Shown here in pieces: positions 1-64,000 of a stretch of 64,000 bases of DNA. Both the position numbers and the translations under genes were made by a program. Source of the stretch: an uncultured Ignavibacteriota bacterium (GTDB lineage: Bacteria > Bacteroidota > Ignavibacteria > UBA10030 > UBA8401). Below the pieces are notes generated by a model that had not been told where the DNA came from, made no database searches, and saw nothing but the letters and a program-made list of their open reading frames with translations. The stretch is from contig CAISDA010000035.1 in the NCBI GenBank assembly GCA_903884005.1, positions 1 to 64,000 on the forward strand, given 5' to 3'. The stretch's first letter is position 1; every line of letters starts with the position of its first letter.

Positions 1-1750
1 CGCGCGTTTGTTTTTTATACGTGATCGTCAGCGATTCACTGCCGACCTCTGCGTGCGTGAAGGGGCTGTCGAACAGTTTCTGTTTCGAAAGGTCTACGGT
101 CTTCCCGTTCAATTTTCTCGTATCGGGAAACGCAAAAGAAAGCGTGCCGTTCCCGACCGACCGGTACTCGACGCTGACCTTACCCGGCGCCAGTATGGCA
201 GCAGGCTTATGAAGGCGAAGTTCGGCGCAGAACTTTTCGAACGACCCCGCTTCATCCTTCGAGCGGACCTCGATGACGTACCCGTTCTGCAGCTTGCGGC
301 TGCGCAGACGGTAATTGTCTTCGTCTTCTTTTTTCTGTGACCATTCGACGGGCTGCAGCGGATACCAGCCGATAAAGGTGTCGCCAGCCTTGCACATGAT
401 CCAGCCCGAGGGATCGATGAGGCGTTGTTCCAGATTCTTCGGGAAAAATCCGTCGATATGCTCTGAGGTCGTTCCCGGTTCTATATCATAGAGCGCGATG
501 AGCGTATTGTTGATCTGGAAGAAGCGTTCGAACGGCGACCCGCCCGTCCATTTGTCCTCGTTGTTATAGGTCGTCTTCGAGCCCGTCACGTCCGAGATCA
601 TGGTTTTCTGTTCTTCGGGAAAAAACGTCGCGAGTTCTTTTCCCGACCAATAGGGATGAAGCCCGAAGATGGTGGAAAACGGCTTGCCATAGGTGTACCG
701 GACTCCCCAGCCATGTATTTGTATCGGCTGCTGGAGGCCGCCATCGAGTGAACCGATACCATAGTCCTTCGTGATGTATGAGATTTTATACACAGGCGGA
801 TTTTTTTCGGTGCCGTAGCGGATCACGTTACGAACGCGCTTGCGTTCCTTGTTCACGAACGGCACGGTGCGGTCGTTGGCGATATTATAGATGATCTTCG
901 GGAGCCGGTATGGCGAGAACGACGAGAACATCGCCCACCCTCCCGTAACCGGATCACCGGTGCCAAAATACAAATATGCAAATCCGGAGAAGCCCGATAA
1001 GAGCGGCTTATACACAGCCGGCTGATAGATGCGGCTGTAGCCGCCGATGTACATGCCGGCAAGGTGATCTGCGGCGGCATCGGCATAGAGGTAATCCAGC
1101 ATCATCGACCCGCGCTTCTTCATCTCCGGATCCTGCGCAAACTGCGTGATCAGCGTCATGGAAATGGCGTATTCGGGGAAGTAATCGGGCGAATCGAACT
1201 CGCCCTGACCGATGGTTGTCGCGATCTTCATCCAATGGATGAGATACTCTTTTGCTTCGTTCCTGTTTTCATCGGACGATTTTCCGTTGAACCATTCCGA
1301 TCCGGGAAGATTCGGCCATTGTTCCGCGGCAAGAAAGAGCGAACTGTAATACATCGCCCAATGATTTTCCGTGTCGCCGCGATACGGAGCGTACGTCTTC
1401 CACACGTTTCGGACGGCAGCCTTCACCTCCGGCGACATGAGATCTTTTCCGTTGAGGTATGTTCCGATCACCGGGAACATCCAGAACATGTCGCCCTTCG
1501 GATTTTGGATCTGGTCCGAATACAGAAACAAACTGTCGGCTTTCTTAAGATCTTTCTTCATCGCATACCGGTATGCTGCTCCGTTGATGCCGGCATTGGA
1601 CGCGGTATCCAGATAATTGTTGAGGCGATGAGCGCGCGCTATGTATGCCTGCTCATATTCATCGGATGTCTGCGCAGCAGCCGTCGTCTGCACCAGCGAT
1701 CCAAAAAGAAGAATACATGCGGCCTGAATGAACAATGATGAGTGTTTCAT
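1..1750 (-). CDS. Secreted protein of unknown function, possibly carbohydrate-active (3' end outside window)
   Basis: An open frame runs from an ATG at 1750 to the window edge without a stop (583 codons visible), so the C-terminus is missing. It starts with a Sec signal peptide (MKHSSLF, hydrophobic core, cleavage after TTAAAQ). The first half is rich in Trp, Tyr and helical segments such as EYLIHWMKIATTIGQGEFDS, which suggests an alpha/alpha toroid. The second half looks beta-rich. That two-part layout recalls polysaccharide lyases and heparinase-like proteins, but I recognise no catalytic signature and do not assign a family. It is the last visible gene of the minus-strand locus and follows two BNR-propeller genes. 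Seen: signal peptide and open frame. Inferred: periplasmic or extracellular role on a carbohydrate. Confidence 0.75.
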   Translation of the reverse strand, partial: MKHSSLFIQAACILLFGSLVQTTAAAQTSDEYEQAYIARAHRLNNYLDTASNAGINGAAYRYAMKKDLKKADSLFLYSDQIQNPKGDMFWMFPVIGTYLNGKDLMSPEVKAAVRNVWKTYAPYRGDTENHWAMYYSSLFLAAEQWPNLPGSEWFNGKSSDENRNEAKEYLIHWMKIATTIGQGEFDSPDYFPEYAISMTLITQFAQDPEMKKRGSMMLDYLYADAAADHLAGMYIGGYSRIYQPAVYKPLLSGFSGFAYLYFGTGDPVTGGWAMFSSFSPYRLPKIIYNIANDRTVPFVNKERKRVRNVIRYGTEKNPPVYKISYITKDYGIGSLDGGLQQPIQIHGWGVRYTYGKPFSTIFGLHPYWSGKELATFFPEEQKTMISDVTGSKTTYNNEDKWTGGSPFERFFQINNTLIALYDIEPGTTSEHIDGFFPKNLEQRLIDPSGWIMCKAGDTFIGWYPLQPVEWSQKKEDEDNYRLRSRKLQNGYVIEVRSKDEAGSFEKFCAELRLHKPAAILAPGKVSVEYRSVGNGTLSFAFPDTRKLNGKTVDLSKQKLFDSPFTHAEVGSESLTITYKKQTR

Positions 1751-1834
1751 ATGTCGATATGTCCGTGTCATAATGATATTTGTTTTATCCTCAAAAATAA
1801 ATGCGAATTATTTTTTTCCAGCGTGCATCCAAAT

Positions 1835-1980
1835 CATTGTTTGAAGGAGCTTAAGCGGCTGAAGAACCTCACGGACTGCACACACGATGCAAGATTCTTC
1901 GCTTGCGCTCAGAATGACAGAGTACTGATGTCATATGCATGAAGATTCTTGGCGCAGCCACGATAAAACCTCAGAATGAC
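1835..1980 (+). repeat. Family B interspersed hairpin repeat, copy B1
   Basis: The left arm (tgaaggagcttaagcggctg) and right arm (attcttcgcttgcgctcaga) are imperfect inverted repeats around a linker. A second degenerate right arm ends at 1980. It fills most of the 264-bp gap between the secreted protein and the first BNR gene. Spurious ORFs across it give peptides such as DARFFACAQNDR. Confidence 0.85.
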
Positions 1981-2014
1981 ATCGATTGGACATCATGGTG
2001 AGTGGTTGTATTAC

Positions 2015-3028
2015 CTATTTTATGATCTTGATATCCCACACTTGCGCCCCCGGAAGGCCGGCATAGCGCCAATGCATGCCGCCATCATCCGACCGATAGA
2101 CGCCCTCGCAATAGGTGCCCACGTACAAGCGGCCGCTCTCACGAGGATCGACGGCGATGGTGTGTATGTTAAGGTCCTTCAGGCCGTCGTTCATGCGGCG
2201 CCATGACGCTCCGCCGTTGATGGATTTATACACACCCGTCACGAAACCGCCCGCATACATGGTCTCGGGGTGCTGAGGATCGAATGCGATGGCGTAGAAT
2301 GTCGAATGGTCGACACCCGCTTCCATTTTTTTCCATGTCGCACAGGCATCGGAGGAAATATACATGCCGTTGTCTTCGGTTCCCACGACGAAAATATTCG
2401 GACTCACGGGATGCTGTTGTATCGTGAGAATGCCGTGCATGGTGAGCCCGTCCAACTTTTTCCAGGTCACTGCGCCGTCCTCGCTCACGAATGCGCCGTC
2501 GTATGCCGCACAATAGATCCGCTTCTCATTGGAACGATCGACGATGATCTTGGATGTGTATCCGGGTTTGAGTGTTGTCTGGGCGGATTCATTCCACGTT
2601 GTTCCGCCGTCATTGGAGTGCCAGGCGCCGTACGCGCAGGCAAGATAGACGGTGTTCGGATCGGACGGTGCGCTCGTCACATCCAGCACTTCGGTGATAC
2701 GCCAGTCCGTCACCGTGCGCCAGGTGCCTGCGGCCTCATCGATCTTGTGAAGTCCGCTGCCCGATGCCAGGTATTTGATGTTCCCCTTTGTTGCAGGCGT
2801 CACATCCACAGCGAAGCCGCGCGTATGGAGCGGTCCGGTATGCTTCCAGACAGTATCCGCCGATGGATGCTGAAAGAAGACGCCGGCCGGCGGCGTTTGC
2901 GAGCCGACGATGAAGATGCCGGACTTAATCGTGGTCGCATAGACCGTCGATTCCTGTGCGCCGGCGCGTGGAAGGAACAACACAAGTCCGCCGGCAAGAC
3001 TTAGAAGTATTCGGGATATTCGGTTCAT
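2015..3028 (-). CDS. Secreted BNR/Asp-box beta-propeller protein
   Basis: This 337-residue protein is built of BNR (Asp-box) repeats of the S-x-D-x-G-x-x-W type. Examples are SNDGGTTWNES, SEDGAVTWKKL, SINGGASWRRM and SDDGGMHWRY, spaced about 45-50 residues apart. It opens with a signal peptide (MNRISRILLSLAGGLVLF, cleaved after GAQ). The frame extends upstream to 3202, but the ATG at 3028 is chosen because it begins the signal peptide and avoids overlap with the preceding gene, which ends at 3051. Such propellers occur in sialidases, sortilins and Ycf48-like assembly factors. No sialidase catalytic residues are evident, so a binding or scaffolding role outside the cytoplasm is inferred. It is a paralogue of its neighbour. 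Confidence 0.85.
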   Translation of the reverse strand: MNRISRILLSLAGGLVLFLPRAGAQESTVYATTIKSGIFIVGSQTPPAGVFFQHPSADTVWKHTGPLHTRGFAVDVTPATKGNIKYLASGSGLHKIDEAAGTWRTVTDWRITEVLDVTSAPSDPNTVYLACAYGAWHSNDGGTTWNESAQTTLKPGYTSKIIVDRSNEKRIYCAAYDGAFVSEDGAVTWKKLDGLTMHGILTIQQHPVSPNIFVVGTEDNGMYISSDACATWKKMEAGVDHSTFYAIAFDPQHPETMYAGGFVTGVYKSINGGASWRRMNDGLKDLNIHTIAVDPRESGRLYVGTYCEGVYRSDDGGMHWRYAGLPGAQVWDIKIIK

Positions 3029-3050
3029 TGTGTGTCTGCTGTCTCCTTGT

Positions 3051-4091
3051 TCATGGATAAAATGCAACCTGCATGATCTGTGTACCTGGAAGTCCGGTAA
3101 ATTTCCATGTGATGCCGCCGTCCATTGATTCGAACAGGCCTTCGCCGTGGCTTCCGATGTAGATGTGATTGGCGTCTTCAGGATGCACACAGAGAGAAGC
3201 AATCTCTTCGATGTTCAATGCATCCGATACGTGCTTCCACGAGCGGCCGTCATCCGTACTTTTCCACACTCCCGTTTTGTAGCCTCCGGCAAAGATATTT
3301 TTTCCGTCACCCGACGACGCAAACGCCAGGATGTTCGATCCCTCTGTTCCTGCCGCCGTGCCCCAGGTTTTTCCGCCGTTGCGGCTGACGCGTATGCCTT
3401 CGTCTTCCGTTCCCGCAAAAAGCACTGAGCGGTCACGAAGGTGTTGGAAGATGGAGCGAACTTCTTTCGCGCCCACGTGCAGAGGCGTCCACAGACTTCC
3501 CCGGTTCGTCGATGCGTAGATGTCATCCTCTCCTGCCGCATAGAGATGCGACGGATCCTTCCGGTCGATGGCCATGCGCTCCACGAACCATTTTTTCATT
3601 CCGCGGGTGGCTTCCTGCCACGTCGCTCCGTCGTCCGCGGAACGGAAAATTCCGAACGGAGTGGTGATATACAGCGTTGTTGGCGTCACCGGATCGACGA
3701 CGACGGAAAGGACTTCCATCGTTTTCCAATTGGTGAGCATGCGCCACGATGCGCCGTCATTTTCCGTACGAAATAGTCCGTTGCCTCCGCACACATAATA
3801 GCGGCGCGCTGCACGATTCTGCGAAAATCCAACGCCGAACGAGAGCGTGTTCGTGTTCGGCACCACGGTCCATGCCGTATCGCCTTCGGGACGCACGAAC
3901 GCCCCGACGCGCCTCTGCATGCCGACGCTGTTGTTCACCTGGCCGGAGAACACTGCGGCGAAAAATTTCAACCGGGACGAATGCAATCCCGGCGCATCGG
4001 ATGCACGCACGGATTGAGCCGGCGCGGATTGAGCCGGCGCGGAGTGGGTGATGACACAGAGACAGATGATATGTGCGAATATATTTTTCAT
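3051..4091 (-). CDS. Secreted BNR/Asp-box beta-propeller protein (paralogue)
   Basis: This 346-residue protein is homologous to the next gene downstream along its whole length. It has a signal peptide and repeats such as TENDGASWRM, SADDGATWQE, STNRGSLWTP, SRNGGKTWGT, STDDGRSWKH and SMDGGITWKF. The gap to its paralogue is 22 bp, so they are surely co-transcribed. Both end in a similar GLPG(A/T)Q segment followed by a short strand, so a tandem gene duplication is likely. The signal-peptidase region carries a duplicated SAPAQ unit. No T9SS sorting domain or enzyme motif is visible. Function unknown; extracellular or periplasmic binding is inferred from the fold. Confidence 0.85.
   Translation of the reverse strand: MKNIFAHIICLCVITHSAPAQSAPAQSVRASDAPGLHSSRLKFFAAVFSGQVNNSVGMQRRVGAFVRPEGDTAWTVVPNTNTLSFGVGFSQNRAARRYYVCGGNGLFRTENDGASWRMLTNWKTMEVLSVVVDPVTPTTLYITTPFGIFRSADDGATWQEATRGMKKWFVERMAIDRKDPSHLYAAGEDDIYASTNRGSLWTPLHVGAKEVRSIFQHLRDRSVLFAGTEDEGIRVSRNGGKTWGTAAGTEGSNILAFASSGDGKNIFAGGYKTGVWKSTDDGRSWKHVSDALNIEEIASLCVHPEDANHIYIGSHGEGLFESMDGGITWKFTGLPGTQIMQVAFYP
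4011..4040. repeat. Perfect 15-bp tandem duplication within a signal-peptide coding region
   Basis: The unit ggattgagccggcgc occurs twice in succession (4011-4025 and 4026-4040). It encodes SAPAQ twice on the minus strand, directly at the predicted signal-peptidase site of the BNR protein. Confidence 0.9.
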
Positions 4092-4153
4092 ACGGGTAAT
4101 TTAATTACTGTTAACGTGTTCACTGTTTAATGACATGCAATGCTTCGCGGTGC

Positions 4154-4174
4154 GGGCGAGACAACATCTCGCCC
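4154..4174 (+). repeat. Family A short hairpin repeat, copy A1
   Basis: Perfect 8-bp stem gggcgaga/tctcgccc around a 5-base loop (caaca), followed by tac. It is preceded by gcttcgcggtgc, which also precedes copy A4. It lies in the 94-bp gap between the Gfo/Idh gene and the BNR pair. Confidence 0.85.
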
Positions 4175-4185
4175 TACAATGCGGC

Positions 4186-5187
4186 TCATATGTCCATCAA
4201 CTCGACGGCTGCGTTCGTGCGCACCGATTGCATCATTGCTTCGACCACCGCAAGCGCATGGATGCCCTCGGCGATGCCCGTTTCGGAACGCGACCCTGTA
4301 AGGATGCAATCGCCAAACTCTTTCATCTGAAGGTTGTAACTGTCCGTGCCTTCATTCGGGAAACCTTCCGTCTCTGAAATTTTTTGATTCCCATCCACAA
4401 TCGTTGTCAATTCATACGAAAGCGGATGGCAGTGCAGTATGCCGTTGGTCCCGTAGATGCGGAAGAAAAATGAATCGGGCGTGATATAATACGAGGACAA
4501 TGAAATTGGAAAGCCCTCCTGCGTCCGGAGAATTGAGGCCGATACGTCCAGCACGCCTTCGGGCATCGCCAATGTGGATGCGACGCAATACACGCTTCGG
4601 ACGGATGAGAACAGATACCGCACCACATCGACAAAATGAATGCCCAACTGCGTCATGGGCAGCAGCGGACATTTTGCCGGGTCGAATTTCCAGCCCGGGA
4701 CCTCACTCGTTAGTCCCACGGGACGCGAAATGTTTGCTTCTACACCGACGATCTTGCCAAGTTTTCCGGCATCAATGAGTTTTTTAGCGGCGCGGAAGAC
4801 ATTACGCCGCCGGGTATTATGCCCGACCATGACGACCTGTGTGACGGCCGATGCGATATCGCGTATTTCCAGCGCCTCGGCGACGGTGTTGGTGATCGGC
4901 TTCTCGACAAAAACATGCTTGCCGATGGCCAGCGCCTGTTTGATCTGGCCCACATGCAGGTGGTTTGGCGTCACAAGCGCCACGGCTTCAATCGCAGGAT
5001 CGTTAATGAGGTCCTCGTACGACGACGCGGCGCGCGCGCCCGTCTGGACTGCGGCAGCCCGGCACGCTTCAACGTTGATGTCGTAGCAGCCCTTCAATTC
5101 GAGCGTGCCGCAATCGCGTATCGCATTCAGGATCGTGCGTCCATGATTGGCGACGCCGGCAATTCCTATTTGTATTTTTCGGGACAT
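4186..5187 (-). CDS. Gfo/Idh/MocA-family NAD(P)-dependent oxidoreductase
   Basis: This 333-residue protein has an N-terminal Rossmann fold (KIQIGIAGVANHG), the family hallmark EKPITNT near residue 95, and a C-terminal alpha/beta dimerisation domain. Family members oxidise or reduce hydroxyl groups of sugars, inositols or sugar nucleotides with NAD(P). It has no signal peptide, so it is cytoplasmic. It sits 30 bp downstream of the OYE-type flavoenzyme and a few genes from a TIM-barrel sugar isomerase and two glycosidase-like proteins. Oxidation of a sugar or glycoside carbon is the likely role (inference). A second, unrelated-context family member is at 40715-41713. Substrate cannot be read from sequence. 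Confidence 0.9.
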   Translation of the reverse strand: MSRKIQIGIAGVANHGRTILNAIRDCGTLELKGCYDINVEACRAAAVQTGARAASSYEDLINDPAIEAVALVTPNHLHVGQIKQALAIGKHVFVEKPITNTVAEALEIRDIASAVTQVVMVGHNTRRRNVFRAAKKLIDAGKLGKIVGVEANISRPVGLTSEVPGWKFDPAKCPLLPMTQLGIHFVDVVRYLFSSVRSVYCVASTLAMPEGVLDVSASILRTQEGFPISLSSYYITPDSFFFRIYGTNGILHCHPLSYELTTIVDGNQKISETEGFPNEGTDSYNLQMKEFGDCILTGSRSETGIAEGIHALAVVEAMMQSVRTNAAVELMDI

Positions 5188-5217
5188 GGCATTAAAAAAT
5201 TTGTGGACTGAATGCTG

Positions 5218-6660
5218 TTATGTCTTGCCTTCGGCTTTTCGTTTTGCAAGCACATCTTTATAGATCGGAACGTACGCGTCGTCCCGTGGAACGCAGCCCG
5301 ACGGATATTGGCCGAGCTCGTTGTTTTTCGAACGCATCAGGTTCGTGCAGTAACTGATCGCGATGCAGACCTGAGACGGATTCAATGCGCCTTTGGCGAT
5401 GACATCGGCGGCGAAATCGGGATATGCAATTGCGCCGCGGCCGACGGCAACGATGGAAACGCGTTTGCGCCGCAAATTTGATTCGCCGGCACTGATGAAA
5501 TATTTTTGGAGCCAGCTGTATCCTGTGCCGACAACAGCGAGATCGGGAAAGGTCCGCTGAATTTTTTCTGTTGCGGCAAAGTGCCGGGCAACACCCAACA
5601 GCGGGTGCTCGGGGGTTTCATACCCCTCGAACGGTTTTTTCTCGAAAGGCCGTCCGTAGTGCATATTGTAGTAGGGGCTGCCCACCGATACGTTCACAAG
5701 GTGCACACCGAGCCCGCGCATCATTGCGATAAGCGCAATCGGTTCCGTCAGGTCCTCTCGAAGCGGGTCGTTCACATCGACGCCGAAATTGTATTGATAT
5801 GGTGTATCAAAAGGAATGGGACGGCCGGCTCCGCTCACAGGATCGAGTTCGAAGGGAACGCCGTCGTAGACATTCAGCCGCGACGCCGCCTGGAACGGGC
5901 TACCGACCTCGGATTTAATTTTCGAAAGTATATTGCGGATCATTCGCGTACGATTCTCGAAGCTGCCTCCATACTTGCCTTCGCGAGTGCGCGCGCCGAG
6001 CAGTTCATTGAGCAGGTACGTGTGGCATTGCTTGATATCGACAAAATCGAATCCAACTTTCGCCGCACGCTTTGCCGCTTCAACATACGCGTCTTCCAAT
6101 TGTTCGAGGTAGTCGTCCGTGACGAGCGGATAGGAAGCATCAACACACACCCCCTTCGCCTTGTCCACATAGGTAACACCGTCTGCCTGGGGATGGTGAT
6201 AAGCGATCATCGGAGCACGATAGCTCCATCGTCCCGAGTGCGTCAATTGCAGTCCGATCATGAGATCGCTGTCCGTGCCGTACCGTTCGCAATGAGCGGT
6301 GCGTGTGATTTTCACGAGACGCTCAAAGTCGGGGAGATTCGCTTCATTGAGCAGAAGCTGGCGTGAATTGGCAAGTCCCTCGGGAACGACGGCCGTCGCT
6401 TCACCCCAGATGAGTTTCGCTCCCCCGTCGCCGAAACGCTTCCATCGCCGGTATGTCAATTCCCCCGGCTTTCCGTCTATGGTGCCGTCGCATCCTTCCA
6501 TCGGATGAATGCCCATGGCATTGCCGATGGTTCGCGGGCCGATGCGGACAGGCTGAAAAACGGCATCGAGTTTTTCGTCGAACGAAATATCGACACCGAG
6601 ATGTGCGACGTCTGCGCGCAAGTCATCGATCGATTTATACGTAAAATATTTATCGGGCAT
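5218..6660 (-). CDS. Old yellow enzyme-type NADH:flavin oxidoreductase
   Basis: This 480-residue FMN TIM-barrel protein has the family signature QLTHSGRW at about residues 139-146 and the YGGSFENR motif near 230-237, preceded by the FVDIKQCHTYLLNEL element. Such enzymes reduce activated C=C bonds using NAD(P)H. It is longer than plain OYEs (350-400 residues) and lacks the second half of 2,4-dienoyl-CoA reductases. Near its C-terminus the cysteines (CIAISYC, then C about 17 residues on) do not match the usual four-cysteine iron-sulphur motif, so a cluster is doubtful. The ATG at 6660 is preferred over an upstream in-frame start at 6690 because GGAG lies 9 bases before it. It is co-directional with the Gfo/Idh gene, 30 bp away. 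Confidence 0.88.
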   Translation of the reverse strand: MPDKYFTYKSIDDLRADVAHLGVDISFDEKLDAVFQPVRIGPRTIGNAMGIHPMEGCDGTIDGKPGELTYRRWKRFGDGGAKLIWGEATAVVPEGLANSRQLLLNEANLPDFERLVKITRTAHCERYGTDSDLMIGLQLTHSGRWSYRAPMIAYHHPQADGVTYVDKAKGVCVDASYPLVTDDYLEQLEDAYVEAAKRAAKVGFDFVDIKQCHTYLLNELLGARTREGKYGGSFENRTRMIRNILSKIKSEVGSPFQAASRLNVYDGVPFELDPVSGAGRPIPFDTPYQYNFGVDVNDPLREDLTEPIALIAMMRGLGVHLVNVSVGSPYYNMHYGRPFEKKPFEGYETPEHPLLGVARHFAATEKIQRTFPDLAVVGTGYSWLQKYFISAGESNLRRKRVSIVAVGRGAIAYPDFAADVIAKGALNPSQVCIAISYCTNLMRSKNNELGQYPSGCVPRDDAYVPIYKDVLAKRKAEGKT

Positions 6661-6759
6661 AGCAAAAATCTCCAGGATGCCGAAAACCATCGTTTCGGCA
6701 TGCAGTGCGCGCCGAAAATTTACAACTATTCCTACAGAGTGAAAAATAAAATCAAGAGC

Positions 6760-6779
6760 GGGCGAGATACCATCTAGCC
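6760..6779 (+). repeat. Family A hairpin repeat, degenerate copy A2
   Basis: gggcgagataccatctagcc retains the left arm and loop, but the right arm has a C-to-A change. It lies just downstream of the stop of the Tat-exported glycosidase-like gene. Confidence 0.6.
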
Positions 6780-6780
6780 T

Positions 6781-9057
6781 CTACACGAACATTTCGATCG
6801 ATCGCGCGCTCACGGGAAACGCCAGCGTCAGTGTTCCATCTTTCAGCGGCGTCTTTGTGCCATCGACGAGCGCGTACGTGTCCTTTGCCGCTCTGCGCAC
6901 CGTGATGCCGATCACAGCGCCGTGCACCGGAATCACCGCATCGAGTGCGTCGATGCCTTTAAATAATTTGGGACGAAGCACGAGTTGCGTCGGCGATGGC
7001 CGAACGCCGAGCACGTGATGCATGAAGAACATGACGATCTCAGCCCAGGTCCAGACAACGATACCCACCGGTGGCAGAGGCGGCACGGGACGGTCGCCGT
7101 AAAATTCAAGCCACGCTCCGGATGCGCCTCCCTTGACTGCCCCGAGCCACTCCAATGCCCGGACAACCTGCTCGTCGTTCCCGGCTTCGAGTGAAGCCCG
7201 GGCGATGAACATCGTCGCAAACGGCCAGGGCCCCGGCGAATCGCCTTCGGAGCTGACGTGGTATCTGCCGTATCCACCAATGGTCCACTGCTGATTCCAC
7301 AACAGTTCCATCGACTTCAGGGTATTCGCCGCCAGCGTGCCCTTCGGATCGACCATATCGAGCACGATGGGAAGCACACTGGCACTGTCCGGATCGCAGT
7401 AGGAAACCGTTTCCACATTCAGCGGCATGCCCGGGGGCATGGACTTTCGGTTCTTCGGCTCGAACGTAAACTGCGGCGTGCCGTCGGCATTGCGCCGCTT
7501 AATGAAACGGTTCTCGTGAACGAGCGACAATATCGGATGCGAAAGGAACGACGACTTCATGAGCGCGGACGCGCCTCGCCACCGCTGTGCACTCTCGGAC
7601 TCTTTCATCGCATCGGCGATCTCTGCGGCTTTTCCGAGTCCGATGATGTTCCACATCTGATAGGTCAGTTCGTACCCGTCCTTCACGCCGAAACTCGCAT
7701 CGCGTTCCCAGTACTCGCGTGAATTTTTCAGGAGACCGATGGCAGGATCGCGATAGACGGGCTTCAGTACATAGTCCGCAAGGAGTTGAATTTTTTTCCA
7801 GTATTCACGGATGAGCGCGTCGCTGCCCGTCCACGCCCAGTGTATCCAGAGTGCGTACAGGAGTTCGCCGTTTTGGTCCAGTTCCATTGTTTCGGGAGGA
7901 CGCGTGCGGCTGGCATCGACCGTGCCGCCCTGGTCGTCGATGGAGTGCGTCAGGATCCGGCGCAGCAACGATTCGGCAATATCCGCCCGCCCCATCATGG
8001 CGCACGCTGAGGCCACCATGCTTTGATCGCGCACCCATTCCAGATTGTACTGCCAGATGCCGCCGTCCATTTTTCCGGAACGAGCAACTGCGGCCCTGAG
8101 GGATGATTGGGAGACACGGAATAAATGATCATATAATTCGTTCTTCGTGTGAAGCTGTGCGGCAGAGGACCAGTATGCGGTCGTTTCCTTCCTCAATTCT
8201 TCAATCGGCGTTTTTTGAAATTCCTCGCGTGTGCGGCCGATGGTGAGCACGATGGTCATGGTGACCGAAGCGCCTGGTGCCATCTCTCCACAATCGAAAT
8301 ACAACTGCCTGTCGCCGATGCGTGTCGTATCGGGAGAGAACATGTACATATCCGTAAATCCATTTGCGCTCAATGTCTTGTGCGTTCTGTCGACGGTATA
8401 TTCGTCGAAGAGCATCAGGTTCGGATAGAGCGAACAATAAGCGAGCACTTTTGCCGGCGCATTCGATGTGTTGCGTATGGCGACAGTCCGCACAAGCGCA
8501 GGCTCATTGATGGGGCAGTAGAGTTCCTCGCGGACGGCACATGCATCGGCGTGCCACTCGATCACAACGGTCGGGATCGATTCGGGATATGCCCAGGAGA
8601 CCTTCGATGTGCCCGGCTTGGGCGTATACCCCGAGCTATTGACCACGACATTGAAGAGGGAATTTTGAAGGCCGCGCTCGGGATGAAAAAGAAACGTGCT
8701 CGCTTTCCGTCCGAAATGTTCGGGAGACATGAGCAGCAGTCCGCACTGCGTACCGGTATCGGCCGATTGCGTCGTCTGCAGTGCGGCAGTGATGAGCCCG
8801 TTGCCGAGGAAATAGTATTCGGTGCCGTCGTTGTTGGATTGGAAATCGGCGTTCATTTTTTGGTCGTGCGGAACCCGGGGATATGCAGTGGTACCACTCG
8901 CCGGTGGCTCCTTTGTGGCAGGCGTTCCATTTCCAGACTGCACCGCATCGGCGGCGGCTATTTGCCCGGCATTCATCAAATTCAATGGCAGACCGGCTGC
9001 CGCCGCGGCGGCGGCCGAATATTTTAAAAAATCCCGGCGGCGAAAAGAAGAATCCAT
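6781..9057 (-). CDS. Tat-exported six-hairpin glycosidase-like protein
   Basis: This 758-residue protein begins with a clear twin-arginine signal (FRRRDFLKYS, then an alanine-rich core and AAADA), so it is exported folded. A beta-sandwich N-terminal region is followed by an alpha/alpha-toroid with segments such as WQYNLEWVRDQSMVA and ELDQNGELLYALWIHWAWTG. These resemble glucoamylase (GH15)-like and glycogen-debranching-type catalytic domains. The WVRDQ and ELDQNGE segments could hold the acidic catalytic residues (inference). A short beta domain ends the protein. AAGG sits 7 bases before the ATG. It is encoded between the sugar isomerase and the OYE gene, which fits periplasmic processing of a glycoside. 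The exact GH family and substrate are not determinable by eye. Confidence 0.82.
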   Translation of the reverse strand: MDSSFRRRDFLKYSAAAAAAAGLPLNLMNAGQIAAADAVQSGNGTPATKEPPASGTTAYPRVPHDQKMNADFQSNNDGTEYYFLGNGLITAALQTTQSADTGTQCGLLLMSPEHFGRKASTFLFHPERGLQNSLFNVVVNSSGYTPKPGTSKVSWAYPESIPTVVIEWHADACAVREELYCPINEPALVRTVAIRNTSNAPAKVLAYCSLYPNLMLFDEYTVDRTHKTLSANGFTDMYMFSPDTTRIGDRQLYFDCGEMAPGASVTMTIVLTIGRTREEFQKTPIEELRKETTAYWSSAAQLHTKNELYDHLFRVSQSSLRAAVARSGKMDGGIWQYNLEWVRDQSMVASACAMMGRADIAESLLRRILTHSIDDQGGTVDASRTRPPETMELDQNGELLYALWIHWAWTGSDALIREYWKKIQLLADYVLKPVYRDPAIGLLKNSREYWERDASFGVKDGYELTYQMWNIIGLGKAAEIADAMKESESAQRWRGASALMKSSFLSHPILSLVHENRFIKRRNADGTPQFTFEPKNRKSMPPGMPLNVETVSYCDPDSASVLPIVLDMVDPKGTLAANTLKSMELLWNQQWTIGGYGRYHVSSEGDSPGPWPFATMFIARASLEAGNDEQVVRALEWLGAVKGGASGAWLEFYGDRPVPPLPPVGIVVWTWAEIVMFFMHHVLGVRPSPTQLVLRPKLFKGIDALDAVIPVHGAVIGITVRRAAKDTYALVDGTKTPLKDGTLTLAFPVSARSIEMFV

Positions 9058-9097
9058 AGGGCCTTCTGATTGCTATGAATGAATTATAATGGATGTG

Positions 9098-9913
9098 TTA
9101 GTGCGATGAAAGCACTTCTTCCATATACGTTCTGAGTGTGCGAATATTGTATTCGGACTGTTGGATCAACGGAAGGCAATGCGTCTCGATGGTGAGATGT
9201 GAGACGATGTTGTCTTCGAGAAGCGCGCGCACCTGTTCTTTCCACGCGATCTTGCCCTGCCCGACCGGCACGCACCGAAGAAGCGATCCTTCGATCGTGT
9301 CCTTCACATGCACGTTGGCGATGTAGGGTTTGAGCGCCTTGTATCCGTTCGGATACGGCACCTCATCGGTGCCCAAGGCGTTTGCCGGATCCCAGTTGGC
9401 GCGGAGATGGATCGAATTGATCTCTTTCAATATTGCGGCGGTGTTCGTGCCCGTGTCGCACCAGAATCCCGGCTCGTTTTCAATGGCAATGACCACATTA
9501 TGGCGTTCGGCGATATCGGCCGCGCGGCGGAAGTATCCGACGGCGCAGCGGCGCAGCGAGTCGTCGTCCTGCGCAAGTCGCTTGAACCCGAAGGCAATGA
9601 TGACCCTGGTGCCGAAGCGAAGCGCCATGTCGATCGTTCGCGGCAGCAGCTCGTTCAATTCCTGTTCTATTGCTGCGGCATCGGACAATGGATGCTTGAA
9701 GATGCCGGGAGAAAGAGCGGTGATACGGATGCCTTCGGTCAGCACGGCACGGTCGATGAAGGCAGCGTCTTCGTCGGTGATAAGCGGCACCCTTCCACCG
9801 CCGACGCAGCGAAGTTCGAACAGCGAAATGCCCCACTCTTTTCCGTACCGCAATGCGGTTTCAAAGTCGGGCGCGATTTCATCAGAGACTATGCCGAGAG
9901 GAAGAGAGTCCAT
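9098..9913 (-). CDS. Sugar phosphate isomerase/epimerase-type TIM-barrel protein
   Basis: This 271-residue protein belongs to the xylose-isomerase-like TIM-barrel superfamily. Recognisable metal-site strands are VVIAIENEPG (Glu), LRANWDPANA (Asp), YIANVHVKD (His) and LTIETHC (Glu). Members isomerise, epimerise, dehydrate or cleave keto-sugars; the IolE/IolI and 3-keto-glycoside-processing enzymes belong here. It has no signal peptide and is 40 bp upstream of the Tat glycosidase-like gene, clearly the same operon. Together with the Gfo/Idh dehydrogenase and OYE it suggests a redox-assisted sugar pathway (inference). No strong Shine-Dalgarno precedes the ATG. Confidence 0.85.
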   Translation of the reverse strand: MDSLPLGIVSDEIAPDFETALRYGKEWGISLFELRCVGGGRVPLITDEDAAFIDRAVLTEGIRITALSPGIFKHPLSDAAAIEQELNELLPRTIDMALRFGTRVIIAFGFKRLAQDDDSLRRCAVGYFRRAADIAERHNVVIAIENEPGFWCDTGTNTAAILKEINSIHLRANWDPANALGTDEVPYPNGYKALKPYIANVHVKDTIEGSLLRCVPVGQGKIAWKEQVRALLEDNIVSHLTIETHCLPLIQQSEYNIRTLRTYMEEVLSSH

Positions 9914-9940
9914 TGTGAATATTTGTAATGTAGTTGATAC

Positions 9941-9960
9941 TCTAACACAGTTAATTGTGT
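9941..9960. promoter_or_regulatory. Palindromic site upstream of the isomerase gene, possible weak IclR box
   Basis: Two overlapping dyads occur: TAAC-ACA-GTTA (9943-9953), and ACACA-N6-TGTGT (9945-9960). The first has the AAC-N3-GTT core seen in the two stronger boxes at 10870 and 26686. It is about 30 bp upstream of the start codon. By-eye match only. Confidence 0.4.
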
Positions 9961-10018
9961 GAGCGCGTTGCCACTATGCTACAGAATACCTGCGAAGCAA
10001 TATTTCACGGCTCGATCA

Positions 10019-10043
10019 GGTCGAGGTACCATCTCGCCCGACA
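10019..10043 (+). repeat. Family A hairpin repeat, degenerate copy A3
   Basis: The sequence gtcgaggtaccatctcgccc keeps the loop and right arm of the family; the left arm is degraded. It lies between iclR and the isomerase gene. Confidence 0.5.
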
Positions 10044-10057
10044 AAAGACTACTTGAT

Positions 10058-10837
10058 TTAAAGATGGCCTTTATATCCGATGCGGAGCGAAATGGCATAC
10101 GCCTCACCCTGCAGGCGCGCAATGAGGTCCTGAATGTAATTGGTATCCTTTTCAGCACGGTCCGATGGCATGGCAACCATGATCGATGCCATCACATGCC
10201 CTGCATGGTCGAAGATGGGCACCGCTGCAGCCCAGAGATCGGGTTTGAATTCTCCGTCGGCGATAGCATATCCTAATTTCCTGATTCCCTCGAATTTCTT
10301 TTTGAGCTTCGGTATGAGCGTCACCGTTTTGGAGGTGTACTTTCTCAGCATTGCCGCATTAAGGATGCGATCCCACGCCGCTTCATCCTGATATGCGGCG
10401 ATGACCTGGCCCGAGGCCGTGCAATGGATCGGCGAGCGATGGCCGAGACGCGTCACCATTTTCCATACTTCGGCTGTATCCACACGGTCTATGAGCACGA
10501 CTTCGTCGTGGTCGAGTATGGCCAGATAATAACTCTCATGCGTCGTGGTGGCAAGTTCCATGAGATGAGGATGCGAGATGCCCTTGATATCGATGCGCTC
10601 CAACGCGGCCGTTCCCCACTCCACCAATTTAACACCGAGACTGAACCGGCGCCGTTCCGTATCTTCGCGCAGAATGCCCTGCTCCACAAGCGTGACAAGA
10701 ATGCGAAAGAGCGTGCTTTTCGGGACGTCGAGTATTTCTGCCAGCTGCGTTAAGGACATGCCTTCCGATGCATTCGATAAAATATCGAGCAGTTTGACCA
10801 TTCGGGATATTGCCGGCACGGTATAATCGACAGTCAT
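10058..10837 (-). CDS. IclR-family transcriptional regulator
   Basis: This 259-residue protein has an N-terminal winged helix-turn-helix (about residues 8-65: SLTQLAEILDVPKSTLFRIL) and a C-terminal GAF-like effector domain with the family's SPIHCTASGQVIAAY segment. IclR regulators usually repress or activate catabolic operons in response to a small sugar-derived acid or aromatic compound. GAGG precedes the ATG by 9 bases. The gene lies between the symporter pair and the isomerase/glycosidase genes and has its own promoter with an overlapping palindrome (10870-10890), suggesting autoregulation. A matching palindrome at the TonB receptor promoter 16 kb away makes it the probable regulator of the whole locus (inference). 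Confidence 0.93.
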   Translation of the reverse strand: MTVDYTVPAISRMVKLLDILSNASEGMSLTQLAEILDVPKSTLFRILVTLVEQGILREDTERRRFSLGVKLVEWGTAALERIDIKGISHPHLMELATTTHESYYLAILDHDEVVLIDRVDTAEVWKMVTRLGHRSPIHCTASGQVIAAYQDEAAWDRILNAAMLRKYTSKTVTLIPKLKKKFEGIRKLGYAIADGEFKPDLWAAAVPIFDHAGHVMASIMVAMPSDRAEKDTNYIQDLIARLQGEAYAISLRIGYKGHL

Positions 10838-10869
10838 AATTCATCCTCTGCAATTTTCAATATTTTATC

Positions 10870-10890
10870 TAATTGAACCGCGTTTAATTA
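10870..10890. promoter_or_regulatory. Candidate IclR operator (9-3-9 inverted repeat)
   Basis: TAATTGAAC-CGC-GTTTAATTA is an inverted repeat with a single mismatch in 9 bp. It lies in the iclR leader, starting about 10 bases downstream of the -10 element, a classic repressor position. Length and architecture resemble IclR-family operators. Binding is inferred. Confidence 0.6.
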
Positions 10891-10900
10891 GCGCATTTAT

Positions 10901-10929
10901 AACATAGGATAATATTCGCTCGCAGTCAA
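10901..10929 (-). promoter_or_regulatory. Probable sigma70-type promoter of iclR
   Basis: On the minus strand TTGACT (10929-10924), a 17-bp spacer and TATGTT (10906-10901) precede the candidate operator and the iclR start. The same -35 hexamer and spacer are found at the TonB receptor and serine palmitoyltransferase promoters. Confidence 0.55.
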
Positions 10930-10938
10930 GTCAAAACA

Positions 10939-12834
10939 TCAGTGCCCCTGCGTCTCGCCGCGCCGTTCGGACCGCTTTCCATACAGCCACATGAAACTTC
11001 CGAATGAGATCAAAATGCCGGCCATCACACCCACGGCGATCGATTCACCGGTTGTCATCGTGTTCAGGAATGAGAAACAGACGAGTATGCCAAGAAAAAT
11101 CATCGTTCTGCCGACAACAGGAAGCGTTGACACCTGTTTGCGCCCGCCGACGAACACTTCTTTTGCCATATCTACAGGCGTATCGATCTTCTTGAAAAAT
11201 TCTTTGACGATGCGTTTATCATCTTCCGTCTCCAATGCGAAGAAGCGGGCGAACCAATACAAACTGGCTCCAAGCGCAACCGCGTTAACATAGGCAAAAA
11301 TTTTCTGCCACTCGGCCACATCATTCATGACGAAGGATGAAAAGAAATATCCCATCGAGGCTGTGATAGCGATGCAAATGAGAACGAGCGCCGTTTTATT
11401 TTCCAAATATAATTTTCCCGTCCATTGAGACGTGCTGAAGATCGCAAACGTCATGACGAACGAAAGATAGACCTGCGGTCCAATGTCCCAGCCGAGCACG
11501 TAGCGTGCAGTGGCGCCGACAATGAGTCCCCATGTGATAGCGCCGACGGCCGACCATTTCGGCACGCGGCGGAAGATCAGGCCGAATGCGATCGGGACAG
11601 TGACGGGAATGTTAAAGAGTGTGAAGAATGCCTGCATCAGATTGAAGATGCCGAATTTGCTGTTCAGGAAGAAGATCGCGAGCCCCATCACCGTAAGCCC
11701 GATGGTGACGGCGGCCATGCGGCCCACCTTGAGCAGATCCTTGTCGCTCAGGTTCGGCCGGAACATGCCCTGGTAAATGTCGCGAGAGAAAATGGACGAG
11801 ATCATGTTATAGACGGTGCTCAGCGTCGTCATTGTTGCGGCCATCATTGCCGCAATGAACACGCCGATAAGGCCGTGCGGGAGCAGCTTCAGCACCAATC
11901 CGACAAAGACGAGGTCCTGCGGATTTTTCCCCACAAAGGGTTTGAAAAAATCTTCGACCGAAAGATCGGGCCAATAGATCTTTGCCACCAGGGGCGGTAT
12001 GCCGAAGACAAACGGGATCGTCAACGCAAAAAAGGCGGCAACCTTGCCGACGCGTTTCGCCTCTTTTTCATTCTTCACAGAATAAAATTTCGGGGCGGCG
12101 CCTGCGGCAAAGCCAATCGTTGTGATGAGCAGGATGGACAGGAGCCAGTGTTCGGTATAATGCACTCCATTATACGTATGATCGAACGTCAGCGGCGGCA
12201 GCGCATGCCAGAGATTGCCGAAGCCGCCGATCAGGTTGACGCTCATCGGCATGACGATGAAGGTGATGCCGAGCAGCACGACTCCCTGCACCACATCCAT
12301 TGCCATGTCGCCCCATAAACCGCCGAGCAGATTATGGATGAGCACGATGGTACCGATGATCAGGACGATCGCGGTGATGTTGATGCCGATGATCGGCGAA
12401 AAGAGCTTGCATGTGGAGGCGAGTTGAACACCCGCCGAGAGAATAAAATTGATCGAGATGACCCAGCTCATGAATTGCTGCGTCGTGATATTGTACCGTG
12501 TCAGCGTATACTCAACCGGAGAGATCGACCGAGTGCGCCGCCATTTCGAGGCAGTCATGCTCGACCCGGCGAGGTAGGCGATCGGGGAAATGCAGAAATA
12601 GAGAATGGTGAACAATCCGGTGCTGTAGGCGAAACCTGCAGCCCCGGTAAAGATCCACGCACTGAAATTGCCCATATACAGAGACATTCCGGACATCCAC
12701 CAGGGAATCATGCTTCCGCCGGTGAAATATTCCTTCCCGCCCTTGTTGACGCGCATGAAATACAGGCCTATTCCCATGATGATGAGAAAATAGGTGAAGA
12801 TAATGAGCATGTCGAAATAATTGACCGATTTCAT
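10939..12834 (-). CDS. Sodium:solute symporter family (SSS) transporter
   Basis: This 631-residue membrane protein has about 14-15 predicted transmembrane helices and SSS features such as KEYFTGGSMIPWWMSGMSLYM in TM1-loop-TM2 and the MAATMTTLSTVYNMISSIFSRDIY segment. SSS proteins import sugars, organic acids or similar solutes with Na+. The frame continues upstream to 13005, inside the neighbouring symporter gene. The ATG at 12834 is chosen because it starts the first helix region and follows an A-rich GGAAA sequence. It is paralogous to the gene immediately upstream. The long C-terminal loop before the last helices is typical of the sugar/uronate-type members in Bacteroidota. Substrate unknown; presumably a sugar released by the locus's glycosidases. 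Confidence 0.92.
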   Translation of the reverse strand: MKSVNYFDMLIIFTYFLIIMGIGLYFMRVNKGGKEYFTGGSMIPWWMSGMSLYMGNFSAWIFTGAAGFAYSTGLFTILYFCISPIAYLAGSSMTASKWRRTRSISPVEYTLTRYNITTQQFMSWVISINFILSAGVQLASTCKLFSPIIGINITAIVLIIGTIVLIHNLLGGLWGDMAMDVVQGVVLLGITFIVMPMSVNLIGGFGNLWHALPPLTFDHTYNGVHYTEHWLLSILLITTIGFAAGAAPKFYSVKNEKEAKRVGKVAAFFALTIPFVFGIPPLVAKIYWPDLSVEDFFKPFVGKNPQDLVFVGLVLKLLPHGLIGVFIAAMMAATMTTLSTVYNMISSIFSRDIYQGMFRPNLSDKDLLKVGRMAAVTIGLTVMGLAIFFLNSKFGIFNLMQAFFTLFNIPVTVPIAFGLIFRRVPKWSAVGAITWGLIVGATARYVLGWDIGPQVYLSFVMTFAIFSTSQWTGKLYLENKTALVLICIAITASMGYFFSSFVMNDVAEWQKIFAYVNAVALGASLYWFARFFALETEDDKRIVKEFFKKIDTPVDMAKEVFVGGRKQVSTLPVVGRTMIFLGILVCFSFLNTMTTGESIAVGVMAGILISFGSFMWLYGKRSERRGETQGH

Positions 12835-12916
12835 TTCTCGACGTTTCCTTTTTGATAAATGATCTGAATAACCAACGCACAGTGCTTCGCAGTGTGCGGA
12901 GGCGTACCTTCCTCTA

Positions 12917-14803
12917 TTATAAATTTGTTTCGGCTGTGATCCGTCGCCCCGCCGCCCAGAGGACGGCACCGAAAGCGACCATGATGAAGACGAGCACGCC
13001 GACAATAAGCTTGTCTCTCATGGATGTATTGGTGAAGAAAATGAGGCTCATGAGCGCGCCCATGATCATTGTTGTCCCCCCCACCAACGGCAGCGTGGCG
13101 ATCGGCCGTTTGCCTGCTCCGTATACTTCCTTCATCACGTCCACAGGAGTGGCAAGTTTTCTGAAGAACACGGCGACGATTTCTGTTTCTTCAACACTCT
13201 GCTGCGAGAACAGCTTCGAGAAGCCGAAGAGCGTGCCGCCGAAGGCCGCGGCGCTGAGCACCATGACCGGGTACTGCCACGACTGCACGCTTCCCTGTAC
13301 GGTTGCCACATAGAATGATTCCACCATGGCCGCAAGCAATCCGGAAAGAAAGGCGAGCGCGTTGGGTCTTGTACGGTAGAGGCGTGAAAGCCACGGCGAA
13401 GCGGCAAAAATGACGAATGCCATCGTTGTCGAAAAATATCCCTGCACACCGAGATCCCAGTTGAGCAGGAACTTTGCTGTTGCGCCTGCAATGAGTCCCC
13501 ACGTGATCGCAGCGGCGGCCGACCATCGCGGCACTTTCTTCATGATCAATCCGAACGCGAGCGGGATCGAGATGGGGATGTTGAAGAGCACGAAGAACTG
13601 CTGCATGAGGTTGAATATGCCGTACGTGCTCGTCACAAACATGAACGCGAGTGCAGTGACAACGGCACCGACGCCGATCGATGCGAAACGGCCGATGTGG
13701 AGGAGCTCAGTATCATTCATCTCCCTGCCCCGTGCCCACTGATAGATATCGCGAGAGAAGATGGACGAGAGCATGTTGTACACGGCGCTGAGCGTGCTCA
13801 TGGTCGCCGCGAGCATGGCTGCGATGAACACGCCGAGGAGACCGTTCGGCAGTAGCTTCATACAGAGCGCAACGTAGACAAGGTTCTGCGGATTGTTGCC
13901 GAGGTACGGCTTGAAAAATTCAACCTGCGTAAGGTCGGGCCAAAGCACACGCGTGACGAGCATGGGTATGCCGAAAATCGCAATGGAACTGAATCCGAGC
14001 AGCGCCGCGAAGCGACCCGTGCGCTTTGCATCGCGTTCGTCCTTAACGGAGTAGAACCGCTGCGCGGCTCCGCCGGCGAATCCGATGGTCGTAATGACAA
14101 AGACCGAAATGATCCAGTGAACGTCGTAATGGACTCCGTTGTAAATGTGGCTCAGCGACAGCGGGGGCAGTTTGTCCACCAGAGCGCCGAATCCACCGAT
14201 GAGCCCGAGGCTGAGCGGGAGCACAATGATCGTGATGCTTAAGAGGATCACGCCCTGCACGACGTCGGTCACGGAAACGGCCCACACGCCGCCGAGAAAC
14301 GTATAGAGGAGGATGATGATGCCGAGCACGACGACGATCGTCCGGACGTCGATGCCGAAAAATGGTGAGAGCAGGATGCATGTGGAGGCGAGCTGCACGC
14401 CGCCGGCAAGGATATAACTTGTGGACGTGACCCAACTGATCATTTGCTGCGTCGTCACATTGAAGCGGGTGTAGGTATATTCAACCGGAGAGATCGACCG
14501 CGTCCGCCGCCACAGTACAGCGGTCATCTGCGTGCCGAACAGGTATGCGAACGGCCCGATCAAGAACGACACCAGCATGAACCAGCCGGTCGTGTATGTC
14601 ATGCCGGCAAGACCGGTGAATGTGTATGCGCTGAAATTCGCCATGTAGAGCGTCATCCCGGACATCCACCACGGGATCATGCTACCGCCGGCAAAGTATT
14701 CCTTGCCGCCCTTGTTGACGCGCATGAAGTACCAGCCGATGCCGAGCATGAACACGAAATATGCCAACACAATGAGAATGTCGAATATGTTGAGCGTGTG
14801 CAT
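12917..14803 (-). CDS. Sodium:solute symporter family (SSS) transporter (paralogue)
   Basis: This 628-residue paralogue of the next gene is strikingly similar in TM1-3 (MRVNKGGKEYFAGGSMIPWWMSGM) and around the RRTRSISPVEYT and SIFSRDIYQ segments. It has the same predicted helix count and C-terminal tail. The 82-bp gap and shared direction imply co-transcription. Two symporters in tandem suggest import of two related products, or divergence after duplication. The ATG at 14803 has no obvious Shine-Dalgarno, which is common in this group. Confidence 0.92.
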   Translation of the reverse strand: MHTLNIFDILIVLAYFVFMLGIGWYFMRVNKGGKEYFAGGSMIPWWMSGMTLYMANFSAYTFTGLAGMTYTTGWFMLVSFLIGPFAYLFGTQMTAVLWRRTRSISPVEYTYTRFNVTTQQMISWVTSTSYILAGGVQLASTCILLSPFFGIDVRTIVVVLGIIILLYTFLGGVWAVSVTDVVQGVILLSITIIVLPLSLGLIGGFGALVDKLPPLSLSHIYNGVHYDVHWIISVFVITTIGFAGGAAQRFYSVKDERDAKRTGRFAALLGFSSIAIFGIPMLVTRVLWPDLTQVEFFKPYLGNNPQNLVYVALCMKLLPNGLLGVFIAAMLAATMSTLSAVYNMLSSIFSRDIYQWARGREMNDTELLHIGRFASIGVGAVVTALAFMFVTSTYGIFNLMQQFFVLFNIPISIPLAFGLIMKKVPRWSAAAAITWGLIAGATAKFLLNWDLGVQGYFSTTMAFVIFAASPWLSRLYRTRPNALAFLSGLLAAMVESFYVATVQGSVQSWQYPVMVLSAAAFGGTLFGFSKLFSQQSVEETEIVAVFFRKLATPVDVMKEVYGAGKRPIATLPLVGGTTMIMGALMSLIFFTNTSMRDKLIVGVLVFIMVAFGAVLWAAGRRITAETNL

Positions 14804-14868
14804 AGGAATGACGGATAAATAAATGTGTCAACTATACTTTTTACGTACCTCGACCGAAGAAAAAATTT

Positions 14869-14910
14869 GCACCGCTTCGCGGTGCGGGCGAGATAACGTC
14901 TCGCCCTACA
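14869..14910 (+). repeat. Family A hairpin repeat, extended copy A4
   Basis: Two abutting hairpins: gcaccgc-ttc-gcggtgc (14869-14885) and gggcgaga-taacg-tctcgccc (14886-14906), followed by taca. It lies in the 194-bp gap upstream of the first symporter gene. The first hairpin is partly preserved before copy A1. Confidence 0.85.
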
Positions 14911-14997
14911 TGCGCACCAAGGCAACGGCCGCGAGTTACTTCAAATATAAAACGTGCTGTATGCGCACTGACCGCGCTCCTGCGGGACGCCGTTCGA

Positions 14998-16299
14998 TCA
15001 CGCACCGACGGAGCGGACAGCCTCGAGGATGCGCGCCACATCGTCGAATGAATTATAACAGTGGAGCGAGAGCCGCAGCGCTGCCATTCCCCCCTCGTTC
15101 ACAATACGAGTGCGCAGATTAAATTTGGTGAGGTGCTCCTGCAGCGCCATATTATCGCATGCCGCATGGTTGATGGTGATCATTGCGCTGCGCATTGCCG
15201 GGTTTTCAGATGAAAGGACTCCGACGCCTTTAATCGTCCGCAGGCCGTCGAACAACGTCGTCGCCAGCGCAAGGTCATGGTTTGCGATGTTATCGATGCC
15301 GATCGTGCGTATAAATTTAAATGCTGCGCCGAGCCCGGCGCGAAGCGGAACGCTCACCGTCCCGTATTCATAGCGCTGAGCGGACGAATGGGGCGTCAGT
15401 TCGCCCTTATCGATATCGAAGATGTTGGCCGAATATGCGCCGATGAACCGGGGCCGAACAGTATCGAGCATGGCTGCGCGCACATAGAGAAGCCCGGTCT
15501 CTTTCGGACCCATGAGCCATTTATGTCCGCTTGTGGCATACGCGTCGCAACCGATATCGTGCAGATTCACATGCAGCATGCCGCCGGACTGGGCGCCGTC
15601 CACAAGGAAGAAAATATTTTTTGCCCTCGCGATCGCGGCGATCTCCTTCACCGGAAGGATCAAGCCGGTCGTTGTGACGATATGAGGGATACTGATGAGT
15701 TTCGTGCGCGGTGTGATAAGCTTTGTAAGGCTGTCGATGTTGGCCTGTGCAGAGACGATGGAAGGTTCGAAGCGTTTGATGACAATTCCGTCGTTTTTCT
15801 GCAGGCCGACCCATGTCATGGCATTGCCGACATGCTCGTGCGTGGTGAGGATAACCTCGTCACCCCGCTCCAACCTGACGCCATGAGCGATGATATTAAT
15901 GCCCTCCGTGGTGTTGCGCGTGAAGGCAAGCTCGTCCGCATCGCATCCTAAGAGTGCAGCCCCTTCCGTCTTAATTTCCTTCAATATCTGTTCATTGTGG
16001 CCCGTTTCGCATGTCTTTTCGAGCTCGTCCATCTTGGCTTTCACCGCGTCGATCACCGCATACGGAGAGGCACCGAGGCCGCCGGTATTCAGATAGATGC
16101 GTTCGGTGGTAAGAGGAAACTGAGTGCGCACGATGTTCCAATAACGGACATCGTCCGGCGCAATGGGACCGGCCGATGGGGTGATTGCCGAGGGCGATTG
16201 TGCTGCCGCGAGGCCGCCGGCAAACAGTGAGATCGGTGAGAGCATCTGGGCGGCGCCGATGGCGCCGGCGGATGCGATGAAAAATTTTCTGCGTTCCAT
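14998..16299 (-). CDS. Exported class V aminotransferase (cysteine desulfurase/isopenicillin-N-epimerase-like)
   Basis: This 433-residue PLP fold-type I enzyme contains TRNTTEGINIIAHG (cofactor phosphate binding), LVDGAQSGG (Asp pairing with the pyridine nitrogen) and TSGHKWLMGPKETG (Schiff-base Lys). The N-terminus MERRKFFIASAGAIGAAQ is a Tat-like signal with an AAAQ cleavage site, so the enzyme is probably exported after folding with cofactor. Related Tat-exported isopenicillin-N-epimerase-like proteins are known, but physiological substrates are mostly undefined. It is placed between a cytoplasmic glycosidase-like gene and the symporters. Role in the locus is unknown; an amino sugar or amino acid derivative is conceivable. 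Confidence 0.87.
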   Translation of the reverse strand: MERRKFFIASAGAIGAAQMLSPISLFAGGLAAAQSPSAITPSAGPIAPDDVRYWNIVRTQFPLTTERIYLNTGGLGASPYAVIDAVKAKMDELEKTCETGHNEQILKEIKTEGAALLGCDADELAFTRNTTEGINIIAHGVRLERGDEVILTTHEHVGNAMTWVGLQKNDGIVIKRFEPSIVSAQANIDSLTKLITPRTKLISIPHIVTTTGLILPVKEIAAIARAKNIFFLVDGAQSGGMLHVNLHDIGCDAYATSGHKWLMGPKETGLLYVRAAMLDTVRPRFIGAYSANIFDIDKGELTPHSSAQRYEYGTVSVPLRAGLGAAFKFIRTIGIDNIANHDLALATTLFDGLRTIKGVGVLSSENPAMRSAMITINHAACDNMALQEHLTKFNLRTRIVNEGGMAALRLSLHCYNSFDDVARILEAVRSVGA

Positions 16300-16325
16300 A
16301 AAAATATGATCACTAAATTGAGAAT

Positions 16326-16346
16326 GGGCGAGAAAACATCTCGCCC
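16326..16346 (+). repeat. Family A hairpin repeat, copy A5
   Basis: gggcgaga-aaaca-tctcgccc, perfect 8-bp stem. It is followed 51 bp later by a family C element, as also happens at 58466. Confidence 0.85.
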
Positions 16347-16396
16347 TGCTATGAAAATAGAATTACACGTGCCCAAATTAGCGTAAAATCGCAAAT

Positions 16397-16434
16397 TTCA
16401 TCCGGCGTGGTGAACGCCGGTTCATGCACGCTGC
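16397..16434 (+). repeat. Family C hairpin repeat, copy C1
   Basis: A hairpin with 7-bp stem ccggcgt/acgccgg and loop ggtga, flanked by ttcat on the left and ttcatgcacgct on the right. The loop and flanks are identical in copy C2 while the stem bases differ but still pair. Confidence 0.75.
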
Positions 16435-16471
16435 AAATAAAATCGCGACAATTTCGCGCACTCATGAAAAG

Positions 16472-16632
16472 CTGTCATTCTAAGCGAAAGTACTCTGTCA
16501 TTCTGAAGGAGCTCGAGCAACTGAAGTATCTTGCCGGCTGCTCGCACGATGCAAGATTCTTCGCTTGCGCTCAGAATGACAGAATACGTATGTCATATGC
16601 ATGAAGATTCTTCGCTTGCGCTCAGAAAGACA
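16472..16632 (+). repeat. Family B interspersed hairpin repeat, copy B2
   Basis: Left arm gtcattctgaaggagctcga, right arm attcttcgcttgcgctcaga, then a second full right arm (16607-16632). With A5 and C1 it fills the 369-bp gap between the aminotransferase and glycosidase-like genes, which holds no gene. Confidence 0.85.
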
Positions 16633-16668
16633 GGGACTGTAGAGAACTGTGAGCACCAACAAAAACTA

Positions 16669-18246
16669 TTAATAGTGAACGAGCACGGATGCGTTCTTTT
16701 TCACGGTGAACGACGAGTTCACGTATGGGCTTTGTTCGATCTTTTCATTTTTATGCGCGACAGCTTTTCCGTTCACGAGCACTTTTTTTGCCCTCATGCC
16801 GTTTGGCAGCAGCAGATGGAGCGCAACGGCTGCCGTACCGGCGATGTCCATGGCGATAGTTCGCTTCACAGGGTCGTGGACAAATGAATATTCGATCGAC
16901 GCGCCCGACGCGCCGTAGGCAGCGCACGCACTCGCCTCGTTGCATCCGGCCGCAAGCCACCGCGGCGATATCCTCACGCTCGTATAGAGCTTGTGCTGGT
17001 CCACGATGCCCGCGAGGCCTTCCATCAGCGCATAGAGCATGGCGGACGATCCCCATCCATCCGTGGGCGACGAATCGGGGCTGGTGCTGGTTTCAAGTGT
17101 CGCATGTTCTCCGTTGGGAAAATACCAGAGATACGATTCTTCCGAACGCGTGAGTTCTTCATACTTCAGCAGTTGTTCCACCGCGTACGATTCGAAACCG
17201 TGTTCGAACGCCGCGCGGGCGATCTCTCCGCCCACCAGCGGCATGATGCCGCCGTTGCAGTACATCCCCTTCACGATCTTCTCATCGCCCCAGATCCCGT
17301 CGGGAAACGGAGGATCGATGCTGAACCATTCGGCGAATGTATCGACGTCCCTCCCCCGCTTTTGGTACTCTTTCAATATGGACACAGCGATCGCGTGAGT
17401 GGCCATGCCGCGGTTGATGTCCATGGGATTGCTGAGGCTCAGTTGGCTCGACTCGTCGACGCCCTTCACCGTAACAGGAGTGCGTTTCACGAAATGCGTA
17501 TAAAATGTTCCGTTGAAGCAGAGTTTGTTCGCACGCCGCCGCAGGTCTTCAGCTTCTTTTTTCCAATACTCCGCACGTGGTGTGTTCTTGCAGTGGGCAT
17601 ACAGCGCGCTCAACTGAAGGAACGCCTCGTAATAGCCGGAATTGTCGCCATGCATGATCCCCCAGAATGTATGGGGAGTGATCTGAAAATTGAGCCACGG
17701 ATGCCGACCTGCAGTGTAATCGAAGTCCCACGTGTCCATCGTATACGCGCGCTTCACGAGTTTCACGGCGGCGTCCCAGCGCCAGGCGTCGGTCATGATA
17801 TACTGAAGGGCCTTTTCCATGTGCGGCAGCAGGCTCTTCACCCACGCGTCGTCGCCGGTGGCCTGCCACGCCATATAGGCGGCCTTGACGAAACGGAATT
17901 CAACATCGGCCTCGACGGGCACGCGGACATACTTTGCCCAGTTCTCTTTTTCGCACGGGACCTTTTCGGGCGTCATCGTAAAATAATCGAAGATCCATCC
18001 GCGGGCGGTCTGCGTTTCGGCAAAGTGGTCCACGGTGGACTTCATATCGGTTTCCCAGTACCGGAAGCCGCGCATCATATCCGAATAGTCGCGTATCCAG
18101 ATACTCGGGGCATCGGGAGAGCGGTAGCCGCGCACCTGCCTGCCGAACATATTATAGTCCGTCGTATCGTGTGAAAGAAATTTTTTAATCCGCGGGACGA
18201 GGACGTTGAGGCGGTCGTTACTGCAGGTGATATATGTGTGCTTCAT
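16669..18246 (-). CDS. Cytoplasmic six-hairpin glycosidase-like protein
   Basis: This 525-residue protein has no signal peptide. The bulk looks like an alpha/alpha-toroid of glycosidase type, with aromatic and acidic motifs such as APSIWIRDYSDMMRGFRYWE (N-terminal), TWDFDYTAGRHPW and NPMDINRGMATHA (centre), and DGWGSSAMLYALMEGLAGI near the end. The final 80 residues form a small beta domain. This layout is shared by GH15/GH63/GH78/GH94-like families; I cannot choose one. Being cytoplasmic, it would act on an imported glycoside, in contrast to the Tat-exported paralogue-like protein at 6781. It is encoded between the MetE-like gene and the aminotransferase. Confidence 0.78.
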   Translation of the reverse strand: MKHTYITCSNDRLNVLVPRIKKFLSHDTTDYNMFGRQVRGYRSPDAPSIWIRDYSDMMRGFRYWETDMKSTVDHFAETQTARGWIFDYFTMTPEKVPCEKENWAKYVRVPVEADVEFRFVKAAYMAWQATGDDAWVKSLLPHMEKALQYIMTDAWRWDAAVKLVKRAYTMDTWDFDYTAGRHPWLNFQITPHTFWGIMHGDNSGYYEAFLQLSALYAHCKNTPRAEYWKKEAEDLRRRANKLCFNGTFYTHFVKRTPVTVKGVDESSQLSLSNPMDINRGMATHAIAVSILKEYQKRGRDVDTFAEWFSIDPPFPDGIWGDEKIVKGMYCNGGIMPLVGGEIARAAFEHGFESYAVEQLLKYEELTRSEESYLWYFPNGEHATLETSTSPDSSPTDGWGSSAMLYALMEGLAGIVDQHKLYTSVRISPRWLAAGCNEASACAAYGASGASIEYSFVHDPVKRTIAMDIAGTAAVALHLLLPNGMRAKKVLVNGKAVAHKNEKIEQSPYVNSSFTVKKNASVLVHY

Positions 18247-18283
18247 GTGGCAGACTATTCAACAAAACAACATTTGAGTATGG

Positions 18284-18366
18284 ACATTCTGAAGGAACGC
18301 AGCGGCTGAAGAATTTCAGCCCGCTGCTGACACGATGCAAGGCTCTTTGCTTGCGCTCAGAATGAC
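18284..18366 (+). repeat. Family B interspersed hairpin repeat, copy B3 (short)
   Basis: Left arm cattctgaaggaacgcagcg and right arm ctttgcttgcgctcagaatg with the cacgatgcaag linker. The extra 3' arm present in other copies is absent. It occupies the gap between the MetE-like and glycosidase-like genes. Confidence 0.8.
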
Positions 18367-18373
18367 ATAGTAA

Positions 18374-19396
18374 TTATGTAGAGAGTTCGGCGCGGACAAT
18401 GCGCGCGCCTTCGACCATAGCCTTCAGTTTGCCGAACGCGCGGGCGCGGGGCATGAACTTCATGCCGCAATCGGGACTGATGTATATTTTTTCTTTCGGT
18501 ATGAATTCGAGCGCCTGACGGATCCGGTTGGCAACCACGTCGGCGGTTTCCACTGTTTCATCCTTCACGTCGATGACGCCGACGACAATTTCTTTGTTCG
18601 TGGGATACTGTTTGAACAGTTCCAGACCGACGCCGTCGGAGACGGCAAATTCCATGCTGATCTGATCGGCGTTCGTCTCGAGCAAGGCGGGAAAGAGTTC
18701 GGCATACTGTCCCGTATAGAGTTTTTTCAGTTGATAGTTGCCATAGCAGACATGGATCGCGAATTTCGCCTTCACGCCGCTCGTCAATTTATTATAGGCT
18801 TCTACAAGCCAGGGCATATCCTGAGGATAGCCCACCCAGACCGGTTCGTCGATCTGTATAAAATCGCATCCCGCCGCAACGAGCCCCTTGAGTTCAATAT
18901 TGAGGATGTCGGCGAGGTCAAAAATAAGTTCTTTGTCGCTGGTATAAAATTCGTTGGTGGCGCGTTTGGCCAGCATCTGCGGTCCCGTCACACACACTTT
19001 CGTGTGCAGGTCCGTGTGCGCCTGTAAAAATTTAAAATGTTCATCCATCCCGAGGCTGCCCTTGTGACGCACCCGCTCACGGACAACGGGATCGAGCATC
19101 TGTATTGTGGGGTCGAGATTGCCGATGGCCTTCATTTTTCCCGACATATCGAATCCCTGTATGCGGGCGGAGAAAAAGTTCACCATTGTTTCGCGCCGGA
19201 TCTCGCCGTCGGTGATGATATCGACACCAGCCGCTTCATGGTCCTTGATGACGGATTTTACCGCATTGTCGTGCGCTTCATCGAGTTCCGCCTGTGTGAA
19301 GGCGCCCGTCAGAGAAAGATCGCGGACCTTGCCGAGCCACGAGGGGAATGAATAGCTGCCGATGACCGTCGTTGGCAAAAGAGGAAGTTGTTTCAT
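18374..19396 (-). CDS. Cobalamin-independent methionine synthase (MetE) C-terminal domain-like protein
   Basis: This 340-residue protein corresponds to the catalytic C-terminal barrel of MetE only; full MetE is about 750 residues. The zinc ligands are conserved: His and Cys in IHVCYGN, Glu in SMEFAV and Cys in PDCGMKF. The TTVIGSYSFP start and ITDGEIRRE segment are also typical. Core-only relatives transfer methyl groups from donors other than methyl-tetrahydropteroyl-triglutamate. Its position in a carbohydrate-type locus makes methyl transfer from a methylated substrate a possibility, though core methionine synthase activity is equally possible. The frame opens upstream to 19525 through a terminator hairpin; the ATG at 19396 is chosen for its AGGAG 7 bases upstream. 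Confidence 0.88.
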   Translation of the reverse strand: MKQLPLLPTTVIGSYSFPSWLGKVRDLSLTGAFTQAELDEAHDNAVKSVIKDHEAAGVDIITDGEIRRETMVNFFSARIQGFDMSGKMKAIGNLDPTIQMLDPVVRERVRHKGSLGMDEHFKFLQAHTDLHTKVCVTGPQMLAKRATNEFYTSDKELIFDLADILNIELKGLVAAGCDFIQIDEPVWVGYPQDMPWLVEAYNKLTSGVKAKFAIHVCYGNYQLKKLYTGQYAELFPALLETNADQISMEFAVSDGVGLELFKQYPTNKEIVVGVIDVKDETVETADVVANRIRQALEFIPKEKIYISPDCGMKFMPRARAFGKLKAMVEGARIVRAELST

Positions 19397-19455
19397 TGCG
19401 GACTCCTGATGGGGCACACGATACAACACAGCGTGGACATCCAATACCTCTATGC

Positions 19456-19515
19456 AAATACAAAGGGGGCGGATAAGCAGTATCGCAACAATACTATGCT
19501 GCTTATCCAGCCCCC
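19456..19515 (-). terminator. Rho-independent terminator after the PorV-like gene
   Basis: A strong inverted repeat (ggggg-c-ggataagc against gcttatcc-a-gccccc, with inner agtat/atact pairing) spans 19465-19515. On the minus strand it is followed by TTTGTATTT (19464-19456). It separates the receptor/PorV operon from the MetE-like gene, 24 bp after the PorV stop. Confidence 0.75.
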
Positions 19516-19539
19516 CTACAACCATTTTACGAAATCACA

Positions 19540-20595
19540 TTACTTCATTGCAAAACGCACGGTGAAGCGGTGCACATCGGAAAGTGAAGTAAAGACCGTG
19601 TATGCATAATCCACCGACACGTTATAGGAATCGAACGGCAGCCGGACACCGGCGCCTAACGATCCTTTTTCGAGCGATGTCGCGATGCCTGGCCGGGCGT
19701 TGCCGCCGTATGTGATGCCTTCATCGATGCCGTTACCGGTCAATCCGAAGTAGCTGTAATTGAGCTTCCATCCACCGCGGACGAAGAACATATTACTCGC
19801 ATTAAACTCCATACCGGTATAATAATATTGCTGGCCGTCCTGCGGCTTCACAAGATCGAGAGAGAACAAGACAGAATTCTGACCGAATTTGATCGGCGCC
19901 ATCGATGTTCCGATAGAGAACGTCAACGGTATGGGATGACTGAAATCATAATATTTCATGTCACTGCCCAGGTTGCAGATACGCGCACCGATGTTCCAAT
20001 CAAGGATACCGATGTTATAGACCGATCCGAGATCGAACGCAACTGCTGACGCGCTCATATCGTCGATCGTTTCATGGATATATTTCGCCGTCACACCGAC
20101 GGCGAGTTTATCCATGATCCAACGTGAATACGTGATCTGCGCAAGAAGGTCCTGATAATTGTATGTATCAGAAGTTACCTGGTCGATTTCCTGTGCGCGC
20201 AACTGAGCATCGCCGGTGGGATAAATATCCCGGTCAGCTTGAATGCCGTTGATGCCGAAGGACATGACACCGATACCGACCGTTCCGATATCTTTCACAT
20301 TATAGGTAACAGCCAGTGCTTCCTGTGACAGGCTCGCGATCCAGTTGTTGTGTGTGAAAGACGCCTGCATGGCATCGTCTTTTAACGCCGTGCCTGCCGG
20401 ATTCCAGAACATATTTGTCGCATCGCCTGTGAGCGACGTGACGGCGGAACCCATGCCGGACTGTCGTCCACCGACGCCTACTTTCAAAAAGGTTGCTGCA
20501 TTGATGCCTGATTTTCGATTCTGCGCCTCAACAAGAGCCACACTCGAAACCAGCAGCAGCAACACAATGAAAACAATCGATTCTAATCGTCTCAT
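19540..20595 (-). CDS. PorV/PorQ-family outer-membrane protein
   Basis: This 351-residue protein has a signal peptide (MRRLESIVFIVLLLLVSSVA, cut after VEAQ) and the family opening AATFLKVGVGGRQSGMGSA followed by GDATNMFWNPAGTA. The rest is a beta-barrel ending in an aromatic-rich strand (HRFTVRFAMK). PorV-type proteins are FadL-like barrels; PorV shuttles T9SS cargo to the attachment complex. Here the gene follows directly after a sorting-domain protein (12-28 bp), a common genomic pairing. The ATG at 20595 is preferred to one at 20610 because AGGAAG lies just before it. It could be a dedicated cargo carrier for the upstream secreted protein (inference). Confidence 0.85.
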   Translation of the reverse strand: MRRLESIVFIVLLLLVSSVALVEAQNRKSGINAATFLKVGVGGRQSGMGSAVTSLTGDATNMFWNPAGTALKDDAMQASFTHNNWIASLSQEALAVTYNVKDIGTVGIGVMSFGINGIQADRDIYPTGDAQLRAQEIDQVTSDTYNYQDLLAQITYSRWIMDKLAVGVTAKYIHETIDDMSASAVAFDLGSVYNIGILDWNIGARICNLGSDMKYYDFSHPIPLTFSIGTSMAPIKFGQNSVLFSLDLVKPQDGQQYYYTGMEFNASNMFFVRGGWKLNYSYFGLTGNGIDEGITYGGNARPGIATSLEKGSLGAGVRLPFDSYNVSVDYAYTVFTSLSDVHRFTVRFAMK

Positions 20596-20622
20596 TATTT
20601 TCTTCCTCATGGTTTAAGTTCG

Positions 20623-23208
20623 TTATCGTAATATTGCGAAGTGGCCGATTTTTTTCTGTGTGCCCGATTCGGCAATATAAATGTAGAGGCCGCTCGCCAC
20701 TTCAATGCCGTCTTTCGAGAACATATCCCAGAATGTGCTGCCGACATTCTGATTCCCCGATGTGAAATTGATCACATCGATGATTTGTCCGGCTACGTCA
20801 ACGATCGTAATTTTACAGGGTGATGGAAGATTATAGAACAACAGCTTATGATCATAGACATTTGAAAAATTGTCGTGCAATGCTGCGCGTTTGTACGGAT
20901 TCGGACGCACGCCCACATTGGAAACGACGCTCGGTGCGGCCAGCGCTGAATTTACGATCTGCACGGCACCCATCGCCTGATACGCAGCAGCGTTGGTTGA
21001 TGCAGGGAAATTCGCATTGGCAAACGCGAACGGATACGTGTTCAGCCACAATCCGCTGGCGCCGTTCCTGTTCGTCGAATGTGTTTCGATGCGGTTTGTT
21101 GTTTCGCCTGCCGGCCCGGTATACGTGCCTTCCTTATAGGCGGAAACATAATACCAGTATGAGAACCCGAGGACGACGTCCTTATCTTCATACTTGTAGT
21201 TGTATCCCGTTGACGTTGAGGTGCTGGGATTCGATATTGCAGTAAATGCGGCAATATCAGCCTTCGGAATGACCTTTATGAGATCCCATGTTCCCCATGT
21301 GTCGGGCTGGAATTTTCCTTGCAGAGATGTGGCATTGACAGCGGCAAAGGCGTCGAATTTCGGATTGACTGGTTTCTTCAATTCCGTCGGCACCGGTCCC
21401 GGTGTCATGTTTTCCTGATAACGGTCAACAACGCGCATACCATCGTCGAGGAATGTTTTTTTCTTATACTGTGACGATTTGTAGATCTTGTAGCCGGCGA
21501 ACTGCGCATCGGCTTCAGCCGCTTTATCCCATTCGAGCGTTGTCGATTTGTTGAGCGTATTCTTCACGATCGTCTTGGGAAGCGAAGGAGTCTTGGGGAC
21601 GTTGAGGTTCTGATCGAACGCCCAGCGGGCGGCTTCGACTGAACGCTGAATGCCTTCAAGGCGATAACCGGCGACCATGGCCACAACGATCGTGATCGAT
21701 TCGTTGACATCGAGAGAGAACGGTCCGACCGATTTGAACATTTCACCGTCGAAGTTTTCGGCGTGGTTGGCGCCTTTCGAGAACACGCCGTATCCCGCGG
21801 GATACTTCGTTGTTGCATCAGCGCTGCCGTCTTCGAACGAAACCTGATCGAAGATTCCCGTCATTTTAGAATCGCCGTTCGGCTGTGTTGCACCCGATGT
21901 CTTGGGAATGAACGAGAAAATGTTGCCTGCCGTTCCGCCCGAGAAGAAATTCGGATTCGGAGAGAGGTCAAAATTGTTTCGCGATGAAGGATTGGCTTTG
22001 CCGCCGTCCTTGAACCATTCGCCGATGGAGGTCAGGAACATGTCGCGCGGTGAGCCTGTATTGATGCCGAGCTTCGACGTCAAACCGCCGGTGAACCATC
22101 CGCGCTGCGGACCGACACCGATAGGATGCGTACCGAAGATCGTGTTCTTGCTCGGCAGCGAGGTCACTGTCGTCGTCACATCGGATGGCATAGAACCGCT
22201 CTTCACATCGAGCATCGTCCAGCCGCACCATACGTCTGTGTAGTTTTTATCGCCCCAGTTATTGAAACCGATATCAATCTTACCCTGGCCTGCGGGCGGA
22301 TTGGTAGTTGTCGAGCTTGCATAGAGAGCCATAAAATCCCACGGCGCGCCTGTTGCATCAGCGTCGGCAATGTATGCCGTCTCGCGAGCGATCGGTGTTG
22401 TCGTGTATGACGCTCCGCCGCCGCGTGCGCCTGATCTGTACACGCTCGTGCTGAGAATGGACTGTGCTCCCGTCCAGAACGCCAATGCGGGAATCTTGTT
22501 ACCGGTCTTTTCTGCAACGCCGTCCATGTTCATATCGAGGACGCCTGTATTCTTCAACGTTACTTCGATGATGACGAAGTCGTTCAAGTTGTGCCAGTTC
22601 GGTGCGGCAAAACCATGAGCGCGGATCTTCACATCGACACCGGCGTTCGTAGGCCATGCAGCTTCGTAGACAACATGCTGACGGCGTGAATCGGTGTAGT
22701 ACGGTTCGATCGTGTAATTACGCGCGGGATCCGTGGCGCCGACGACAGTCGGTTTCCATGAGAGCCCTGCGAAGTTCGAGTAGGTTTTTCCTGCGTCGAT
22801 ATCGCCCGCGAAATAGCTGGGATTGGGAACGCCGCCAATTGCTGCCGGGTTGAAAGTAGTGGAGGAATCATGTACGCACACGTACAATTCCTTATTCCAA
22901 TATCCGATGATCGGATAGGCATTCGGCCAGTTGGAATTCGGTGTCGTCCACGAACGATCGAAGTTGCCCATGCGGACGAACATACGGCGTCCGAGCGTGG
23001 CAGTATTGACCGCTTCACTGTAATATCCGACGTCCGAATTTTCGGGGAGCATCGATTCCCAAATATCGCCGGCCTGCACCACGCCTGCACCCGGGAAGTT
23101 GAAGACCGACGTAGCCTTCGCCGTCTGGGCACTGAGTGACGCGGGGAGCAGGGCAAGCAACAGAATGAGACCGAGGAACAAAATGTCTCTTCTTAATGTA
23201 TTCTTCAT
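20623..23208 (-). CDS. Large secreted protein with T9SS type A sorting domain
   Basis: This 861-residue protein has a signal peptide (MKNTLRRDILFLGLILLL, cut after LSAQ). The body is beta-rich. A fibronectin-III-like stretch near residues 545-720 (TTLEWDKAAEADAQFAGYKIYKS is its clearest part) precedes the C-terminal sorting domain, which starts around VGVRPNPYKR and has ITIVDVAGQIIDVI, DGIEVASGLYIYIAES and a final basic KKIGHFAILR. Such proteins are exported by T9SS and kept at the cell surface. It lies between the TonB receptor and the PorV-like gene with 46- and 12-28-bp gaps, so the three form an operon. AGGAG precedes its ATG. It may capture the substrate for the receptor, in the way SusD partners SusC, but no SusD domain is visible. 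Confidence 0.82.
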   Translation of the reverse strand: MKNTLRRDILFLGLILLLALLPASLSAQTAKATSVFNFPGAGVVQAGDIWESMLPENSDVGYYSEAVNTATLGRRMFVRMGNFDRSWTTPNSNWPNAYPIIGYWNKELYVCVHDSSTTFNPAAIGGVPNPSYFAGDIDAGKTYSNFAGLSWKPTVVGATDPARNYTIEPYYTDSRRQHVVYEAAWPTNAGVDVKIRAHGFAAPNWHNLNDFVIIEVTLKNTGVLDMNMDGVAEKTGNKIPALAFWTGAQSILSTSVYRSGARGGGASYTTTPIARETAYIADADATGAPWDFMALYASSTTTNPPAGQGKIDIGFNNWGDKNYTDVWCGWTMLDVKSGSMPSDVTTTVTSLPSKNTIFGTHPIGVGPQRGWFTGGLTSKLGINTGSPRDMFLTSIGEWFKDGGKANPSSRNNFDLSPNPNFFSGGTAGNIFSFIPKTSGATQPNGDSKMTGIFDQVSFEDGSADATTKYPAGYGVFSKGANHAENFDGEMFKSVGPFSLDVNESITIVVAMVAGYRLEGIQRSVEAARWAFDQNLNVPKTPSLPKTIVKNTLNKSTTLEWDKAAEADAQFAGYKIYKSSQYKKKTFLDDGMRVVDRYQENMTPGPVPTELKKPVNPKFDAFAAVNATSLQGKFQPDTWGTWDLIKVIPKADIAAFTAISNPSTSTSTGYNYKYEDKDVVLGFSYWYYVSAYKEGTYTGPAGETTNRIETHSTNRNGASGLWLNTYPFAFANANFPASTNAAAYQAMGAVQIVNSALAAPSVVSNVGVRPNPYKRAALHDNFSNVYDHKLLFYNLPSPCKITIVDVAGQIIDVINFTSGNQNVGSTFWDMFSKDGIEVASGLYIYIAESGTQKKIGHFAILR

Positions 23209-23254
23209 TTCTTTACTCCTATGATAGTCGTTGAGTAATGTCTAAGTGTTCAGT

Positions 23255-26200
23255 TTAGAAATCCAATTTCACGCCAAAATAATACGTGCGCGGAATGTCG
23301 TAGAAATTCGAACCGTCCGGCGAAATGACACGTCTCTGTGTTCCCGTCGGATCCGGCGAACCATCGATAACCGTCGATGAGGCACCCTGCGAGATGAGTT
23401 TTGATTCTCCGTTCGCGGAACGTTCCCAGACTTCGGCACCAGTAGTAGAGTTGTCGTAAGCGATGATGTTCGTCCAGTTGAACGCGTTCTTCACATCAAG
23501 GAAGGCTGCTGCCCGGATACCGGCCAGTGTAAATCCTTTTTCAAGATGGAAGTCGATTTGCTTGTTCCACGGGGCCGATGCGAATTGACGACCGATGACG
23601 CGCGTGTCGGTGATCGTATAGACCAAGGGATACTGGAAGCCGCTCTGGAATGTGCCGACAGAACTCAGCAGAATATCCATGGGGAAGTTCAGCATCAGCA
23701 CGTATGAAACACGATGCGTGCGATCGTACCCGCCGAGAAGATTGCTCTGGCCGCCGACAACATTGGTCTGAATTTTGTTATAAAAATTCATATCGGTGGT
23801 CGGCAGTGTGTTGTTGTATTTGATGGAATCGCCCGCCGAGAAGAGTGTGGGTTGGTTTGCATCCAATCCGGCCCAGCTCGATGCCTTCACATACGAGTAG
23901 GCATAATTGACTCTGCCCTGCAGCGTAAGGAAGTCGAAATAGGTCTGTCGCAGCGCCTGAATGCTGATCTCGACGCCGCGTGAATCGGCATATTGCGAGG
24001 CAAAATTCAGCGTTGCATTACCTGCATAGGCAAGCGTGACGCCTGTGTTCGTGTAATTCTGTATGTCGCGCATATAGGCGGTGAACGTCAAACCGAACTT
24101 CTGCGGCACGAATTCCCATTGCACGCCCAACTCATAATTTGAGGAGGTCGTCGGGTCTGTGGACGGCAGGAACATCGGGTTGAATGAGCCTGGCGATCCG
24201 ATGAGCGAATTGTATGCCGTGTAGAGTCTCGAGAACGGAATCGGCGACGTGTTGCGCGAGTACGAGAAGTACATTGCGGCTTCATCCGAGATCGGATGCG
24301 ACACGCCGATGCGCGGCGAGAAGAAATACTGCGGCGTCAGTTTCGAATCGCTGCGGAACGGAACATAGTCCGTACGAAGACTATCGTCGACCATGCCTGT
24401 TGTCTTGAGCCACGGTGCGAAGTCGTTGGCGTAGCGTGCTATATCGGGATCCCAGCGGTCCATACGGGCGCCGAGGTTGATCACAAGACCGGCATATTCC
24501 ATGCGATCGGACACGTAGAAGCCGAGTTCCGTCGGCTTAGCATCCCAATCTTCGACGAACAATTTGCGGATGTGAGTTGCATCGATTCCGCTGATGCCAA
24601 GAATTGAATACCGCCCGATCTTGGAGAGATCGTGATAGCGCAGTGAAAGACCGGCCTTGATCTGATTGTTGAAATCGACCTGGCTCGTGAAATCAAGTTT
24701 TGCCGTAACGTTGCTCTGCGACTGTTTTTCATACGAGAAGCGTGGCCGGCCGATGTACGCCTGGCTGTTGCCTATTTGCACCGGAACATCGAGGGCGCTT
24801 TGGGCCGCTTCATCTTCAATGCGGAATGCCTTCGTCTGATCGGACGAGAGCGAAATATAACGATCCGCATCCGCAGTTTTTTCGAGCGTCAGGAAGTCGC
24901 CGTTTTCGTTGAAGTCGATCTTGCCGTCGTTGTTGCCGTCGACAAAGCCGAGACGTTGCTGATTGCTCTGAGCGCTCACCTGGACTTCATAGAACGTGGA
25001 TGGTGAGAGAATATGTGTTCCCTTGATGCTTCCGATGATGTTGCCGCCGTCTGTTCTTGGCACACCTTCAAGATCGAATCGAAGGGGATCGAAATACACG
25101 TTGTTCTTCCATCCGAGGAAGCGTCCTTTGTCGTTCATAATGGCGAACGCAAGGATCTTGAAATCGGAGGACAAGCTATAATTCATTTTCAATGTCATGT
25201 CCGCCTGGCGCGTTCGTTCGCTCGGCATCGTGCCGTGCGTATCGAAATATTGGCCTGAGAAGAAGACACCTAAATTATCCGTGATATTGCCGCCGACGTT
25301 GCCGTCGAGCATAATTTCCGGCGACTCATTGGAGCCGTATTTTCCGTCATAGTACGAATACTTTAAAAACTTCGTGCTGTCTGCATTTGTCGCTCGTCTG
25401 CTCGACATCTTCGCAATGACCGTATCGCGTGCGGCGAAGTATACACCCTGGTTCCAATACACATTGGGACCGATGTACTGCAATCCGTTCAATTGGCTCG
25501 AGCGGGCGGACAGCATGCCTCTGATCGGGCCGTTTCCTTCACGCAGTGAATAGTTGATGATACCAGCAGTCGCTTGTCCATTTTCCGCGCCTGTCGCGCC
25601 CGTATTCACGGACATCTGTTCAACGGCGCTGAAATTGACCGCGGCCGATGTATTCAACTGGCTCGCGTTATTACGGACGATGCCCATGGTATTGAGCAGA
25701 CCGTATGTCTGTTCCGCTGCAACGGCATAATACTGATCCGTCACATCGACACCGTCGACGATCGTCTTGGTTTCTGTGATGCGGCCGCCGCGGATGTATC
25801 CCTTATAGGCGCCGGGAGTCGTGTTCAGCACTTCGATGGCCGTTGTTGTCGGCAACTTGCTGCTGAATTCGTCCTTGGAGATGGTCGCTTTGGACGAAGT
25901 CTGTGATTTATCCACGACACGCTGTTCGGCCTGGACAACAACTTCGCCGATTTGCACTGTCTCGGAGGCCAGCGCAAAATCCACTTGCGTTGTCTGGTCG
26001 GCGTGGACGATCACGTTAGAGATCGTACGGCCTGAATATCCGACGCCTGCCGCACGAACGGAATATTCACCGGGAGGTATGTTAAGAATATAGTAGCGTC
26101 CCTGAACGTCTACAGAACCGCCGAGTTTTGTTCCGACGAGTGTGACGTTGATGCCTAGGACGGGCTCTTTCGTCGACGCGTCCCGCACTGTGCCGGATAT

Positions 26201-26284
26201 CTTTCCATTGCCGGCAAAGGCAGAGGCCGAAAGAAGCACGGCACAACTGATAAGGAGGAGAATCTTACCGTAACAGTTATTCAT
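23255..26284 (-). CDS. TonB-dependent outer-membrane receptor with CarboxypepD-reg-like domain
   Basis: This 1009-residue protein has a signal peptide (MNNCYGKILLLISCAVLL), then a carboxypeptidase-regulatory-like domain (residues about 28-110: GKISGTVRDASTKEPVLGIN, with LNIPPGEYSVRAAGVGYSGR). A plug region follows with LPTTTAIEVLNTTPG and VDGVDVTDQYY. The rest is a long beta-barrel ending in an aromatic strand (IPRTYYFGVKLDF). It takes up large solutes across the outer membrane using TonB energy. The ATG at 26284 is chosen over an upstream start at 26338 because AGGAG lies 8 bases before it and the signal peptide begins there. It is the first gene of the minus-strand locus, behind a promoter with a candidate IclR operator and a roughly 400-nt leader containing three hairpins. 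Confidence 0.92.
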   Translation of the reverse strand: MNNCYGKILLLISCAVLLSASAFAGNGKISGTVRDASTKEPVLGINVTLVGTKLGGSVDVQGRYYILNIPPGEYSVRAAGVGYSGRTISNVIVHADQTTQVDFALASETVQIGEVVVQAEQRVVDKSQTSSKATISKDEFSSKLPTTTAIEVLNTTPGAYKGYIRGGRITETKTIVDGVDVTDQYYAVAAEQTYGLLNTMGIVRNNASQLNTSAAVNFSAVEQMSVNTGATGAENGQATAGIINYSLREGNGPIRGMLSARSSQLNGLQYIGPNVYWNQGVYFAARDTVIAKMSSRRATNADSTKFLKYSYYDGKYGSNESPEIMLDGNVGGNITDNLGVFFSGQYFDTHGTMPSERTRQADMTLKMNYSLSSDFKILAFAIMNDKGRFLGWKNNVYFDPLRFDLEGVPRTDGGNIIGSIKGTHILSPSTFYEVQVSAQSNQQRLGFVDGNNDGKIDFNENGDFLTLEKTADADRYISLSSDQTKAFRIEDEAAQSALDVPVQIGNSQAYIGRPRFSYEKQSQSNVTAKLDFTSQVDFNNQIKAGLSLRYHDLSKIGRYSILGISGIDATHIRKLFVEDWDAKPTELGFYVSDRMEYAGLVINLGARMDRWDPDIARYANDFAPWLKTTGMVDDSLRTDYVPFRSDSKLTPQYFFSPRIGVSHPISDEAAMYFSYSRNTSPIPFSRLYTAYNSLIGSPGSFNPMFLPSTDPTTSSNYELGVQWEFVPQKFGLTFTAYMRDIQNYTNTGVTLAYAGNATLNFASQYADSRGVEISIQALRQTYFDFLTLQGRVNYAYSYVKASSWAGLDANQPTLFSAGDSIKYNNTLPTTDMNFYNKIQTNVVGGQSNLLGGYDRTHRVSYVLMLNFPMDILLSSVGTFQSGFQYPLVYTITDTRVIGRQFASAPWNKQIDFHLEKGFTLAGIRAAAFLDVKNAFNWTNIIAYDNSTTGAEVWERSANGESKLISQGASSTVIDGSPDPTGTQRRVISPDGSNFYDIPRTYYFGVKLDF

Positions 26285-26364
26285 TATGATACTCCTTGAT
26301 GGTGAATGATGGAACTGTGATGGTGGGTGTGATAACAACTAGTGAGTGAAAAGAAGTGCAGAAA

Positions 26365-26387
26365 CTTGTGCGAACACATCGCACAAG
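26365..26387. promoter_or_regulatory. Perfect 9-5-9 inverted repeat in the receptor leader
   Basis: cttgtgcga-acaca-tcgcacaag lies about 80 bp upstream of the receptor ATG. It would form a stable RNA hairpin, or act as a dimeric protein site. No poly-U follows it on the minus strand. Confidence 0.7.
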
Positions 26388-26526
26388 CAGTAATGAACGA
26401 TTGAGACCATCGCTCACAGGACCTCCATACGTAGAACGCACGTACAACAGAGGAATCCATTTTTTTTATCACTCATTTTTGAGGATGTAATGTAGACAAA
26501 CTTCCCGATCCGCACTGCTCCGACAT

Positions 26527-26587
26527 CCGAGTACAGAGTGTACTCTCGGAAGTTCATGCGCCATCCCGCATATCGACTGTGATATGC
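26527..26587. promoter_or_regulatory. Two further hairpins in the receptor leader
   Basis: ccgagtaca-gag-tgtactctcgg (26527-26549, one bulged base) and gcatatc-gactgt-gatatgc (26568-26587). With the dyad at 26365 they make a leader of several potential stem-loops between the promoter and the receptor start. Confidence 0.55.
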
Positions 26588-26685
26588 TTATGTCTGCGGC
26601 CGTAGCATTGTGCCGCGCGACAGTTTTTTTTGCGAGAATAGAAGATGGCAGCAATGAGATCGAAGCGTTCCCTTTGACATTTAAT

Positions 26686-26706
26686 TAGATAAACACGGTT
26701 TAACCT
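26686..26706. promoter_or_regulatory. Candidate IclR operator at the TonB receptor promoter
   Basis: TAAAC-ACG-GTTTA (26690-26702) is a perfect 5-3-5 dyad. It shares the AAC-N3-GTTTAA core with the iclR upstream site and lies immediately downstream of the -10 element. The flanking ttaattaga also resembles the AT-rich flanks of the iclR site. Binding is inferred. Confidence 0.5.
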
Positions 26707-26711
26707 CTAAG

Positions 26712-26740
26712 ATATTAGGTGTTTTTGTTTGAAAAGTCAA
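26712..26740 (-). promoter_or_regulatory. Promoter of the TonB receptor operon
   Basis: On the minus strand TTGACT (26740-26735), a 17-bp spacer and TAATAT (26717-26712) give a near-consensus sigma70-type promoter. Predicted transcription start is near 26705, about 420 nt before the receptor ATG. Confidence 0.65.
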
Positions 26741-26809
26741 GAACATATTAAATTATTTTTATGAAATTTTAAAGATATTTTCCCACCCATGTAAGTAACA
26801 GAAATTAAT

Positions 26810-26838
26810 TTGCCCTTTCAGTGTTTTAAGTGTACTTT
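26810..26838 (+). promoter_or_regulatory. Possible promoter of the VIT1/ferritin-like gene
   Basis: TTGCCC (26810-26815), a 17-bp spacer and TACTTT (26833-26838) lie 36 bp upstream of the ATG at 26875. Each hexamer matches consensus at four of six positions, so support is weak. Confidence 0.3.
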
Positions 26839-26874
26839 CCTTCTCTATTATTAATTCCAATAAAAACCCATACC

Positions 26875-28029
26875 ATGGACACATCACTGATACGCGTTCT
26901 TCAGGAAAGTTGGAAAAAAGAACAAGCAGGCGCCGCCACCTATCGCCAGCTTGCCTCTCGCGAACCTGACGAACGGAAAAAAAACATTCTCTTAAAATTA
27001 GCAGACGCCGAAGACCAGCACGCGAAAAAATTTGAGGCGCGCCTGAGAGAACTCGGTTCCGCGCCTCCCACGACTCGTGAAGGATGGTTCGATACGCTGA
27101 GGCGCTGGCTGCTCGTTCGCACGGGCACGGACAATGCCGTGAAGCGTTTGGAAGAGACCGAGGACCGGCATTCGGCCTCATACAATGCAGATGCCGCTTC
27201 CATGGAAGAGCCTCAGGACAAGGACCTGCTCCATGGCGTAGAACGGGAAGAAAAAGTTCATGCGAAGGTTCTCTCGTCCATGGACACGCTGACGTCGCAG
27301 GAAAAGCTTGACAAGCATTTTAAAAATGAAACATGGCACACCGGCCATTCCGGCGGTTGGATCGGGCAGGCGATCTATGGCGCGAACGACGGCCTTGGTG
27401 CGGTCTTCGGCATTGTCTCCGGCATGGCCGGATATTCCGCCTCGGGCGATACGACCATCGTGCTGATGGCCGGCATTGCAGGCACGCTGGCAAGCGCGCT
27501 CTCCATGGGATCGGGCGCGTATTTGTCCCGCAAGTCGGAGCGCGAAGTGTACGAAGCCGAAATAGAGCGGGAACGCCAGGAGATAGAGGATAATCCGGAA
27601 GAGGAAAAGCACGAGCTTGCGCTCTTCTACGAATTGAAAGGATTCACTGCAGACGAGGCTGCGGCGATGTCCGAACGCATGATGCTGCAGCCGGAACGTT
27701 TCTTGAAAACAATCGCGCAGGAAGAACTCGGCCTTTCGGCGTCGTCGTTTCCGAATCCGGTCAAAGAAGCGTTCTCGGCAACGGCCGCTACCGCCATTGG
27801 CGGCATTATTCCGGTGCTTCCCTTTCTGTTCTGGTCGGGTATGACCGCGGTGGTGCTCAGTCTCGCGATCAGCACACTCGCACATTTCCTTGTCGGTGTC
27901 TTAAAGACCATCGTCACGGGACGCAGTTGGTGGCGAAGCGCGCTGGAAATGACGCTCGTCGGCGTTGTGACGGCGGCAATCGCGTTCGGAGTCGGACTTT
28001 TATTAAGCCCGAAAGGACACGGAGGGTAA
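26875..28029 (+). CDS. Membrane-bound ferritin-like VIT1/CCC1-family iron/manganese transporter (MbfA-like)
   Basis: This 384-residue fusion has an N-terminal ferritin-like four-helix domain (about residues 1-145) with paired metal-ligand segments: KKEQAGA and EDQHAKKFE, then EETEDRH and EREEKVHAK. A C-terminal VIT1/CCC1 membrane domain begins at GQAIYGANDGLGAVFGIVSG and contains about five helices. Proteins with this layout (MbfA) export iron and protect against iron and peroxide stress. The ATG at 26875 starts the ferritin helix; the 15-residue upstream extension is unconvincing. It is divergent from the receptor operon. No Fur-like box was recognised, so metal regulation is not shown by the sequence. 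Confidence 0.88.
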   Translation: MDTSLIRVLQESWKKEQAGAATYRQLASREPDERKKNILLKLADAEDQHAKKFEARLRELGSAPPTTREGWFDTLRRWLLVRTGTDNAVKRLEETEDRHSASYNADAASMEEPQDKDLLHGVEREEKVHAKVLSSMDTLTSQEKLDKHFKNETWHTGHSGGWIGQAIYGANDGLGAVFGIVSGMAGYSASGDTTIVLMAGIAGTLASALSMGSGAYLSRKSEREVYEAEIERERQEIEDNPEEEKHELALFYELKGFTADEAAAMSERMMLQPERFLKTIAQEELGLSASSFPNPVKEAFSATAATAIGGIIPVLPFLFWSGMTAVVLSLAISTLAHFLVGVLKTIVTGRSWWRSALEMTLVGVVTAAIAFGVGLLLSPKGHGG

Positions 28030-28195
28030 TACTGCCGCTCACGACGATGCTTGCGAAAAAGGGAAACGCTGGAATATTGTGAAAATATTACCGATATTGA
28101 TGCGGGTAACATTGCAGGATGGATCTTTGCCGATGAGAAAAAAGGAATAGGGATGAAAGCATAACTATTATAGACATCACTCATACAACACACTG

Positions 28196-28250
28196 AAAAC
28201 GGGGAATATCGGAACTGCGTTACATTCCGGTTCGCCGTTTTCTATTTTAT
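28196..28250 (+). terminator. Hairpin plus U-rich tract between VIT1-like gene and S46 peptidase
   Basis: An imperfect inverted repeat (aaaacgg-ggaatatcggaa against ttccggttcgccgtttt) spans 28196-28241 and is followed by TCTATTTTAT. It should stop transcription from the VIT1-like gene. It ends only 25 bp before the next ATG and overlaps that gene's possible promoter. Confidence 0.55.
28220..28248 (+). promoter_or_regulatory. Possible promoter of the S46 peptidase gene
   Basis: TTACAT (28220-28225), a 17-bp spacer and TATTTT (28243-28248) lie inside the terminator hairpin. They would start a short leader before the AGGAG Shine-Dalgarno and the ATG at 28276. Moderate hexamer matches only. Confidence 0.35.
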
Positions 28251-28275
28251 ACAAAACATCAAAGGAGAACGACCG

Positions 28276-30429
28276 ATGTACCTTTGCAAAAAATTCTGCA
28301 CACTCTCGCTCGTACTGTTCGCCTTCACATTATCGTTTGCCGAAGATGGAATGTGGACATTCGACAATCCGCCCCGCAAAACGTTAAAGGAGAAATACAA
28401 TTTCGAACCGACGCAGGAATGGCTGGACCATGTACGCCTCTCCAGTGTCCGATTCAACGACGGCGGTTCGGGTTCATTCATCTCTGCAAACGGACTGGTG
28501 ATGACCAATCACCATGTAGCACTCGGACAGCTTCAAAAAGTGTCCACATCGGGCAAAGATTATGTGAACGATGGCTTCTTCGCCAAGACGCTTGCTGAAG
28601 AATTGAAATGCCCCGATCTTGAATTGAACATGCTTGTCGGAATGGAAAATGTCACCGATAAGGTCACCAGTGCAATAAAATCGACGATGACCGAAAAAGA
28701 AGCGCTCGACGCGCGCAGGGCCGCATCGGCCGCAATCACAAAAGAGAGCATGGAGAAGACGGGCCTTCGTTCGGACATCGTGCCACTCTACCAGGGCAGC
28801 GAGTACTGGCTCTACACCTATAAAAAATATACCGACGTGCGCCTCGTCATGGCACCGGAGCAGCAGATCGCATTCTTCGGCGGCGATCCGGACAACTTCA
28901 CATTCCCGCGGTATGACCTGGATATGGCGTTCTTCCGCGTGTATGAGAACGATGCGCCTGTCAAGTCCAAGAATTTTCTGAAATGGAAATCGGCCGGCGC
29001 CGAAGATGGCGAGCTGGTTTTCGTTTCCGGACATCCCGGATCGACAAACCGCCTCCAGACACTGGCGCAGACGGAATACCAGCGCGATTTTTCGTATCCC
29101 TACCGCATCAAATCCATGAAGCGCCGCGTTGAACTCCTGAGACGCTATTCCAAATTGGGACCGGAACAGGAACGACGCGCACTAGTGCAGATCTTCGGCA
29201 TCGAGAACAGCCTGAAGGCAATGGGCGGCGAGTATGAAGGACTGTTGGATGCAAAACTGATGGACCAGAAGAAACGCGAAGAAAAAGAAATGCGCGAAAA
29301 AGTGGCAGCCAACCCGGAATGGAATGCGATGTATGCTTCGGCATGGGATTCGATCGGGGCGGCGATCAACCGTTCGAAGGCGCAATTCAGTCTCGTCTCC
29401 AATCGCGGGCTCAGCGGCCGTCTGGCATCGATGGCTGTACAGCTTGTTGAGTTCGCCTCTGAAATGAAAAAACCCAACGGCGAACGTACGCGTGAGTTTC
29501 AGGATGCAAATCTCCAGTCATTGAAATTCAGACTCTTCTCCCCTGCGCCGGTCTATTCGGACCTTGAAGAGCTTCAACTGGCCGATCGGTTTGCCGAAGC
29601 GATCGAAGCGATCGGCGCAAAGGATCCGTTCGTCGTAACAGTGCTGGGCCGGAAGACTCCCGAAGGAGCAGCCAAGGATCTGGTGAGCGGCACAATGATC
29701 GGCGATCCGAAATTCCGACAGGAACTCTTTAAAGGTGGAGATACTGCGATCGCCGCATGCACGGATCCGATGATCGTGCTTGCCCGGAAGATCGTACCGA
29801 TGATGAAAGAACTCCGCGAGTGGAATGAAAAGAACGTGACCGGAACGATCGACAATAACAGCGGAAAGATCGGCAAAGCGCGCTTCGCCGTGTATGGAAA
29901 ATCGCTCTACCCCGATGCCACCTTTACGCTTCGCCTGTCGTACGGCACGGTGAAAGGCTACGCAATGAACGGCACGAAAGCGCCGTCACGAACGACGCTG
30001 TACGGTTTGTATGACCGCGCCTACGGGTTCGGCAACAAAGGCGATTTCGCGCTGCCGAAACGCTTCATCGAGAACGTCGGCAAACTGAATCTCTCGACGC
30101 CGTTCAACTTCGTCAGCACGTGCGACATCATCGGCGGCAACTCTGGTTCGCCTGTGGTCAACAAGGCAGGCGAGTGCGTCGGGCTCATCTTCGACGGCAA
30201 CATAGAAAGCCTCCCCGGCCGCTTCCTCTATTCTGAAGACAAGAACAGGGCTGTGGCGGTGAACACGGGCGCAATGATCGAATGCATGCGCAAACTTTAC
30301 GATTCGAACGGACTGGCGAATGAAATTGAAGGTATCACACTTTCGCCCGATCTTAAACCGGCCGATGACGCCGTTAAACCGGTGAAAGAAACATTGAAGC
30401 CGGTGAAAGAAATGAAGAAGAAAAAATAA
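28276..30429 (+). CDS. S46-family dipeptidyl-peptidase (DPP7/DPP11-type)
   Basis: This 717-residue exported serine peptidase has a signal peptide (residues 1-22, cut after LSFA) and the triad regions: His in TNHHVA (77-82), Asp in GGDPDNFTFPRYDLDM (202-217) and Ser in CDIIGGNSGSPVV. S46 enzymes remove dipeptides from peptide N-termini in the periplasm and feed amino-acid catabolism. The residue 18 positions after the catalytic Ser is Gly (LIFDGN). As I recall, that position separates DPP7-like enzymes (Gly, hydrophobic P1) from DPP11-like enzymes (Arg, acidic P1), which would make this DPP7-like (tentative). The C-terminus is a Lys-rich repeat tail (KPVKE three times, then KKK). AGGAG precedes the ATG. 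Confidence 0.93.
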   Translation: MYLCKKFCTLSLVLFAFTLSFAEDGMWTFDNPPRKTLKEKYNFEPTQEWLDHVRLSSVRFNDGGSGSFISANGLVMTNHHVALGQLQKVSTSGKDYVNDGFFAKTLAEELKCPDLELNMLVGMENVTDKVTSAIKSTMTEKEALDARRAASAAITKESMEKTGLRSDIVPLYQGSEYWLYTYKKYTDVRLVMAPEQQIAFFGGDPDNFTFPRYDLDMAFFRVYENDAPVKSKNFLKWKSAGAEDGELVFVSGHPGSTNRLQTLAQTEYQRDFSYPYRIKSMKRRVELLRRYSKLGPEQERRALVQIFGIENSLKAMGGEYEGLLDAKLMDQKKREEKEMREKVAANPEWNAMYASAWDSIGAAINRSKAQFSLVSNRGLSGRLASMAVQLVEFASEMKKPNGERTREFQDANLQSLKFRLFSPAPVYSDLEELQLADRFAEAIEAIGAKDPFVVTVLGRKTPEGAAKDLVSGTMIGDPKFRQELFKGGDTAIAACTDPMIVLARKIVPMMKELREWNEKNVTGTIDNNSGKIGKARFAVYGKSLYPDATFTLRLSYGTVKGYAMNGTKAPSRTTLYGLYDRAYGFGNKGDFALPKRFIENVGKLNLSTPFNFVSTCDIIGGNSGSPVVNKAGECVGLIFDGNIESLPGRFLYSEDKNRAVAVNTGAMIECMRKLYDSNGLANEIEGITLSPDLKPADDAVKPVKETLKPVKEMKKKK

Positions 30430-30456
30430 GACGGATGGTCTGTGTACATGCATCAT

Positions 30457-30477
30457 GGGCGAGCTAACAGCTCGCCC
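30457..30477 (+). repeat. Family A hairpin repeat, copy A6
   Basis: gggcgagc-taaca-gctcgccc, followed by taca. The last stem pair is C-G where copies A1, A4 and A5 have A-T. Confidence 0.85.
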
Positions 30478-30486
30478 TACATTAGG

Positions 30487-30522
30487 AAGCCGTTTCGCAG
30501 CTCTGCGGAACGGCTTTTTTTT
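30487..30522 (+). terminator. Rho-independent terminator after the S46 peptidase gene
   Basis: aagccgtttcgcag-ct-ctgcggaacggctt forms a 13-bp stem with one mismatch, followed by a run of eight T. It lies about 60 bp after the stop codon, between two family A repeats. Confidence 0.88.
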
Positions 30523-30535
30523 AGCTATGCGTGTG

Positions 30536-30556
30536 GGGCGAGCTAACAGCTCGCCC
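30536..30556 (+). repeat. Family A hairpin repeat, copy A7
   Basis: gggcgagc-taaca-gctcgccc, followed by tata. It is only 58 bp from copy A6, with the terminator between them. Confidence 0.85.
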
Positions 30557-30592
30557 TATAAAAAACACACCGATGCAATTCTTCATCCCTCT

Positions 30593-30621
30593 TTGACATT
30601 GTACGAGCTTTCGGGTACATT
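30593..30621 (+). promoter_or_regulatory. Promoter of the HExxH peptidase gene, probably giving a leaderless mRNA
   Basis: TTGACA (30593-30598), a 17-bp spacer and TACATT (30616-30621) end only 6 bp before the ATG at 30628. Transcription would therefore begin at or very near the start codon. The GGAG at 30623-30626 is one base from the ATG, too close for normal Shine-Dalgarno use. Confidence 0.55.
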
Positions 30622-30627
30622 TGGAGT

Positions 30628-31743
30628 ATGAGAAACATACATGAATACATTTTTTGCGCTTTCGTCTTCTTCTCCGCCGGTGCGCCTGCACAGGTGAATC
30701 CGAATTTCAACGTCAGTCTCCGCATGGATTACTCTTCCGCCGAAGGCATGATCACGATGTGCGAGGGGCAGAGGCATAACGCGCGCGAGGTGGCCATGCT
30801 GCCCGGCAATCAGATCGCAGCAGCCACGAGCCTGGTTCTTGCACGCACAGACCAGCCGTTCGAGCATTTTATCGGCGAACTGGAACTGCTCCGCGACAAT
30901 TTCCACAGCGCCAACGACGTGTACGGCCTCGAGCAAACACGGGCGTCCCTTCCGAAAGTTCAAGCGCTCCTTGCGATGATGAAAAAGCACAATATCGACC
31001 GCAAGGTCGTTGCCACGATCGAATCTTTTTTTCCACGAAGCGCAAGGATCACGACGACCATTCCCGTGTATGTCGTTGCAATGGGACATGAAAATGCCGC
31101 AGCATTTGTCCGCCGCGTGCACTGGATCAACAAGAGCCCCGTGTTCGTCGGGGAAGGAGAAGGAGATCCGGTGATCGTCCTGAACCTGGTCCGCATGGTG
31201 CAGTATATGCCAACGCCCGAAATTCAATTGATTGAATCGCTGAGCACGCTGGCGCACGAGAGTTTTCATGCAGTCTTTTCAGTCTATAAGGGAACATCGC
31301 CGGCATGGACGTCGCAGCCCCGGTCGCAATCGGCCGCCAGAGCCCTTGCAGGACTCGTCCAGAACGAAGGCATCGCCTATTACATCTCGATGCAGCAGCA
31401 GGGCTATCTCGAATCGCCTCCGCACGAATGGTTCCGGCAGACGGCGAATGCCATTTCCTCGCTGAACGACGTGATGACCGAAATGTCGGTACCCGGTTTG
31501 AGCTATGAACGCGCAAACGAATTGCTGCTGAACGCCAACCTGTCGGGATCGGTCGAAAAAAATTACGGCGCCACTGCCGGAGTGCGCATGGCATACGAGA
31601 TCGACAGACGGCTCGGACGCGCGGCGCTCACCGAAACGATTGAACGCGGCGTGGACGTGTTTTTTGAAAAATACCAGGAAGTGAGCCGCAGGTACGACGA
31701 TGTGCCCAAAATTACGGATGCGGTCGTCAGCGGAATCAAATGA
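30628..31743 (+). CDS. Exported zinc metallopeptidase-like protein (HExxH)
   Basis: This 371-residue protein has a signal peptide (MRNIHEYIFCAFVFFSAGAPAQ). It contains the zinc signature LAHESFHAVF (HExxH) near residue 211. A Glu about 38 residues later, in QNEGIAYYIS, could be the third ligand, the gluzincin arrangement. The family resembles uncharacterised putative zinc-dependent peptidases of Bacteroidota (DUF5700-like, by memory). It is predicted to be periplasmic or extracellular. It follows the S46 peptidase after a terminator and has its own promoter. No in-frame alternative ATG exists before the signal peptide. Substrate unknown. Confidence 0.82.
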   Translation: MRNIHEYIFCAFVFFSAGAPAQVNPNFNVSLRMDYSSAEGMITMCEGQRHNAREVAMLPGNQIAAATSLVLARTDQPFEHFIGELELLRDNFHSANDVYGLEQTRASLPKVQALLAMMKKHNIDRKVVATIESFFPRSARITTTIPVYVVAMGHENAAAFVRRVHWINKSPVFVGEGEGDPVIVLNLVRMVQYMPTPEIQLIESLSTLAHESFHAVFSVYKGTSPAWTSQPRSQSAARALAGLVQNEGIAYYISMQQQGYLESPPHEWFRQTANAISSLNDVMTEMSVPGLSYERANELLLNANLSGSVEKNYGATAGVRMAYEIDRRLGRAALTETIERGVDVFFEKYQEVSRRYDDVPKITDAVVSGIK

Positions 31744-31761
31744 AGGAGAACCTGCAAAAAC

Positions 31762-33036
31762 TTATTCGAAGCGGAGCGATTCGATCGGATCCAGGTTCGC
31801 GGCCTTCCATGCGGGGTAGACGCCGAACACGATGCCGATGAACGAGCAGAAGATGATCGCGATAATATTCATTTCGAGCGCCGTCATTTTCAGGAACGGA
31901 GTCTCGAGGATCGTAACGGCGTTGTTCCACGGCAGAATGGGCGGAGCGTTCATCAACAACGCCACGACGTTTCCCATGAGGCTCCCCACAATGATACCGA
32001 TCATGCCGCCAATCTGGCTGAACACCACGCACTCGGTGAGGAATTGCGTGAGCACATTCGTCTTCGTGGCGCCGAGCGCCTTGCGAATGCCGATTTCCTT
32101 CGTCCGTTCGGTGACGGAGACGAGCATGATGTTCATGATGCCCACGCCGGCGGCGATGAGCGCGATCATAGCGATGCCGAGCGCGCCGATCTTCACCATG
32201 AACGTGACGTCGTTGAATTGCTTGATGAGCGTGTCGTTCGAAAAGATCTCGAAATCATCGGCTGCGCCGGGATGCACCTGACGGATCGAGCGGAGCACTG
32301 CGCGCGACTGTTCGATCAGGTCATTGTATGTTTCCTGATCCTTCCCCTGCACCATGATGTTGATGGAACGGTTCCTTCCAAACATGTCCAATGCCGTCGT
32401 AATGGGGATGGCCACAAGGTTGCCCTGATCTCCGCCGAGCGAAGCGCCTTTTTTCTCGATCGTCCCGATGATCCGAAACGGAATATTATTGATCTTGATA
32501 TCGTCGCCGATAGGCGTGCCGCGGGGAAATAATTTATCCACCACGCCGCTTCCGACGACACAGACAAATTTTCCGTTTTCCACCTCCTGCGCATTGAACG
32601 CCCGCCCCTGATCGATATTCCAATTATTCGTCGCAAAACCTTCAGGCGTTTCGCCCATGATGTTGATGTTCGGATTTGTCTTGTCGTTCTTATGCGTCAC
32701 CGCGAGCGAACGCACCCACGCCTCCAGGCCGACGTTCTTTGCGCCGGTGATGCGGTCGGCGAACAGCATCCCTTGTTCGTAGGTGATGTCCTTGCGGTTC
32801 CTGAACCTCTGGCGATGATCATTAAACGCATTCTGCGGATACTTTTGGATCTGGAATGTATTGGTCCCGAGCTCGCTCAATCCGCTTTCGATGGCACCCT
32901 GGAGCACGCCCATGGCCGTCATCACCGCGATGATCGAAAAGACACCGACCGCGATGCCGAGCAGCGTCAGGATAGACCGCAGTTTATTCGCTTTGATGGC
33001 AGTCACCGCCATCACAAAACTTTCCTGTACTTGCAT
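31762..33036 (-). CDS. MacB-type ABC transporter permease (copy 3 of operon)
   Basis: This 424-residue protein has the MacB/FtsX layout: an N-terminal TM helix after AIKANKLRSILTLLGIAVGV, a periplasmic MacB-PCD domain of about 230 residues, and a C-terminal FtsX domain with three helices and the cytoplasmic coupling segment ERTKEIGIRKALGATKTN. It is nearly identical in its first 50 and last 150 residues to the gene immediately upstream. It is the last gene of the six-gene efflux operon. The ATPase is encoded separately at 35619, unlike fused MacB. The neighbours TolC and MacA point to export of a small molecule, peptide or lipid. Confidence 0.92.
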   Translation of the reverse strand: MQVQESFVMAVTAIKANKLRSILTLLGIAVGVFSIIAVMTAMGVLQGAIESGLSELGTNTFQIQKYPQNAFNDHRQRFRNRKDITYEQGMLFADRITGAKNVGLEAWVRSLAVTHKNDKTNPNINIMGETPEGFATNNWNIDQGRAFNAQEVENGKFVCVVGSGVVDKLFPRGTPIGDDIKINNIPFRIIGTIEKKGASLGGDQGNLVAIPITTALDMFGRNRSINIMVQGKDQETYNDLIEQSRAVLRSIRQVHPGAADDFEIFSNDTLIKQFNDVTFMVKIGALGIAMIALIAAGVGIMNIMLVSVTERTKEIGIRKALGATKTNVLTQFLTECVVFSQIGGMIGIIVGSLMGNVVALLMNAPPILPWNNAVTILETPFLKMTALEMNIIAIIFCSFIGIVFGVYPAWKAANLDPIESLRFE

Positions 33037-33064
33037 AGGCTGTATCGTACTTTATGGTTCGTTG

Positions 33065-34339
33065 TTATTCGTAGCGAAGCGATTCGATCGGATCGAGATT
33101 CGCCGCTTTCCATGCGGGATAGACACCGAAGACGATGCCGATGAACGAGCAGAAAATGATCGCAAGAATGTTCATTTCGAGCGCCGTCATCTTGAGGAAT
33201 GGCGTTTCAAGAATGGTGACTGCATTGTCCCACGGATAAATCGGCGGCGCGCTCATAAGCACGGAGACGAGATTTCCAACGAGACTGCCTGCGACAATCC
33301 CGATCACTCCGCCGATCTGGCTGAAGACGACACATTCGCTTAAGAATTGCGTCAGGACATTCGCTTTCGTTGCCCCGAGGGCCTTGCGTATGCCGATCTC
33401 CTTCGTGCGTTCAGTGACGGAGACGAGCATGATGTTCATGATGCCGACGCCGGCGGCGATAAGCGCGATCATGGCGATGCCGAGCGCACCGATCTTCACC
33501 ATGAAGGTGACATCGTTGAACTGCTTGATGAGTGTGTCGTTCGAGAAGATCTCAAAATCGTCATCCAGTCCCGGAGATACGTGCCGTATCGTGCGAAGCA
33601 CGGCGCGCGACTGTTCGATGAGGTCCGCGTAGGTATCCTGGTCCTTTCCTTGCACCATAATATTGATGGACCTGTGGCTGCCAAACATATCCAATGCGAC
33701 GCTGATCGGAATCGCCACAAAATTACCCTGATCGCCGCCGAGTGAAGCGCCTTTTTTCTCGATGGTGCCGAGCACCTTGAACGGAATATTATTGATCTTG
33801 ATCTCTTCGCCGACGGGAGTGCCGCGGGGGAAGAGTTTCTCCACGACGCCGCTACCGATCACACAAACGAATTTTCCATTTTCCACTTCCTGCGCATTGA
33901 ATGCGCGCCCCTGATCGACATTCCAATTATTCGTCGGAAAGCCATCGGCAGTCTCGCCCATGATGCCGATATTCGGATTCGTTTTATCGGCCCCGTGCGT
34001 GACGGCGATCGTGCGTACATGCGCCTCGAGCGCGGCGAATCGTGCGCCCGTGATCCGTTGAACGAATTGCAGACCCTGTTCGTATGTGATGTCCTTGCGA
34101 TTTCGATATTTCGATCGATTGTCGTGCGACGACATGGCGGGATATTTTTGTATCTGGAACGTATTCGTACCAAGGTCGCTCAGCCCGCTTTCGATCGCGC
34201 CCTGGAGCACTCCCATCGCGGTCATCACCGCAATGATGGAGAAGACTCCCACCGCGATGCCAAGCAGTGTCAGCACCGATCTGAGCTTATTAGCCTTGAT
34301 GGCCGTCACTGCCATCACGAAACTTTCTTGTACTTGCAT
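33065..34339 (-). CDS. MacB-type ABC transporter permease (copy 2 of operon)
   Basis: This 424-residue protein is a close duplicate of the downstream permease, with identical length and opening MQVQESFVMAVTAIKANKLRS. They differ mainly in the periplasmic domain (for example QKYPAMSSHDNRSKYRNRKD here). It has the same four-helix FtsX topology and ERTKEIGIRKALGATKAN coupling motif. A 28-bp gap separates the duplicates. A GAGAG sequence precedes the ATG. Because MacB-type transporters dimerise, the pair could form a heterodimer with the shared ATPase (inference). Confidence 0.92.
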   Translation of the reverse strand: MQVQESFVMAVTAIKANKLRSVLTLLGIAVGVFSIIAVMTAMGVLQGAIESGLSDLGTNTFQIQKYPAMSSHDNRSKYRNRKDITYEQGLQFVQRITGARFAALEAHVRTIAVTHGADKTNPNIGIMGETADGFPTNNWNVDQGRAFNAQEVENGKFVCVIGSGVVEKLFPRGTPVGEEIKINNIPFKVLGTIEKKGASLGGDQGNFVAIPISVALDMFGSHRSINIMVQGKDQDTYADLIEQSRAVLRTIRHVSPGLDDDFEIFSNDTLIKQFNDVTFMVKIGALGIAMIALIAAGVGIMNIMLVSVTERTKEIGIRKALGATKANVLTQFLSECVVFSQIGGVIGIVAGSLVGNLVSVLMSAPPIYPWDNAVTILETPFLKMTALEMNILAIIFCSFIGIVFGVYPAWKAANLDPIESLRYE

Positions 34340-34363
34340 TGAACTCTCGTCAAATAAACATCA

Positions 34364-35599
34364 TTATTCGTACCGAAGCGCTTCAACGGGATCAAGCTTC
34401 GACGCCTTGTTTGCGGGAAGGAATCCGGACACGACACCCACAACAATTGAGATGGTGATGGCAATGAACACGACGCTGAGCGGCATTTTTGTCGGCAGCA
34501 CCTGATTCAGCAGCAGACTCAACGGATAGGAAATCACAAGCCCGATGAGGCCGCCGAGCAGCGACAAGGTCGCCGACTCAATAAGAAATTGAAGCAGGAT
34601 CACAGAACGCTTCGCACCGATGGCCTTGCGTATGCCGATCTCGCGTGTGCGCTCGGTGACCGAGACGAACATGATGTTCATGATGCCGATGGCGCCGACG
34701 AAGAGTGACAGCGCCGTAATGAAGAACCCGATACTTGCCACGCCGGTCTTGATCTTATCGAACGTCTGTATGAACATGTCCTGCTGGTTGATCGCAAAAT
34801 CGTCTTCGGCGCCAGGCTTCACGTTCCGCGCCTTGCGCAGGATCCCGCGCACTTCCTCTTTCGTGTTCTCGAGATCCTTCACGTCCACTGCCTTCACGTT
34901 GATCTGAATGCCGCGTCTGGCGCCGTATGTCTTAATGAATCTGTCGAACGGAATATACATGCGGTTGTCCATGCTTTCGAGACCGAGAAATTTCCCCTGC
35001 TTCTCCAGGATGCCGAGGATTCTGAACGTGCGACCTGCAGCCTTGATCGTTTTCCCGATAGGCGATTCGTTCGGATAGAGATTGTCCGCAATGTCCGAGC
35101 CGATGACGCAGACAGGCCGCCCGCCGTCAGATTCGGCCTGATTAAAGAAGCGACCCACGTCCACGCCGACACCGGCGGTCTCGGGAAATTGCTCGTTCAC
35201 GCCGAGCACAGGAACGTTGTCGGCGCTTTGGTTCTTATACTTCACCGTGACCACTGTCCAACAGACAGGGGTCGCGTTCTTCACGAGTGTCGCCTGGCGT
35301 TCGATCGCCCTGAACTGCGGCGTCTTAATGTCGCGCCGGTTCCTGTATTTCCACCAATCTTCGCCGCCGAAAAACCACGGGAATTTCTGGACGTAGAGCA
35401 CATCGGCGCCGATCTTCGACACAGTATCGTCGACGACCTGCCCGAGGCCGGCAATGGCCGTGCCCATGAGCGTCACGGACACGATACCGATCACGATACC
35501 GAGTGTGGTCAACACGGAACGCATTTTATTGGCCCGGATAGCCTGAAAGGAGATGAGCATCCCCTCCTTTACTTCGTATGCAAAATCATACAAGCGCAT
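34364..35599 (-). CDS. MacB-type ABC transporter permease (copy 1 of operon)
   Basis: This 411-residue protein belongs to the same family as the next two but is clearly diverged (AIRANKMRSVLTTLGIVIGI; ERTREIGIRKAIGAKRSV). It has an N-terminal helix, a periplasmic MacB-PCD domain and a C-terminal FtsX domain. Two starts are possible: a TTG at 35614, four bases after the ATPase stop, or the ATG at 35599. I take the ATG because neither has a good Shine-Dalgarno. Tight spacing with the ATPase gene implies translational coupling. Confidence 0.9.
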   Translation of the reverse strand: MRLYDFAYEVKEGMLISFQAIRANKMRSVLTTLGIVIGIVSVTLMGTAIAGLGQVVDDTVSKIGADVLYVQKFPWFFGGEDWWKYRNRRDIKTPQFRAIERQATLVKNATPVCWTVVTVKYKNQSADNVPVLGVNEQFPETAGVGVDVGRFFNQAESDGGRPVCVIGSDIADNLYPNESPIGKTIKAAGRTFRILGILEKQGKFLGLESMDNRMYIPFDRFIKTYGARRGIQINVKAVDVKDLENTKEEVRGILRKARNVKPGAEDDFAINQQDMFIQTFDKIKTGVASIGFFITALSLFVGAIGIMNIMFVSVTERTREIGIRKAIGAKRSVILLQFLIESATLSLLGGLIGLVISYPLSLLLNQVLPTKMPLSVVFIAITISIVVGVVSGFLPANKASKLDPVEALRYE

Positions 35600-35618
35600 G
35601 AACTGTTCTTTCAAATAG

Positions 35619-36347
35619 TTAGATCACAAATCCTGCCGATTTCGGAACACGCCGCTTCTCCGGGGGAACGATCTCATCCCCTTCGACACGACCGTCGCGA
35701 AGGCGTATCGTCCGGTGAGCATGCTCGGCAATATCCAATTCATGCGTGACGAGGATGATCGTGTTGCCCTGCTGATGGAGGATGTTGAACAACGCCATGA
35801 TATCTTCGCCTGTTTTCGAATCGAGGTTGCCGGTGGGTTCATCTGCAAGAATGATCGAAGGCTTGGTCACCAGCGCGCGCGCGATCGCAACGCGCTGCCG
35901 TTGTCCGCCCGAGAGTTCGTTCGGCTTATGCAGCATGCGGTCTTCAAGTTGCACATGAGTAAGCGCCTCGATGGCGAGCCGTTTTCGCTCCGCCGCGTGG
36001 ATTCCCGCATAGACAAGCGGGAGTTCCACATTATGGAGCGCGTTTGAGCGCGGGATGAGATTGAACGTCTGAAACACGAATCCGATCTCCTTGTTCCTGA
36101 TCTTTGCGAGTTCGTTGTCGTTCATCTCGCTCACGTTGACGCCCGTAAATTCGTAGAGTCCGGAGGTCGGCGTATCGAGGCAGCCGACAATGTTCATGAG
36201 TGTCGATTTGCCGGACCCCGAGGGACCCATGAGAGCGACGTACTCACCGCGATTGATCTGGAGTGAGACGTCCTGGAGCGCGTGCACCTGCTCCGTACCC
36301 ATGATATACGTCTTGCTGATATTTTTAATGTTGATGACGTTCGTCAT
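35619..36347 (-). CDS. MacB/LolD-type ABC transporter ATP-binding protein
   Basis: This 242-residue ATPase has Walker [10 protein letters not shown] (about residues 40-48), signature [15 protein letters not shown], Walker [13 protein letters not shown] and the H-loop VTHE. It belongs to the MacB/LolD subgroup that powers mechanotransmission-type permeases. It ends with a 20-residue tail ([16 protein letters not shown]). It is the only ATPase in an operon with three permeases, so it presumably serves all of them. GAGAG precedes the ATG. Confidence 0.95.
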
Positions 36348-36404
36348 ACTGCTCTCGCCGATTCGTTAGTAGAATTCACACCATGGCATGAATGGAAGTC
36401 AGGA

Positions 36405-37685
36405 TTATTTCGTTTCGTCCTTCTTCCCCGTGCCGAATTTCTTGACGCTGTTGTCGACCTTGATGGCCGAACCGTCTTCGAGGTCACGGTTGATCGCCTT
36501 ATAACTGCCGGAGATGACCTCGGTGTTGTCGCCGATGCCTGTGGTGATTTCCACAAACCCATCATCGTTGATGCCGCGCTTCACGGGGATAGTTTTTGCC
36601 TTGCCGCCATCGGTCACGAAGACGACTTCGACAGGCTTATCCTGCTGCTTCTGCACCGAATCTTTTTTCTCGCCTTCTTTTTGTTTCGGCACGCGCGTCG
36701 TGACGCATTGGATCGGCACGGACAGCACGTTCTGCTTGGTCTGGGTTTCGATGTCGGCGGACATGGACATGCCGGGGCGCAGCGCGACGTCCTTGTCGAC
36801 GATGCGGATCTTCACGAGGAAGTTCGTCACTTCATCCTGCTGTCCGAGGCTTTTCGTCGTCGCCGTGTTGGCGATCTCGTAGACCGTGCCTTTTAATTTT
36901 TTCTCGGAATATGCATCGACGGTGATGCGGGCAGTATCGCCGATATGGATCAGCACGACGTCATTTTCTCCGACATCGACCTGCGCTTCCATCATCGAGA
37001 GATCGGCCACGGTCATGATCTGCGTGCCCTGCGTGAAGCTCGATCCGCTCACGCGTTCGCCGAGTTCGGAAATGAGCTGCGAGATCGTGCCCTCCATTGG
37101 CGAATAGATCGTCGTCTTGTTCAGGCTTTCCTTCGCGTCGCGCAGCGAGGCCTGGGCCTGTGCCACGCCGGCCAGAGCCGATTCCAGCATCGATTTCGCG
37201 GATTGGAACGATGTTTTCGCGGTCACAAAATCCTGGTCCGACAACAATTTTTTGGTGAACAATTCCTGCGCCCGCTTGTATTCGGATGTGGCCTTTTCGA
37301 GATTCGACGTCTGCTGCGAAAAGCTCGCCTTGGCAGACGACAGTCCCGCTTCGGCGCGGTCGACCTGCGCCTGATACTGGTCGGGCTTGATGCGCACAAG
37401 GAGCTCGCCCTTGCGGACGCGCTGGCCTTCTTTCACCGGAAGCTGCGTGATCTCGCCGCTCACTTCGGCATTGATCTTCACCATCGTTTCGGGCTGAATT
37501 TTACCGGATGCGGTCACGATCTGCGTGATCGTGCGTTTCACAGCCTTTTCAGTCTGGACGGTAATGACCGTTTCTTTTTTGCTGCCTAGAACGACAACGA
37601 GAACGAGGGCGATCACTATGATACCGATGCCCGAAAAAATGAATATTTTTCTTTTATTCTTTTTTGATTTACCATTGGCTGCCAT
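36405..37685 (-). CDS. MacA-type periplasmic adaptor (membrane fusion) protein
   Basis: This 426-residue protein has an N-terminal TM anchor (KIFIFSGIGIIVIALVLVVV, residues about 13-33), the barrel-sandwich/lipoyl halves SGKIQPETMVKINAEVSGEI and YSPMEGTISQLISELGERV, a long coiled-coil hairpin between them (QVDRAEAGLSSAKASFSQQT onward), a beta-barrel domain and a membrane-proximal domain. A Lys/Gln-rich insertion (KQKEGEKKDSVQKQQDK) interrupts the membrane-proximal part. It links the inner-membrane permease with TolC. AAGGAG lies 7 bases before the ATG. Confidence 0.93.
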   Translation of the reverse strand: MAANGKSKKNKRKIFIFSGIGIIVIALVLVVVLGSKKETVITVQTEKAVKRTITQIVTASGKIQPETMVKINAEVSGEITQLPVKEGQRVRKGELLVRIKPDQYQAQVDRAEAGLSSAKASFSQQTSNLEKATSEYKRAQELFTKKLLSDQDFVTAKTSFQSAKSMLESALAGVAQAQASLRDAKESLNKTTIYSPMEGTISQLISELGERVSGSSFTQGTQIMTVADLSMMEAQVDVGENDVVLIHIGDTARITVDAYSEKKLKGTVYEIANTATTKSLGQQDEVTNFLVKIRIVDKDVALRPGMSMSADIETQTKQNVLSVPIQCVTTRVPKQKEGEKKDSVQKQQDKPVEVVFVTDGGKAKTIPVKRGINDDGFVEITTGIGDNTEVISGSYKAINRDLEDGSAIKVDNSVKKFGTGKKDETK

Positions 37686-37736
37686 AAGACTCTCCTTCGT
37701 TATTCAACTATTCACCACAGTGAATTTTCGTTGTCG

Positions 37737-39095
37737 TTAATATTTATCCGCGCCGAGCACGTATTTCATTTCCTGTTTCGCATAGACGTAATTGTAGGAA
37801 GCATTCACATTGTCGCTTTGCGCCTTCGTAAAGTTCGCCACTGCCGTCAACTGATCGAGCAGCGTTCCGGCGCCGAGCGAATAGCGCTCGGTGGCAATGC
37901 GCTGGTCCTCTGTTGCCGACTGAACATTTTTCACCGTCACATCCAGCTGTTTGTATGCCGATTCGAGATCGAGGAGCGCCTTCTTCACATCCGCCTGCAC
38001 CTGGCGCTGCGTCTGGCGCACTTGCTCGTCAGCGATCTGTGAACTGAGTTGAGCCTGCTGCGACGCGACGCTTGTCTTATATCCGCTGAAGATCGGTATG
38101 CTGATATTGAGGCCGTAGCTTAGTGTTTTTTTGTCGGTTATTTTATCCAGATCCGAATTGCCAAGCGAATAGCCTGCACTGGCAGACACGGTGGGCCAGT
38201 ACCCGCTTTGCGCCATCATTATGTCCTTCTCGGCTCCCTGCTTTTGGAACTGGACCGCTTTGAAATCAGCGCGCGTGTCCAGAGCCTGTTTGACCAGACG
38301 ATTGTAATCTGCATATTGCGTCTTCAATTGTTCGTAGTCCATCGCTTTCACTTCGTTTTCAATCGAATCATCGCTGTAATCATATTCGCTATAGACGTCG
38401 AGGGACAGGTACGACAGCAGCGTCGTCTTCGCGTTGTCGTAGGTGGCCTCTGCCTGGATGAGGGCAAGTTCGGCGTTCGCTGTTGTTACCTGCTGGCGAT
38501 ACACATCGGCAAGCGCGACCGCGCCGACCTTGTTCGATTCGACGATCCGGTCGAGCTGCTGACGACTCGATTTCAAATTATCTTCATTCACTTTGACGAG
38601 CGACTTTGTGCGAAGAACGTTAAGGTAGAGTCCCTGTGTCTGATAGACGACATTCTGCCGTGTGCGCAGCAAATTCTGTTCCGACGAACTCTCGTTCAAC
38701 AACGCGCGGTTCAGTCGTGCGGGCATTGAGAAGCCGTCGAACAGCGTTACTCCGGCGCTCACACCTGCATTGAAATAATTGCTTGTTGTGATCCCCGATG
38801 TAGCCCCGAGCGAGATGGGTTCACCGTTGATATACTGGATATTCATTCCGGCCGGCTGCCACGACTGGCTGCGGTTCCAACCACCGTTTGCGCTCACCGA
38901 AGGAAGGAAATTCCCGTACGCCGATGTAACGGAACTTTTCTGCGATTCGTATGCATTGGCGGCGCTGATAATATTGAAATTTTTCTCGAGTGCAACGGTG
39001 AGCGCCGTTTGTAACGTCATTGATGTTTTCACTTGCGCCGGTGCGGTCATCGCCGCAACAAGGATGAGGATAGTTAGAAAACTGGTCAGTTTCAT
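37737..39095 (-). CDS. TolC-family outer-membrane efflux protein
   Basis: This 452-residue protein has a signal peptide (MKLTSFLTILILVAAMTAPAQ) and the two homologous halves of TolC proteins, each with long coiled-coil helices. Examples are VYRQQVTTANAELALIQAEA in the first half and ERYSLGAGTLLDQLTAVANF in the second. It forms the outer-membrane channel for the MacA/MacB-like system encoded directly downstream and is the first gene of that operon. GGAGA precedes the ATG. The 202 bp upstream hold no recognised feature. Confidence 0.94.
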   Translation of the reverse strand: MKLTSFLTILILVAAMTAPAQVKTSMTLQTALTVALEKNFNIISAANAYESQKSSVTSAYGNFLPSVSANGGWNRSQSWQPAGMNIQYINGEPISLGATSGITTSNYFNAGVSAGVTLFDGFSMPARLNRALLNESSSEQNLLRTRQNVVYQTQGLYLNVLRTKSLVKVNEDNLKSSRQQLDRIVESNKVGAVALADVYRQQVTTANAELALIQAEATYDNAKTTLLSYLSLDVYSEYDYSDDSIENEVKAMDYEQLKTQYADYNRLVKQALDTRADFKAVQFQKQGAEKDIMMAQSGYWPTVSASAGYSLGNSDLDKITDKKTLSYGLNISIPIFSGYKTSVASQQAQLSSQIADEQVRQTQRQVQADVKKALLDLESAYKQLDVTVKNVQSATEDQRIATERYSLGAGTLLDQLTAVANFTKAQSDNVNASYNYVYAKQEMKYVLGADKY

Positions 39096-39297
39096 GCAGC
39101 CATCTCCGAATTGAAAGGTGTTAGTGGGTTCACTGTTGAATAATAACGAGAATTATGGCGGAAAGTTTCAATGTACTGTGAAAATTCTTCACACAATTGA
39201 ACGCGAAATACGCTTATATTGGACACGCGAAGCCTTATTTGGTTTATGTTCACGCATTGCGGATGGTCATCCCCTCGAACGGCCGGGAAAAGAAGGG

Positions 39298-40707
39298 TCA
39301 GGGCATATAATTCCGTATGATCTCCTCTTTAATAGAGAGGAGAAATGCCATTGCGGGATCGTGTTCGTTGGGAATTTCGCCGTCCAGAATTGCATTTTCT
39401 ATTTTCGTTTTGAGGATTCCGACCAGTTTACCCGGAGGAATATCGCACACGGCCATGATCTCTTCGCCCCGGACCGGCGGTTGGAACGCGCGCATGCGGT
39501 CTTTTTCCTCGACTTCTTTCATTTTATCGAGCACGCGATCATAATTATCGGTGTATTTCACCACCAGTTTCGGGTTTTTGGACGTGATGTCGGCGCGGCA
39601 CAGCGCCATCAGATCGTCGATGGCTTCCCCGGCGTCGAATAACAGCCGGCGCACCGCCGAGTCTGTGACTCCTTCATCGACCAGGGCGATGGGACGCAGA
39701 TGCAGACGCACCAGTTTTTCGACAAATGGCAGCTGGTCCATCGGCAGTTTGAACCGGCGGAAAATATGCGTCACCATTCGCGCGCCGAGTTCTTCATGCC
39801 CGTGGAAGGTCCACCCGACGCCCTCGTAAAATTTTTTGGTCTTCGGTTTTGCAATGTCGTGCAGGAGCGCCGCCAGGCGCAGATAGACGTTCTCCGTAAC
39901 GGAGGCGACATTATCGACAACGATGCAGGTATGGAGAAAGACATCCTTGTGATGAAAGTCTTTCCGCTGGTCGACGCCGGCGAGGTCCGCAACCTCGGGA
40001 AAAATGATCTTCATGATCCCCGTCTCATGCAGCAGGCGCAAACCGACGGAGGGTCTGGAACTCATCATGATCTTCATGAACTCGTCCGTGATCCGTTCCT
40101 GCGAAATAATGGAAAGCCGAGACGCCATGGGAGGGATCGCAGTGAGGGTCTCAGGCTCGATGGTAAATCCGAGTTTGGATGCGAAGCGCACGGCGCGCAT
40201 GATTCGCAGGGGATCGTCGTCGAACGTCTGCAGCGGGTCGAGGGGCGTCCGCAGCACGCCGAGAGCCAGGTCCTCGACTCCGTGAAAATGATCCGTCACG
40301 CTCCCCCATGCCGCAGCATTGATGCCGGCCGCGAGGGCGTTCACTGTAAAATCGCGGCGCGAGAGGTCGTCATACAGCGTTCCTGTTTCCACGACCGGAT
40401 TGCGCGAATCGCGCGAATAACTTTCTTTTCGTGCGCCGACAAATTCGATCTTGCAGTCCTGCAGCGTCATCATTGCGGTGCCGAATTTTTCGTACAGCAC
40501 CACCTTGTGTTTTCCGAACCGTTCAGCAACCGCCTTTGCAAAATCGATGCCGCTGCCGATAACGAGGATGTCGATGTCGTTCACCACCTTGCCCAGCAGC
40601 GCATCGCGAACATAGCCGCCCACCACATACGCCTCCACTCCGAGTTCATCGGCCAGTGCGCCGATTTTTTTCACTACCGGCTGAGCTATGTCTATCATTG
40701 TCGCCAT
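39298..40707 (-). CDS. cca: CCA-adding tRNA nucleotidyltransferase with HD domain
   Basis: This 469-residue class II nucleotidyltransferase has YVVGGYVRDALLG and NDIDILV (catalytic Asp pair), the RRDFTVNALA motif, the FDDDPLRIMRAVRFASKLGF element, and a C-terminal HD phosphohydrolase domain (LRLAALLHDIAKPKT). It adds or repairs the CCA end of tRNAs; poly(A) polymerase activity cannot be excluded from sequence. The frame also offers an ATG at 40728 overlapping the upstream gene. I prefer 40707 because AGGGG lies 5 bases before it, leaving a 7-bp gap. It is co-directional with and immediately after a Gfo/Idh oxidoreductase. Confidence 0.9.
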   Translation of the reverse strand: MATMIDIAQPVVKKIGALADELGVEAYVVGGYVRDALLGKVVNDIDILVIGSGIDFAKAVAERFGKHKVVLYEKFGTAMMTLQDCKIEFVGARKESYSRDSRNPVVETGTLYDDLSRRDFTVNALAAGINAAAWGSVTDHFHGVEDLALGVLRTPLDPLQTFDDDPLRIMRAVRFASKLGFTIEPETLTAIPPMASRLSIISQERITDEFMKIMMSSRPSVGLRLLHETGIMKIIFPEVADLAGVDQRKDFHHKDVFLHTCIVVDNVASVTENVYLRLAALLHDIAKPKTKKFYEGVGWTFHGHEELGARMVTHIFRRFKLPMDQLPFVEKLVRLHLRPIALVDEGVTDSAVRRLLFDAGEAIDDLMALCRADITSKNPKLVVKYTDNYDRVLDKMKEVEEKDRMRAFQPPVRGEEIMAVCDIPPGKLVGILKTKIENAILDGEIPNEHDPAMAFLLSIKEEIIRNYMP

Positions 40708-40714
40708 CGAGCCC

Positions 40715-41713
40715 CTATTCTTCTCCATAATGCAGCACTTGAATTTTCGTCATGATCTCTTGCGCCACGGCGAGCGCATGCTGGCCGTCCTCACCCGAGA
40801 CGATCGGCCGGGTCTTGGTCACGATCGCATTGAGAAACGATTCAAGCTCGCATTGCAGCGCATTGACATCCTTCTGTTTCGGATTCTCGTAAATTATGGT
40901 CCGTTTCTTTTTCCCGCGCTCGATCTCCCCGAGCATCAGCGTGGAGAATGCTTTTTTTTCGTTCGCGCCCAAGATGCGAAACACTTCGGACTGTCCTTTC
41001 AGGAAATCGATCGAGATATATGCGTTCGATTGAAACATGCGCATCTTCCGCATTTTTTTTTGCGAGATCCGGCTTGCCGTCACGTTTGCCACGCAGCCGT
41101 TCGCGAATTGCAGTCGCGCATTGGCAATATCGGCTGAATCGGAGACGACCGAGACCCCGTTCGCATCGATGCTCGTCACCGGAGAATTCACAAGACTGAG
41201 AATGATGTCGATGTCGTGGATCATGAGATCCAACACCACAGCAACGTCTGTGCCCCGCGGATTGAATTGGGCCAGGCGGTGCGATTCGATGAACATGGGG
41301 GCCAATTGATATTGCTCGAGGGACAGGATCGCAGCGTTGAACCGTTCGATATGACCGACCTGAATGAGCAGCCCCTTCTCCCTGGCGATCGCGTTCAGCT
41401 CTTCGGCCTGGGCGATCGTGGTAGTGATCGGCTTTTCGATAAGGACGTGTTTGCCTGCCTGCAGGGCTTCCTTTGCCACCACATAATGGTGCGTCGTCAC
41501 CGTGGCAATGCTGAGCGCGTCGACGCGGGAGAGCAATTCGCCGATCGTTGAATATGCCGTTACGCCATATTGCTTTGCGATCTCCCTGCAGCGATCGGCA
41601 TCCACATCGTAGACGCCGACGAAGTTCGCGGTTTTGATGCCCGAGTACATTTTTGCGTGAAGCGCACCCAGGTGGCCCACGCCGACAACGCCAACATTTA
41701 TTTTTTTATCCAT
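40715..41713 (-). CDS. Gfo/Idh/MocA-family oxidoreductase, possibly sugar-nucleotide dehydrogenase
   Basis: This 332-residue protein has a Rossmann N-terminus (KINVGVVGVGHLGALHAKMY), EKPITTT and the VGHIERFNAA segment typical of this subgroup. HIERFNPA-type members are often encoded beside lipid A or cell-envelope genes, and some are UDP-GlcNAc 3-dehydrogenases (GnnA). That is only a possibility here. The frame runs upstream to 41884 through a family B repeat; the ATG at 41713 starts the Rossmann strand. It shares an operon with cca. Confidence 0.88.
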   Translation of the reverse strand: MDKKINVGVVGVGHLGALHAKMYSGIKTANFVGVYDVDADRCREIAKQYGVTAYSTIGELLSRVDALSIATVTTHHYVVAKEALQAGKHVLIEKPITTTIAQAEELNAIAREKGLLIQVGHIERFNAAILSLEQYQLAPMFIESHRLAQFNPRGTDVAVVLDLMIHDIDIILSLVNSPVTSIDANGVSVVSDSADIANARLQFANGCVANVTASRISQKKMRKMRMFQSNAYISIDFLKGQSEVFRILGANEKKAFSTLMLGEIERGKKKRTIIYENPKQKDVNALQCELESFLNAIVTKTRPIVSGEDGQHALAVAQEIMTKIQVLHYGEE

Positions 41714-41779
41714 TGAGAATGATCGTTTGTGGTTGATTGCACACCATTTCTTTTTTGCTTGCGGCGCACTACAGTCCCC

Positions 41780-41926
41780 GTCATTCTGAAGAAGCGGAGC
41801 GACTGAAGAATCTCGCCGGCTGCGAACGTAATGCACGATTCTTCGCTTGCGCTCAGAATGACAGAGTATGTAAGTCCTACGCATGAAGATTCTTGACCAT
41901 GGTCAAGATGAGAACCTCAGGATGAC
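41780..41926 (+). repeat. Family B interspersed hairpin repeat, copy B4
   Basis: Left arm gtcattctgaagaagcggag, linker ctcgccggctgcgaacgtaa, right arm attcttcgcttgcgctcaga, and a third arm ending ctcaggatgac. It fills the gap between the plug-protein and Gfo/Idh genes. Reading through it on the minus strand gives the spurious peptide CHSERKRRIVH. Confidence 0.88.
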
Positions 41927-41960
41927 AGTGATTCGGGTGCAGAGTGAATATTATTGGCCG

Positions 41961-43268
41961 CTATTTACGCTGTGGCGGTTCCTTTTTCACCGCTTCGAGC
42001 TGCGTTTCGTCCCTGCCGCCGGGGCTTTTGGCCTGCGCAGAGCCGACGGCCCTGTCGAAGCCGCCGAAGCGTTCGTCTCTATAGTACACGACCGCCGTGT
42101 ATCGGCTGATGGTGCGCCAGTCGTTGCCTTCGAGCGCGATCCAATCCTGGTCCGCAACGCTGCCATCGGAAGTGAACGTGCCGAGCACATACTGATAATC
42201 GTACACGCCGCGGCGGATCCATGAGTGGAGCGAATAGATGCCGGAGCCCTCGTCGTACGACATTTTATATTCGGGCAGCAGCTGCCATCGGTTCATGGCG
42301 CCGACAACAAACACATCCTTCGGCTGCCGGTCTGCCGGTTTCAGCCGGAATTCGACATCGAGATACTCAGAGTTCGCGCCGGCAAACGGGCGAAGCTTCG
42401 ACGCGCCGTTTGCATCGACCTTACCCGGCCAGAACATACGCGATTGATCGGGACCGTCGATGAGCCGCACCGGCTGGGCGTTCGGATACAATTTCACGGA
42501 CGACAGGTCCAGCCTCCGGTATTCGTTCCCCGCGGGTATATTCCGGATCCAAAATTGTTTCCTGGGCAGCATGAAATTTTCGACGAACGTATCCGCATCG
42601 CGGTCATCCACATCGATGCGGAACGGATAGTCGATCAGCCAATTTTGAAAAATGTACACCGATTTGACATTTTGCTGCATCAACCCTTCGGCCGTGCCGG
42701 CCTTCGCCGAGGCGTCGACATCCACATCGACGGCGGCGTAGAGCATTTCGTTCAGCGGCGGAACGCCCGACGGATAGTATGTATTGGCGAGGCGCAGCGT
42801 GACGGGCTGGATGTTTTCGACGATGATAAATTTTCCTGTTGCCAGGAGCGCCGTCTCATTGTCCTTTGCGACGATCGCGAAGAGATAATTTCCCGAATAC
42901 GGAAACGTCACCACCCCGTTGGCATCGGGGAAAGAATTTTTATAATGGAATGTGTACGCGTGCACTCCGAGCGGCGACGCGGCGTAGAACATCTGCTGAC
43001 TCCGGTCGCGCAGAGGCTCGTTGAGAAACGCATTATTATCCGGCACCCAGTCCTTGGAAGCGTGCCGGAAGACGACCTGATAATTTCCCGGCTGCTGTGT
43101 CGCCACATCGAACTCGATGGTGATCACTCCGGACCGGGCGATGATCGGAGGCTGGTATTCGTCGTCATTGGCATACACGCGGAGCCCGAATATTTCTGTC
43201 TGAGGCTGCGCCCCTGCAAGTACCGATGCAAGAAAAAGGATCCACACCATCGCCACAGATCGTTTCAT
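41961..43268 (-). CDS. Type IX secretion system plug protein (DUF5103 family)
   Basis: This 435-residue exported protein (signal MKRSVAMVWILFLASVLAGAQ) resembles DUF5103. It opens with EIFGLRVYANDDEYQPPIIA and has the ANTYYPSGVPPLNE and IFQNWLIDYPFR segments, then a C-terminal immunoglobulin-like domain with DVFVVGAMNRWQL and a YDYQYV strand. The Flavobacterium johnsoniae homologue plugs the SprA (T9SS translocon) pore when no substrate is present. Finding it outside a T9SS gene cluster is normal. Its start overlaps the HAD phosphatase stop by four bases (ATGA). GGAGA precedes the ATG. Confidence 0.82.
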   Translation of the reverse strand: MKRSVAMVWILFLASVLAGAQPQTEIFGLRVYANDDEYQPPIIARSGVITIEFDVATQQPGNYQVVFRHASKDWVPDNNAFLNEPLRDRSQQMFYAASPLGVHAYTFHYKNSFPDANGVVTFPYSGNYLFAIVAKDNETALLATGKFIIVENIQPVTLRLANTYYPSGVPPLNEMLYAAVDVDVDASAKAGTAEGLMQQNVKSVYIFQNWLIDYPFRIDVDDRDADTFVENFMLPRKQFWIRNIPAGNEYRRLDLSSVKLYPNAQPVRLIDGPDQSRMFWPGKVDANGASKLRPFAGANSEYLDVEFRLKPADRQPKDVFVVGAMNRWQLLPEYKMSYDEGSGIYSLHSWIRRGVYDYQYVLGTFTSDGSVADQDWIALEGNDWRTISRYTAVVYYRDERFGGFDRAVGSAQAKSPGGRDETQLEAVKKEPPQRK

Positions 43269-43945
43269 CGGTCGTCTCCGGATTGGGAATACAGTGATTT
43301 CAACCAGGCAAAGAATGCATCGACGTTTTCGAACAGATAATCGGCGTTCAGGTGCAGCACGTCCGCCTTTCCGTACGAGTCCCAGACGACGGAAGCGACG
43401 TCGGTCCCTGCGTCGCGCGCCGCCAGCACGTCGGCGACAGCATCGCCCACCATCAGCACCTGCTCCGGAAGAAGCCCGAAGCGGGCTGTGATCGCCCGAA
43501 TGCCCTCGCCCGACGGCTTAAATTCCTCGACGTCGTCGCCGGTAATGGTGATGTCGAAGTACCGTTCGATCTCGAAGAGTTCGAGGCTGATATCGGTGGT
43601 CGTGCGTCCCTTTCCCGTACAGAGAGCGACGAGCACATTGTGCGCATGGAGGAAGCGGAGAATGTCGATAATGCCGGGATAGAGCGACGCGAGCGCATCA
43701 TGCCGGTCGTTATAGAAGCGATAGTACTCGGCCATTGCTTCGTCGATGTGTTCGGGGCCGATCATGTTTTGGACCGCGTCCTTTTCAGGAGGGCCGAAAT
43801 ACGCGATGATTTCCTGCGGGGTCAGCCGCTTATGAAGATACCGTTCTGCGATATGATTGAAGGCATCGTAGATCAGCTGGTTGGTTTGCGTGAGAGTACC
43901 GTCCATATCAAAAATAATGCACTTATACTCAGTTCGGTTCGGCAT
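43265..43945 (-). CDS. HAD-superfamily hydrolase (phosphoglycolate phosphatase-like)
   Basis: This 226-residue protein has motif I IIFDMDGTLT (residues about 10-19), a helical cap, motif II VALCTGKGR, the motif III Lys in EEFKPSGEG, and motif IV VMVGDAVADVLAARDAG. The phosphatase substrate is unknown; the Gph/PpaX subgroup is closest by pattern. It overlaps the upstream CDF gene by 17 bases and the downstream plug gene by 4, so translation is probably coupled. Confidence 0.9.
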   Translation of the reverse strand: MPNRTEYKCIIFDMDGTLTQTNQLIYDAFNHIAERYLHKRLTPQEIIAYFGPPEKDAVQNMIGPEHIDEAMAEYYRFYNDRHDALASLYPGIIDILRFLHAHNVLVALCTGKGRTTTDISLELFEIERYFDITITGDDVEEFKPSGEGIRAITARFGLLPEQVLMVGDAVADVLAARDAGTDVASVVWDSYGKADVLHLNADYLFENVDAFFAWLKSLYSQSGDDR

Positions 43946-45308
43946 GGATCGTCACTTCTTTGATAAATGGAAACTCAACGAGAATTTTATTTTCAATCGC
44001 GGTGGAGATCTCGTGGACGCGCTCGAGCGTATGCGAATTGTCGACCGTGCATGCCAGCGAAACCCGGTACTCGCCATCGGATTCCAGCACAGAGAGGATC
44101 TGACAATCGAGGAGCTCTCCGTGGCTCATTGCGATGGCGATGATCTGCCTGCTGAGTTTTTGTGCATTGGCAGTGACATTACGCGACACGACGATATTTT
44201 CGCGTGATTCCTCGATGTGGATGATGACGGTCTGCACATTGGGGATCTGCTGCTTGATGAGCAGTTCCAGTTCGCTCACCCGTTCATGGGCGTGGATGAA
44301 TTTTTCGCTCGGAATAAATTCGAGCTGGAATTCTATTTGGTATTTCCCTTCGACCTGGAACACCTGCACATCGTGGGCGATCAGGCGTTCACGCGACAGC
44401 AGCAGCTTCACTTTATCGATGAGCGTTTCATCCCGGGTCTCGACCGGTTCAGGGTGAATGACGATATCGGTGTCCGGGTATTCGCGCTGCAGCGCGAGTT
44501 CGGCCTCATGGACAAGATCGTGCGCAATGGCGAATGGCACCGTGCGTGCGATCTGCACGGTAAGGTCGATGAAATTTTTCGCCCCCACCGATCGCACACG
44601 GATCTTATCCGCGTTATGGATGCCCGGGACGTCGGCAACGATGCGGTGGATCGCCTCTTCCATTCCCCTGGGGGCCTTGTCCAGCAGATCGTCGAGCGTG
44701 CGTTTCCCGAGTTCGAGGCTCACGAAGACGACGATCACCGCAACGATCAGTGCGGCGATGCTGTCGGCGATCGGCACGTTGAACAGCGTCAGTCCGAGGC
44801 CCAACAGCACGACGCTCGAGCTCCAGATGTCCGTCCGGAAATGAAGCGCATCGGCTTCGAGCGCCTGGCTGTTGAATTTTTTGGCGACACGGTAGAGCGC
44901 CTTCGAGCGCGAATAGTCGACGACGATCGAGACGATCATGACAACGAAGCTCCACACGCTCACTTCAACATGAACGGCTTTTCCCGTGAGTCGTTCATAC
45001 GCTTCATAGATGATCCACGCGCAGGTGACCAGGAGCAGCACTGTCTCGGCGAGCGCGGAAATATTTTCCACTTTACCATGGCCGTAGGCATGCGTTTTAT
45101 CGGCGGGACGGCCTGAGATCTTCACGGCGAAGTACGTGATGATGGCCGCAATGAAGTCGAGCCCCGAGTGCGCCGCTTCGGCCAGAATACCCAAGCTCCC
45201 CGTCATGACGCCGATCACGATCTTCATGCCCGTGATGAGAACGGCGCCCGCTATCGACGACAGGGCGACAGACAATTTTTCCCGCTGAATGGAATCGTGA
45301 TCCTGCAT
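43929..45308 (-). CDS. Cation diffusion facilitator (CDF) metal exporter with three tandem C-terminal domains
   Basis: This 459-residue protein starts with six TM helices (about residues 15-215) carrying the CDF metal-site pairs HSGLD in TM2 and HFRTD in TM5. Usual CDFs are about 300 residues with one cytoplasmic dimerisation domain. Here three similar beta-alpha-beta units follow: one ending DIVIHPEPVE, one ending TVIIHIEES and one ending EVTIHAEPN. It exports Zn, Mn, Fe or similar divalent metals. The ATG at 45308 follows GGGGGA; an upstream in-frame start at 45341 lies in a hairpin. Confidence 0.9.
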   Translation of the reverse strand: MQDHDSIQREKLSVALSSIAGAVLITGMKIVIGVMTGSLGILAEAAHSGLDFIAAIITYFAVKISGRPADKTHAYGHGKVENISALAETVLLLVTCAWIIYEAYERLTGKAVHVEVSVWSFVVMIVSIVVDYSRSKALYRVAKKFNSQALEADALHFRTDIWSSSVVLLGLGLTLFNVPIADSIAALIVAVIVVFVSLELGKRTLDDLLDKAPRGMEEAIHRIVADVPGIHNADKIRVRSVGAKNFIDLTVQIARTVPFAIAHDLVHEAELALQREYPDTDIVIHPEPVETRDETLIDKVKLLLSRERLIAHDVQVFQVEGKYQIEFQLEFIPSEKFIHAHERVSELELLIKQQIPNVQTVIIHIEESRENIVVSRNVTANAQKLSRQIIAIAMSHGELLDCQILSVLESDGEYRVSLACTVDNSHTLERVHEISTAIENKILVEFPFIKEVTIHAEPN

Positions 45309-45330
45309 AATTTTTCCCCCGGAAAATGAC

Positions 45331-45365
45331 GAAGGCGTCATTATTCACGGATAATTGACGCCTTC
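45331..45365. promoter_or_regulatory. Strong hairpin or palindrome upstream of the CDF gene
   Basis: gaaggcgtca and tgacgccttc form a perfect 10-bp inverted repeat. Inner ttat/ataa pairing leaves a 6-base loop. It ends 22 bp before the CDF ATG. On the minus strand no poly-U follows, so a leader regulatory element or metal-sensor operator is as likely as a gcvH terminator. Confidence 0.6.
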
Positions 45366-45508
45366 ATGATTTTGTGTTGCCCGAATCGCCAATGATTTTC
45401 CTTGGCCGTCATATAGCAGAACGATATCGTATGATGGTCTCCGCCGTCAGCCATGCAGCGCAGATCGATCGTCATTCCATTGAATCATCTCCGCACAGAG
45501 CAGCGTTG

Positions 45509-45889
45509 TTATTTGGCGATCAGATTTTTATACGCCGCCAGGTCGAGCAGCGGGGCAAGATCCGCTTCGTTCTCGATCTTCACTTTGATCATCCATCCGC
45601 GTTCGTACGGCTCTTTGTTGACGAGTTCGGGTGAATCCTGGATCTCCTTGTTCACTTCCACGATCTCGCCGGTGATTGGCGAATAGAGATCGGAGACGGC
45701 CTTCACGGCTTCGACGGTCCCGAACACTTGCCCGGCTTCCACCTTGCGCCCGATCGGGGGCACTTCAACGAACACGATGTCTCCCAATTCACCTTGCGCA
45801 TAGTCCGTAATGCCGATCACTCCGATCGATCCTTCGAGTCGGACCCATTCGTGATCTTTCGTGTAATTAAGATTTTCGGGAAGGTTCAT
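45509..45889 (-). CDS. gcvH: Glycine cleavage system H protein
   Basis: This 126-residue protein has the lipoyl-domain core and the lipoylated Lys in VEAVKAVSDLYSP. NYTKDHEWVRLEG is the family opening. It carries the aminomethyl intermediate between the P, T and L proteins of glycine cleavage. The frame extends to 45985, but the ATG at 45889 matches the normal N-terminus and has AAAGGAA upstream. It is encoded 31 bp after accC; none of the other gcv genes is in the window. Confidence 0.96.
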   Translation of the reverse strand: MNLPENLNYTKDHEWVRLEGSIGVIGITDYAQGELGDIVFVEVPPIGRKVEAGQVFGTVEAVKAVSDLYSPITGEIVEVNKEIQDSPELVNKEPYERGWMIKVKIENEADLAPLLDLAAYKNLIAK

Positions 45890-45920
45890 GAGAGTTCCTT
45901 TCAATTGAATGGTTACAGCA

Positions 45921-47261
45921 TTACTCTTTATATTCAAATCCATCGAGAAATTTCGTGTCGAAAATTCCGCTTTTGAAGCGGGCATCGCGCATCACTTTTT
46001 TCTGAAAGGGAATCGTCGTGTGAATGCCTTCGATGATGCATTCATCGAGCGCCCCGCGCATTTTATCGATCGCCTCGTCGCGCGTCGCCGCATAGACGAT
46101 GATCTTCGCCACGAGCGAATCATAATCCGGGGGGATCGAGTACCCGACATACACATGCGAATCCACACGCACGCCCGGTCCGCCCGGAAAATGGAGCCCG
46201 GTGATCTTGCCGGGTGAGGGACGGAAACCGTGCTGTGGGTCTTCGGCATTGATGCGGCATTCGATGGAATGACCGTGCACCGATACTTTTTTCCGGGAGA
46301 TCCGTTTCCCGTTCGCGATGTCGATCTGCGCCTTGATCAGATCGTATCCCGACACGAACTCTGTGACGGGGTGCTCGACCTGGATGCGCGTGTTCATTTC
46401 CATGAAATAGAAACTTCCGTCCTTGTCGAGCAAAAATTCGACCGTCCCGGCTCCGAGATACTTCACGCTCTTGGCGCCTTTGACCGCAGCGCCGCCGATG
46501 CGTTCGCGCAGGTCGGGGGTGACCGCGGGAGATGGCGATTCCTCTATCAGTTTTTGATGCCGCCGCTGGACCGAACAGTCGCGCTCGCCGAGATGGATCA
46601 CATTGCCGAAGCGGTCGCCTAAAATTTGTATTTCGATATGGCGCGGTTCTTCAAGATACCGTTCGATGTACACATCGGCGTTGCCGAAGGCGATCTCAGC
46701 CTCCGAGCGCGCGGTGTTGAACGCATTTTCAAATTCGTCGTCGTGGCGCACGATGCGCATGCCGCGTCCGCCGCCGCCTGCCGACGCTTTGACGATGACC
46801 GGATAGCCGATGGTGCGGACGATCGCCTTGGCCGCGGTGAAATCTGCGATGATGCCGTCGGACCCCGGAACGACCGGCACGCCAGCCTTGCGCATGGTGT
46901 CTTTTGCGAACGCCTTATCGCCCATGGCGGTAATCATTTCGGGCCTGGGCCCGATAAATGTGAGGCCGGAGGAAATGCAGATATCGGCGAAGCTTGCATT
47001 CTCCGCGAGGAATCCGTAGCCGGGATGGATCGCGTCGGCATTCGTAATTTCTGCGGCAGACAGGAGCCTGGGTATATTGAGATAACTTTCCCTGCTGGAG
47101 GCCGGTCCGATGCAGATCGCCTCGTCGGCGAAGCGCACATGAAGCGAATCGCGATCGGCTTCGGAATAGACAGCCACGGTTGCGATGCCCATTTCGCGGC
47201 AGGCGCGAATGATGCGGAGCGCAATTTCTCCGCGATTCGCTATGAGAATTTTTTTAATCAA
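45921..47261 (-). CDS. accC: Acetyl-CoA carboxylase, biotin carboxylase subunit
   Basis: This 446-residue ATP-grasp enzyme begins [20 protein letters not shown], with the Gly-rich loop [35 protein letters not shown], and the catalytic [15 protein letters not shown] segment. It carboxylates biotin on BCCP for malonyl-CoA synthesis. Normal full length. It lies between accB (31 bp) and gcvH (31 bp); efp-accB-accC is a widely conserved order. Confidence 0.97.
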
Positions 47262-47292
47262 AAATAACGTCCTCTAGATTGTCTGTGTACGG

Positions 47293-47769
47293 TTACGGTT
47301 CAACAAGGAACAACACCTGGTTATATTCCACAGGTTTGCCGTTTTCAACGCACACCTTGGCGATCGTGCCTGAAAAATCGGCTTCGATCTCGTTCATCAG
47401 CTTCATCGCTTCCACAATGCACAGCACTGATCCGGGTTTGATCTGGGTTCCCACTTCCGCGTATGGTTCCGCATCCGGTGACGGCGAACGATAAAACGTA
47501 CCGACAATCGGGGATTTGATCTCTTTGTATTTCTTTTCGAGTACGGGAGGCGCCGAGGGAACCGGCACCGACTGCTCATGTGCGGCAGGCTGTGCAGGAC
47601 CCTGGGAAGGATACATCGCGTGAGGCATCATGAGCGGATAGGACGGCATCGACTGGCCCGAAGAATTTTTAGTCACACGGATCTTCACACCTTTCGATTC
47701 CAATTCGATCTCATGGACATTGCTTTTCTCCACCATCGTTACTATCTGCTGAACGAATTTGATGTCCAT
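47293..47769 (-). CDS. accB: Acetyl-CoA carboxylase, biotin carboxyl carrier protein
   Basis: This 158-residue protein has an N-terminal helix-strand unit ([20 protein letters not shown]), a Pro/Ala-rich linker (residues about 55-85) and the biotinyl domain with the biotin Lys in [12 protein letters not shown]. The frame begins at 47817 directly after the efp stop, but the ATG at 47769 matches other AccB proteins and has GGGAG six bases upstream. Partner of AccC encoded downstream. Confidence 0.95.
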
Positions 47770-47817
47770 GAATGCTCCCGATTTTTGTGCTTTTGGTGCT
47801 AACGGTTTTTTCGCCAT

Positions 47818-48381
47818 TTACTTTTTCACGCGTTCAAGGTATGCGCCGGTGCGTGTATCGACACGGATCACATCGCCTTCGTTAATAAAGAGAGGAACGT
47901 TGACGCTCGCTCCGGTTTCAACCACGGCAGGCTTGGTGCCGCTTGTGGCAGTATCGCCGCGCACGCCGGGGGTTGTTTCTGTCACCGCGAGTTCGACATT
48001 CATCGGAAGTTCTGCGCCGACAGGAGTGGCGCCGTCGAACATGATCTCCACGACGCAGCTTTCCTTCAAATATTTCGCGCCGTCGCCCAAGAGCACTTCG
48101 TCCACCGGGATCTGATCGTACGTTTCCTGGTCCATGAAGTTGTAGCTTTGTCCGTCGTGGAAGAGGTACTGGAATTGTTTTCGTTCCACGCGCACGAGTT
48201 CGATTTCTTCGCCCGAACGAAACCGGTTCTCGATGATGCGGCCGTGGCGGACATTGCGCATCTTCACCTGGTAGAACGCCCGCAAGTTGCCCGGCGTCCG
48301 ATGCATGAATTCCTCGACGACGTGGAGTTCGCCGTTAAAGCGTATAAAAATGCCGTTCCGTAAATCTGCTGTTGATGCCAT
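47818..48381 (-). CDS. efp: Translation elongation factor P
   Basis: This 187-residue protein has three beta-barrel domains; the C-terminal signature VNVPLFINEGDVIRVDTRTG is typical. EF-P relieves stalling at polyproline. The domain I tip reads RTPGNLRAF where E. coli has KPGKGQAF, so the residue aligned with modified Lys34 is Asn. Lys (EpmA) or Arg (EarP) modification therefore cannot occur at that position. Immediately upstream of accB. Confidence 0.96.
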   Translation of the reverse strand: MASTADLRNGIFIRFNGELHVVEEFMHRTPGNLRAFYQVKMRNVRHGRIIENRFRSGEEIELVRVERKQFQYLFHDGQSYNFMDQETYDQIPVDEVLLGDGAKYLKESCVVEIMFDGATPVGAELPMNVELAVTETTPGVRGDTATSGTKPAVVETGASVNVPLFINEGDVIRVDTRTGAYLERVKK

Positions 48382-48486
48382 ACAGAGCCGAATTTCTTCC
48401 TGAAAATTTGATAAGAAGGATTAATTTTGTACATTTTCGAATAAGAATGTACTGAGATTAGGCATCATATTCAAGAGAAAACTCCA

Positions 48487-48843
48487 TTGCCCAAAAGACA
48501 CGTTACAACCGCGATTCTTTTCGTTCTGTTCGCCGCTGCAGCGGTTCCGGGATGCTCACAGCGCAGAGGCGCCGAAGCCGACAACGGGTTCACCGTGCTC
48601 TACGCCGAACTCATGCTGCTCAATGACCAGGAACGCTCCGCCCCCGCCGTGTCCGATTCGGCATACCGGCGGCATGCGGCAGATATCCTGACGGCACACG
48701 GCACGACGCGCGCGGACTTTACGATGAAATCAAACGTGCTGATGCAGGATGACCGGGCATGGAGGGATTTTCTCGGCAGGGTCTCGCTTGTCTTCGACAG
48801 CCTTAAAACCGTGCGCGCGTTGCCGCCGAAGCAACAACCTTGA
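48487..48843 (+). CDS. Small putative lipoprotein (DUF4296-like)
   Basis: This 118-residue protein starts at TTG. It has a lipoprotein signal: basic MPKRHVTT, hydrophobic core AILFVLFAAAA, lipobox VPGC. The mature part is helical (LYAELMLLNDQERS, YRRHAADILTAHGTTRADF). The pattern of an N-terminal lipobox plus a helical hairpin recalls DUF4296 proteins of Bacteroidota, but I am not certain. It is divergent from efp; a weak promoter (TTGATA-N16-TACATT, 48408-48435) precedes it. Confidence 0.65.
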   Translation: MPKRHVTTAILFVLFAAAAVPGCSQRRGAEADNGFTVLYAELMLLNDQERSAPAVSDSAYRRHAADILTAHGTTRADFTMKSNVLMQDDRAWRDFLGRVSLVFDSLKTVRALPPKQQP

Positions 48844-48909
48844 ATCTTCGTCACTCTGGAATCAGTGAAGAGGATCGTCGCGTAACTAATCGCCGTATTC
48901 TAGAGTTCA

Positions 48910-49118
48910 TGTCATTATGAGGGAGCTCGAGCGACCGAAGAATCTCGCCGGCTGCCACCACGATGCAAGATTCTTCGCTTGCGCTCAGAATGGCAGAGTA
49001 CGTATGTCATATGCAAGAAGATTCTTGGCGATGCCAAGATGCCTTACCTCAGGATGACAGTAATTTGATGTCATCCGAATAAAGATAACCTCGTCAAGAT
49101 GCTAACTTCAGAATGACA
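48910..49118 (+). repeat. Family B interspersed hairpin repeat, copy B5 (longest)
   Basis: Left arm gtcattatgagggagctcga, right arm attcttcgcttgcgctcaga, then two further degenerate right arms ending ctcaggatgac and ttcagaatgac. It fills the 335-bp gap between the lipoprotein and stress-protein genes, in which I see no gene. Confidence 0.85.
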
Positions 49119-49178
49119 ATTTTTTGGTACCATGCTGGGTAGGTACCATGATCACCGTATCTGCCCGCTTCGTGTGCA

Positions 49179-49682
49179 TCAAACGCGCTCATCGAGAAAA
49201 TCTTTTTCCTTTTGACGCACAACCAGCACGGGGCACGGAGCCTTGCGGACAATTTTTTCGGCAGTGCTGCCGAAGAGAATATGTTCGACGCCTGTATGCC
49301 CGTGCGTGGCGACAATGATCAGGTCGATGTCGTTTTCAGCCGCGTATGCGGTGACTTCAACAAACGGAAGTCCGGTTTTCACGACGGCGGCGGCCGGCAC
49401 CTGATCTTTGATCATCTCTGCGATCATGGCGTGCAGTTCCTCTTCGCCTTTCTTCCTCAGTTCATCCTCCACATTCGGAAAACCGACCTGGCCGAAACTG
49501 AAGTCGGCCGGGTATACCGTCGGCTCGACGACATAGAGCAGCGTCAGTGAAGCGCCGAACTGTTCCGCGAAGCGGAACGCATACTTCAATGCTTTTTTGG
49601 AATACTCGGAGAAATCGATCGGGACAAGAATTTTTTTGAGGCTCAGATGAGAGCCTCCCGGGGCGGTATTCGCAGGTGACAT
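49179..49682 (-). CDS. Universal stress protein (UspA family)
   Basis: This 167-residue protein has KKILVPIDFSEYSKKALKYA at the N-terminus and ATHGHTGVEHILFGSTAEKI near the C-terminus. The latter fits the ATP-binding G-x2-G-x9-G-S pattern except that the first Gly is Ala. A 15-residue Pro/Gly-rich extension precedes the domain. The ATG at 49682 follows GGAAGGAA; the frame opens at 49715. It is probably co-transcribed with the cyclic-nucleotide-binding protein upstream. Confidence 0.9.
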   Translation of the reverse strand: MSPANTAPGGSHLSLKKILVPIDFSEYSKKALKYAFRFAEQFGASLTLLYVVEPTVYPADFSFGQVGFPNVEDELRKKGEEELHAMIAEMIKDQVPAAAVVKTGLPFVEVTAYAAENDIDLIIVATHGHTGVEHILFGSTAEKIVRKAPCPVLVVRQKEKDFLDERV

Positions 49683-49732
49683 GGCGGTATTCCTTCCAAT
49701 AAGTGAGCGGGACAACCGATACCGTGCGCTCG

Positions 49733-50368
49733 TTACTTTTGAAGATCAGCCAACTGAGCGCGGAGTTTTGAAATTTCCAGGTTGCTGTTGCGCAGCCGTT
49801 CTCCCAGTAATTGGGCCAGCCCCAGCACAATCTTCAAACCGGCCGCGGGCGATTTTTCGATGATGTCGAAGAGATCGGGCCTGAAAAAACCGATCAACGC
49901 CGCCTCGGTATGAGCCACGACAGTGGCCGATCGCGGCGATTCATCGAGCAGTGCAATCTCGCCAAAAAAATCTCCCTCATGCAGCGCCACCAATTGTTTG
50001 GTCGATCCGTTTTCCTCAAGCAGCACATCGACGTCACCGCTTTCAATGACGTACATCCCGAGGCCGGGATCGTTCTGGCAGACGATCGTTTCGCCCGCCT
50101 TATAGTTCCTCCGGTGCACGATGGAGGCGACTTGGCGCAGTTCCTTCGGTTTCAACGACTCGAAGACCGGTATCTTGGCGATCACGTCTTCGACATTCGA
50201 CGCCTGGCGTCTGAATGGGAGCGCGTTCTTAATCTTGTGCAGCGGAAGGATGTCGATAGACACAGAGATCGTCTCCGAAAGTTGTGGGTCTGTCCAATAG
50301 TAAGAACAATTTTTGAGAAAAGGAAGTGCAGACGCGTCCGCGTCAGTGACGCGGGCGCAGTCCGTCAT
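49733..50368 (-). CDS. Cyclic nucleotide-binding domain protein
   Basis: This 211-residue protein has a Crp-like cNMP domain (about residues 65-180: IPVFESLKPKELRQVASIVH, GDFFGEIALLDESPRSATVV as the phosphate-binding cassette). It has no DNA-binding helix-turn-helix. A short C-terminal helix (LGERLRNSNLEISKLRAQLADLQK) could form a coiled coil. The start ATG overlaps the ilvE stop in a TGATG arrangement, so its translation is coupled to ilvE. The frame continues upstream inside ilvE, but only as a shadow. Ligand and output are unknown. Confidence 0.85.
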   Translation of the reverse strand: MTDCARVTDADASALPFLKNCSYYWTDPQLSETISVSIDILPLHKIKNALPFRRQASNVEDVIAKIPVFESLKPKELRQVASIVHRRNYKAGETIVCQNDPGLGMYVIESGDVDVLLEENGSTKQLVALHEGDFFGEIALLDESPRSATVVAHTEAALIGFFRPDLFDIIEKSPAAGLKIVLGLAQLLGERLRNSNLEISKLRAQLADLQK

Positions 50369-51285
50369 CACACAAAATTCAGCCAGCCGTGCGGATCCTC
50401 TCCGCCTTCGACCACCGCGAAGAACCGCTTCTGCAGCTCGCGCGTCACGTCGCCCAGGGCGCCCGTTCCGATCTTCATCCGGTCGACGGAGCGAATCGGC
50501 GTGATCTCGGCAGCCGTGCCGGTGAAGAACACCTCGTCTGCAATGTAGATCATTTCGCGCGGAATGAGCATCTCCGAGATCTCGATGCCGGCGTCCTTGG
50601 CGAGCTGCATCACCGATGCTCGCGTGATGCCGGGCAGTATGGAATTGATGAACGGCGGCGTGAAGATCTTCCCGTCCTTCACGACGAAAATATTTTCTCC
50701 GCTTCCTTCGCTCACATAGCCATTCACGTCCAGCGCAATGCCTTCGGCGTACCCGTCGGCGATCGCTTCCATCTTGATGAGCTGCGAGTTCATATAGTTG
50801 CCGCCGGCTTTTGCCATGGTCGGTATGGTATTGGCGGCGTTGCGGTTCCACGACGCGAACCGGACATCGATCCCTTTTTCAAGCGCTTCGGCGCCGAGGT
50901 ATTTTCCCCATTCCCACACCGCCACCGTGAAATCGACCGGACAGCCGAACGGATTCACACCGACATCACCGTACCCGCGGTACGCGATCGGCCGTATGTA
51001 GCAGGACTTCAGGCCGTTCGCCTTGATCGTGTCCTTGATGGCCTGTTCCATTTCGGGGATCGTGTAGGGAATTTCCGAGCGGTACATTTTTGCGGAATTG
51101 ACGAGACGGATCAAATGATCATCCAGACGGAAGATCGCCGACCCCCTCTTCGTTTCATAACAGCGGATGCCTTCGAACCAGCTGCTGCCGTAATGGATCA
51201 CGTGGGAGAGCACATGAATTTTCGCTTCGTCCCAGTTGATGAGCGATCCGTTCATCCAGATTTTTTCGACTTTTTTTACTGCCAT
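50368..51285 (-). CDS. ilvE: Branched-chain amino acid aminotransferase
   Basis: This 305-residue fold-type IV PLP enzyme has [15 protein letters not shown], the PLP Lys in [33 protein letters not shown] and [14 protein letters not shown]. It interconverts Leu, Ile and Val with their 2-keto acids. The ATG at 51285 has GGGAG upstream; the 22 extra codons to 51351 run through a family B remnant and are excluded. Overlaps the next gene by one base. Confidence 0.95.
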
Positions 51286-51315
51286 GATCAATGCTCCCTC
51301 TTGCTTATGATTTTT

Positions 51316-51349
51316 AGATTCTTCGATCGCTTCGCTCCCTGATAATGAC
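51316..51349 (+). repeat. Family B repeat, partial copy B8 (right arm only)
   Basis: agattcttcgatcgcttcgctccctgataatgac resembles the right arm with small insertions; no left arm is present. It lies 31 bp upstream of the ilvE start. Confidence 0.5.
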
Positions 51350-51378
51350 ACGGAATAGCGAGAACGGTGAGCAGTTAC

Positions 51379-52497
51379 TTAAATTGCGTTTTCGTACAAG
51401 CGGTACGTTTTGTACCGTTCACCCTTCATCATTTCCGCAGCACGGTTCATCATGATGTTGTCTTCGAGCACCCAGCTGGCTTCGCCGAATTTGTATCCCA
51501 ATTTTTTCGCGCGCACGGCGGTCTCATAGAACAGCACACCGGACGCGCCCGACTTCTGATACTCGGGGATCACACCAAGCACGATGACGCGCACGAGGTC
51601 GATCTTTTTCTTCTTCGTATAGAGGTGAAAAAGTCCGCTGAGCGTGCCGCCGTTTGTGTTGTATTTCAGCGCCATGTTGATATCGGGAAGCGCAAGGGCG
51701 AACCCGATGACCTCTCCCTTCGCTTCAGCCAGAATGATGAGGTCCGGCTCCACGATCATCTTCAGGTCCTTCGCAAGCGCGTCGAACTCGGCATCGGTCA
51801 TCGGCACCGCGCCCCAGTTGCGCGACCATGCCTTGTTATAGACGACCTTGATGCGGTCGACATCCTCATTGAAATGTTTCATATCGATGGGCCGGAACGT
51901 CAATCCGCCGCGTTCCTTGATGATGTCGTTGGCGCGGATGAAGCGCTCCGAATAGACCGTGCCCTGATCGAGCAAGTACGCATAGAGATCCTTCACTTTC
52001 GTCAGGCCGTGCGTCTCGTACAGCTTCACGTAATATTCAGGATTGTACGTCATCATGACAACGGGCGGCTTATCGAAGGCGTTGATGAGCAGTCCGACCT
52101 CGTCGTTCACCGACGGGTTCATCGGGCCGCGCATGGCGGTCTTCCCTTTTGAGCGCAGAAATTTCTTCGCCTCGTCGAACAGCGCGTTGGCCACGTCCTG
52201 GTCGTCGATGCATTCGAAGAAACCGAAGAAGCCGATCGTATCGTGATGCTCCTTGTTATGATTCTCATTCGTAATGCCGGCAATGCGGCCCACCACTTCG
52301 CCATCGCGCTCGGCAAGGAACATTTCCATTTCCGCATGCTGATAGAAAGGATTGTTTTTCTTGTCGATCAGTTTGCGCCTGTCCATCATCAATGGCGGCA
52401 CCCATGCGGGATTGTTACCGTAGATCTTCCAGAGGAAGCGTAAAAATCGGGTTTCATCTTTTTTTGAGCGAACGGGGCGGATAGTGAATGGTGTCAT
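51379..52497 (-). CDS. GNAT-fold acyltransferase, candidate bacterial ceramide synthase
   Basis: This 372-residue protein has two GNAT-like halves. The first includes FLAERDGEVVGRIAGITNEN followed by MRGPMNPSVNDEVGLL; the second includes IILAEAKGEVIGFALALPD and the acyl-CoA-binding stretch VIVLGVIPEYQKSGASGVLF. It has no signal peptide. The family is widespread in Bacteroidota. Its place next to serine palmitoyltransferase suggests the N-acylation step of ceramide formation, as shown for the GNAT-type bCerS of Caulobacter (from memory). A generic N-acyltransferase remains possible. It is separated from the palmitoyltransferase by a terminator and repeat B6, so it is probably its own transcript. 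Confidence 0.75.
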   Translation of the reverse strand: MTPFTIRPVRSKKDETRFLRFLWKIYGNNPAWVPPLMMDRRKLIDKKNNPFYQHAEMEMFLAERDGEVVGRIAGITNENHNKEHHDTIGFFGFFECIDDQDVANALFDEAKKFLRSKGKTAMRGPMNPSVNDEVGLLINAFDKPPVVMMTYNPEYYVKLYETHGLTKVKDLYAYLLDQGTVYSERFIRANDIIKERGGLTFRPIDMKHFNEDVDRIKVVYNKAWSRNWGAVPMTDAEFDALAKDLKMIVEPDLIILAEAKGEVIGFALALPDINMALKYNTNGGTLSGLFHLYTKKKKIDLVRVIVLGVIPEYQKSGASGVLFYETAVRAKKLGYKFGEASWVLEDNIMMNRAAEMMKGERYKTYRLYENAI

Positions 52498-52569
52498 AGA
52501 AAATATTTCAGAGTAATTGACCGTATTCCGTGAAATAAAATGATCTTCAACGAGTAATCTATAATCCCT

Positions 52570-52690
52570 GTCATTCTGAAGGAGCGCAGCGACTGAAGAA
52601 TCTAAAAATGCTCATGACATCAGGCAGGATCAATTAATAGCTGGTACTGACGATCACCATTTTAGATCCTTCGCTTCGCTCAGGATGACA
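52570..52690 (+). repeat. Family B interspersed hairpin repeat, copy B6 (diverged linker)
   Basis: Left arm gtcattctgaaggagcgcag and right arm gatccttcgcttcgctcagg, with an unrelated linker of about 60 bp. It lies between the acyltransferase and serine palmitoyltransferase genes. Confidence 0.75.
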
Positions 52691-52717
52691 TTAATTTTGA
52701 TGCACACTGAGTAATTA

Positions 52718-52765
52718 CGAAAAAAAACGCCACGCACTACAGAGGAACGAGTCGGCGTGGCGTTT
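52718..52765 (-). terminator. Rho-independent terminator of the serine palmitoyltransferase gene
   Basis: Perfect 11-bp inverted repeat aaacgccacgc/gcgtggcgttt with a 19-base loop. On the minus strand the stem runs into TTTTTTTCG. It is 20 bp after the stop codon. Confidence 0.88.
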
Positions 52766-52784
52766 ACATCGGTTGACTACTGTG

Positions 52785-53981
52785 TCATTTAATTACGCCA
52801 AGTTTTTTCCCGACGGTGCCGCAAATTTCAAGGATCTTGTTAAGGTGGACCTCTTCGTGCGTGGCCATATAACTGGTGCGCAGCATTTCCATGCCCGGAG
52901 GCACGCCCGGGCGCACGAACGCGTTCACGAAGACGCCCGCCTGGAACAGTTCCTCGCACATCACCAGCGTCGCATCGGTATCGCCGATGATGATCGGCAC
53001 AATGCCTGTCGTCGGGTCGCCGATCACATTGAAGCCGAGGCGTTTGAACCCTTCGCGCATGTACTGCGCGTTTTTATGCAGCTTTGTGATGCGTTCCGGC
53101 TCCGCTTCAAGAATGGTGAGGGCCGCAAGAGCCGCCGCAACCGAAGCGGGCGTCGGACTGGCACTGAAAATCAATGCGGGAGCATGATGCTTTAAATAGT
53201 TGATCACAGAGCGTGTGCCCACGACAAACCCGCCCAGGGATGCAAACGTTTTGCTGAACGTGCCCATCGTCATATCGACATCGTTCTCAAGATTATAGTG
53301 ACTGGCCGTGCCGCGGCCGCCCTTGCCGACCACGCCGGTCGCATGGGCGTCGTCCACGAGGATGCGTGCGCCGTATTTTTTCGCCACGGCAACGAGGTTC
53401 GGAAGATCCACGAGCTCGCCCGAGGTGCTGAACACGCCGTCTGTGACGATGAGCTTCCCGGATTCGGGCGATAGTTTGGAGATCACAGACTCCATGTGTT
53501 TCATGTCGTTATGCTTGTAGCGGATTACTTCGGCGGTCATGCCGATGGTCTGCATATTCGCCATCTGTATACAGGCATGATTGTCTTTGTCCGAAATGAC
53601 GTATTCGCCCCGCTGCACAAGCGTGGGTATGATCCCCTGCGCGGTCTGGTATCCGGTACTGAAGAGCAGGCAATCTTCGGTTCCATGAAATTTCGCGAGG
53701 CGGGCTTCCAATTCGATGTGGAGATCGAGCGTACCCGTCAAGTAACGCGAACCGGAACATCCCGTGCCGTATTTTTGAACCGCCGCAATGGCAGCTTCTT
53801 TCACTTTGGGATGGGCGGTGAGCCCGAGATAATTATTTGAGCCTGCCATGATCACATGGCGGCCTTGCATGATCACTTCCGGACCCTCATTCGCTTCGAT
53901 CGGACGGAAATAGGGGTAGTAGCCTGCAGCTTTTGCTTCGTCTGCACGGGTGAACGCCTTACACTTGTCGAATAAATCCAA
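52785..53981 (-). CDS. spt: Serine palmitoyltransferase-like alpha-oxoamine synthase
   Basis: This 398-residue PLP enzyme of the alpha-oxoamine synthase family has [51 protein letters not shown] and the PLP Lys in [15 protein letters not shown]. The N-terminal [15 protein letters not shown] and the KHNDMKHME stretch fit bacterial serine palmitoyltransferases better than BioF or KBL. It would condense Ser with an acyl thioester to 3-ketosphinganine. I choose the TTG at 53981 because AGGAG lies 6 bases before it; the frame opens at a GTG at 54008. It is divergent from an extended SDR, the probable next enzyme of the pathway. Confidence 0.85.
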
Positions 53982-54075
53982 TGAGTACTCCTGACGGCAG
54001 TAGGACACGATAGAAAATTATGGCTGAGCCCGGAAGTTTCCAGGTGCGCATAATTTGATTATTACAAACCTTTTC

Positions 54076-54104
54076 AATATACTCTAATTGCTTAAAAAAG
54101 TCAA
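54076..54104 (-). promoter_or_regulatory. Promoter of the serine palmitoyltransferase gene
   Basis: On the minus strand TTGACT (54104-54099), a 17-bp spacer and TATATT (54081-54076) form a near-consensus promoter about 95 bp upstream of the TTG start. Confidence 0.65.
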
Positions 54105-54151
54105 AAATGTGTACAATTTTCCCGATGCACCACACTCACATTGAAGGCCAT

Positions 54152-55138
54152 ATGACCAAGATTGCATTTGTCACAGGCGGCACCGGGTTTATCGGCAGCC
54201 ATCTCGTGGAGCGATTGCTCGCTCAAGGATATACCGTACGCTGCCTGGTGCGCGACCCGAAAAAACCGGGATACCTCGCCCGCCTGCAGGTTGAACTGTA
54301 TTACGGCGATCTTTTTTCCACCGATGTGCTCGAACAGGCGATCCACGGGGCGGACTACGTATACCATGTCGCAGGCGTCGTCGCGTCGAAGACGAAGGAG
54401 GGCTTTTACCGTGGAAACCGCGATGCGACGCGGAATATCATTGAAACCGCAGCCCGCGTGAACCCATCGCTGAAAAAATTCATCCATATCAGCAGCCTCG
54501 CAGCGGTCGGCCCGGGCGAGGGCATGACACCGGTGGATGAATCCACGCCATACCACCCGATCACCACGTATGGCAGGAGCAAGATGGAGGCTGAACGTGA
54601 AGTCCTGAAATTCAGCACTGTGCTTCCCATCACGATCGTGCGGCCGCCGGCGGTCTACGGCCCCCGCGACCCGGCAACATTCGATTTTTTCAAAACAATC
54701 TACGGCGGACTGGAACCGATCGTCGGATTTTCGGATAAATATGTCACGCTGGTCCATTCAAGCGACCTCGTGAGCGGCATTGTGCTGGCCGGCGAGAGCG
54801 GCGTGTCTGCGGGGCAGACGTATTTTCTCGGCAGCGAAAAGATCTATTCCTGGAACGAAATCGGCACCGTCACAAAAACCGTGATGGGAAAGAAGGCCTT
54901 GCGTATTCGGCTGCCCGAACCGCTGGTCTATGCCGTTGCGGCGACAGTGGGTTTTTTCGCGTCATTCGGCAGCAAACCCTCGGTCCTGAATTTTGAAAAA
55001 GGGCGCGACATGGTGCAGGGCAACTGGACCGTGGACGTGGGCAAAGCCAAGCGAGATCTCGGATACAAACAGGAAATGGATCTCGCCGAGGGAATCCGTC
55101 AGACCGTGAAATGGTACATCGACAACAAATGGATGTAG
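54152..55138 (+). CDS. Extended short-chain dehydrogenase (NAD-dependent epimerase/dehydratase), candidate 3-ketosphinganine reductase
   Basis: This 328-residue protein has the nucleotide motif VTGGTGFIGSHLVERL at the N-terminus and catalytic Tyr/Lys in YGRSKMEAE (Y-x3-K), with Ser in HISSLAAVG. PPAVYGPRDP is typical of extended SDRs. The Caulobacter ceramide gene cluster uses an extended SDR (CerR) to reduce 3-ketosphinganine, so its divergent position next to spt supports that role (inference). A 3-beta-HSD-like or sugar epimerase role is the alternative. The ATG at 54152 has GAAGG 5 bases upstream and starts the Rossmann strand; the frame opens at 54107. Confidence 0.85.
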   Translation: MTKIAFVTGGTGFIGSHLVERLLAQGYTVRCLVRDPKKPGYLARLQVELYYGDLFSTDVLEQAIHGADYVYHVAGVVASKTKEGFYRGNRDATRNIIETAARVNPSLKKFIHISSLAAVGPGEGMTPVDESTPYHPITTYGRSKMEAEREVLKFSTVLPITIVRPPAVYGPRDPATFDFFKTIYGGLEPIVGFSDKYVTLVHSSDLVSGIVLAGESGVSAGQTYFLGSEKIYSWNEIGTVTKTVMGKKALRIRLPEPLVYAVAATVGFFASFGSKPSVLNFEKGRDMVQGNWTVDVGKAKRDLGYKQEMDLAEGIRQTVKWYIDNKWM

Positions 55139-55285
55139 CAAACGGGTGCCGCGTCGTGTTGACCGATTTTTGCAGGGAATACGACGCACGAACATTTTCG
55201 GCATTCAATGCCGATGCCTGTACGCATTTTGTTGTTTTTTTATGGATATTGTGAGTACTCATATAGCAAAGGCTGACTCTCAACG

Positions 55286-56704
55286 ATGTCCCGTCAACGA
55301 CGCAATGATTTCTTAATACCGCTGTTAACCGTCCTCGCAGACCTCACGGCCATCGAGGCGGCGTTCCTCTCTGCGTATTGGATCCGTTTCTATTCCCGGC
55401 TCACATCCGTGTTCGAGGTCACGCTCGGCATTCCAGAGATCCGGGCATACATCATCAGCTCTCTGGTGATGCTGCCTGTATGGCTGTTCGTGTTTCAATC
55501 GCGCGCGCTCTACGGCACACGCCGCAATACGCACATCAGCGATGAGATGTTCGCGGTGATCCGCGTCGTCACGATCTGCATGCTCTTCACCATGAGCGCG
55601 TCATTTTTCTACCGCGGCTTTTCATATTCGCGCGGCGTCTTCCTCCTGCTCTGGGTCATTTCGATCGTCCTGGTAACCATGGGCCGGTATGCTGTGATGG
55701 AATTTGAAAAATTTTTATACCGGCGGGGCCGCGAGTTAAAAACGGTCGCCATTGCAGGCAACCACACGACAGCCGCGCTGCTCTATGCAAAATTGCGCGC
55801 CGAGCGATCGCTCGGGTACGACGTGCTGGGGTATTACGCCGAGGCTCCGGCCGAAGCACCGAGCGCACTCGATTCTGCCGCCTACCTCGGCCCCATCGAG
55901 AGTCTGCGGGATGACATTCCGGTGAAGCGCCTGCAAGCGGTCCTCATCGCGCTGTCGTACGAGCAGCACAGCCAGCTCCTGGACCTCATGCGGACGATGG
56001 AGGGATTGAATATCGATATGATGCTTGTGCCCGACGTGCTGGACATGATGACAAGCCGCATCCGCATCAAGGAGATCGGCGGCCTGCCATTCATCACGCT
56101 CAAAGACGTGCCGCTGTCCACATGGAACCGGATCACGAAGCGAGCCTTCGATCTTGTCGTCGCATCGACGGTGCTCCTGCTGACATTGCCGATCACGGCG
56201 ATTGTTGCGGTGCTCATCAAACTCACATCAAAGGGACCGGTCTTTTACGTCCAGGAGCGGGTCGGGCTCGACGGGGTCTCGTTTCCGATCATCAAGTTCC
56301 GTTCGATGCGTACAGACGCCGAAGCATCGACGGGGCCGGTGCGCAATAAAAAGAACGACAACCGCTCCACGTGGATCGGGGGAATACTTCGCCGCACAAG
56401 TTTGGACGAACTTCCGCAGATCGTCAATGTCATTGCAGGACACATGAGCATCGTGGGCCCCAGGCCCGAACGGCCGTATTTCGTGCATCAATTTAAGAAC
56501 GAGATTCCTCGCTACCTCGAGCGGCATCGGATGAAGGCGGGCATGACCGGCTGGGCGCAGGTGAACGGGCTCCGCGGCAACGCGCCGATCGACGAACGCA
56601 CGAAGTTCGACATTTATTACATCGAAAATTGGTCTCTCGTGTTCGACATCAAGATCATCTTAAAAACGATCCATGCCGTTGTCTTCGGGGAAGATGCATA
56701 CTGA
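55286..56704 (+). CDS. Polyprenyl-phosphate hexose-1-phosphate transferase (WcaJ/WbaP-like)
   Basis: This 472-residue membrane protein has four N-terminal TM helices (about residues 10-140), a Rossmann-like middle domain (KTVAIAGNHTTAALLYAKLR) and, after the fifth membrane segment, the catalytic sugar-transferase domain. That domain has VYVQERVG-like FYVQERVGLDG, IIKFRSMRTDAE, RRTSLDELPQ and IVGPRPERP. It transfers a sugar phosphate from UDP-sugar to undecaprenyl phosphate to begin exopolysaccharide or O-antigen units. ATG context is weak in Shine-Dalgarno. It is co-directional with the SDR gene (147-bp gap). Confidence 0.92.
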   Translation: MSRQRRNDFLIPLLTVLADLTAIEAAFLSAYWIRFYSRLTSVFEVTLGIPEIRAYIISSLVMLPVWLFVFQSRALYGTRRNTHISDEMFAVIRVVTICMLFTMSASFFYRGFSYSRGVFLLLWVISIVLVTMGRYAVMEFEKFLYRRGRELKTVAIAGNHTTAALLYAKLRAERSLGYDVLGYYAEAPAEAPSALDSAAYLGPIESLRDDIPVKRLQAVLIALSYEQHSQLLDLMRTMEGLNIDMMLVPDVLDMMTSRIRIKEIGGLPFITLKDVPLSTWNRITKRAFDLVVASTVLLLTLPITAIVAVLIKLTSKGPVFYVQERVGLDGVSFPIIKFRSMRTDAEASTGPVRNKKNDNRSTWIGGILRRTSLDELPQIVNVIAGHMSIVGPRPERPYFVHQFKNEIPRYLERHRMKAGMTGWAQVNGLRGNAPIDERTKFDIYYIENWSLVFDIKIILKTIHAVVFGEDAY

Positions 56705-56714
56705 GGTGTGAATC

Positions 56715-56913
56715 AGATCCTTCGCTTCGCTTTGAATGACATCATTGGTAGACTCTATAAAACCTGTCATTCTGAAGGAGCTCAAGCGACTGAAGAATCT
56801 CGCCGGTTGCTAACACGATGCACGATTCTTCGCTTGCGCTCAGAATGACAGAGTACGCATGTTATTTGGATGAACCTTCTTTGCGCAGCCCAGATGCCAT
56901 ACTTCAGGATGAC
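56715..56913 (+). repeat. Family B interspersed hairpin repeat, copy B7 with extra 5' right arm
   Basis: A solitary right arm (gatccttcgcttcgctttga, 56716-56735) is followed by a complete element: gtcattctgaaggagctcaa, linker, attcttcgcttgcgctcaga, and a third arm ending cttcaggatgac. It fills the gap between the sugar transferase and the small membrane protein. Confidence 0.85.
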
Positions 56914-56973
56914 AGTGATATGGGAGCGGCCTCTGTACTTTTTTGTTAACCACATATTTATCATCGAGACACC

Positions 56974-57270
56974 ATGATCGCTCTTGTTATTTTTTACGTC
57001 CATATCATCGCCGTCACGGCGTTATTCACGTATCATTATCAGCGCGAGGGCTTCGGCGCGGGCATGCTGACGGTGGGATTTTTCGGAATTATTTTTGCGG
57101 TGGGCTGGAGCATTTCGACGCTCATCTTAAAGCTGCTCATCAGCGAAAAGGGACTCGGCATGATGGCCGATCGCAGCGCGTTGTCACTCGCGCTTCTCAC
57201 AATGGCAGAAGCGGTCTTCTATCACTTGTACTATCGCGGCAGCGATGAAAAGAAAACGACGGCGGCGTGA
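56974..57270 (+). CDS. Small membrane protein of unknown function
   Basis: This 98-residue protein is predicted to have three TM helices: residues about 2-20 (IALVIFYVHIIAVTALFTY), 29-52 (FGAGMLTVGFFGIIFAVGW) and 69-88 (LALLTMAEAVFYHLYYRG). A short charged tail ends it (SDEKKTTAA). I do not recognise the family. A longer frame in another phase overlaps it, but this one has the membrane-protein composition. No partner is evident. Confidence 0.65.
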   Translation: MIALVIFYVHIIAVTALFTYHYQREGFGAGMLTVGFFGIIFAVGWSISTLILKLLISEKGLGMMADRSALSLALLTMAEAVFYHLYYRGSDEKKTTAA

Positions 57271-57381
57271 TGATGCAGGTGATCGGCGGCAGGCCATGCG
57301 CATGTAATACACCTGGGCACCTTGCACCGCTTCGCGACACAGGCTCACTGGCCGTGCTCTTAAGCACCACGTTCTAATGTA

Positions 57382-57402
57382 GGGCGAGCTAACAGCTCGT
57401 CC
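57382..57402 (+). repeat. Family A hairpin repeat, copy A8
   Basis: gggcgagc-taaca-gctcgtcc, one stem position weakened to G-T, followed by taca. It lies between the small membrane protein and the metallophosphoesterase (convergent genes). Confidence 0.8.
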
Positions 57403-57482
57403 TACACGCACCAATGCAACGGCAGCGGGTTTCTTCGGGAAAAATTTCGCAGAGGATGTTCAGTGTCACCCGAAACAGCTCA

Positions 57483-58184
57483 TTAATGGCCGGCGAGCAG
57501 ACGCTCGCCCAAACGAGGCGGCAGTCCGGCGTCGATAATTTTTTTGCATGCTGTATGTACGTCGTACGGAAGCCGGATGTTTTCATAGGAGTAGGATTCA
57601 GCATCGAAGATGCCGAAACTCAGGCGTGGATCCGCATCGCGCGGTTGTCCCACGCTCCCTACATTCACGATATAGCGTGGCCCCTTTGCCACAGCAAAGA
57701 CTTCCCCTTCTTCCGAATAGATGGCGGGGGAATGCGTGTGGCCGATCCAGCACATCGAGGTTGCACTCAATCGAAGAGAAATGCGCGCATCGTCGTCGCT
57801 GAAAAGATACGGGTAGTCCGAAGGGTTTTCCAGGCTCGAATGGACGAATGTGGACTCGTCTACAGTAGCAACAAGAGGCAGCGATCGAAGGTATGATTCC
57901 ACGGAATCGCTGATGACAGACCGCGTCCACCGCATCGCCCTCATTGCAAGCGGCGAAAAATGCGTCAGCAGTTCATCATTCCACAGCGCCTCGTCGTGAT
58001 TGCCGAGAACCGACACCGCATTGTGACGGCGGATGAGTTCACAGCATTCGTTCGGATTCGCTCCATACCCTATAATGTCGCCCAGGCAATGCAGCCGGTC
58101 GACCGGGTGTGTATCGAGATAGGCGAGGGCTTCGGTGAGCGCCTCGAGGTTCCCATGGATATCCGAAATAATGGCAATTTTCAT
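57483..58184 (-). CDS. Calcineurin-like metallophosphoesterase
   Basis: This 233-residue cytoplasmic protein has the metal-binding motifs: KIAIISDIHGN (D-x-H), CLGDIIGYGANP (GD), VLGNHDEAL (GNHD) and MCWIGHTHSP (GHTH). It belongs to the YfcE/MJ0936-like subgroup, with broad phosphodiesterase or phosphatase activity. The ATG at 58184 begins the first strand; a TTG three codons earlier is less likely. Regulation not evident. Confidence 0.9.
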   Translation of the reverse strand: MKIAIISDIHGNLEALTEALAYLDTHPVDRLHCLGDIIGYGANPNECCELIRRHNAVSVLGNHDEALWNDELLTHFSPLAMRAMRWTRSVISDSVESYLRSLPLVATVDESTFVHSSLENPSDYPYLFSDDDARISLRLSATSMCWIGHTHSPAIYSEEGEVFAVAKGPRYIVNVGSVGQPRDADPRLSFGIFDAESYSYENIRLPYDVHTACKKIIDAGLPPRLGERLLAGH

Positions 58185-58465
58185 TCTGTGCAATGAATTA
58201 TTGAGACCATATTGCTGTTATACATGAAGTTACGTCTTTTACGTGTGACAACAAAGAACAAATCGCCGAGAATCAGTGAAACCGGAACCGCAGATAACGC
58301 ACAAACGGACGTGTTCAGGGCTCGCGATAACACAATACATTCATACATGCGCAGTAGCACCATTCGGGAGCGCGGTCTGCCCGCCTGAGCAGTACTCTAC
58401 TCAACAAGCGTACCTTAGCCGAACCATCATCGAGAAAATGTAGTGCGAAATATCATTTCGCGAGA

Positions 58466-58486
58466 GGGCGAGCTAACAGCTCGCCC
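58466..58486 (+). repeat. Family A hairpin repeat, copy A9
   Basis: gggcgagc-taaca-gctcgccc, followed by taca. With family C copy C2 31 bp further on it forms a composite element like that at 16326-16434. Apart from these two elements the 391-bp gap between 58194 and 58584 shows no gene. Confidence 0.85.
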
Positions 58487-58516
58487 TACAATGCTGCGTC
58501 TGCGAAACTGGTATTT

Positions 58517-58554
58517 TCATGCGGGGTGGTGAACCCCACATTCATGCACGCTAC
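58517..58554 (+). repeat. Family C hairpin repeat, copy C2
   Basis: Stem ggggt/acccc around the loop ggtga, flanked by ttcat and ttcatgcacgct as in copy C1. Stem bases differ from C1 yet still pair. It lies just upstream of the DUF1800 gene. Confidence 0.75.
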
Positions 58555-58584
58555 ATGAGAACGTATCACTTAAAATTACACTTT

Positions 58585-60324
58585 ATGAAGCGACGCGACA
58601 TGTTGTTTGCTCTGCCCTCCGCCATCTCATCCCTATCCGCACCGGGGACCGAAGACACCATCAATCCATATGCGAACCGATCGCTCCCGAGCACTCCCCG
58701 CTCCGCTGCAGGGCTGGAACCATACACCGGAACATGGGGAACGGACGAGCGCCTGTACCTGCTTCGAAGAACATTGTTCGGTGTGAAACGCTCGGACTTG
58801 GCGGCCGTCGCCCAGCTATCGCTCGCCGACAGCCTGACACTGCTGTTCACGCCCGGAATCGCGCCCGATCCGCCCGTGAATAACTATAGTGCATCGTCTG
58901 CCTCTGCGGGGGATGTGCCGGCAGGTGCGGCCTGGGTGAATGCCCCCTATTTGGACGGCACGACGGATTACTATCGCACCATTTCCCTTAAGGCATGGTG
59001 GACGGGGCTCATGATCGACCAGTCGATCTCGCTCCGCGAAAAAATGACACTCTTCTGGCACAACCATTTTGCAACCGAGACAAACATTGTCGGCGATGCC
59101 CGATACGAATACAAGCATCACGCGCTGCTCCGGCAATACGCCTTCGGCAATTTCAGGGATCTCGTGAAGCAGATCACCATCGATCCCAATGTGCTCCGCT
59201 ACCTGAACGGCAATGTGAATACAAAAACGAGTCCCAATGAAAATTACGGACGCGAGCTGCTCGAACTGTTCACCATCGGCAAGGGGGCTGTGCGGGCGCC
59301 CGGCGATTACACCAATTACACCGAGGACGATGTGAAAGCCGCCGCGCGCGTGCTCACCGGATGGCGCGACGATTCGACGACCACGCCCGTGAGTTCATAC
59401 TTCGATGCCGACAGGACGCCGACATCCACGCGCCATGATCCGACGAATAAACAATTTTCCGCATCATTCAACAACACCGTCATCACCGGACGAACGGGCG
59501 CAAACGGCAGGCTCGAGATCGATGATCTTATCGCAATGATCTTCGCCCAAAGCGAAACCGCCAAATATATCTGCCGGAAACTCTACCGCTGGTTCGTCTA
59601 CTACGTTATCGATGCCGCGGCCGAATCGAACGTGATCGCTCCGATGGCTGCGCTTCTGGCGGCGAATAATTTCGAGATCGCGCCGGTGCTCAAGGCGCTC
59701 CTCTCGAGCGCGCATTTTTTCGATCCGATGAACAGAGGATGCATGATCAAAAATCCCATCGATGTCACAGTGGGTCTCTGCCGCCAGTTTTCCTGCATCC
59801 TGCCCGCGGCCGCAGCCGGCCTCGCCACGAGGTACTCAACGCTGGATTATGTGCGCACCCAGGCAGCCACGATGAACATGAATATCGGTGATCCGCCCGA
59901 TGTTGCAGGGTGGGCGGCCTATTGGCTGTCGCCGCAATACTACGAGCTGTGGATCAACTCCGATACGCTGCCGAAACGGTACGTCTATACCGATCTGTTG
60001 ATCTCCACCAACGGCTACAGCAGCAAAAAGATCGTCATCGATCCGCTGGCATTCGCCGATTCGTTCGCGAATCCATCCGATCCGAATCTGCTCGTTGCGG
60101 ACATGGCGCAGTTCCTCTATGCCGTGCCGATCGCGGACAATCAGAAGGCTGCATTGAAGGCGATCCTCTTGTCCAACCAGGCATCCGATACGTACTGGAC
60201 CGATGCGTGGCTGTTGTACAAGAAGGACGTGACGAATACGGCGAATAAGAACAGCGTCTTTGTGCGACTGCAGCCAATGATCAAGTACATGATGTCGTCC
60301 ATGGCGGAATATCAACTTTCCTGA
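58585..60324 (+). CDS. DUF1800-family exported protein
   Basis: This 579-residue protein begins MKRRDMLFALPSAISSLSA, a Tat-like N-terminus. Characteristic DUF1800 segments are LYLLRRTLFGVKRSDL, MTLFWHNHFAT, NENYGRELLELFTIG and AARVLTGW, followed by FICRKLYR-like AKYICRKLYRWFVYY and MNIGDPPDVAGW. Biochemical function of the family is not established. It is regularly paired with a DUF1501 protein, as here (13-bp gap). The frame opens at 58519, inside the family C repeat; the ATG at 58585 is chosen for the signal sequence. Confidence 0.87.
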   Translation: MKRRDMLFALPSAISSLSAPGTEDTINPYANRSLPSTPRSAAGLEPYTGTWGTDERLYLLRRTLFGVKRSDLAAVAQLSLADSLTLLFTPGIAPDPPVNNYSASSASAGDVPAGAAWVNAPYLDGTTDYYRTISLKAWWTGLMIDQSISLREKMTLFWHNHFATETNIVGDARYEYKHHALLRQYAFGNFRDLVKQITIDPNVLRYLNGNVNTKTSPNENYGRELLELFTIGKGAVRAPGDYTNYTEDDVKAAARVLTGWRDDSTTTPVSSYFDADRTPTSTRHDPTNKQFSASFNNTVITGRTGANGRLEIDDLIAMIFAQSETAKYICRKLYRWFVYYVIDAAAESNVIAPMAALLAANNFEIAPVLKALLSSAHFFDPMNRGCMIKNPIDVTVGLCRQFSCILPAAAAGLATRYSTLDYVRTQAATMNMNIGDPPDVAGWAAYWLSPQYYELWINSDTLPKRYVYTDLLISTNGYSSKKIVIDPLAFADSFANPSDPNLLVADMAQFLYAVPIADNQKAALKAILLSNQASDTYWTDAWLLYKKDVTNTANKNSVFVRLQPMIKYMMSSMAEYQLS

Positions 60325-60337
60325 GAAAGATCACACA

Positions 60338-61888
60338 GTGAAACGACGAGATTTTATTACACGCACAACTGCGGGAATGGTACTTCCGGCCATGTTCAGC
60401 GGATTCACGCTGACGGCATACAGCCGCACGCGGCTCATGGAATCGCTGCTCAACACCGCGGTGCAGACCGACCGTGTGCTCGTGCTCATCCAACTGAACG
60501 GCGGCAACGACGGATTGAATATGGTCATTCCGATCGACCAATATTCGGCGCTGTCCAACGCGCGCTCCAATATCCTGGCAGCCGAAGCGTCCGTGCTCAA
60601 GCTCACGGCGAAGACGGGACTGCATTCGGCGATGACCGGCATGGCGGATATGTATGCGAAGGGAAAATTGGCGGTCGTGCAAAACGTGGGATATCCGAAT
60701 CAGAATTTTTCCCATTTCCGATCTACCGATATATGGCTCACGGCGTCCGATTACAATCAAACTCTTTCTACCGGATGGGTGGGCCGATACCTCAACGAGG
60801 AATATCCGAATTTTCCGACGGGATATCCAAGCACGGCGAACCCCGATCCGTTGGCCATACAGATCGGTTCCATACTCTCCCCCGCACTTCAGGGACCGGT
60901 GCTTGGCATGGGGATGGCCATCACCAGCCCGACGTCGTTCTATCAATTCCTGAACGGCACGGTCGATCCGGCGCCGAACACTCCCGCCGGGCATGAATTG
61001 ACGTTCATTCGCGAAGTGGCGCAGCAAACGCAGCTATATGCGACGACGGTCAAAACCGCGGCGGCCAAAATCACAACGCAAAATCCCTATCCCGCCTCCA
61101 ATGCACTCGCGGCACAGTTGAAAATCGTCGCACAGCTCATTGCGGGCGGACTCAAGACACGCCTCTACGTCACGAACCTGGGCGGATTCGATACGCACGA
61201 CAACGAGATCGCCCGCAGCCAGGCGCTCCTGTCGACTCTCTCGGATGCGATAAAAGCATTTCAGGATGACCTCGCATACCTCGGTGTCGAAGACCGCGTG
61301 GTCGGTATGACATTTTCCGAATTCGGTCGCCGCATCAAATCGAACGGCAACGGCGGCACGGACCATGGAGCGGCGGCGCCGTTATTTGTCTTTGGCAAAA
61401 AGATCAATCCCGGAGTAGTCGGGGCAAATCCGGTCCTGCCCGCCTCAGCCACGGTGAATGACAATGTGGCAATGGAAATCGACTTCCGATCGGTCTATGC
61501 AACCATCCTGAAGGACTGGTTCAACGTGCCGAACACAGAATTGAGCGCGGTGCTTCTCAGCACGTTCGCGACGCTTCCATTGATACAAGGGGCGACAGAA
61601 GCGAGCGATGCGCAGACAGCGCCTGCGGCGTTCTCTCTGTCACAGAATTATCCGAACCCGTTCAACCCGGCAACGCAGTTTCAATTTACCATCGCCAGCC
61701 TCCAATTTGTCTCGATACAGGTGTTCGACGCTGTCGGCCGCGTAGTGGCCACACTGGTCAGTGAAACAATGTCCCCCGGCACTTATACTGCAACATGGAA
61801 CGGAGCGAATGCGCCGAGCGGAGTGTATTATTACCGGCTGGAGACCGGCAGCTACCGTGAAGTGAAGAAAATGGTGCTGCAAAAATAA
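60338..61888 (+). CDS. DUF1501-family exported protein with T9SS type A sorting domain
   Basis: This 516-residue protein starts at GTG (MKRRDFITRTTAGMVLPAMF), a Tat-like signal. The DUF1501 body has VLIQLNGGNDGLNMVIP near residue 48, NFSHFRSTDIW and MTFSEFGRR plus GGTDHGAAAPLF, a layout of the alkaline-phosphatase/sulfatase-like superfamily. It ends in a T9SS sorting domain (SQNYPNPFNPATQF, IQVFDAVGRVVATLV, GVYYYRLETG, final KKMVLQK). A Tat-like signal together with a T9SS domain implies export folded or by Sec, then delivery to the surface. Function unknown; coupled to DUF1800 upstream. Confidence 0.88.
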   Translation: MKRRDFITRTTAGMVLPAMFSGFTLTAYSRTRLMESLLNTAVQTDRVLVLIQLNGGNDGLNMVIPIDQYSALSNARSNILAAEASVLKLTAKTGLHSAMTGMADMYAKGKLAVVQNVGYPNQNFSHFRSTDIWLTASDYNQTLSTGWVGRYLNEEYPNFPTGYPSTANPDPLAIQIGSILSPALQGPVLGMGMAITSPTSFYQFLNGTVDPAPNTPAGHELTFIREVAQQTQLYATTVKTAAAKITTQNPYPASNALAAQLKIVAQLIAGGLKTRLYVTNLGGFDTHDNEIARSQALLSTLSDAIKAFQDDLAYLGVEDRVVGMTFSEFGRRIKSNGNGGTDHGAAAPLFVFGKKINPGVVGANPVLPASATVNDNVAMEIDFRSVYATILKDWFNVPNTELSAVLLSTFATLPLIQGATEASDAQTAPAAFSLSQNYPNPFNPATQFQFTIASLQFVSIQVFDAVGRVVATLVSETMSPGTYTATWNGANAPSGVYYYRLETGSYREVKKMVLQK

Positions 61889-62027
61889 TGCGGCGATCGC
61901 AGTCATGCGCTAGTGCGTCCGTGTTTGAATGGCGTGTTTGAATGCGCCTGAGTAGACTCGGATATTATTTTTTCGTACATTATTTCAGAGAACAACGAAC
62001 ATCATACGACAATAACACAGGGGTTCC

Positions 62028-62504
62028 ATGAAACGAATATTCTCGACAATTTTTACATTATTCATAATTCTCGGCATCGCGCTCGGACAAACAACCGAGA
62101 AGAAAGCCGCAGCACCCGCAGCCAAGGCCGCTCAACCGGCGGTGAAGAAGGATGCAAAGAAAACGACCGCACCGGCTGCGACAAAGGCCACGACGACAAC
62201 AAAAACAAAAGCCGCACAGAAAGTCGCTCCGGCAAAGAAGGCCGCAACGAAAGCAGTTAAAAGTGCCGATACCGTGGCAGTGAAGCAGGCCGAACCCGTT
62301 AAAGCCGAGGCGACAAAAACGGACACAGCCGCCTCACCGACACTGAAAGCGTATGCCAAATCGAAAGTGGACGAGGCAAAAGCCACGAAAGATACGCTCA
62401 TCAATTCCGGCGCCGAAAAAGTAAATAAGGTGAAAGAGAATTTGGGTGAGAAAATAAAGAATTTCAATCCCTTCAAATCGAAAGCGGATTCCACAAAAAA
62501 ATAG
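62028..62504 (+). CDS. Exported Lys/Ala/Thr-rich low-complexity protein
   Basis: This 158-residue protein has a signal peptide (MKRIFSTIFTLFIILGIALG) and then about 100 residues of Lys, Ala, Thr and Pro with imperfect KAA/PAKKA repeats, resembling histone H1-like tails. The C-terminus (INSGAEKVNKVKENLGEKI and NPFKSKADSTKK) is amphipathic. Composition suggests a disordered, strongly basic periplasmic or surface protein. AGGGG precedes the ATG and a terminator follows. I cannot assign a function. Confidence 0.7.
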   Translation: MKRIFSTIFTLFIILGIALGQTTEKKAAAPAAKAAQPAVKKDAKKTTAPAATKATTTTKTKAAQKVAPAKKAATKAVKSADTVAVKQAEPVKAEATKTDTAASPTLKAYAKSKVDEAKATKDTLINSGAEKVNKVKENLGEKIKNFNPFKSKADSTKK

Positions 62505-62534
62505 CAGTCGTCGTCTATCGGCATTGTCCTGCAC

Positions 62535-62570
62535 TGCGGCTGCGCCTGACGGCGTGTGCCGCTTTTTTTT
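62535..62570 (+). terminator. Rho-independent terminator after the Lys/Ala-rich gene
   Basis: gcggctgcgcc-tgac-ggcgtgtgccgc forms a stem of about ten pairs with a mismatch, followed by eight T. It lies 31 bp after the stop codon. Confidence 0.8.
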
Positions 62571-62710
62571 GTGCTGCTTGCAGGTGATGAAAAAATAAAG
62601 TAGTTTTGAACACCCTGCGATGAATGGCGCTCGCGGCGACAATCGTGTAATTGTATTGCCTAATGCCGTCCGCTCACCCAATTACACACACTCATTTTAA
62701 TTGCAGTCTT

Positions 62711-63223
62711 ATGGATCCATTACTTGTCGCACGAATCAAAAAAATAAAACTGCTCGCCACCGATGTGGACGGAGTCCTGACGGATGCCGGTATGTACTAC
62801 GCATCGGACGGAGTCGAACTTAAAAAATTCAATACGCGCGATGGAATGGGGCTCAGACTGCTGCGCAACGCGGACTTTAAGCTTGCCATCATCACTAGCG
62901 AGAACACGGCGATCGTGGCAAACCGGGCAAGGAAATTGCAGATCACAGACGTATACCAGGGCACGTTTACAAAGGTCGAAGCCATGGAGGAGCTGCTTGT
63001 GAAATACTCGCTTCACTGGGATGAGATCGCATACATCGGAGACGATTACAACGATCTCGCGCTTCTTGCGCGTGTCGGATTTGCGGCCACACCAGCAGAC
63101 GGCACCGCACGAAACAAGGCGGCCGCTCATTACGTCACAGAGAAGAAGGGCGGCGAAGGCTGCGTGCGCGAACTCTGCGACATGATCCTCGACGTGCACG
63201 GCATCGAACCCCGGTTCATGTGA
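62711..63223 (+). CDS. KdsC-like HAD phosphatase
   Basis: This 170-residue protein has HAD motif I LLATDVDGVLTD, motif II LAIITSENT and motif IV YIGDDYNDLALL, with no cap domain, as in KdsC (3-deoxy-manno-octulosonate-8-phosphate phosphatase). KdsC makes KDO for lipopolysaccharide; NeuA-fused or sialic-acid-type phosphatases look similar. The ATG at 62711 is chosen; upstream codons to 62651 are unlike the family. Its stop overlaps the next start (TGATG), so it is coupled to the glycosyltransferase, which fits envelope polysaccharide synthesis. Confidence 0.87.
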   Translation: MDPLLVARIKKIKLLATDVDGVLTDAGMYYASDGVELKKFNTRDGMGLRLLRNADFKLAIITSENTAIVANRARKLQITDVYQGTFTKVEAMEELLVKYSLHWDEIAYIGDDYNDLALLARVGFAATPADGTARNKAAAHYVTEKKGGEGCVRELCDMILDVHGIEPRFM

Positions 63224-64000
63224 TGAAAAAAGTCCTCTTCATCACATATTTCTGGCCTCCCTCGGGAAAAGCTTCGCTGCACTGGCCTCTGGCCATCATC
63301 AAGCATTTGCCTGAACACGGATGGCAGCCTTCGGTCCTGACTGTTGATGAAGACACGTTCACTCAAAAGGATGAAAGCCTGCTGAACGAAGTGGATCCGA
63401 TGCTGCGCGTCGTCAAAACAGCGTCCAACGATCCGTTTCAGCTCTATAGAACATTCCTGGGCAAAAAAAGCGACGCCCCTCTCATCGCTTCCGAGACGAT
63501 CTCCAGCGCAAATACAGGCATACGGCATCGGATCGCGGTATGGATCCGCATGAATCTCTTTGTTCCCGATGCCCGCATCGGCTGGTTCTTCTCGGCCATA
63601 CGGGGAGGCGCGGCATTGATCAGGTCCGAGCACATCGATGCTATCGTCACGAACGGCCCGCCGCATAGCGCACACCTCATCGGCAAATATCTGAGCAAAC
63701 GATTTTCCATCCCCCACATCCCTGTGCTGATAGACCCGTGGGTGGACATCGCCTATTACCGCGGTTTCACGCGCAGCGCTCCCACGCTGGCACTCGATAA
63801 GTATTTCGAGCGCAGCGTCTTTCGCCATGCGTCGCACATCATCTTCGTGACGAATTCAGCCCGTGAAGCGTACGTGAAAAAATATTCCTGGATCGAAGGC
63901 AAAGCCTCTGTGTTGTACTGGGGATATAATGAAGAGAATTTTTCTGGACGCAGCCGCACCATCACAACGTCTGCAGAAACTGCACCCGTTCCCGATCTCA
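63223..64000 (+). CDS. GT4-like glycosyltransferase (3' end outside window)
   Basis: An open frame begins at the ATG at 63223 and reaches the window end (259 codons visible). The N-terminus MKKVLFITYFWPPSGKASLH, with WPLAIIKHLPEHGWQPSVLTVDED, and the later VTNGPPHSAHLIGKYLSKRF are typical of GT-B glycosyltransferases of family 4. HIIFVTNSAREAYVKKYSW starts the region before the C-terminal nucleotide-sugar domain, which is mostly missing. Substrate unknown; lies with a KdsC-like gene, so envelope glycan synthesis is likely. Confidence 0.85.
   Translation, partial: MKKVLFITYFWPPSGKASLHWPLAIIKHLPEHGWQPSVLTVDEDTFTQKDESLLNEVDPMLRVVKTASNDPFQLYRTFLGKKSDAPLIASETISSANTGIRHRIAVWIRMNLFVPDARIGWFFSAIRGGAALIRSEHIDAIVTNGPPHSAHLIGKYLSKRFSIPHIPVLIDPWVDIAYYRGFTRSAPTLALDKYFERSVFRHASHIIFVTNSAREAYVKKYSWIEGKASVLYWGYNEENFSGRSRTITTSAETAPVPDL

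Follow-up and report, generated by a model that had tools for sequence, protein, structure and literature searches.

The window analyzed here, a stretch of 64,000 nucleotides from the 4.5-Mb genome of an uncultured Ignavibacteriota bacterium, carries four contiguous genes on one strand, encoding a Gfo/Idh/MocA sugar dehydrogenase, an Old Yellow Enzyme (OYE)-like flavoenzyme, a Tat-exported glycosidase-like protein and a xylose-isomerase-like TIM barrel. The original prediction had named these families, and both their identity and their contiguity are borne out by the ORF list, Pfam and NCBIfam. Its estimate of 30–40 bp gaps at most junctions was a fair one, the ORF list giving 30, 90 and 40 bp in the order dehydrogenase, OYE, glycosidase, barrel. 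On the same strand, an IclR regulator and two sodium:solute symporters (SSS) lie upstream, and two beta-propeller proteins and one secreted protein lie downstream. The features are as follows:

1..1771, minus strand, secreted protein without characterization; 45% identity to a related locus (L034 16645-18522)
2015..3202, minus strand, second BNR/sortilin-like protein; PF15902 66.4 bits; listed start overlaps the neighboring gene
3051..4091, minus strand, BNR/sortilin-like beta-propeller protein; PF15902 74.6 bits; recurs in related loci
4186..5187, minus strand, Gfo/Idh/MocA sugar dehydrogenase, 333 aa; PF01408 83.6 bits, PF02894 67.9 bits
5218..6690, minus strand, OYE-like flavoenzyme, 490 aa; PF00724 86 bits; likely start 6660
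6781..9057, minus strand, GH15-like (alpha/alpha)6 glycosidase-like protein with Tat signal; PF10518 TAT_signal 27.3 bits
9098..9913, minus strand, xylose-isomerase-like TIM barrel, 271 aa; PF01261 99.7 bits
10058..10837, minus strand, IclR-family regulator, first in the conserved block; PF01614 134.6 bits, PF09339 53 bits; beside the TIM gene in relatives
10939..13005, minus strand, sodium:solute symporter 2 (SSS); PF00474 131 bits
12917..14803, minus strand, sodium:solute symporter 1 (SSS); PF00474 141 bits

The two symporters are 53% identical to each other; the listed start of symporter 2 overlaps its neighbor, and MKSVNYF is the likelier start. The secreted protein is a relative of a 625-aa protein that recurs in related loci. 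Promoter and terminator scans gave scores at the level of shuffled sequence, and a PHROGs search returned a match to an entry without assigned function.

Several other genes of the window deserve mention. A protein resembling class-V aminotransferases and cysteine desulfurases, whose N-terminus looks exported (14998-16299), recurs just ahead of the SSS symporter in several related loci (L132, L142, L156, L157). It is followed by a 525-aa protein (16669-18246) with no Pfam match, which resembles another helical-barrel glycosidase and is 57% identical to a protein of the Kryptonia version of the locus (L140 7494-9107), and, still close to the operon, by a stand-alone MetE-type catalytic-domain protein (Meth_synt_2, 18374-19525), a relative of which (31% identical, L041 4208-5215) directly precedes the OYE gene in L041 (G100). 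Further on, two tandem ABC-permease-like genes of equal length (31762-33036 and 33065-34339) have nearly identical N-termini (MQVQESFVMAVTAIKANKLRS), looking like a recent duplication.

Active sites of the four enzymes

The dehydrogenase has the Gfo/Idh/MocA Rossmann domain with the EKP lysine and the GIHxxD motif. Residues K96, H184 and D187 are invariant in 20 sequences, and the best PDB matches are 3db2 and 1,5-anhydrofructose reductase.

The exported glycosidase matches TIGR01577 (46.9 bits) and PF17389 (19.1 bits), both under the curated cut-offs, for which reason membership of GH15 or GH78 was rejected. Given that TIGR01577 falls far below its cut-off and that no protein of the genome matches PF00723 at E 0.001, the enzyme is described as GH15-like, not GH15; a PDB search with it found only a weak dextran dextrinase profile match. 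Residues E451 and E651 are invariant wherever the sequence is complete and, by reading of the GH15 acid/base motifs, are the candidate catalytic pair of what appears to be a clan GH-L-type enzyme. With such a complete GH15-like pair of glutamates, ordinary hydrolysis would suffice to cut the glycosidic bond and no redox help would be required. A second, diverged copy of the glycosidase (∼37% identical) lies elsewhere in the same genome (G000:C2:62206-64479; L165 10195-12477), where it has no OYE, TIM or Gfo/Idh neighbors.

The TIM barrel was modeled with a pLDDT of 95. Its structural neighbors are Art22 (Z 29.2), UlaE (27.6), AsbF (26.6) and AtHYD (25.4), with many isomerases nearby, and Foldseek matches include YcjR and DgpC. 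The model shows the fold and metal-ligand pattern of UlaE/DTE-kind epimerases (Z 26-29), and the predicted structure resembles best the generic sugar epimerases (UlaE, Art22, DTE-like); NCBIfam UlaE-type models score the protein far under cut-off. The metal ligands E145, D175, H202 and E243, located by motif and alignment, are invariant in 37 sequences together with an extra glutamate, E147, so that the barrel has the four-strand metal site of the 3-keto-glycoside beta-eliminases (OGE/CGE). OGE and CGE/DgpBC share its xylose-isomerase-like metal fold, DgpC being the Foldseek match, but in OGE a catalytic histidine, His134, sits two residues past the first metal ligand (PMC10628242). This position is occupied by Glu147 in 37/37 barrel sequences, and the window, unlike those systems, includes an OYE. 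For want of the histidine, the barrel was rejected as a C- or O-glycoside eliminase. The CGDB beta subunit of CGE/DgpBC (PF19906) had no match in the genome, nor in any control genome. An ordinary epimerase barrel had been named as the outcome that would count against the original prediction, and in part this is what emerged, with an epimerase-like fold and a glutamate in place of the eliminase histidine; the outcome is not decisive because the barrel also lies near AsbF and AtHYD, a keto-glucal hydratase.

The OYE-like protein probably starts at 6660 (5218-6660), since its relatives begin at MPDKYF. The PF00724 match is confined to residues 44-278, and the predicted fold spans the whole barrel (pTM 0.82; Z about 37 against OYEs over residues 40-437), so that Pfam and the model together indicate an FMN-binding TIM barrel along the full length. 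In 69 sequences of the subfamily, Lys220-x-x-His223, Tyr225, Q148, R271, E65 and the C-terminal cysteines C442, C448 and C466 are invariant. HPMEGCD and CT[ND]LMR served as search patterns for the relatives, and the conservation of E65, C67 and C448 is therefore partly built in; K220, H223, Y225, C442 and C466 lie outside the patterns. Alignment with XenA places Q148 and R271 at flavin contacts, Y225 at the proton donor Y183, Lys220 at the first of two substrate-holding histidines and Glu65 at the position of Cys25. The classical His-His/Asn substrate pair is thus altered in all 69 sequences. As the second histidine and the tyrosine are kept and the first histidine is replaced, the protein is named a member of the OYE superfamily and not a classical ene-reductase.

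XenA/YqjM-type OYEs have in common with it the FMN barrel, the Q/R flavin contacts and the proton-donor tyrosine; it differs from them by Lys220, Glu65 and a C-terminal three-cysteine motif, at 20-25% identity. In 2,4-dienoyl-CoA reductase and 2-naphthoyl-CoA reductase, a cysteine-containing C-terminal segment aligns behind the barrel, to residue 481, whereas the window protein, at 490 aa, has three cysteines rather than four and no NAD/FAD domain. C442, C448 and C466 coincide in position with the iron-sulfur ligands of dienoyl-CoA reductase, in a stretch modeled with low confidence, and may hold an Fe-S cluster. Sequence comparison assigns the protein to an uncharacterized subfamily that is spread over many phyla.

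Conservation of the operon among relatives

Relatives of the window's genome bear names such as Ignavibacteriales, Bacteroidota and Kryptoniota. In a survey of 150 related genomes, 12 have a full-length OYE relative, the window's own included, 32 have the TIM gene and 24 the Gfo/Idh gene. Of the 12 OYE genomes, 11 also carry the TIM gene (hypergeometric 9e-8, kinship ignored), and in most loci on long enough contigs the genes run in one direction in the order IclR-TIM-GH-OYE-(DUF4432)-GFO. The joint presence of these genes exceeds chance: this is a conserved, real sugar-breakdown operon.

Scanning 84,980 genomes, one set of species representatives, is not implied here; among 84,980 species genomes scanned, 366 relatives of the window OYE were found. 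The best 80 of the 366 loci were surveyed and belong to Ignavibacteria, Kryptonia, Poribacteria, Latescibacterota, Planctomycetes, Acidobacteria and others. OYEs with operon partners form one clade, set off by a branch whose SH-aLRT support is 98, and close TIM, GFO or GH orthologues stand beside an OYE only within it. Outside this clade the neighbors vary, including SDR, GH113-like, FAH-like and MR_MLE-like proteins, the last two labels being our own reading of the sequence starts. Because of this diversity no single substrate follows from the wider family, and an attempt to infer one from its neighbors was rejected. MFS families are the commonest neighbors in the tally, some of them nucleoside H+ symporters; in Planctomycetes and Acidobacteria (L090, L104, L106, L115-L119) an MFS-transporter-sized gene often directly precedes an OYE of the same subfamily.

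The proposal that the genes function jointly is supported by the conserved order, by the single clade of operon OYEs and by catalytic residues that are intact in all four proteins. The recurrence of OYE, Gfo/Idh and barrel in a fixed order was likewise found, but the idea of OYE as a required partner did not hold. DUF4432, an aldose-epimerase-like protein unrelated to OYE, fills the position between glycosidase and Gfo/Idh in many relatives, so OYE cannot be an indispensable third enzyme. Among the 24 Gfo/Idh genomes, eight have OYE only, 11 DUF4432 only, three both (in the order GH-OYE-DUF4432-GFO) and two neither, and in these last two contig breaks adjoin the block. The two proteins tend to avoid each other (Fisher's exact p 0.011, kinship ignored), all 17 DUF4432 genomes are among the 32 TIM genomes, and seven changes are needed to place the OYE, DUF4432 and both states on the TIM tree. 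Either protein can apparently serve some step accompanying the Gfo/Idh enzyme.

In several relatives (L137, L136, L156), the operon is contiguous with an L-rhamnose cluster of RhaI, FGGY kinase and RhaD aldolase-ADH. For example, L137 reads RhaD-type aldolase/dehydrogenase (TIGR02632, 837 bits), FGGY kinase, L-rhamnose isomerase (TIGR02629, 671 bits), LarA, IclR, TIM, DUF4432, GFO and a heparinase II/III-like protein, both NCBIfam scores being over cut-off. TIGR02629 was found in 10 genomes, all within the 32 TIM genomes, and in eight of them the two genes share one contig, a few kb apart. In other relatives the position of the rhamnose genes is taken by LarA together with SDRs, a 2-hydroxyacid dehydrogenase and an acetoacetate-decarboxylase-like protein. 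Two loci (L164 3777-8582, L034 57-4915) have, where others carry the rhamnose isomerase and aldolase, a set of six genes that may make up a different, oxidative route for deoxyhexoses: two encode SDRs, one an acetoacetate-decarboxylase-like protein, one a 2-hydroxyacid dehydrogenase, and the remaining two encode proteins of 264 aa and of 253-259 aa, the latter with no Pfam match. Neither TIGR02629 nor TIGR02632 at full length was matched in the genome of the window. The substrate there may therefore be another one, and the rhamnose pathway was not accepted as the function of the window operon. The classical L-rhamnose pathway has no Gfo/Idh, OYE or DUF4432.

A proposed pathway and its alternatives

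Gene order, families, conservation and intact catalytic residues are observed; from them a sequence of steps and a kind of substrate are proposed here. The favored reading, to which a probability of roughly one-half is given, is a sugar- or glycan-utilization operon that combines hydrolysis, import, oxidation, enolization and an OYE step on a keto-sugar. Outside the cytoplasm, the exported glycosidase would hydrolyze its target and free a sugar, which an SSS symporter would bring in. The Gfo/Idh enzyme, with NAD, would then oxidize a ring hydroxyl, and the metal-dependent barrel would enolize the keto-sugar, whether for epimerization, isomerization or elimination. The OYE would act on an enone- or enediol-type keto-sugar. 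Transfer of a hydride from the flavin is the likeliest chemistry; Lys220 and His223 would hold the carbonyl and Tyr225 would donate the proton. Oxidation, enolization and then enone reduction is a possible sequence. Since DUF4432 occupies the OYE slot in many relatives, there would be more than one way to process the intermediate, and in several relatives the product would pass into L-rhamnose or deoxyhexose catabolism and on to lactate (LarA). A more specific and tentative version, held to be distinctly less probable than the general scheme, makes the Lys/His OYE subfamily a dedicated keto-sugar ene-reductase/isomerase, with DUF4432 as its analogous replacement at the same step.

The E. coli ycj cluster (YcjS, YcjR, YcjQ and the GH65 enzyme YcjT) likewise unites Gfo/Idh, TIM barrel and clan GH-L enzymes, and suggests a pathway without glycosidic elimination, in which Gfo/Idh oxidizes C3, the barrel epimerizes C4 (or C2), a reductase then turns the keto group back into a hydroxyl and OYE or DUF4432 acts on a side step. 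The epimerases and isomerases closest to the barrel in structure (UlaE, Art22), the YcjR match and the epimerase-type metal site with Glu147 in place of the eliminase histidine all argue for this route, which is a serious possibility at somewhat under one chance in three. The block has a single Gfo/Idh gene, though, where ycj has two dehydrogenases, ycj has no OYE and a different glycosidase family, and the non-epimerases AtHYD and AsbF are also close to the barrel. The strict sequence of oxidation, elimination and reduction that was originally put forward for glycosidic cleavage takes its precedent from the levoglucosan and C-glycoside pathways, in which Gfo/Idh and barrel enzymes perform the first two steps (PMC7676230, PMC10628242), and the OYE catalytic residues would suit an enone. 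The clustered Gfo/Idh and sugar-isomerase-like barrels of the Bacillus smithii levoglucosan pathway (LgdA-LgdB1-LgdB2-LgdC) are indeed like the window, but that pathway has two barrels, more than one dehydrogenase and no OYE, and in the known pathways the ketoglycal is hydrated rather than reduced (PMC7676230). With Glu147 at the catalytic histidine, an OYE that can be swapped for DUF4432 and a complete hydrolase within the operon, redox-assisted cleavage as stated is unsupported. The strict sequence is one of several readings, others being better supported, and is judged improbable.

Slightly less probable still is a redox-neutral role, in which the OYE would isomerize a keto-sugar as a proton shuttle and an unrelated epimerase-like DUF4432 could therefore hold the same slot. 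The shared slot and near-exclusive occurrence of the two proteins are consistent with it, and hydride-independent isomerization by OYEs is reported (PMC5574032). Nevertheless, OYE and DUF4432 occur together in three to five genomes, and the OYE retains every FMN-contact position and the proton-donor tyrosine, as expected of a redox enzyme.

Significance

OYEs are widely used biocatalysts, and natural substrates are known for a minority of them. Sets of Gfo/Idh and barrel enzymes are already known from the levoglucosan, C-glycoside and ycj systems. The literature searched held no case of sugar catabolism that pairs an OYE with Gfo/Idh and no keto-sugar ene-reductase/isomerase role for OYEs; neither an operon of this sort that stably includes an altered OYE nor the replacement of that OYE by DUF4432 was found described, and nothing was found on the function of DUF4432. 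The linkage to rhamnose genes suggests that the relatives showing it, at least, feed on glycans that contain deoxyhexoses. The placement of an altered-residue OYE beside a sugar dehydrogenase and a barrel, within one clade, narrows the choice of natural substrate in that clade to keto-sugars, which is directly testable, and the exchange between OYE and DUF4432 provides a first functional handle on the DUF4432 family.
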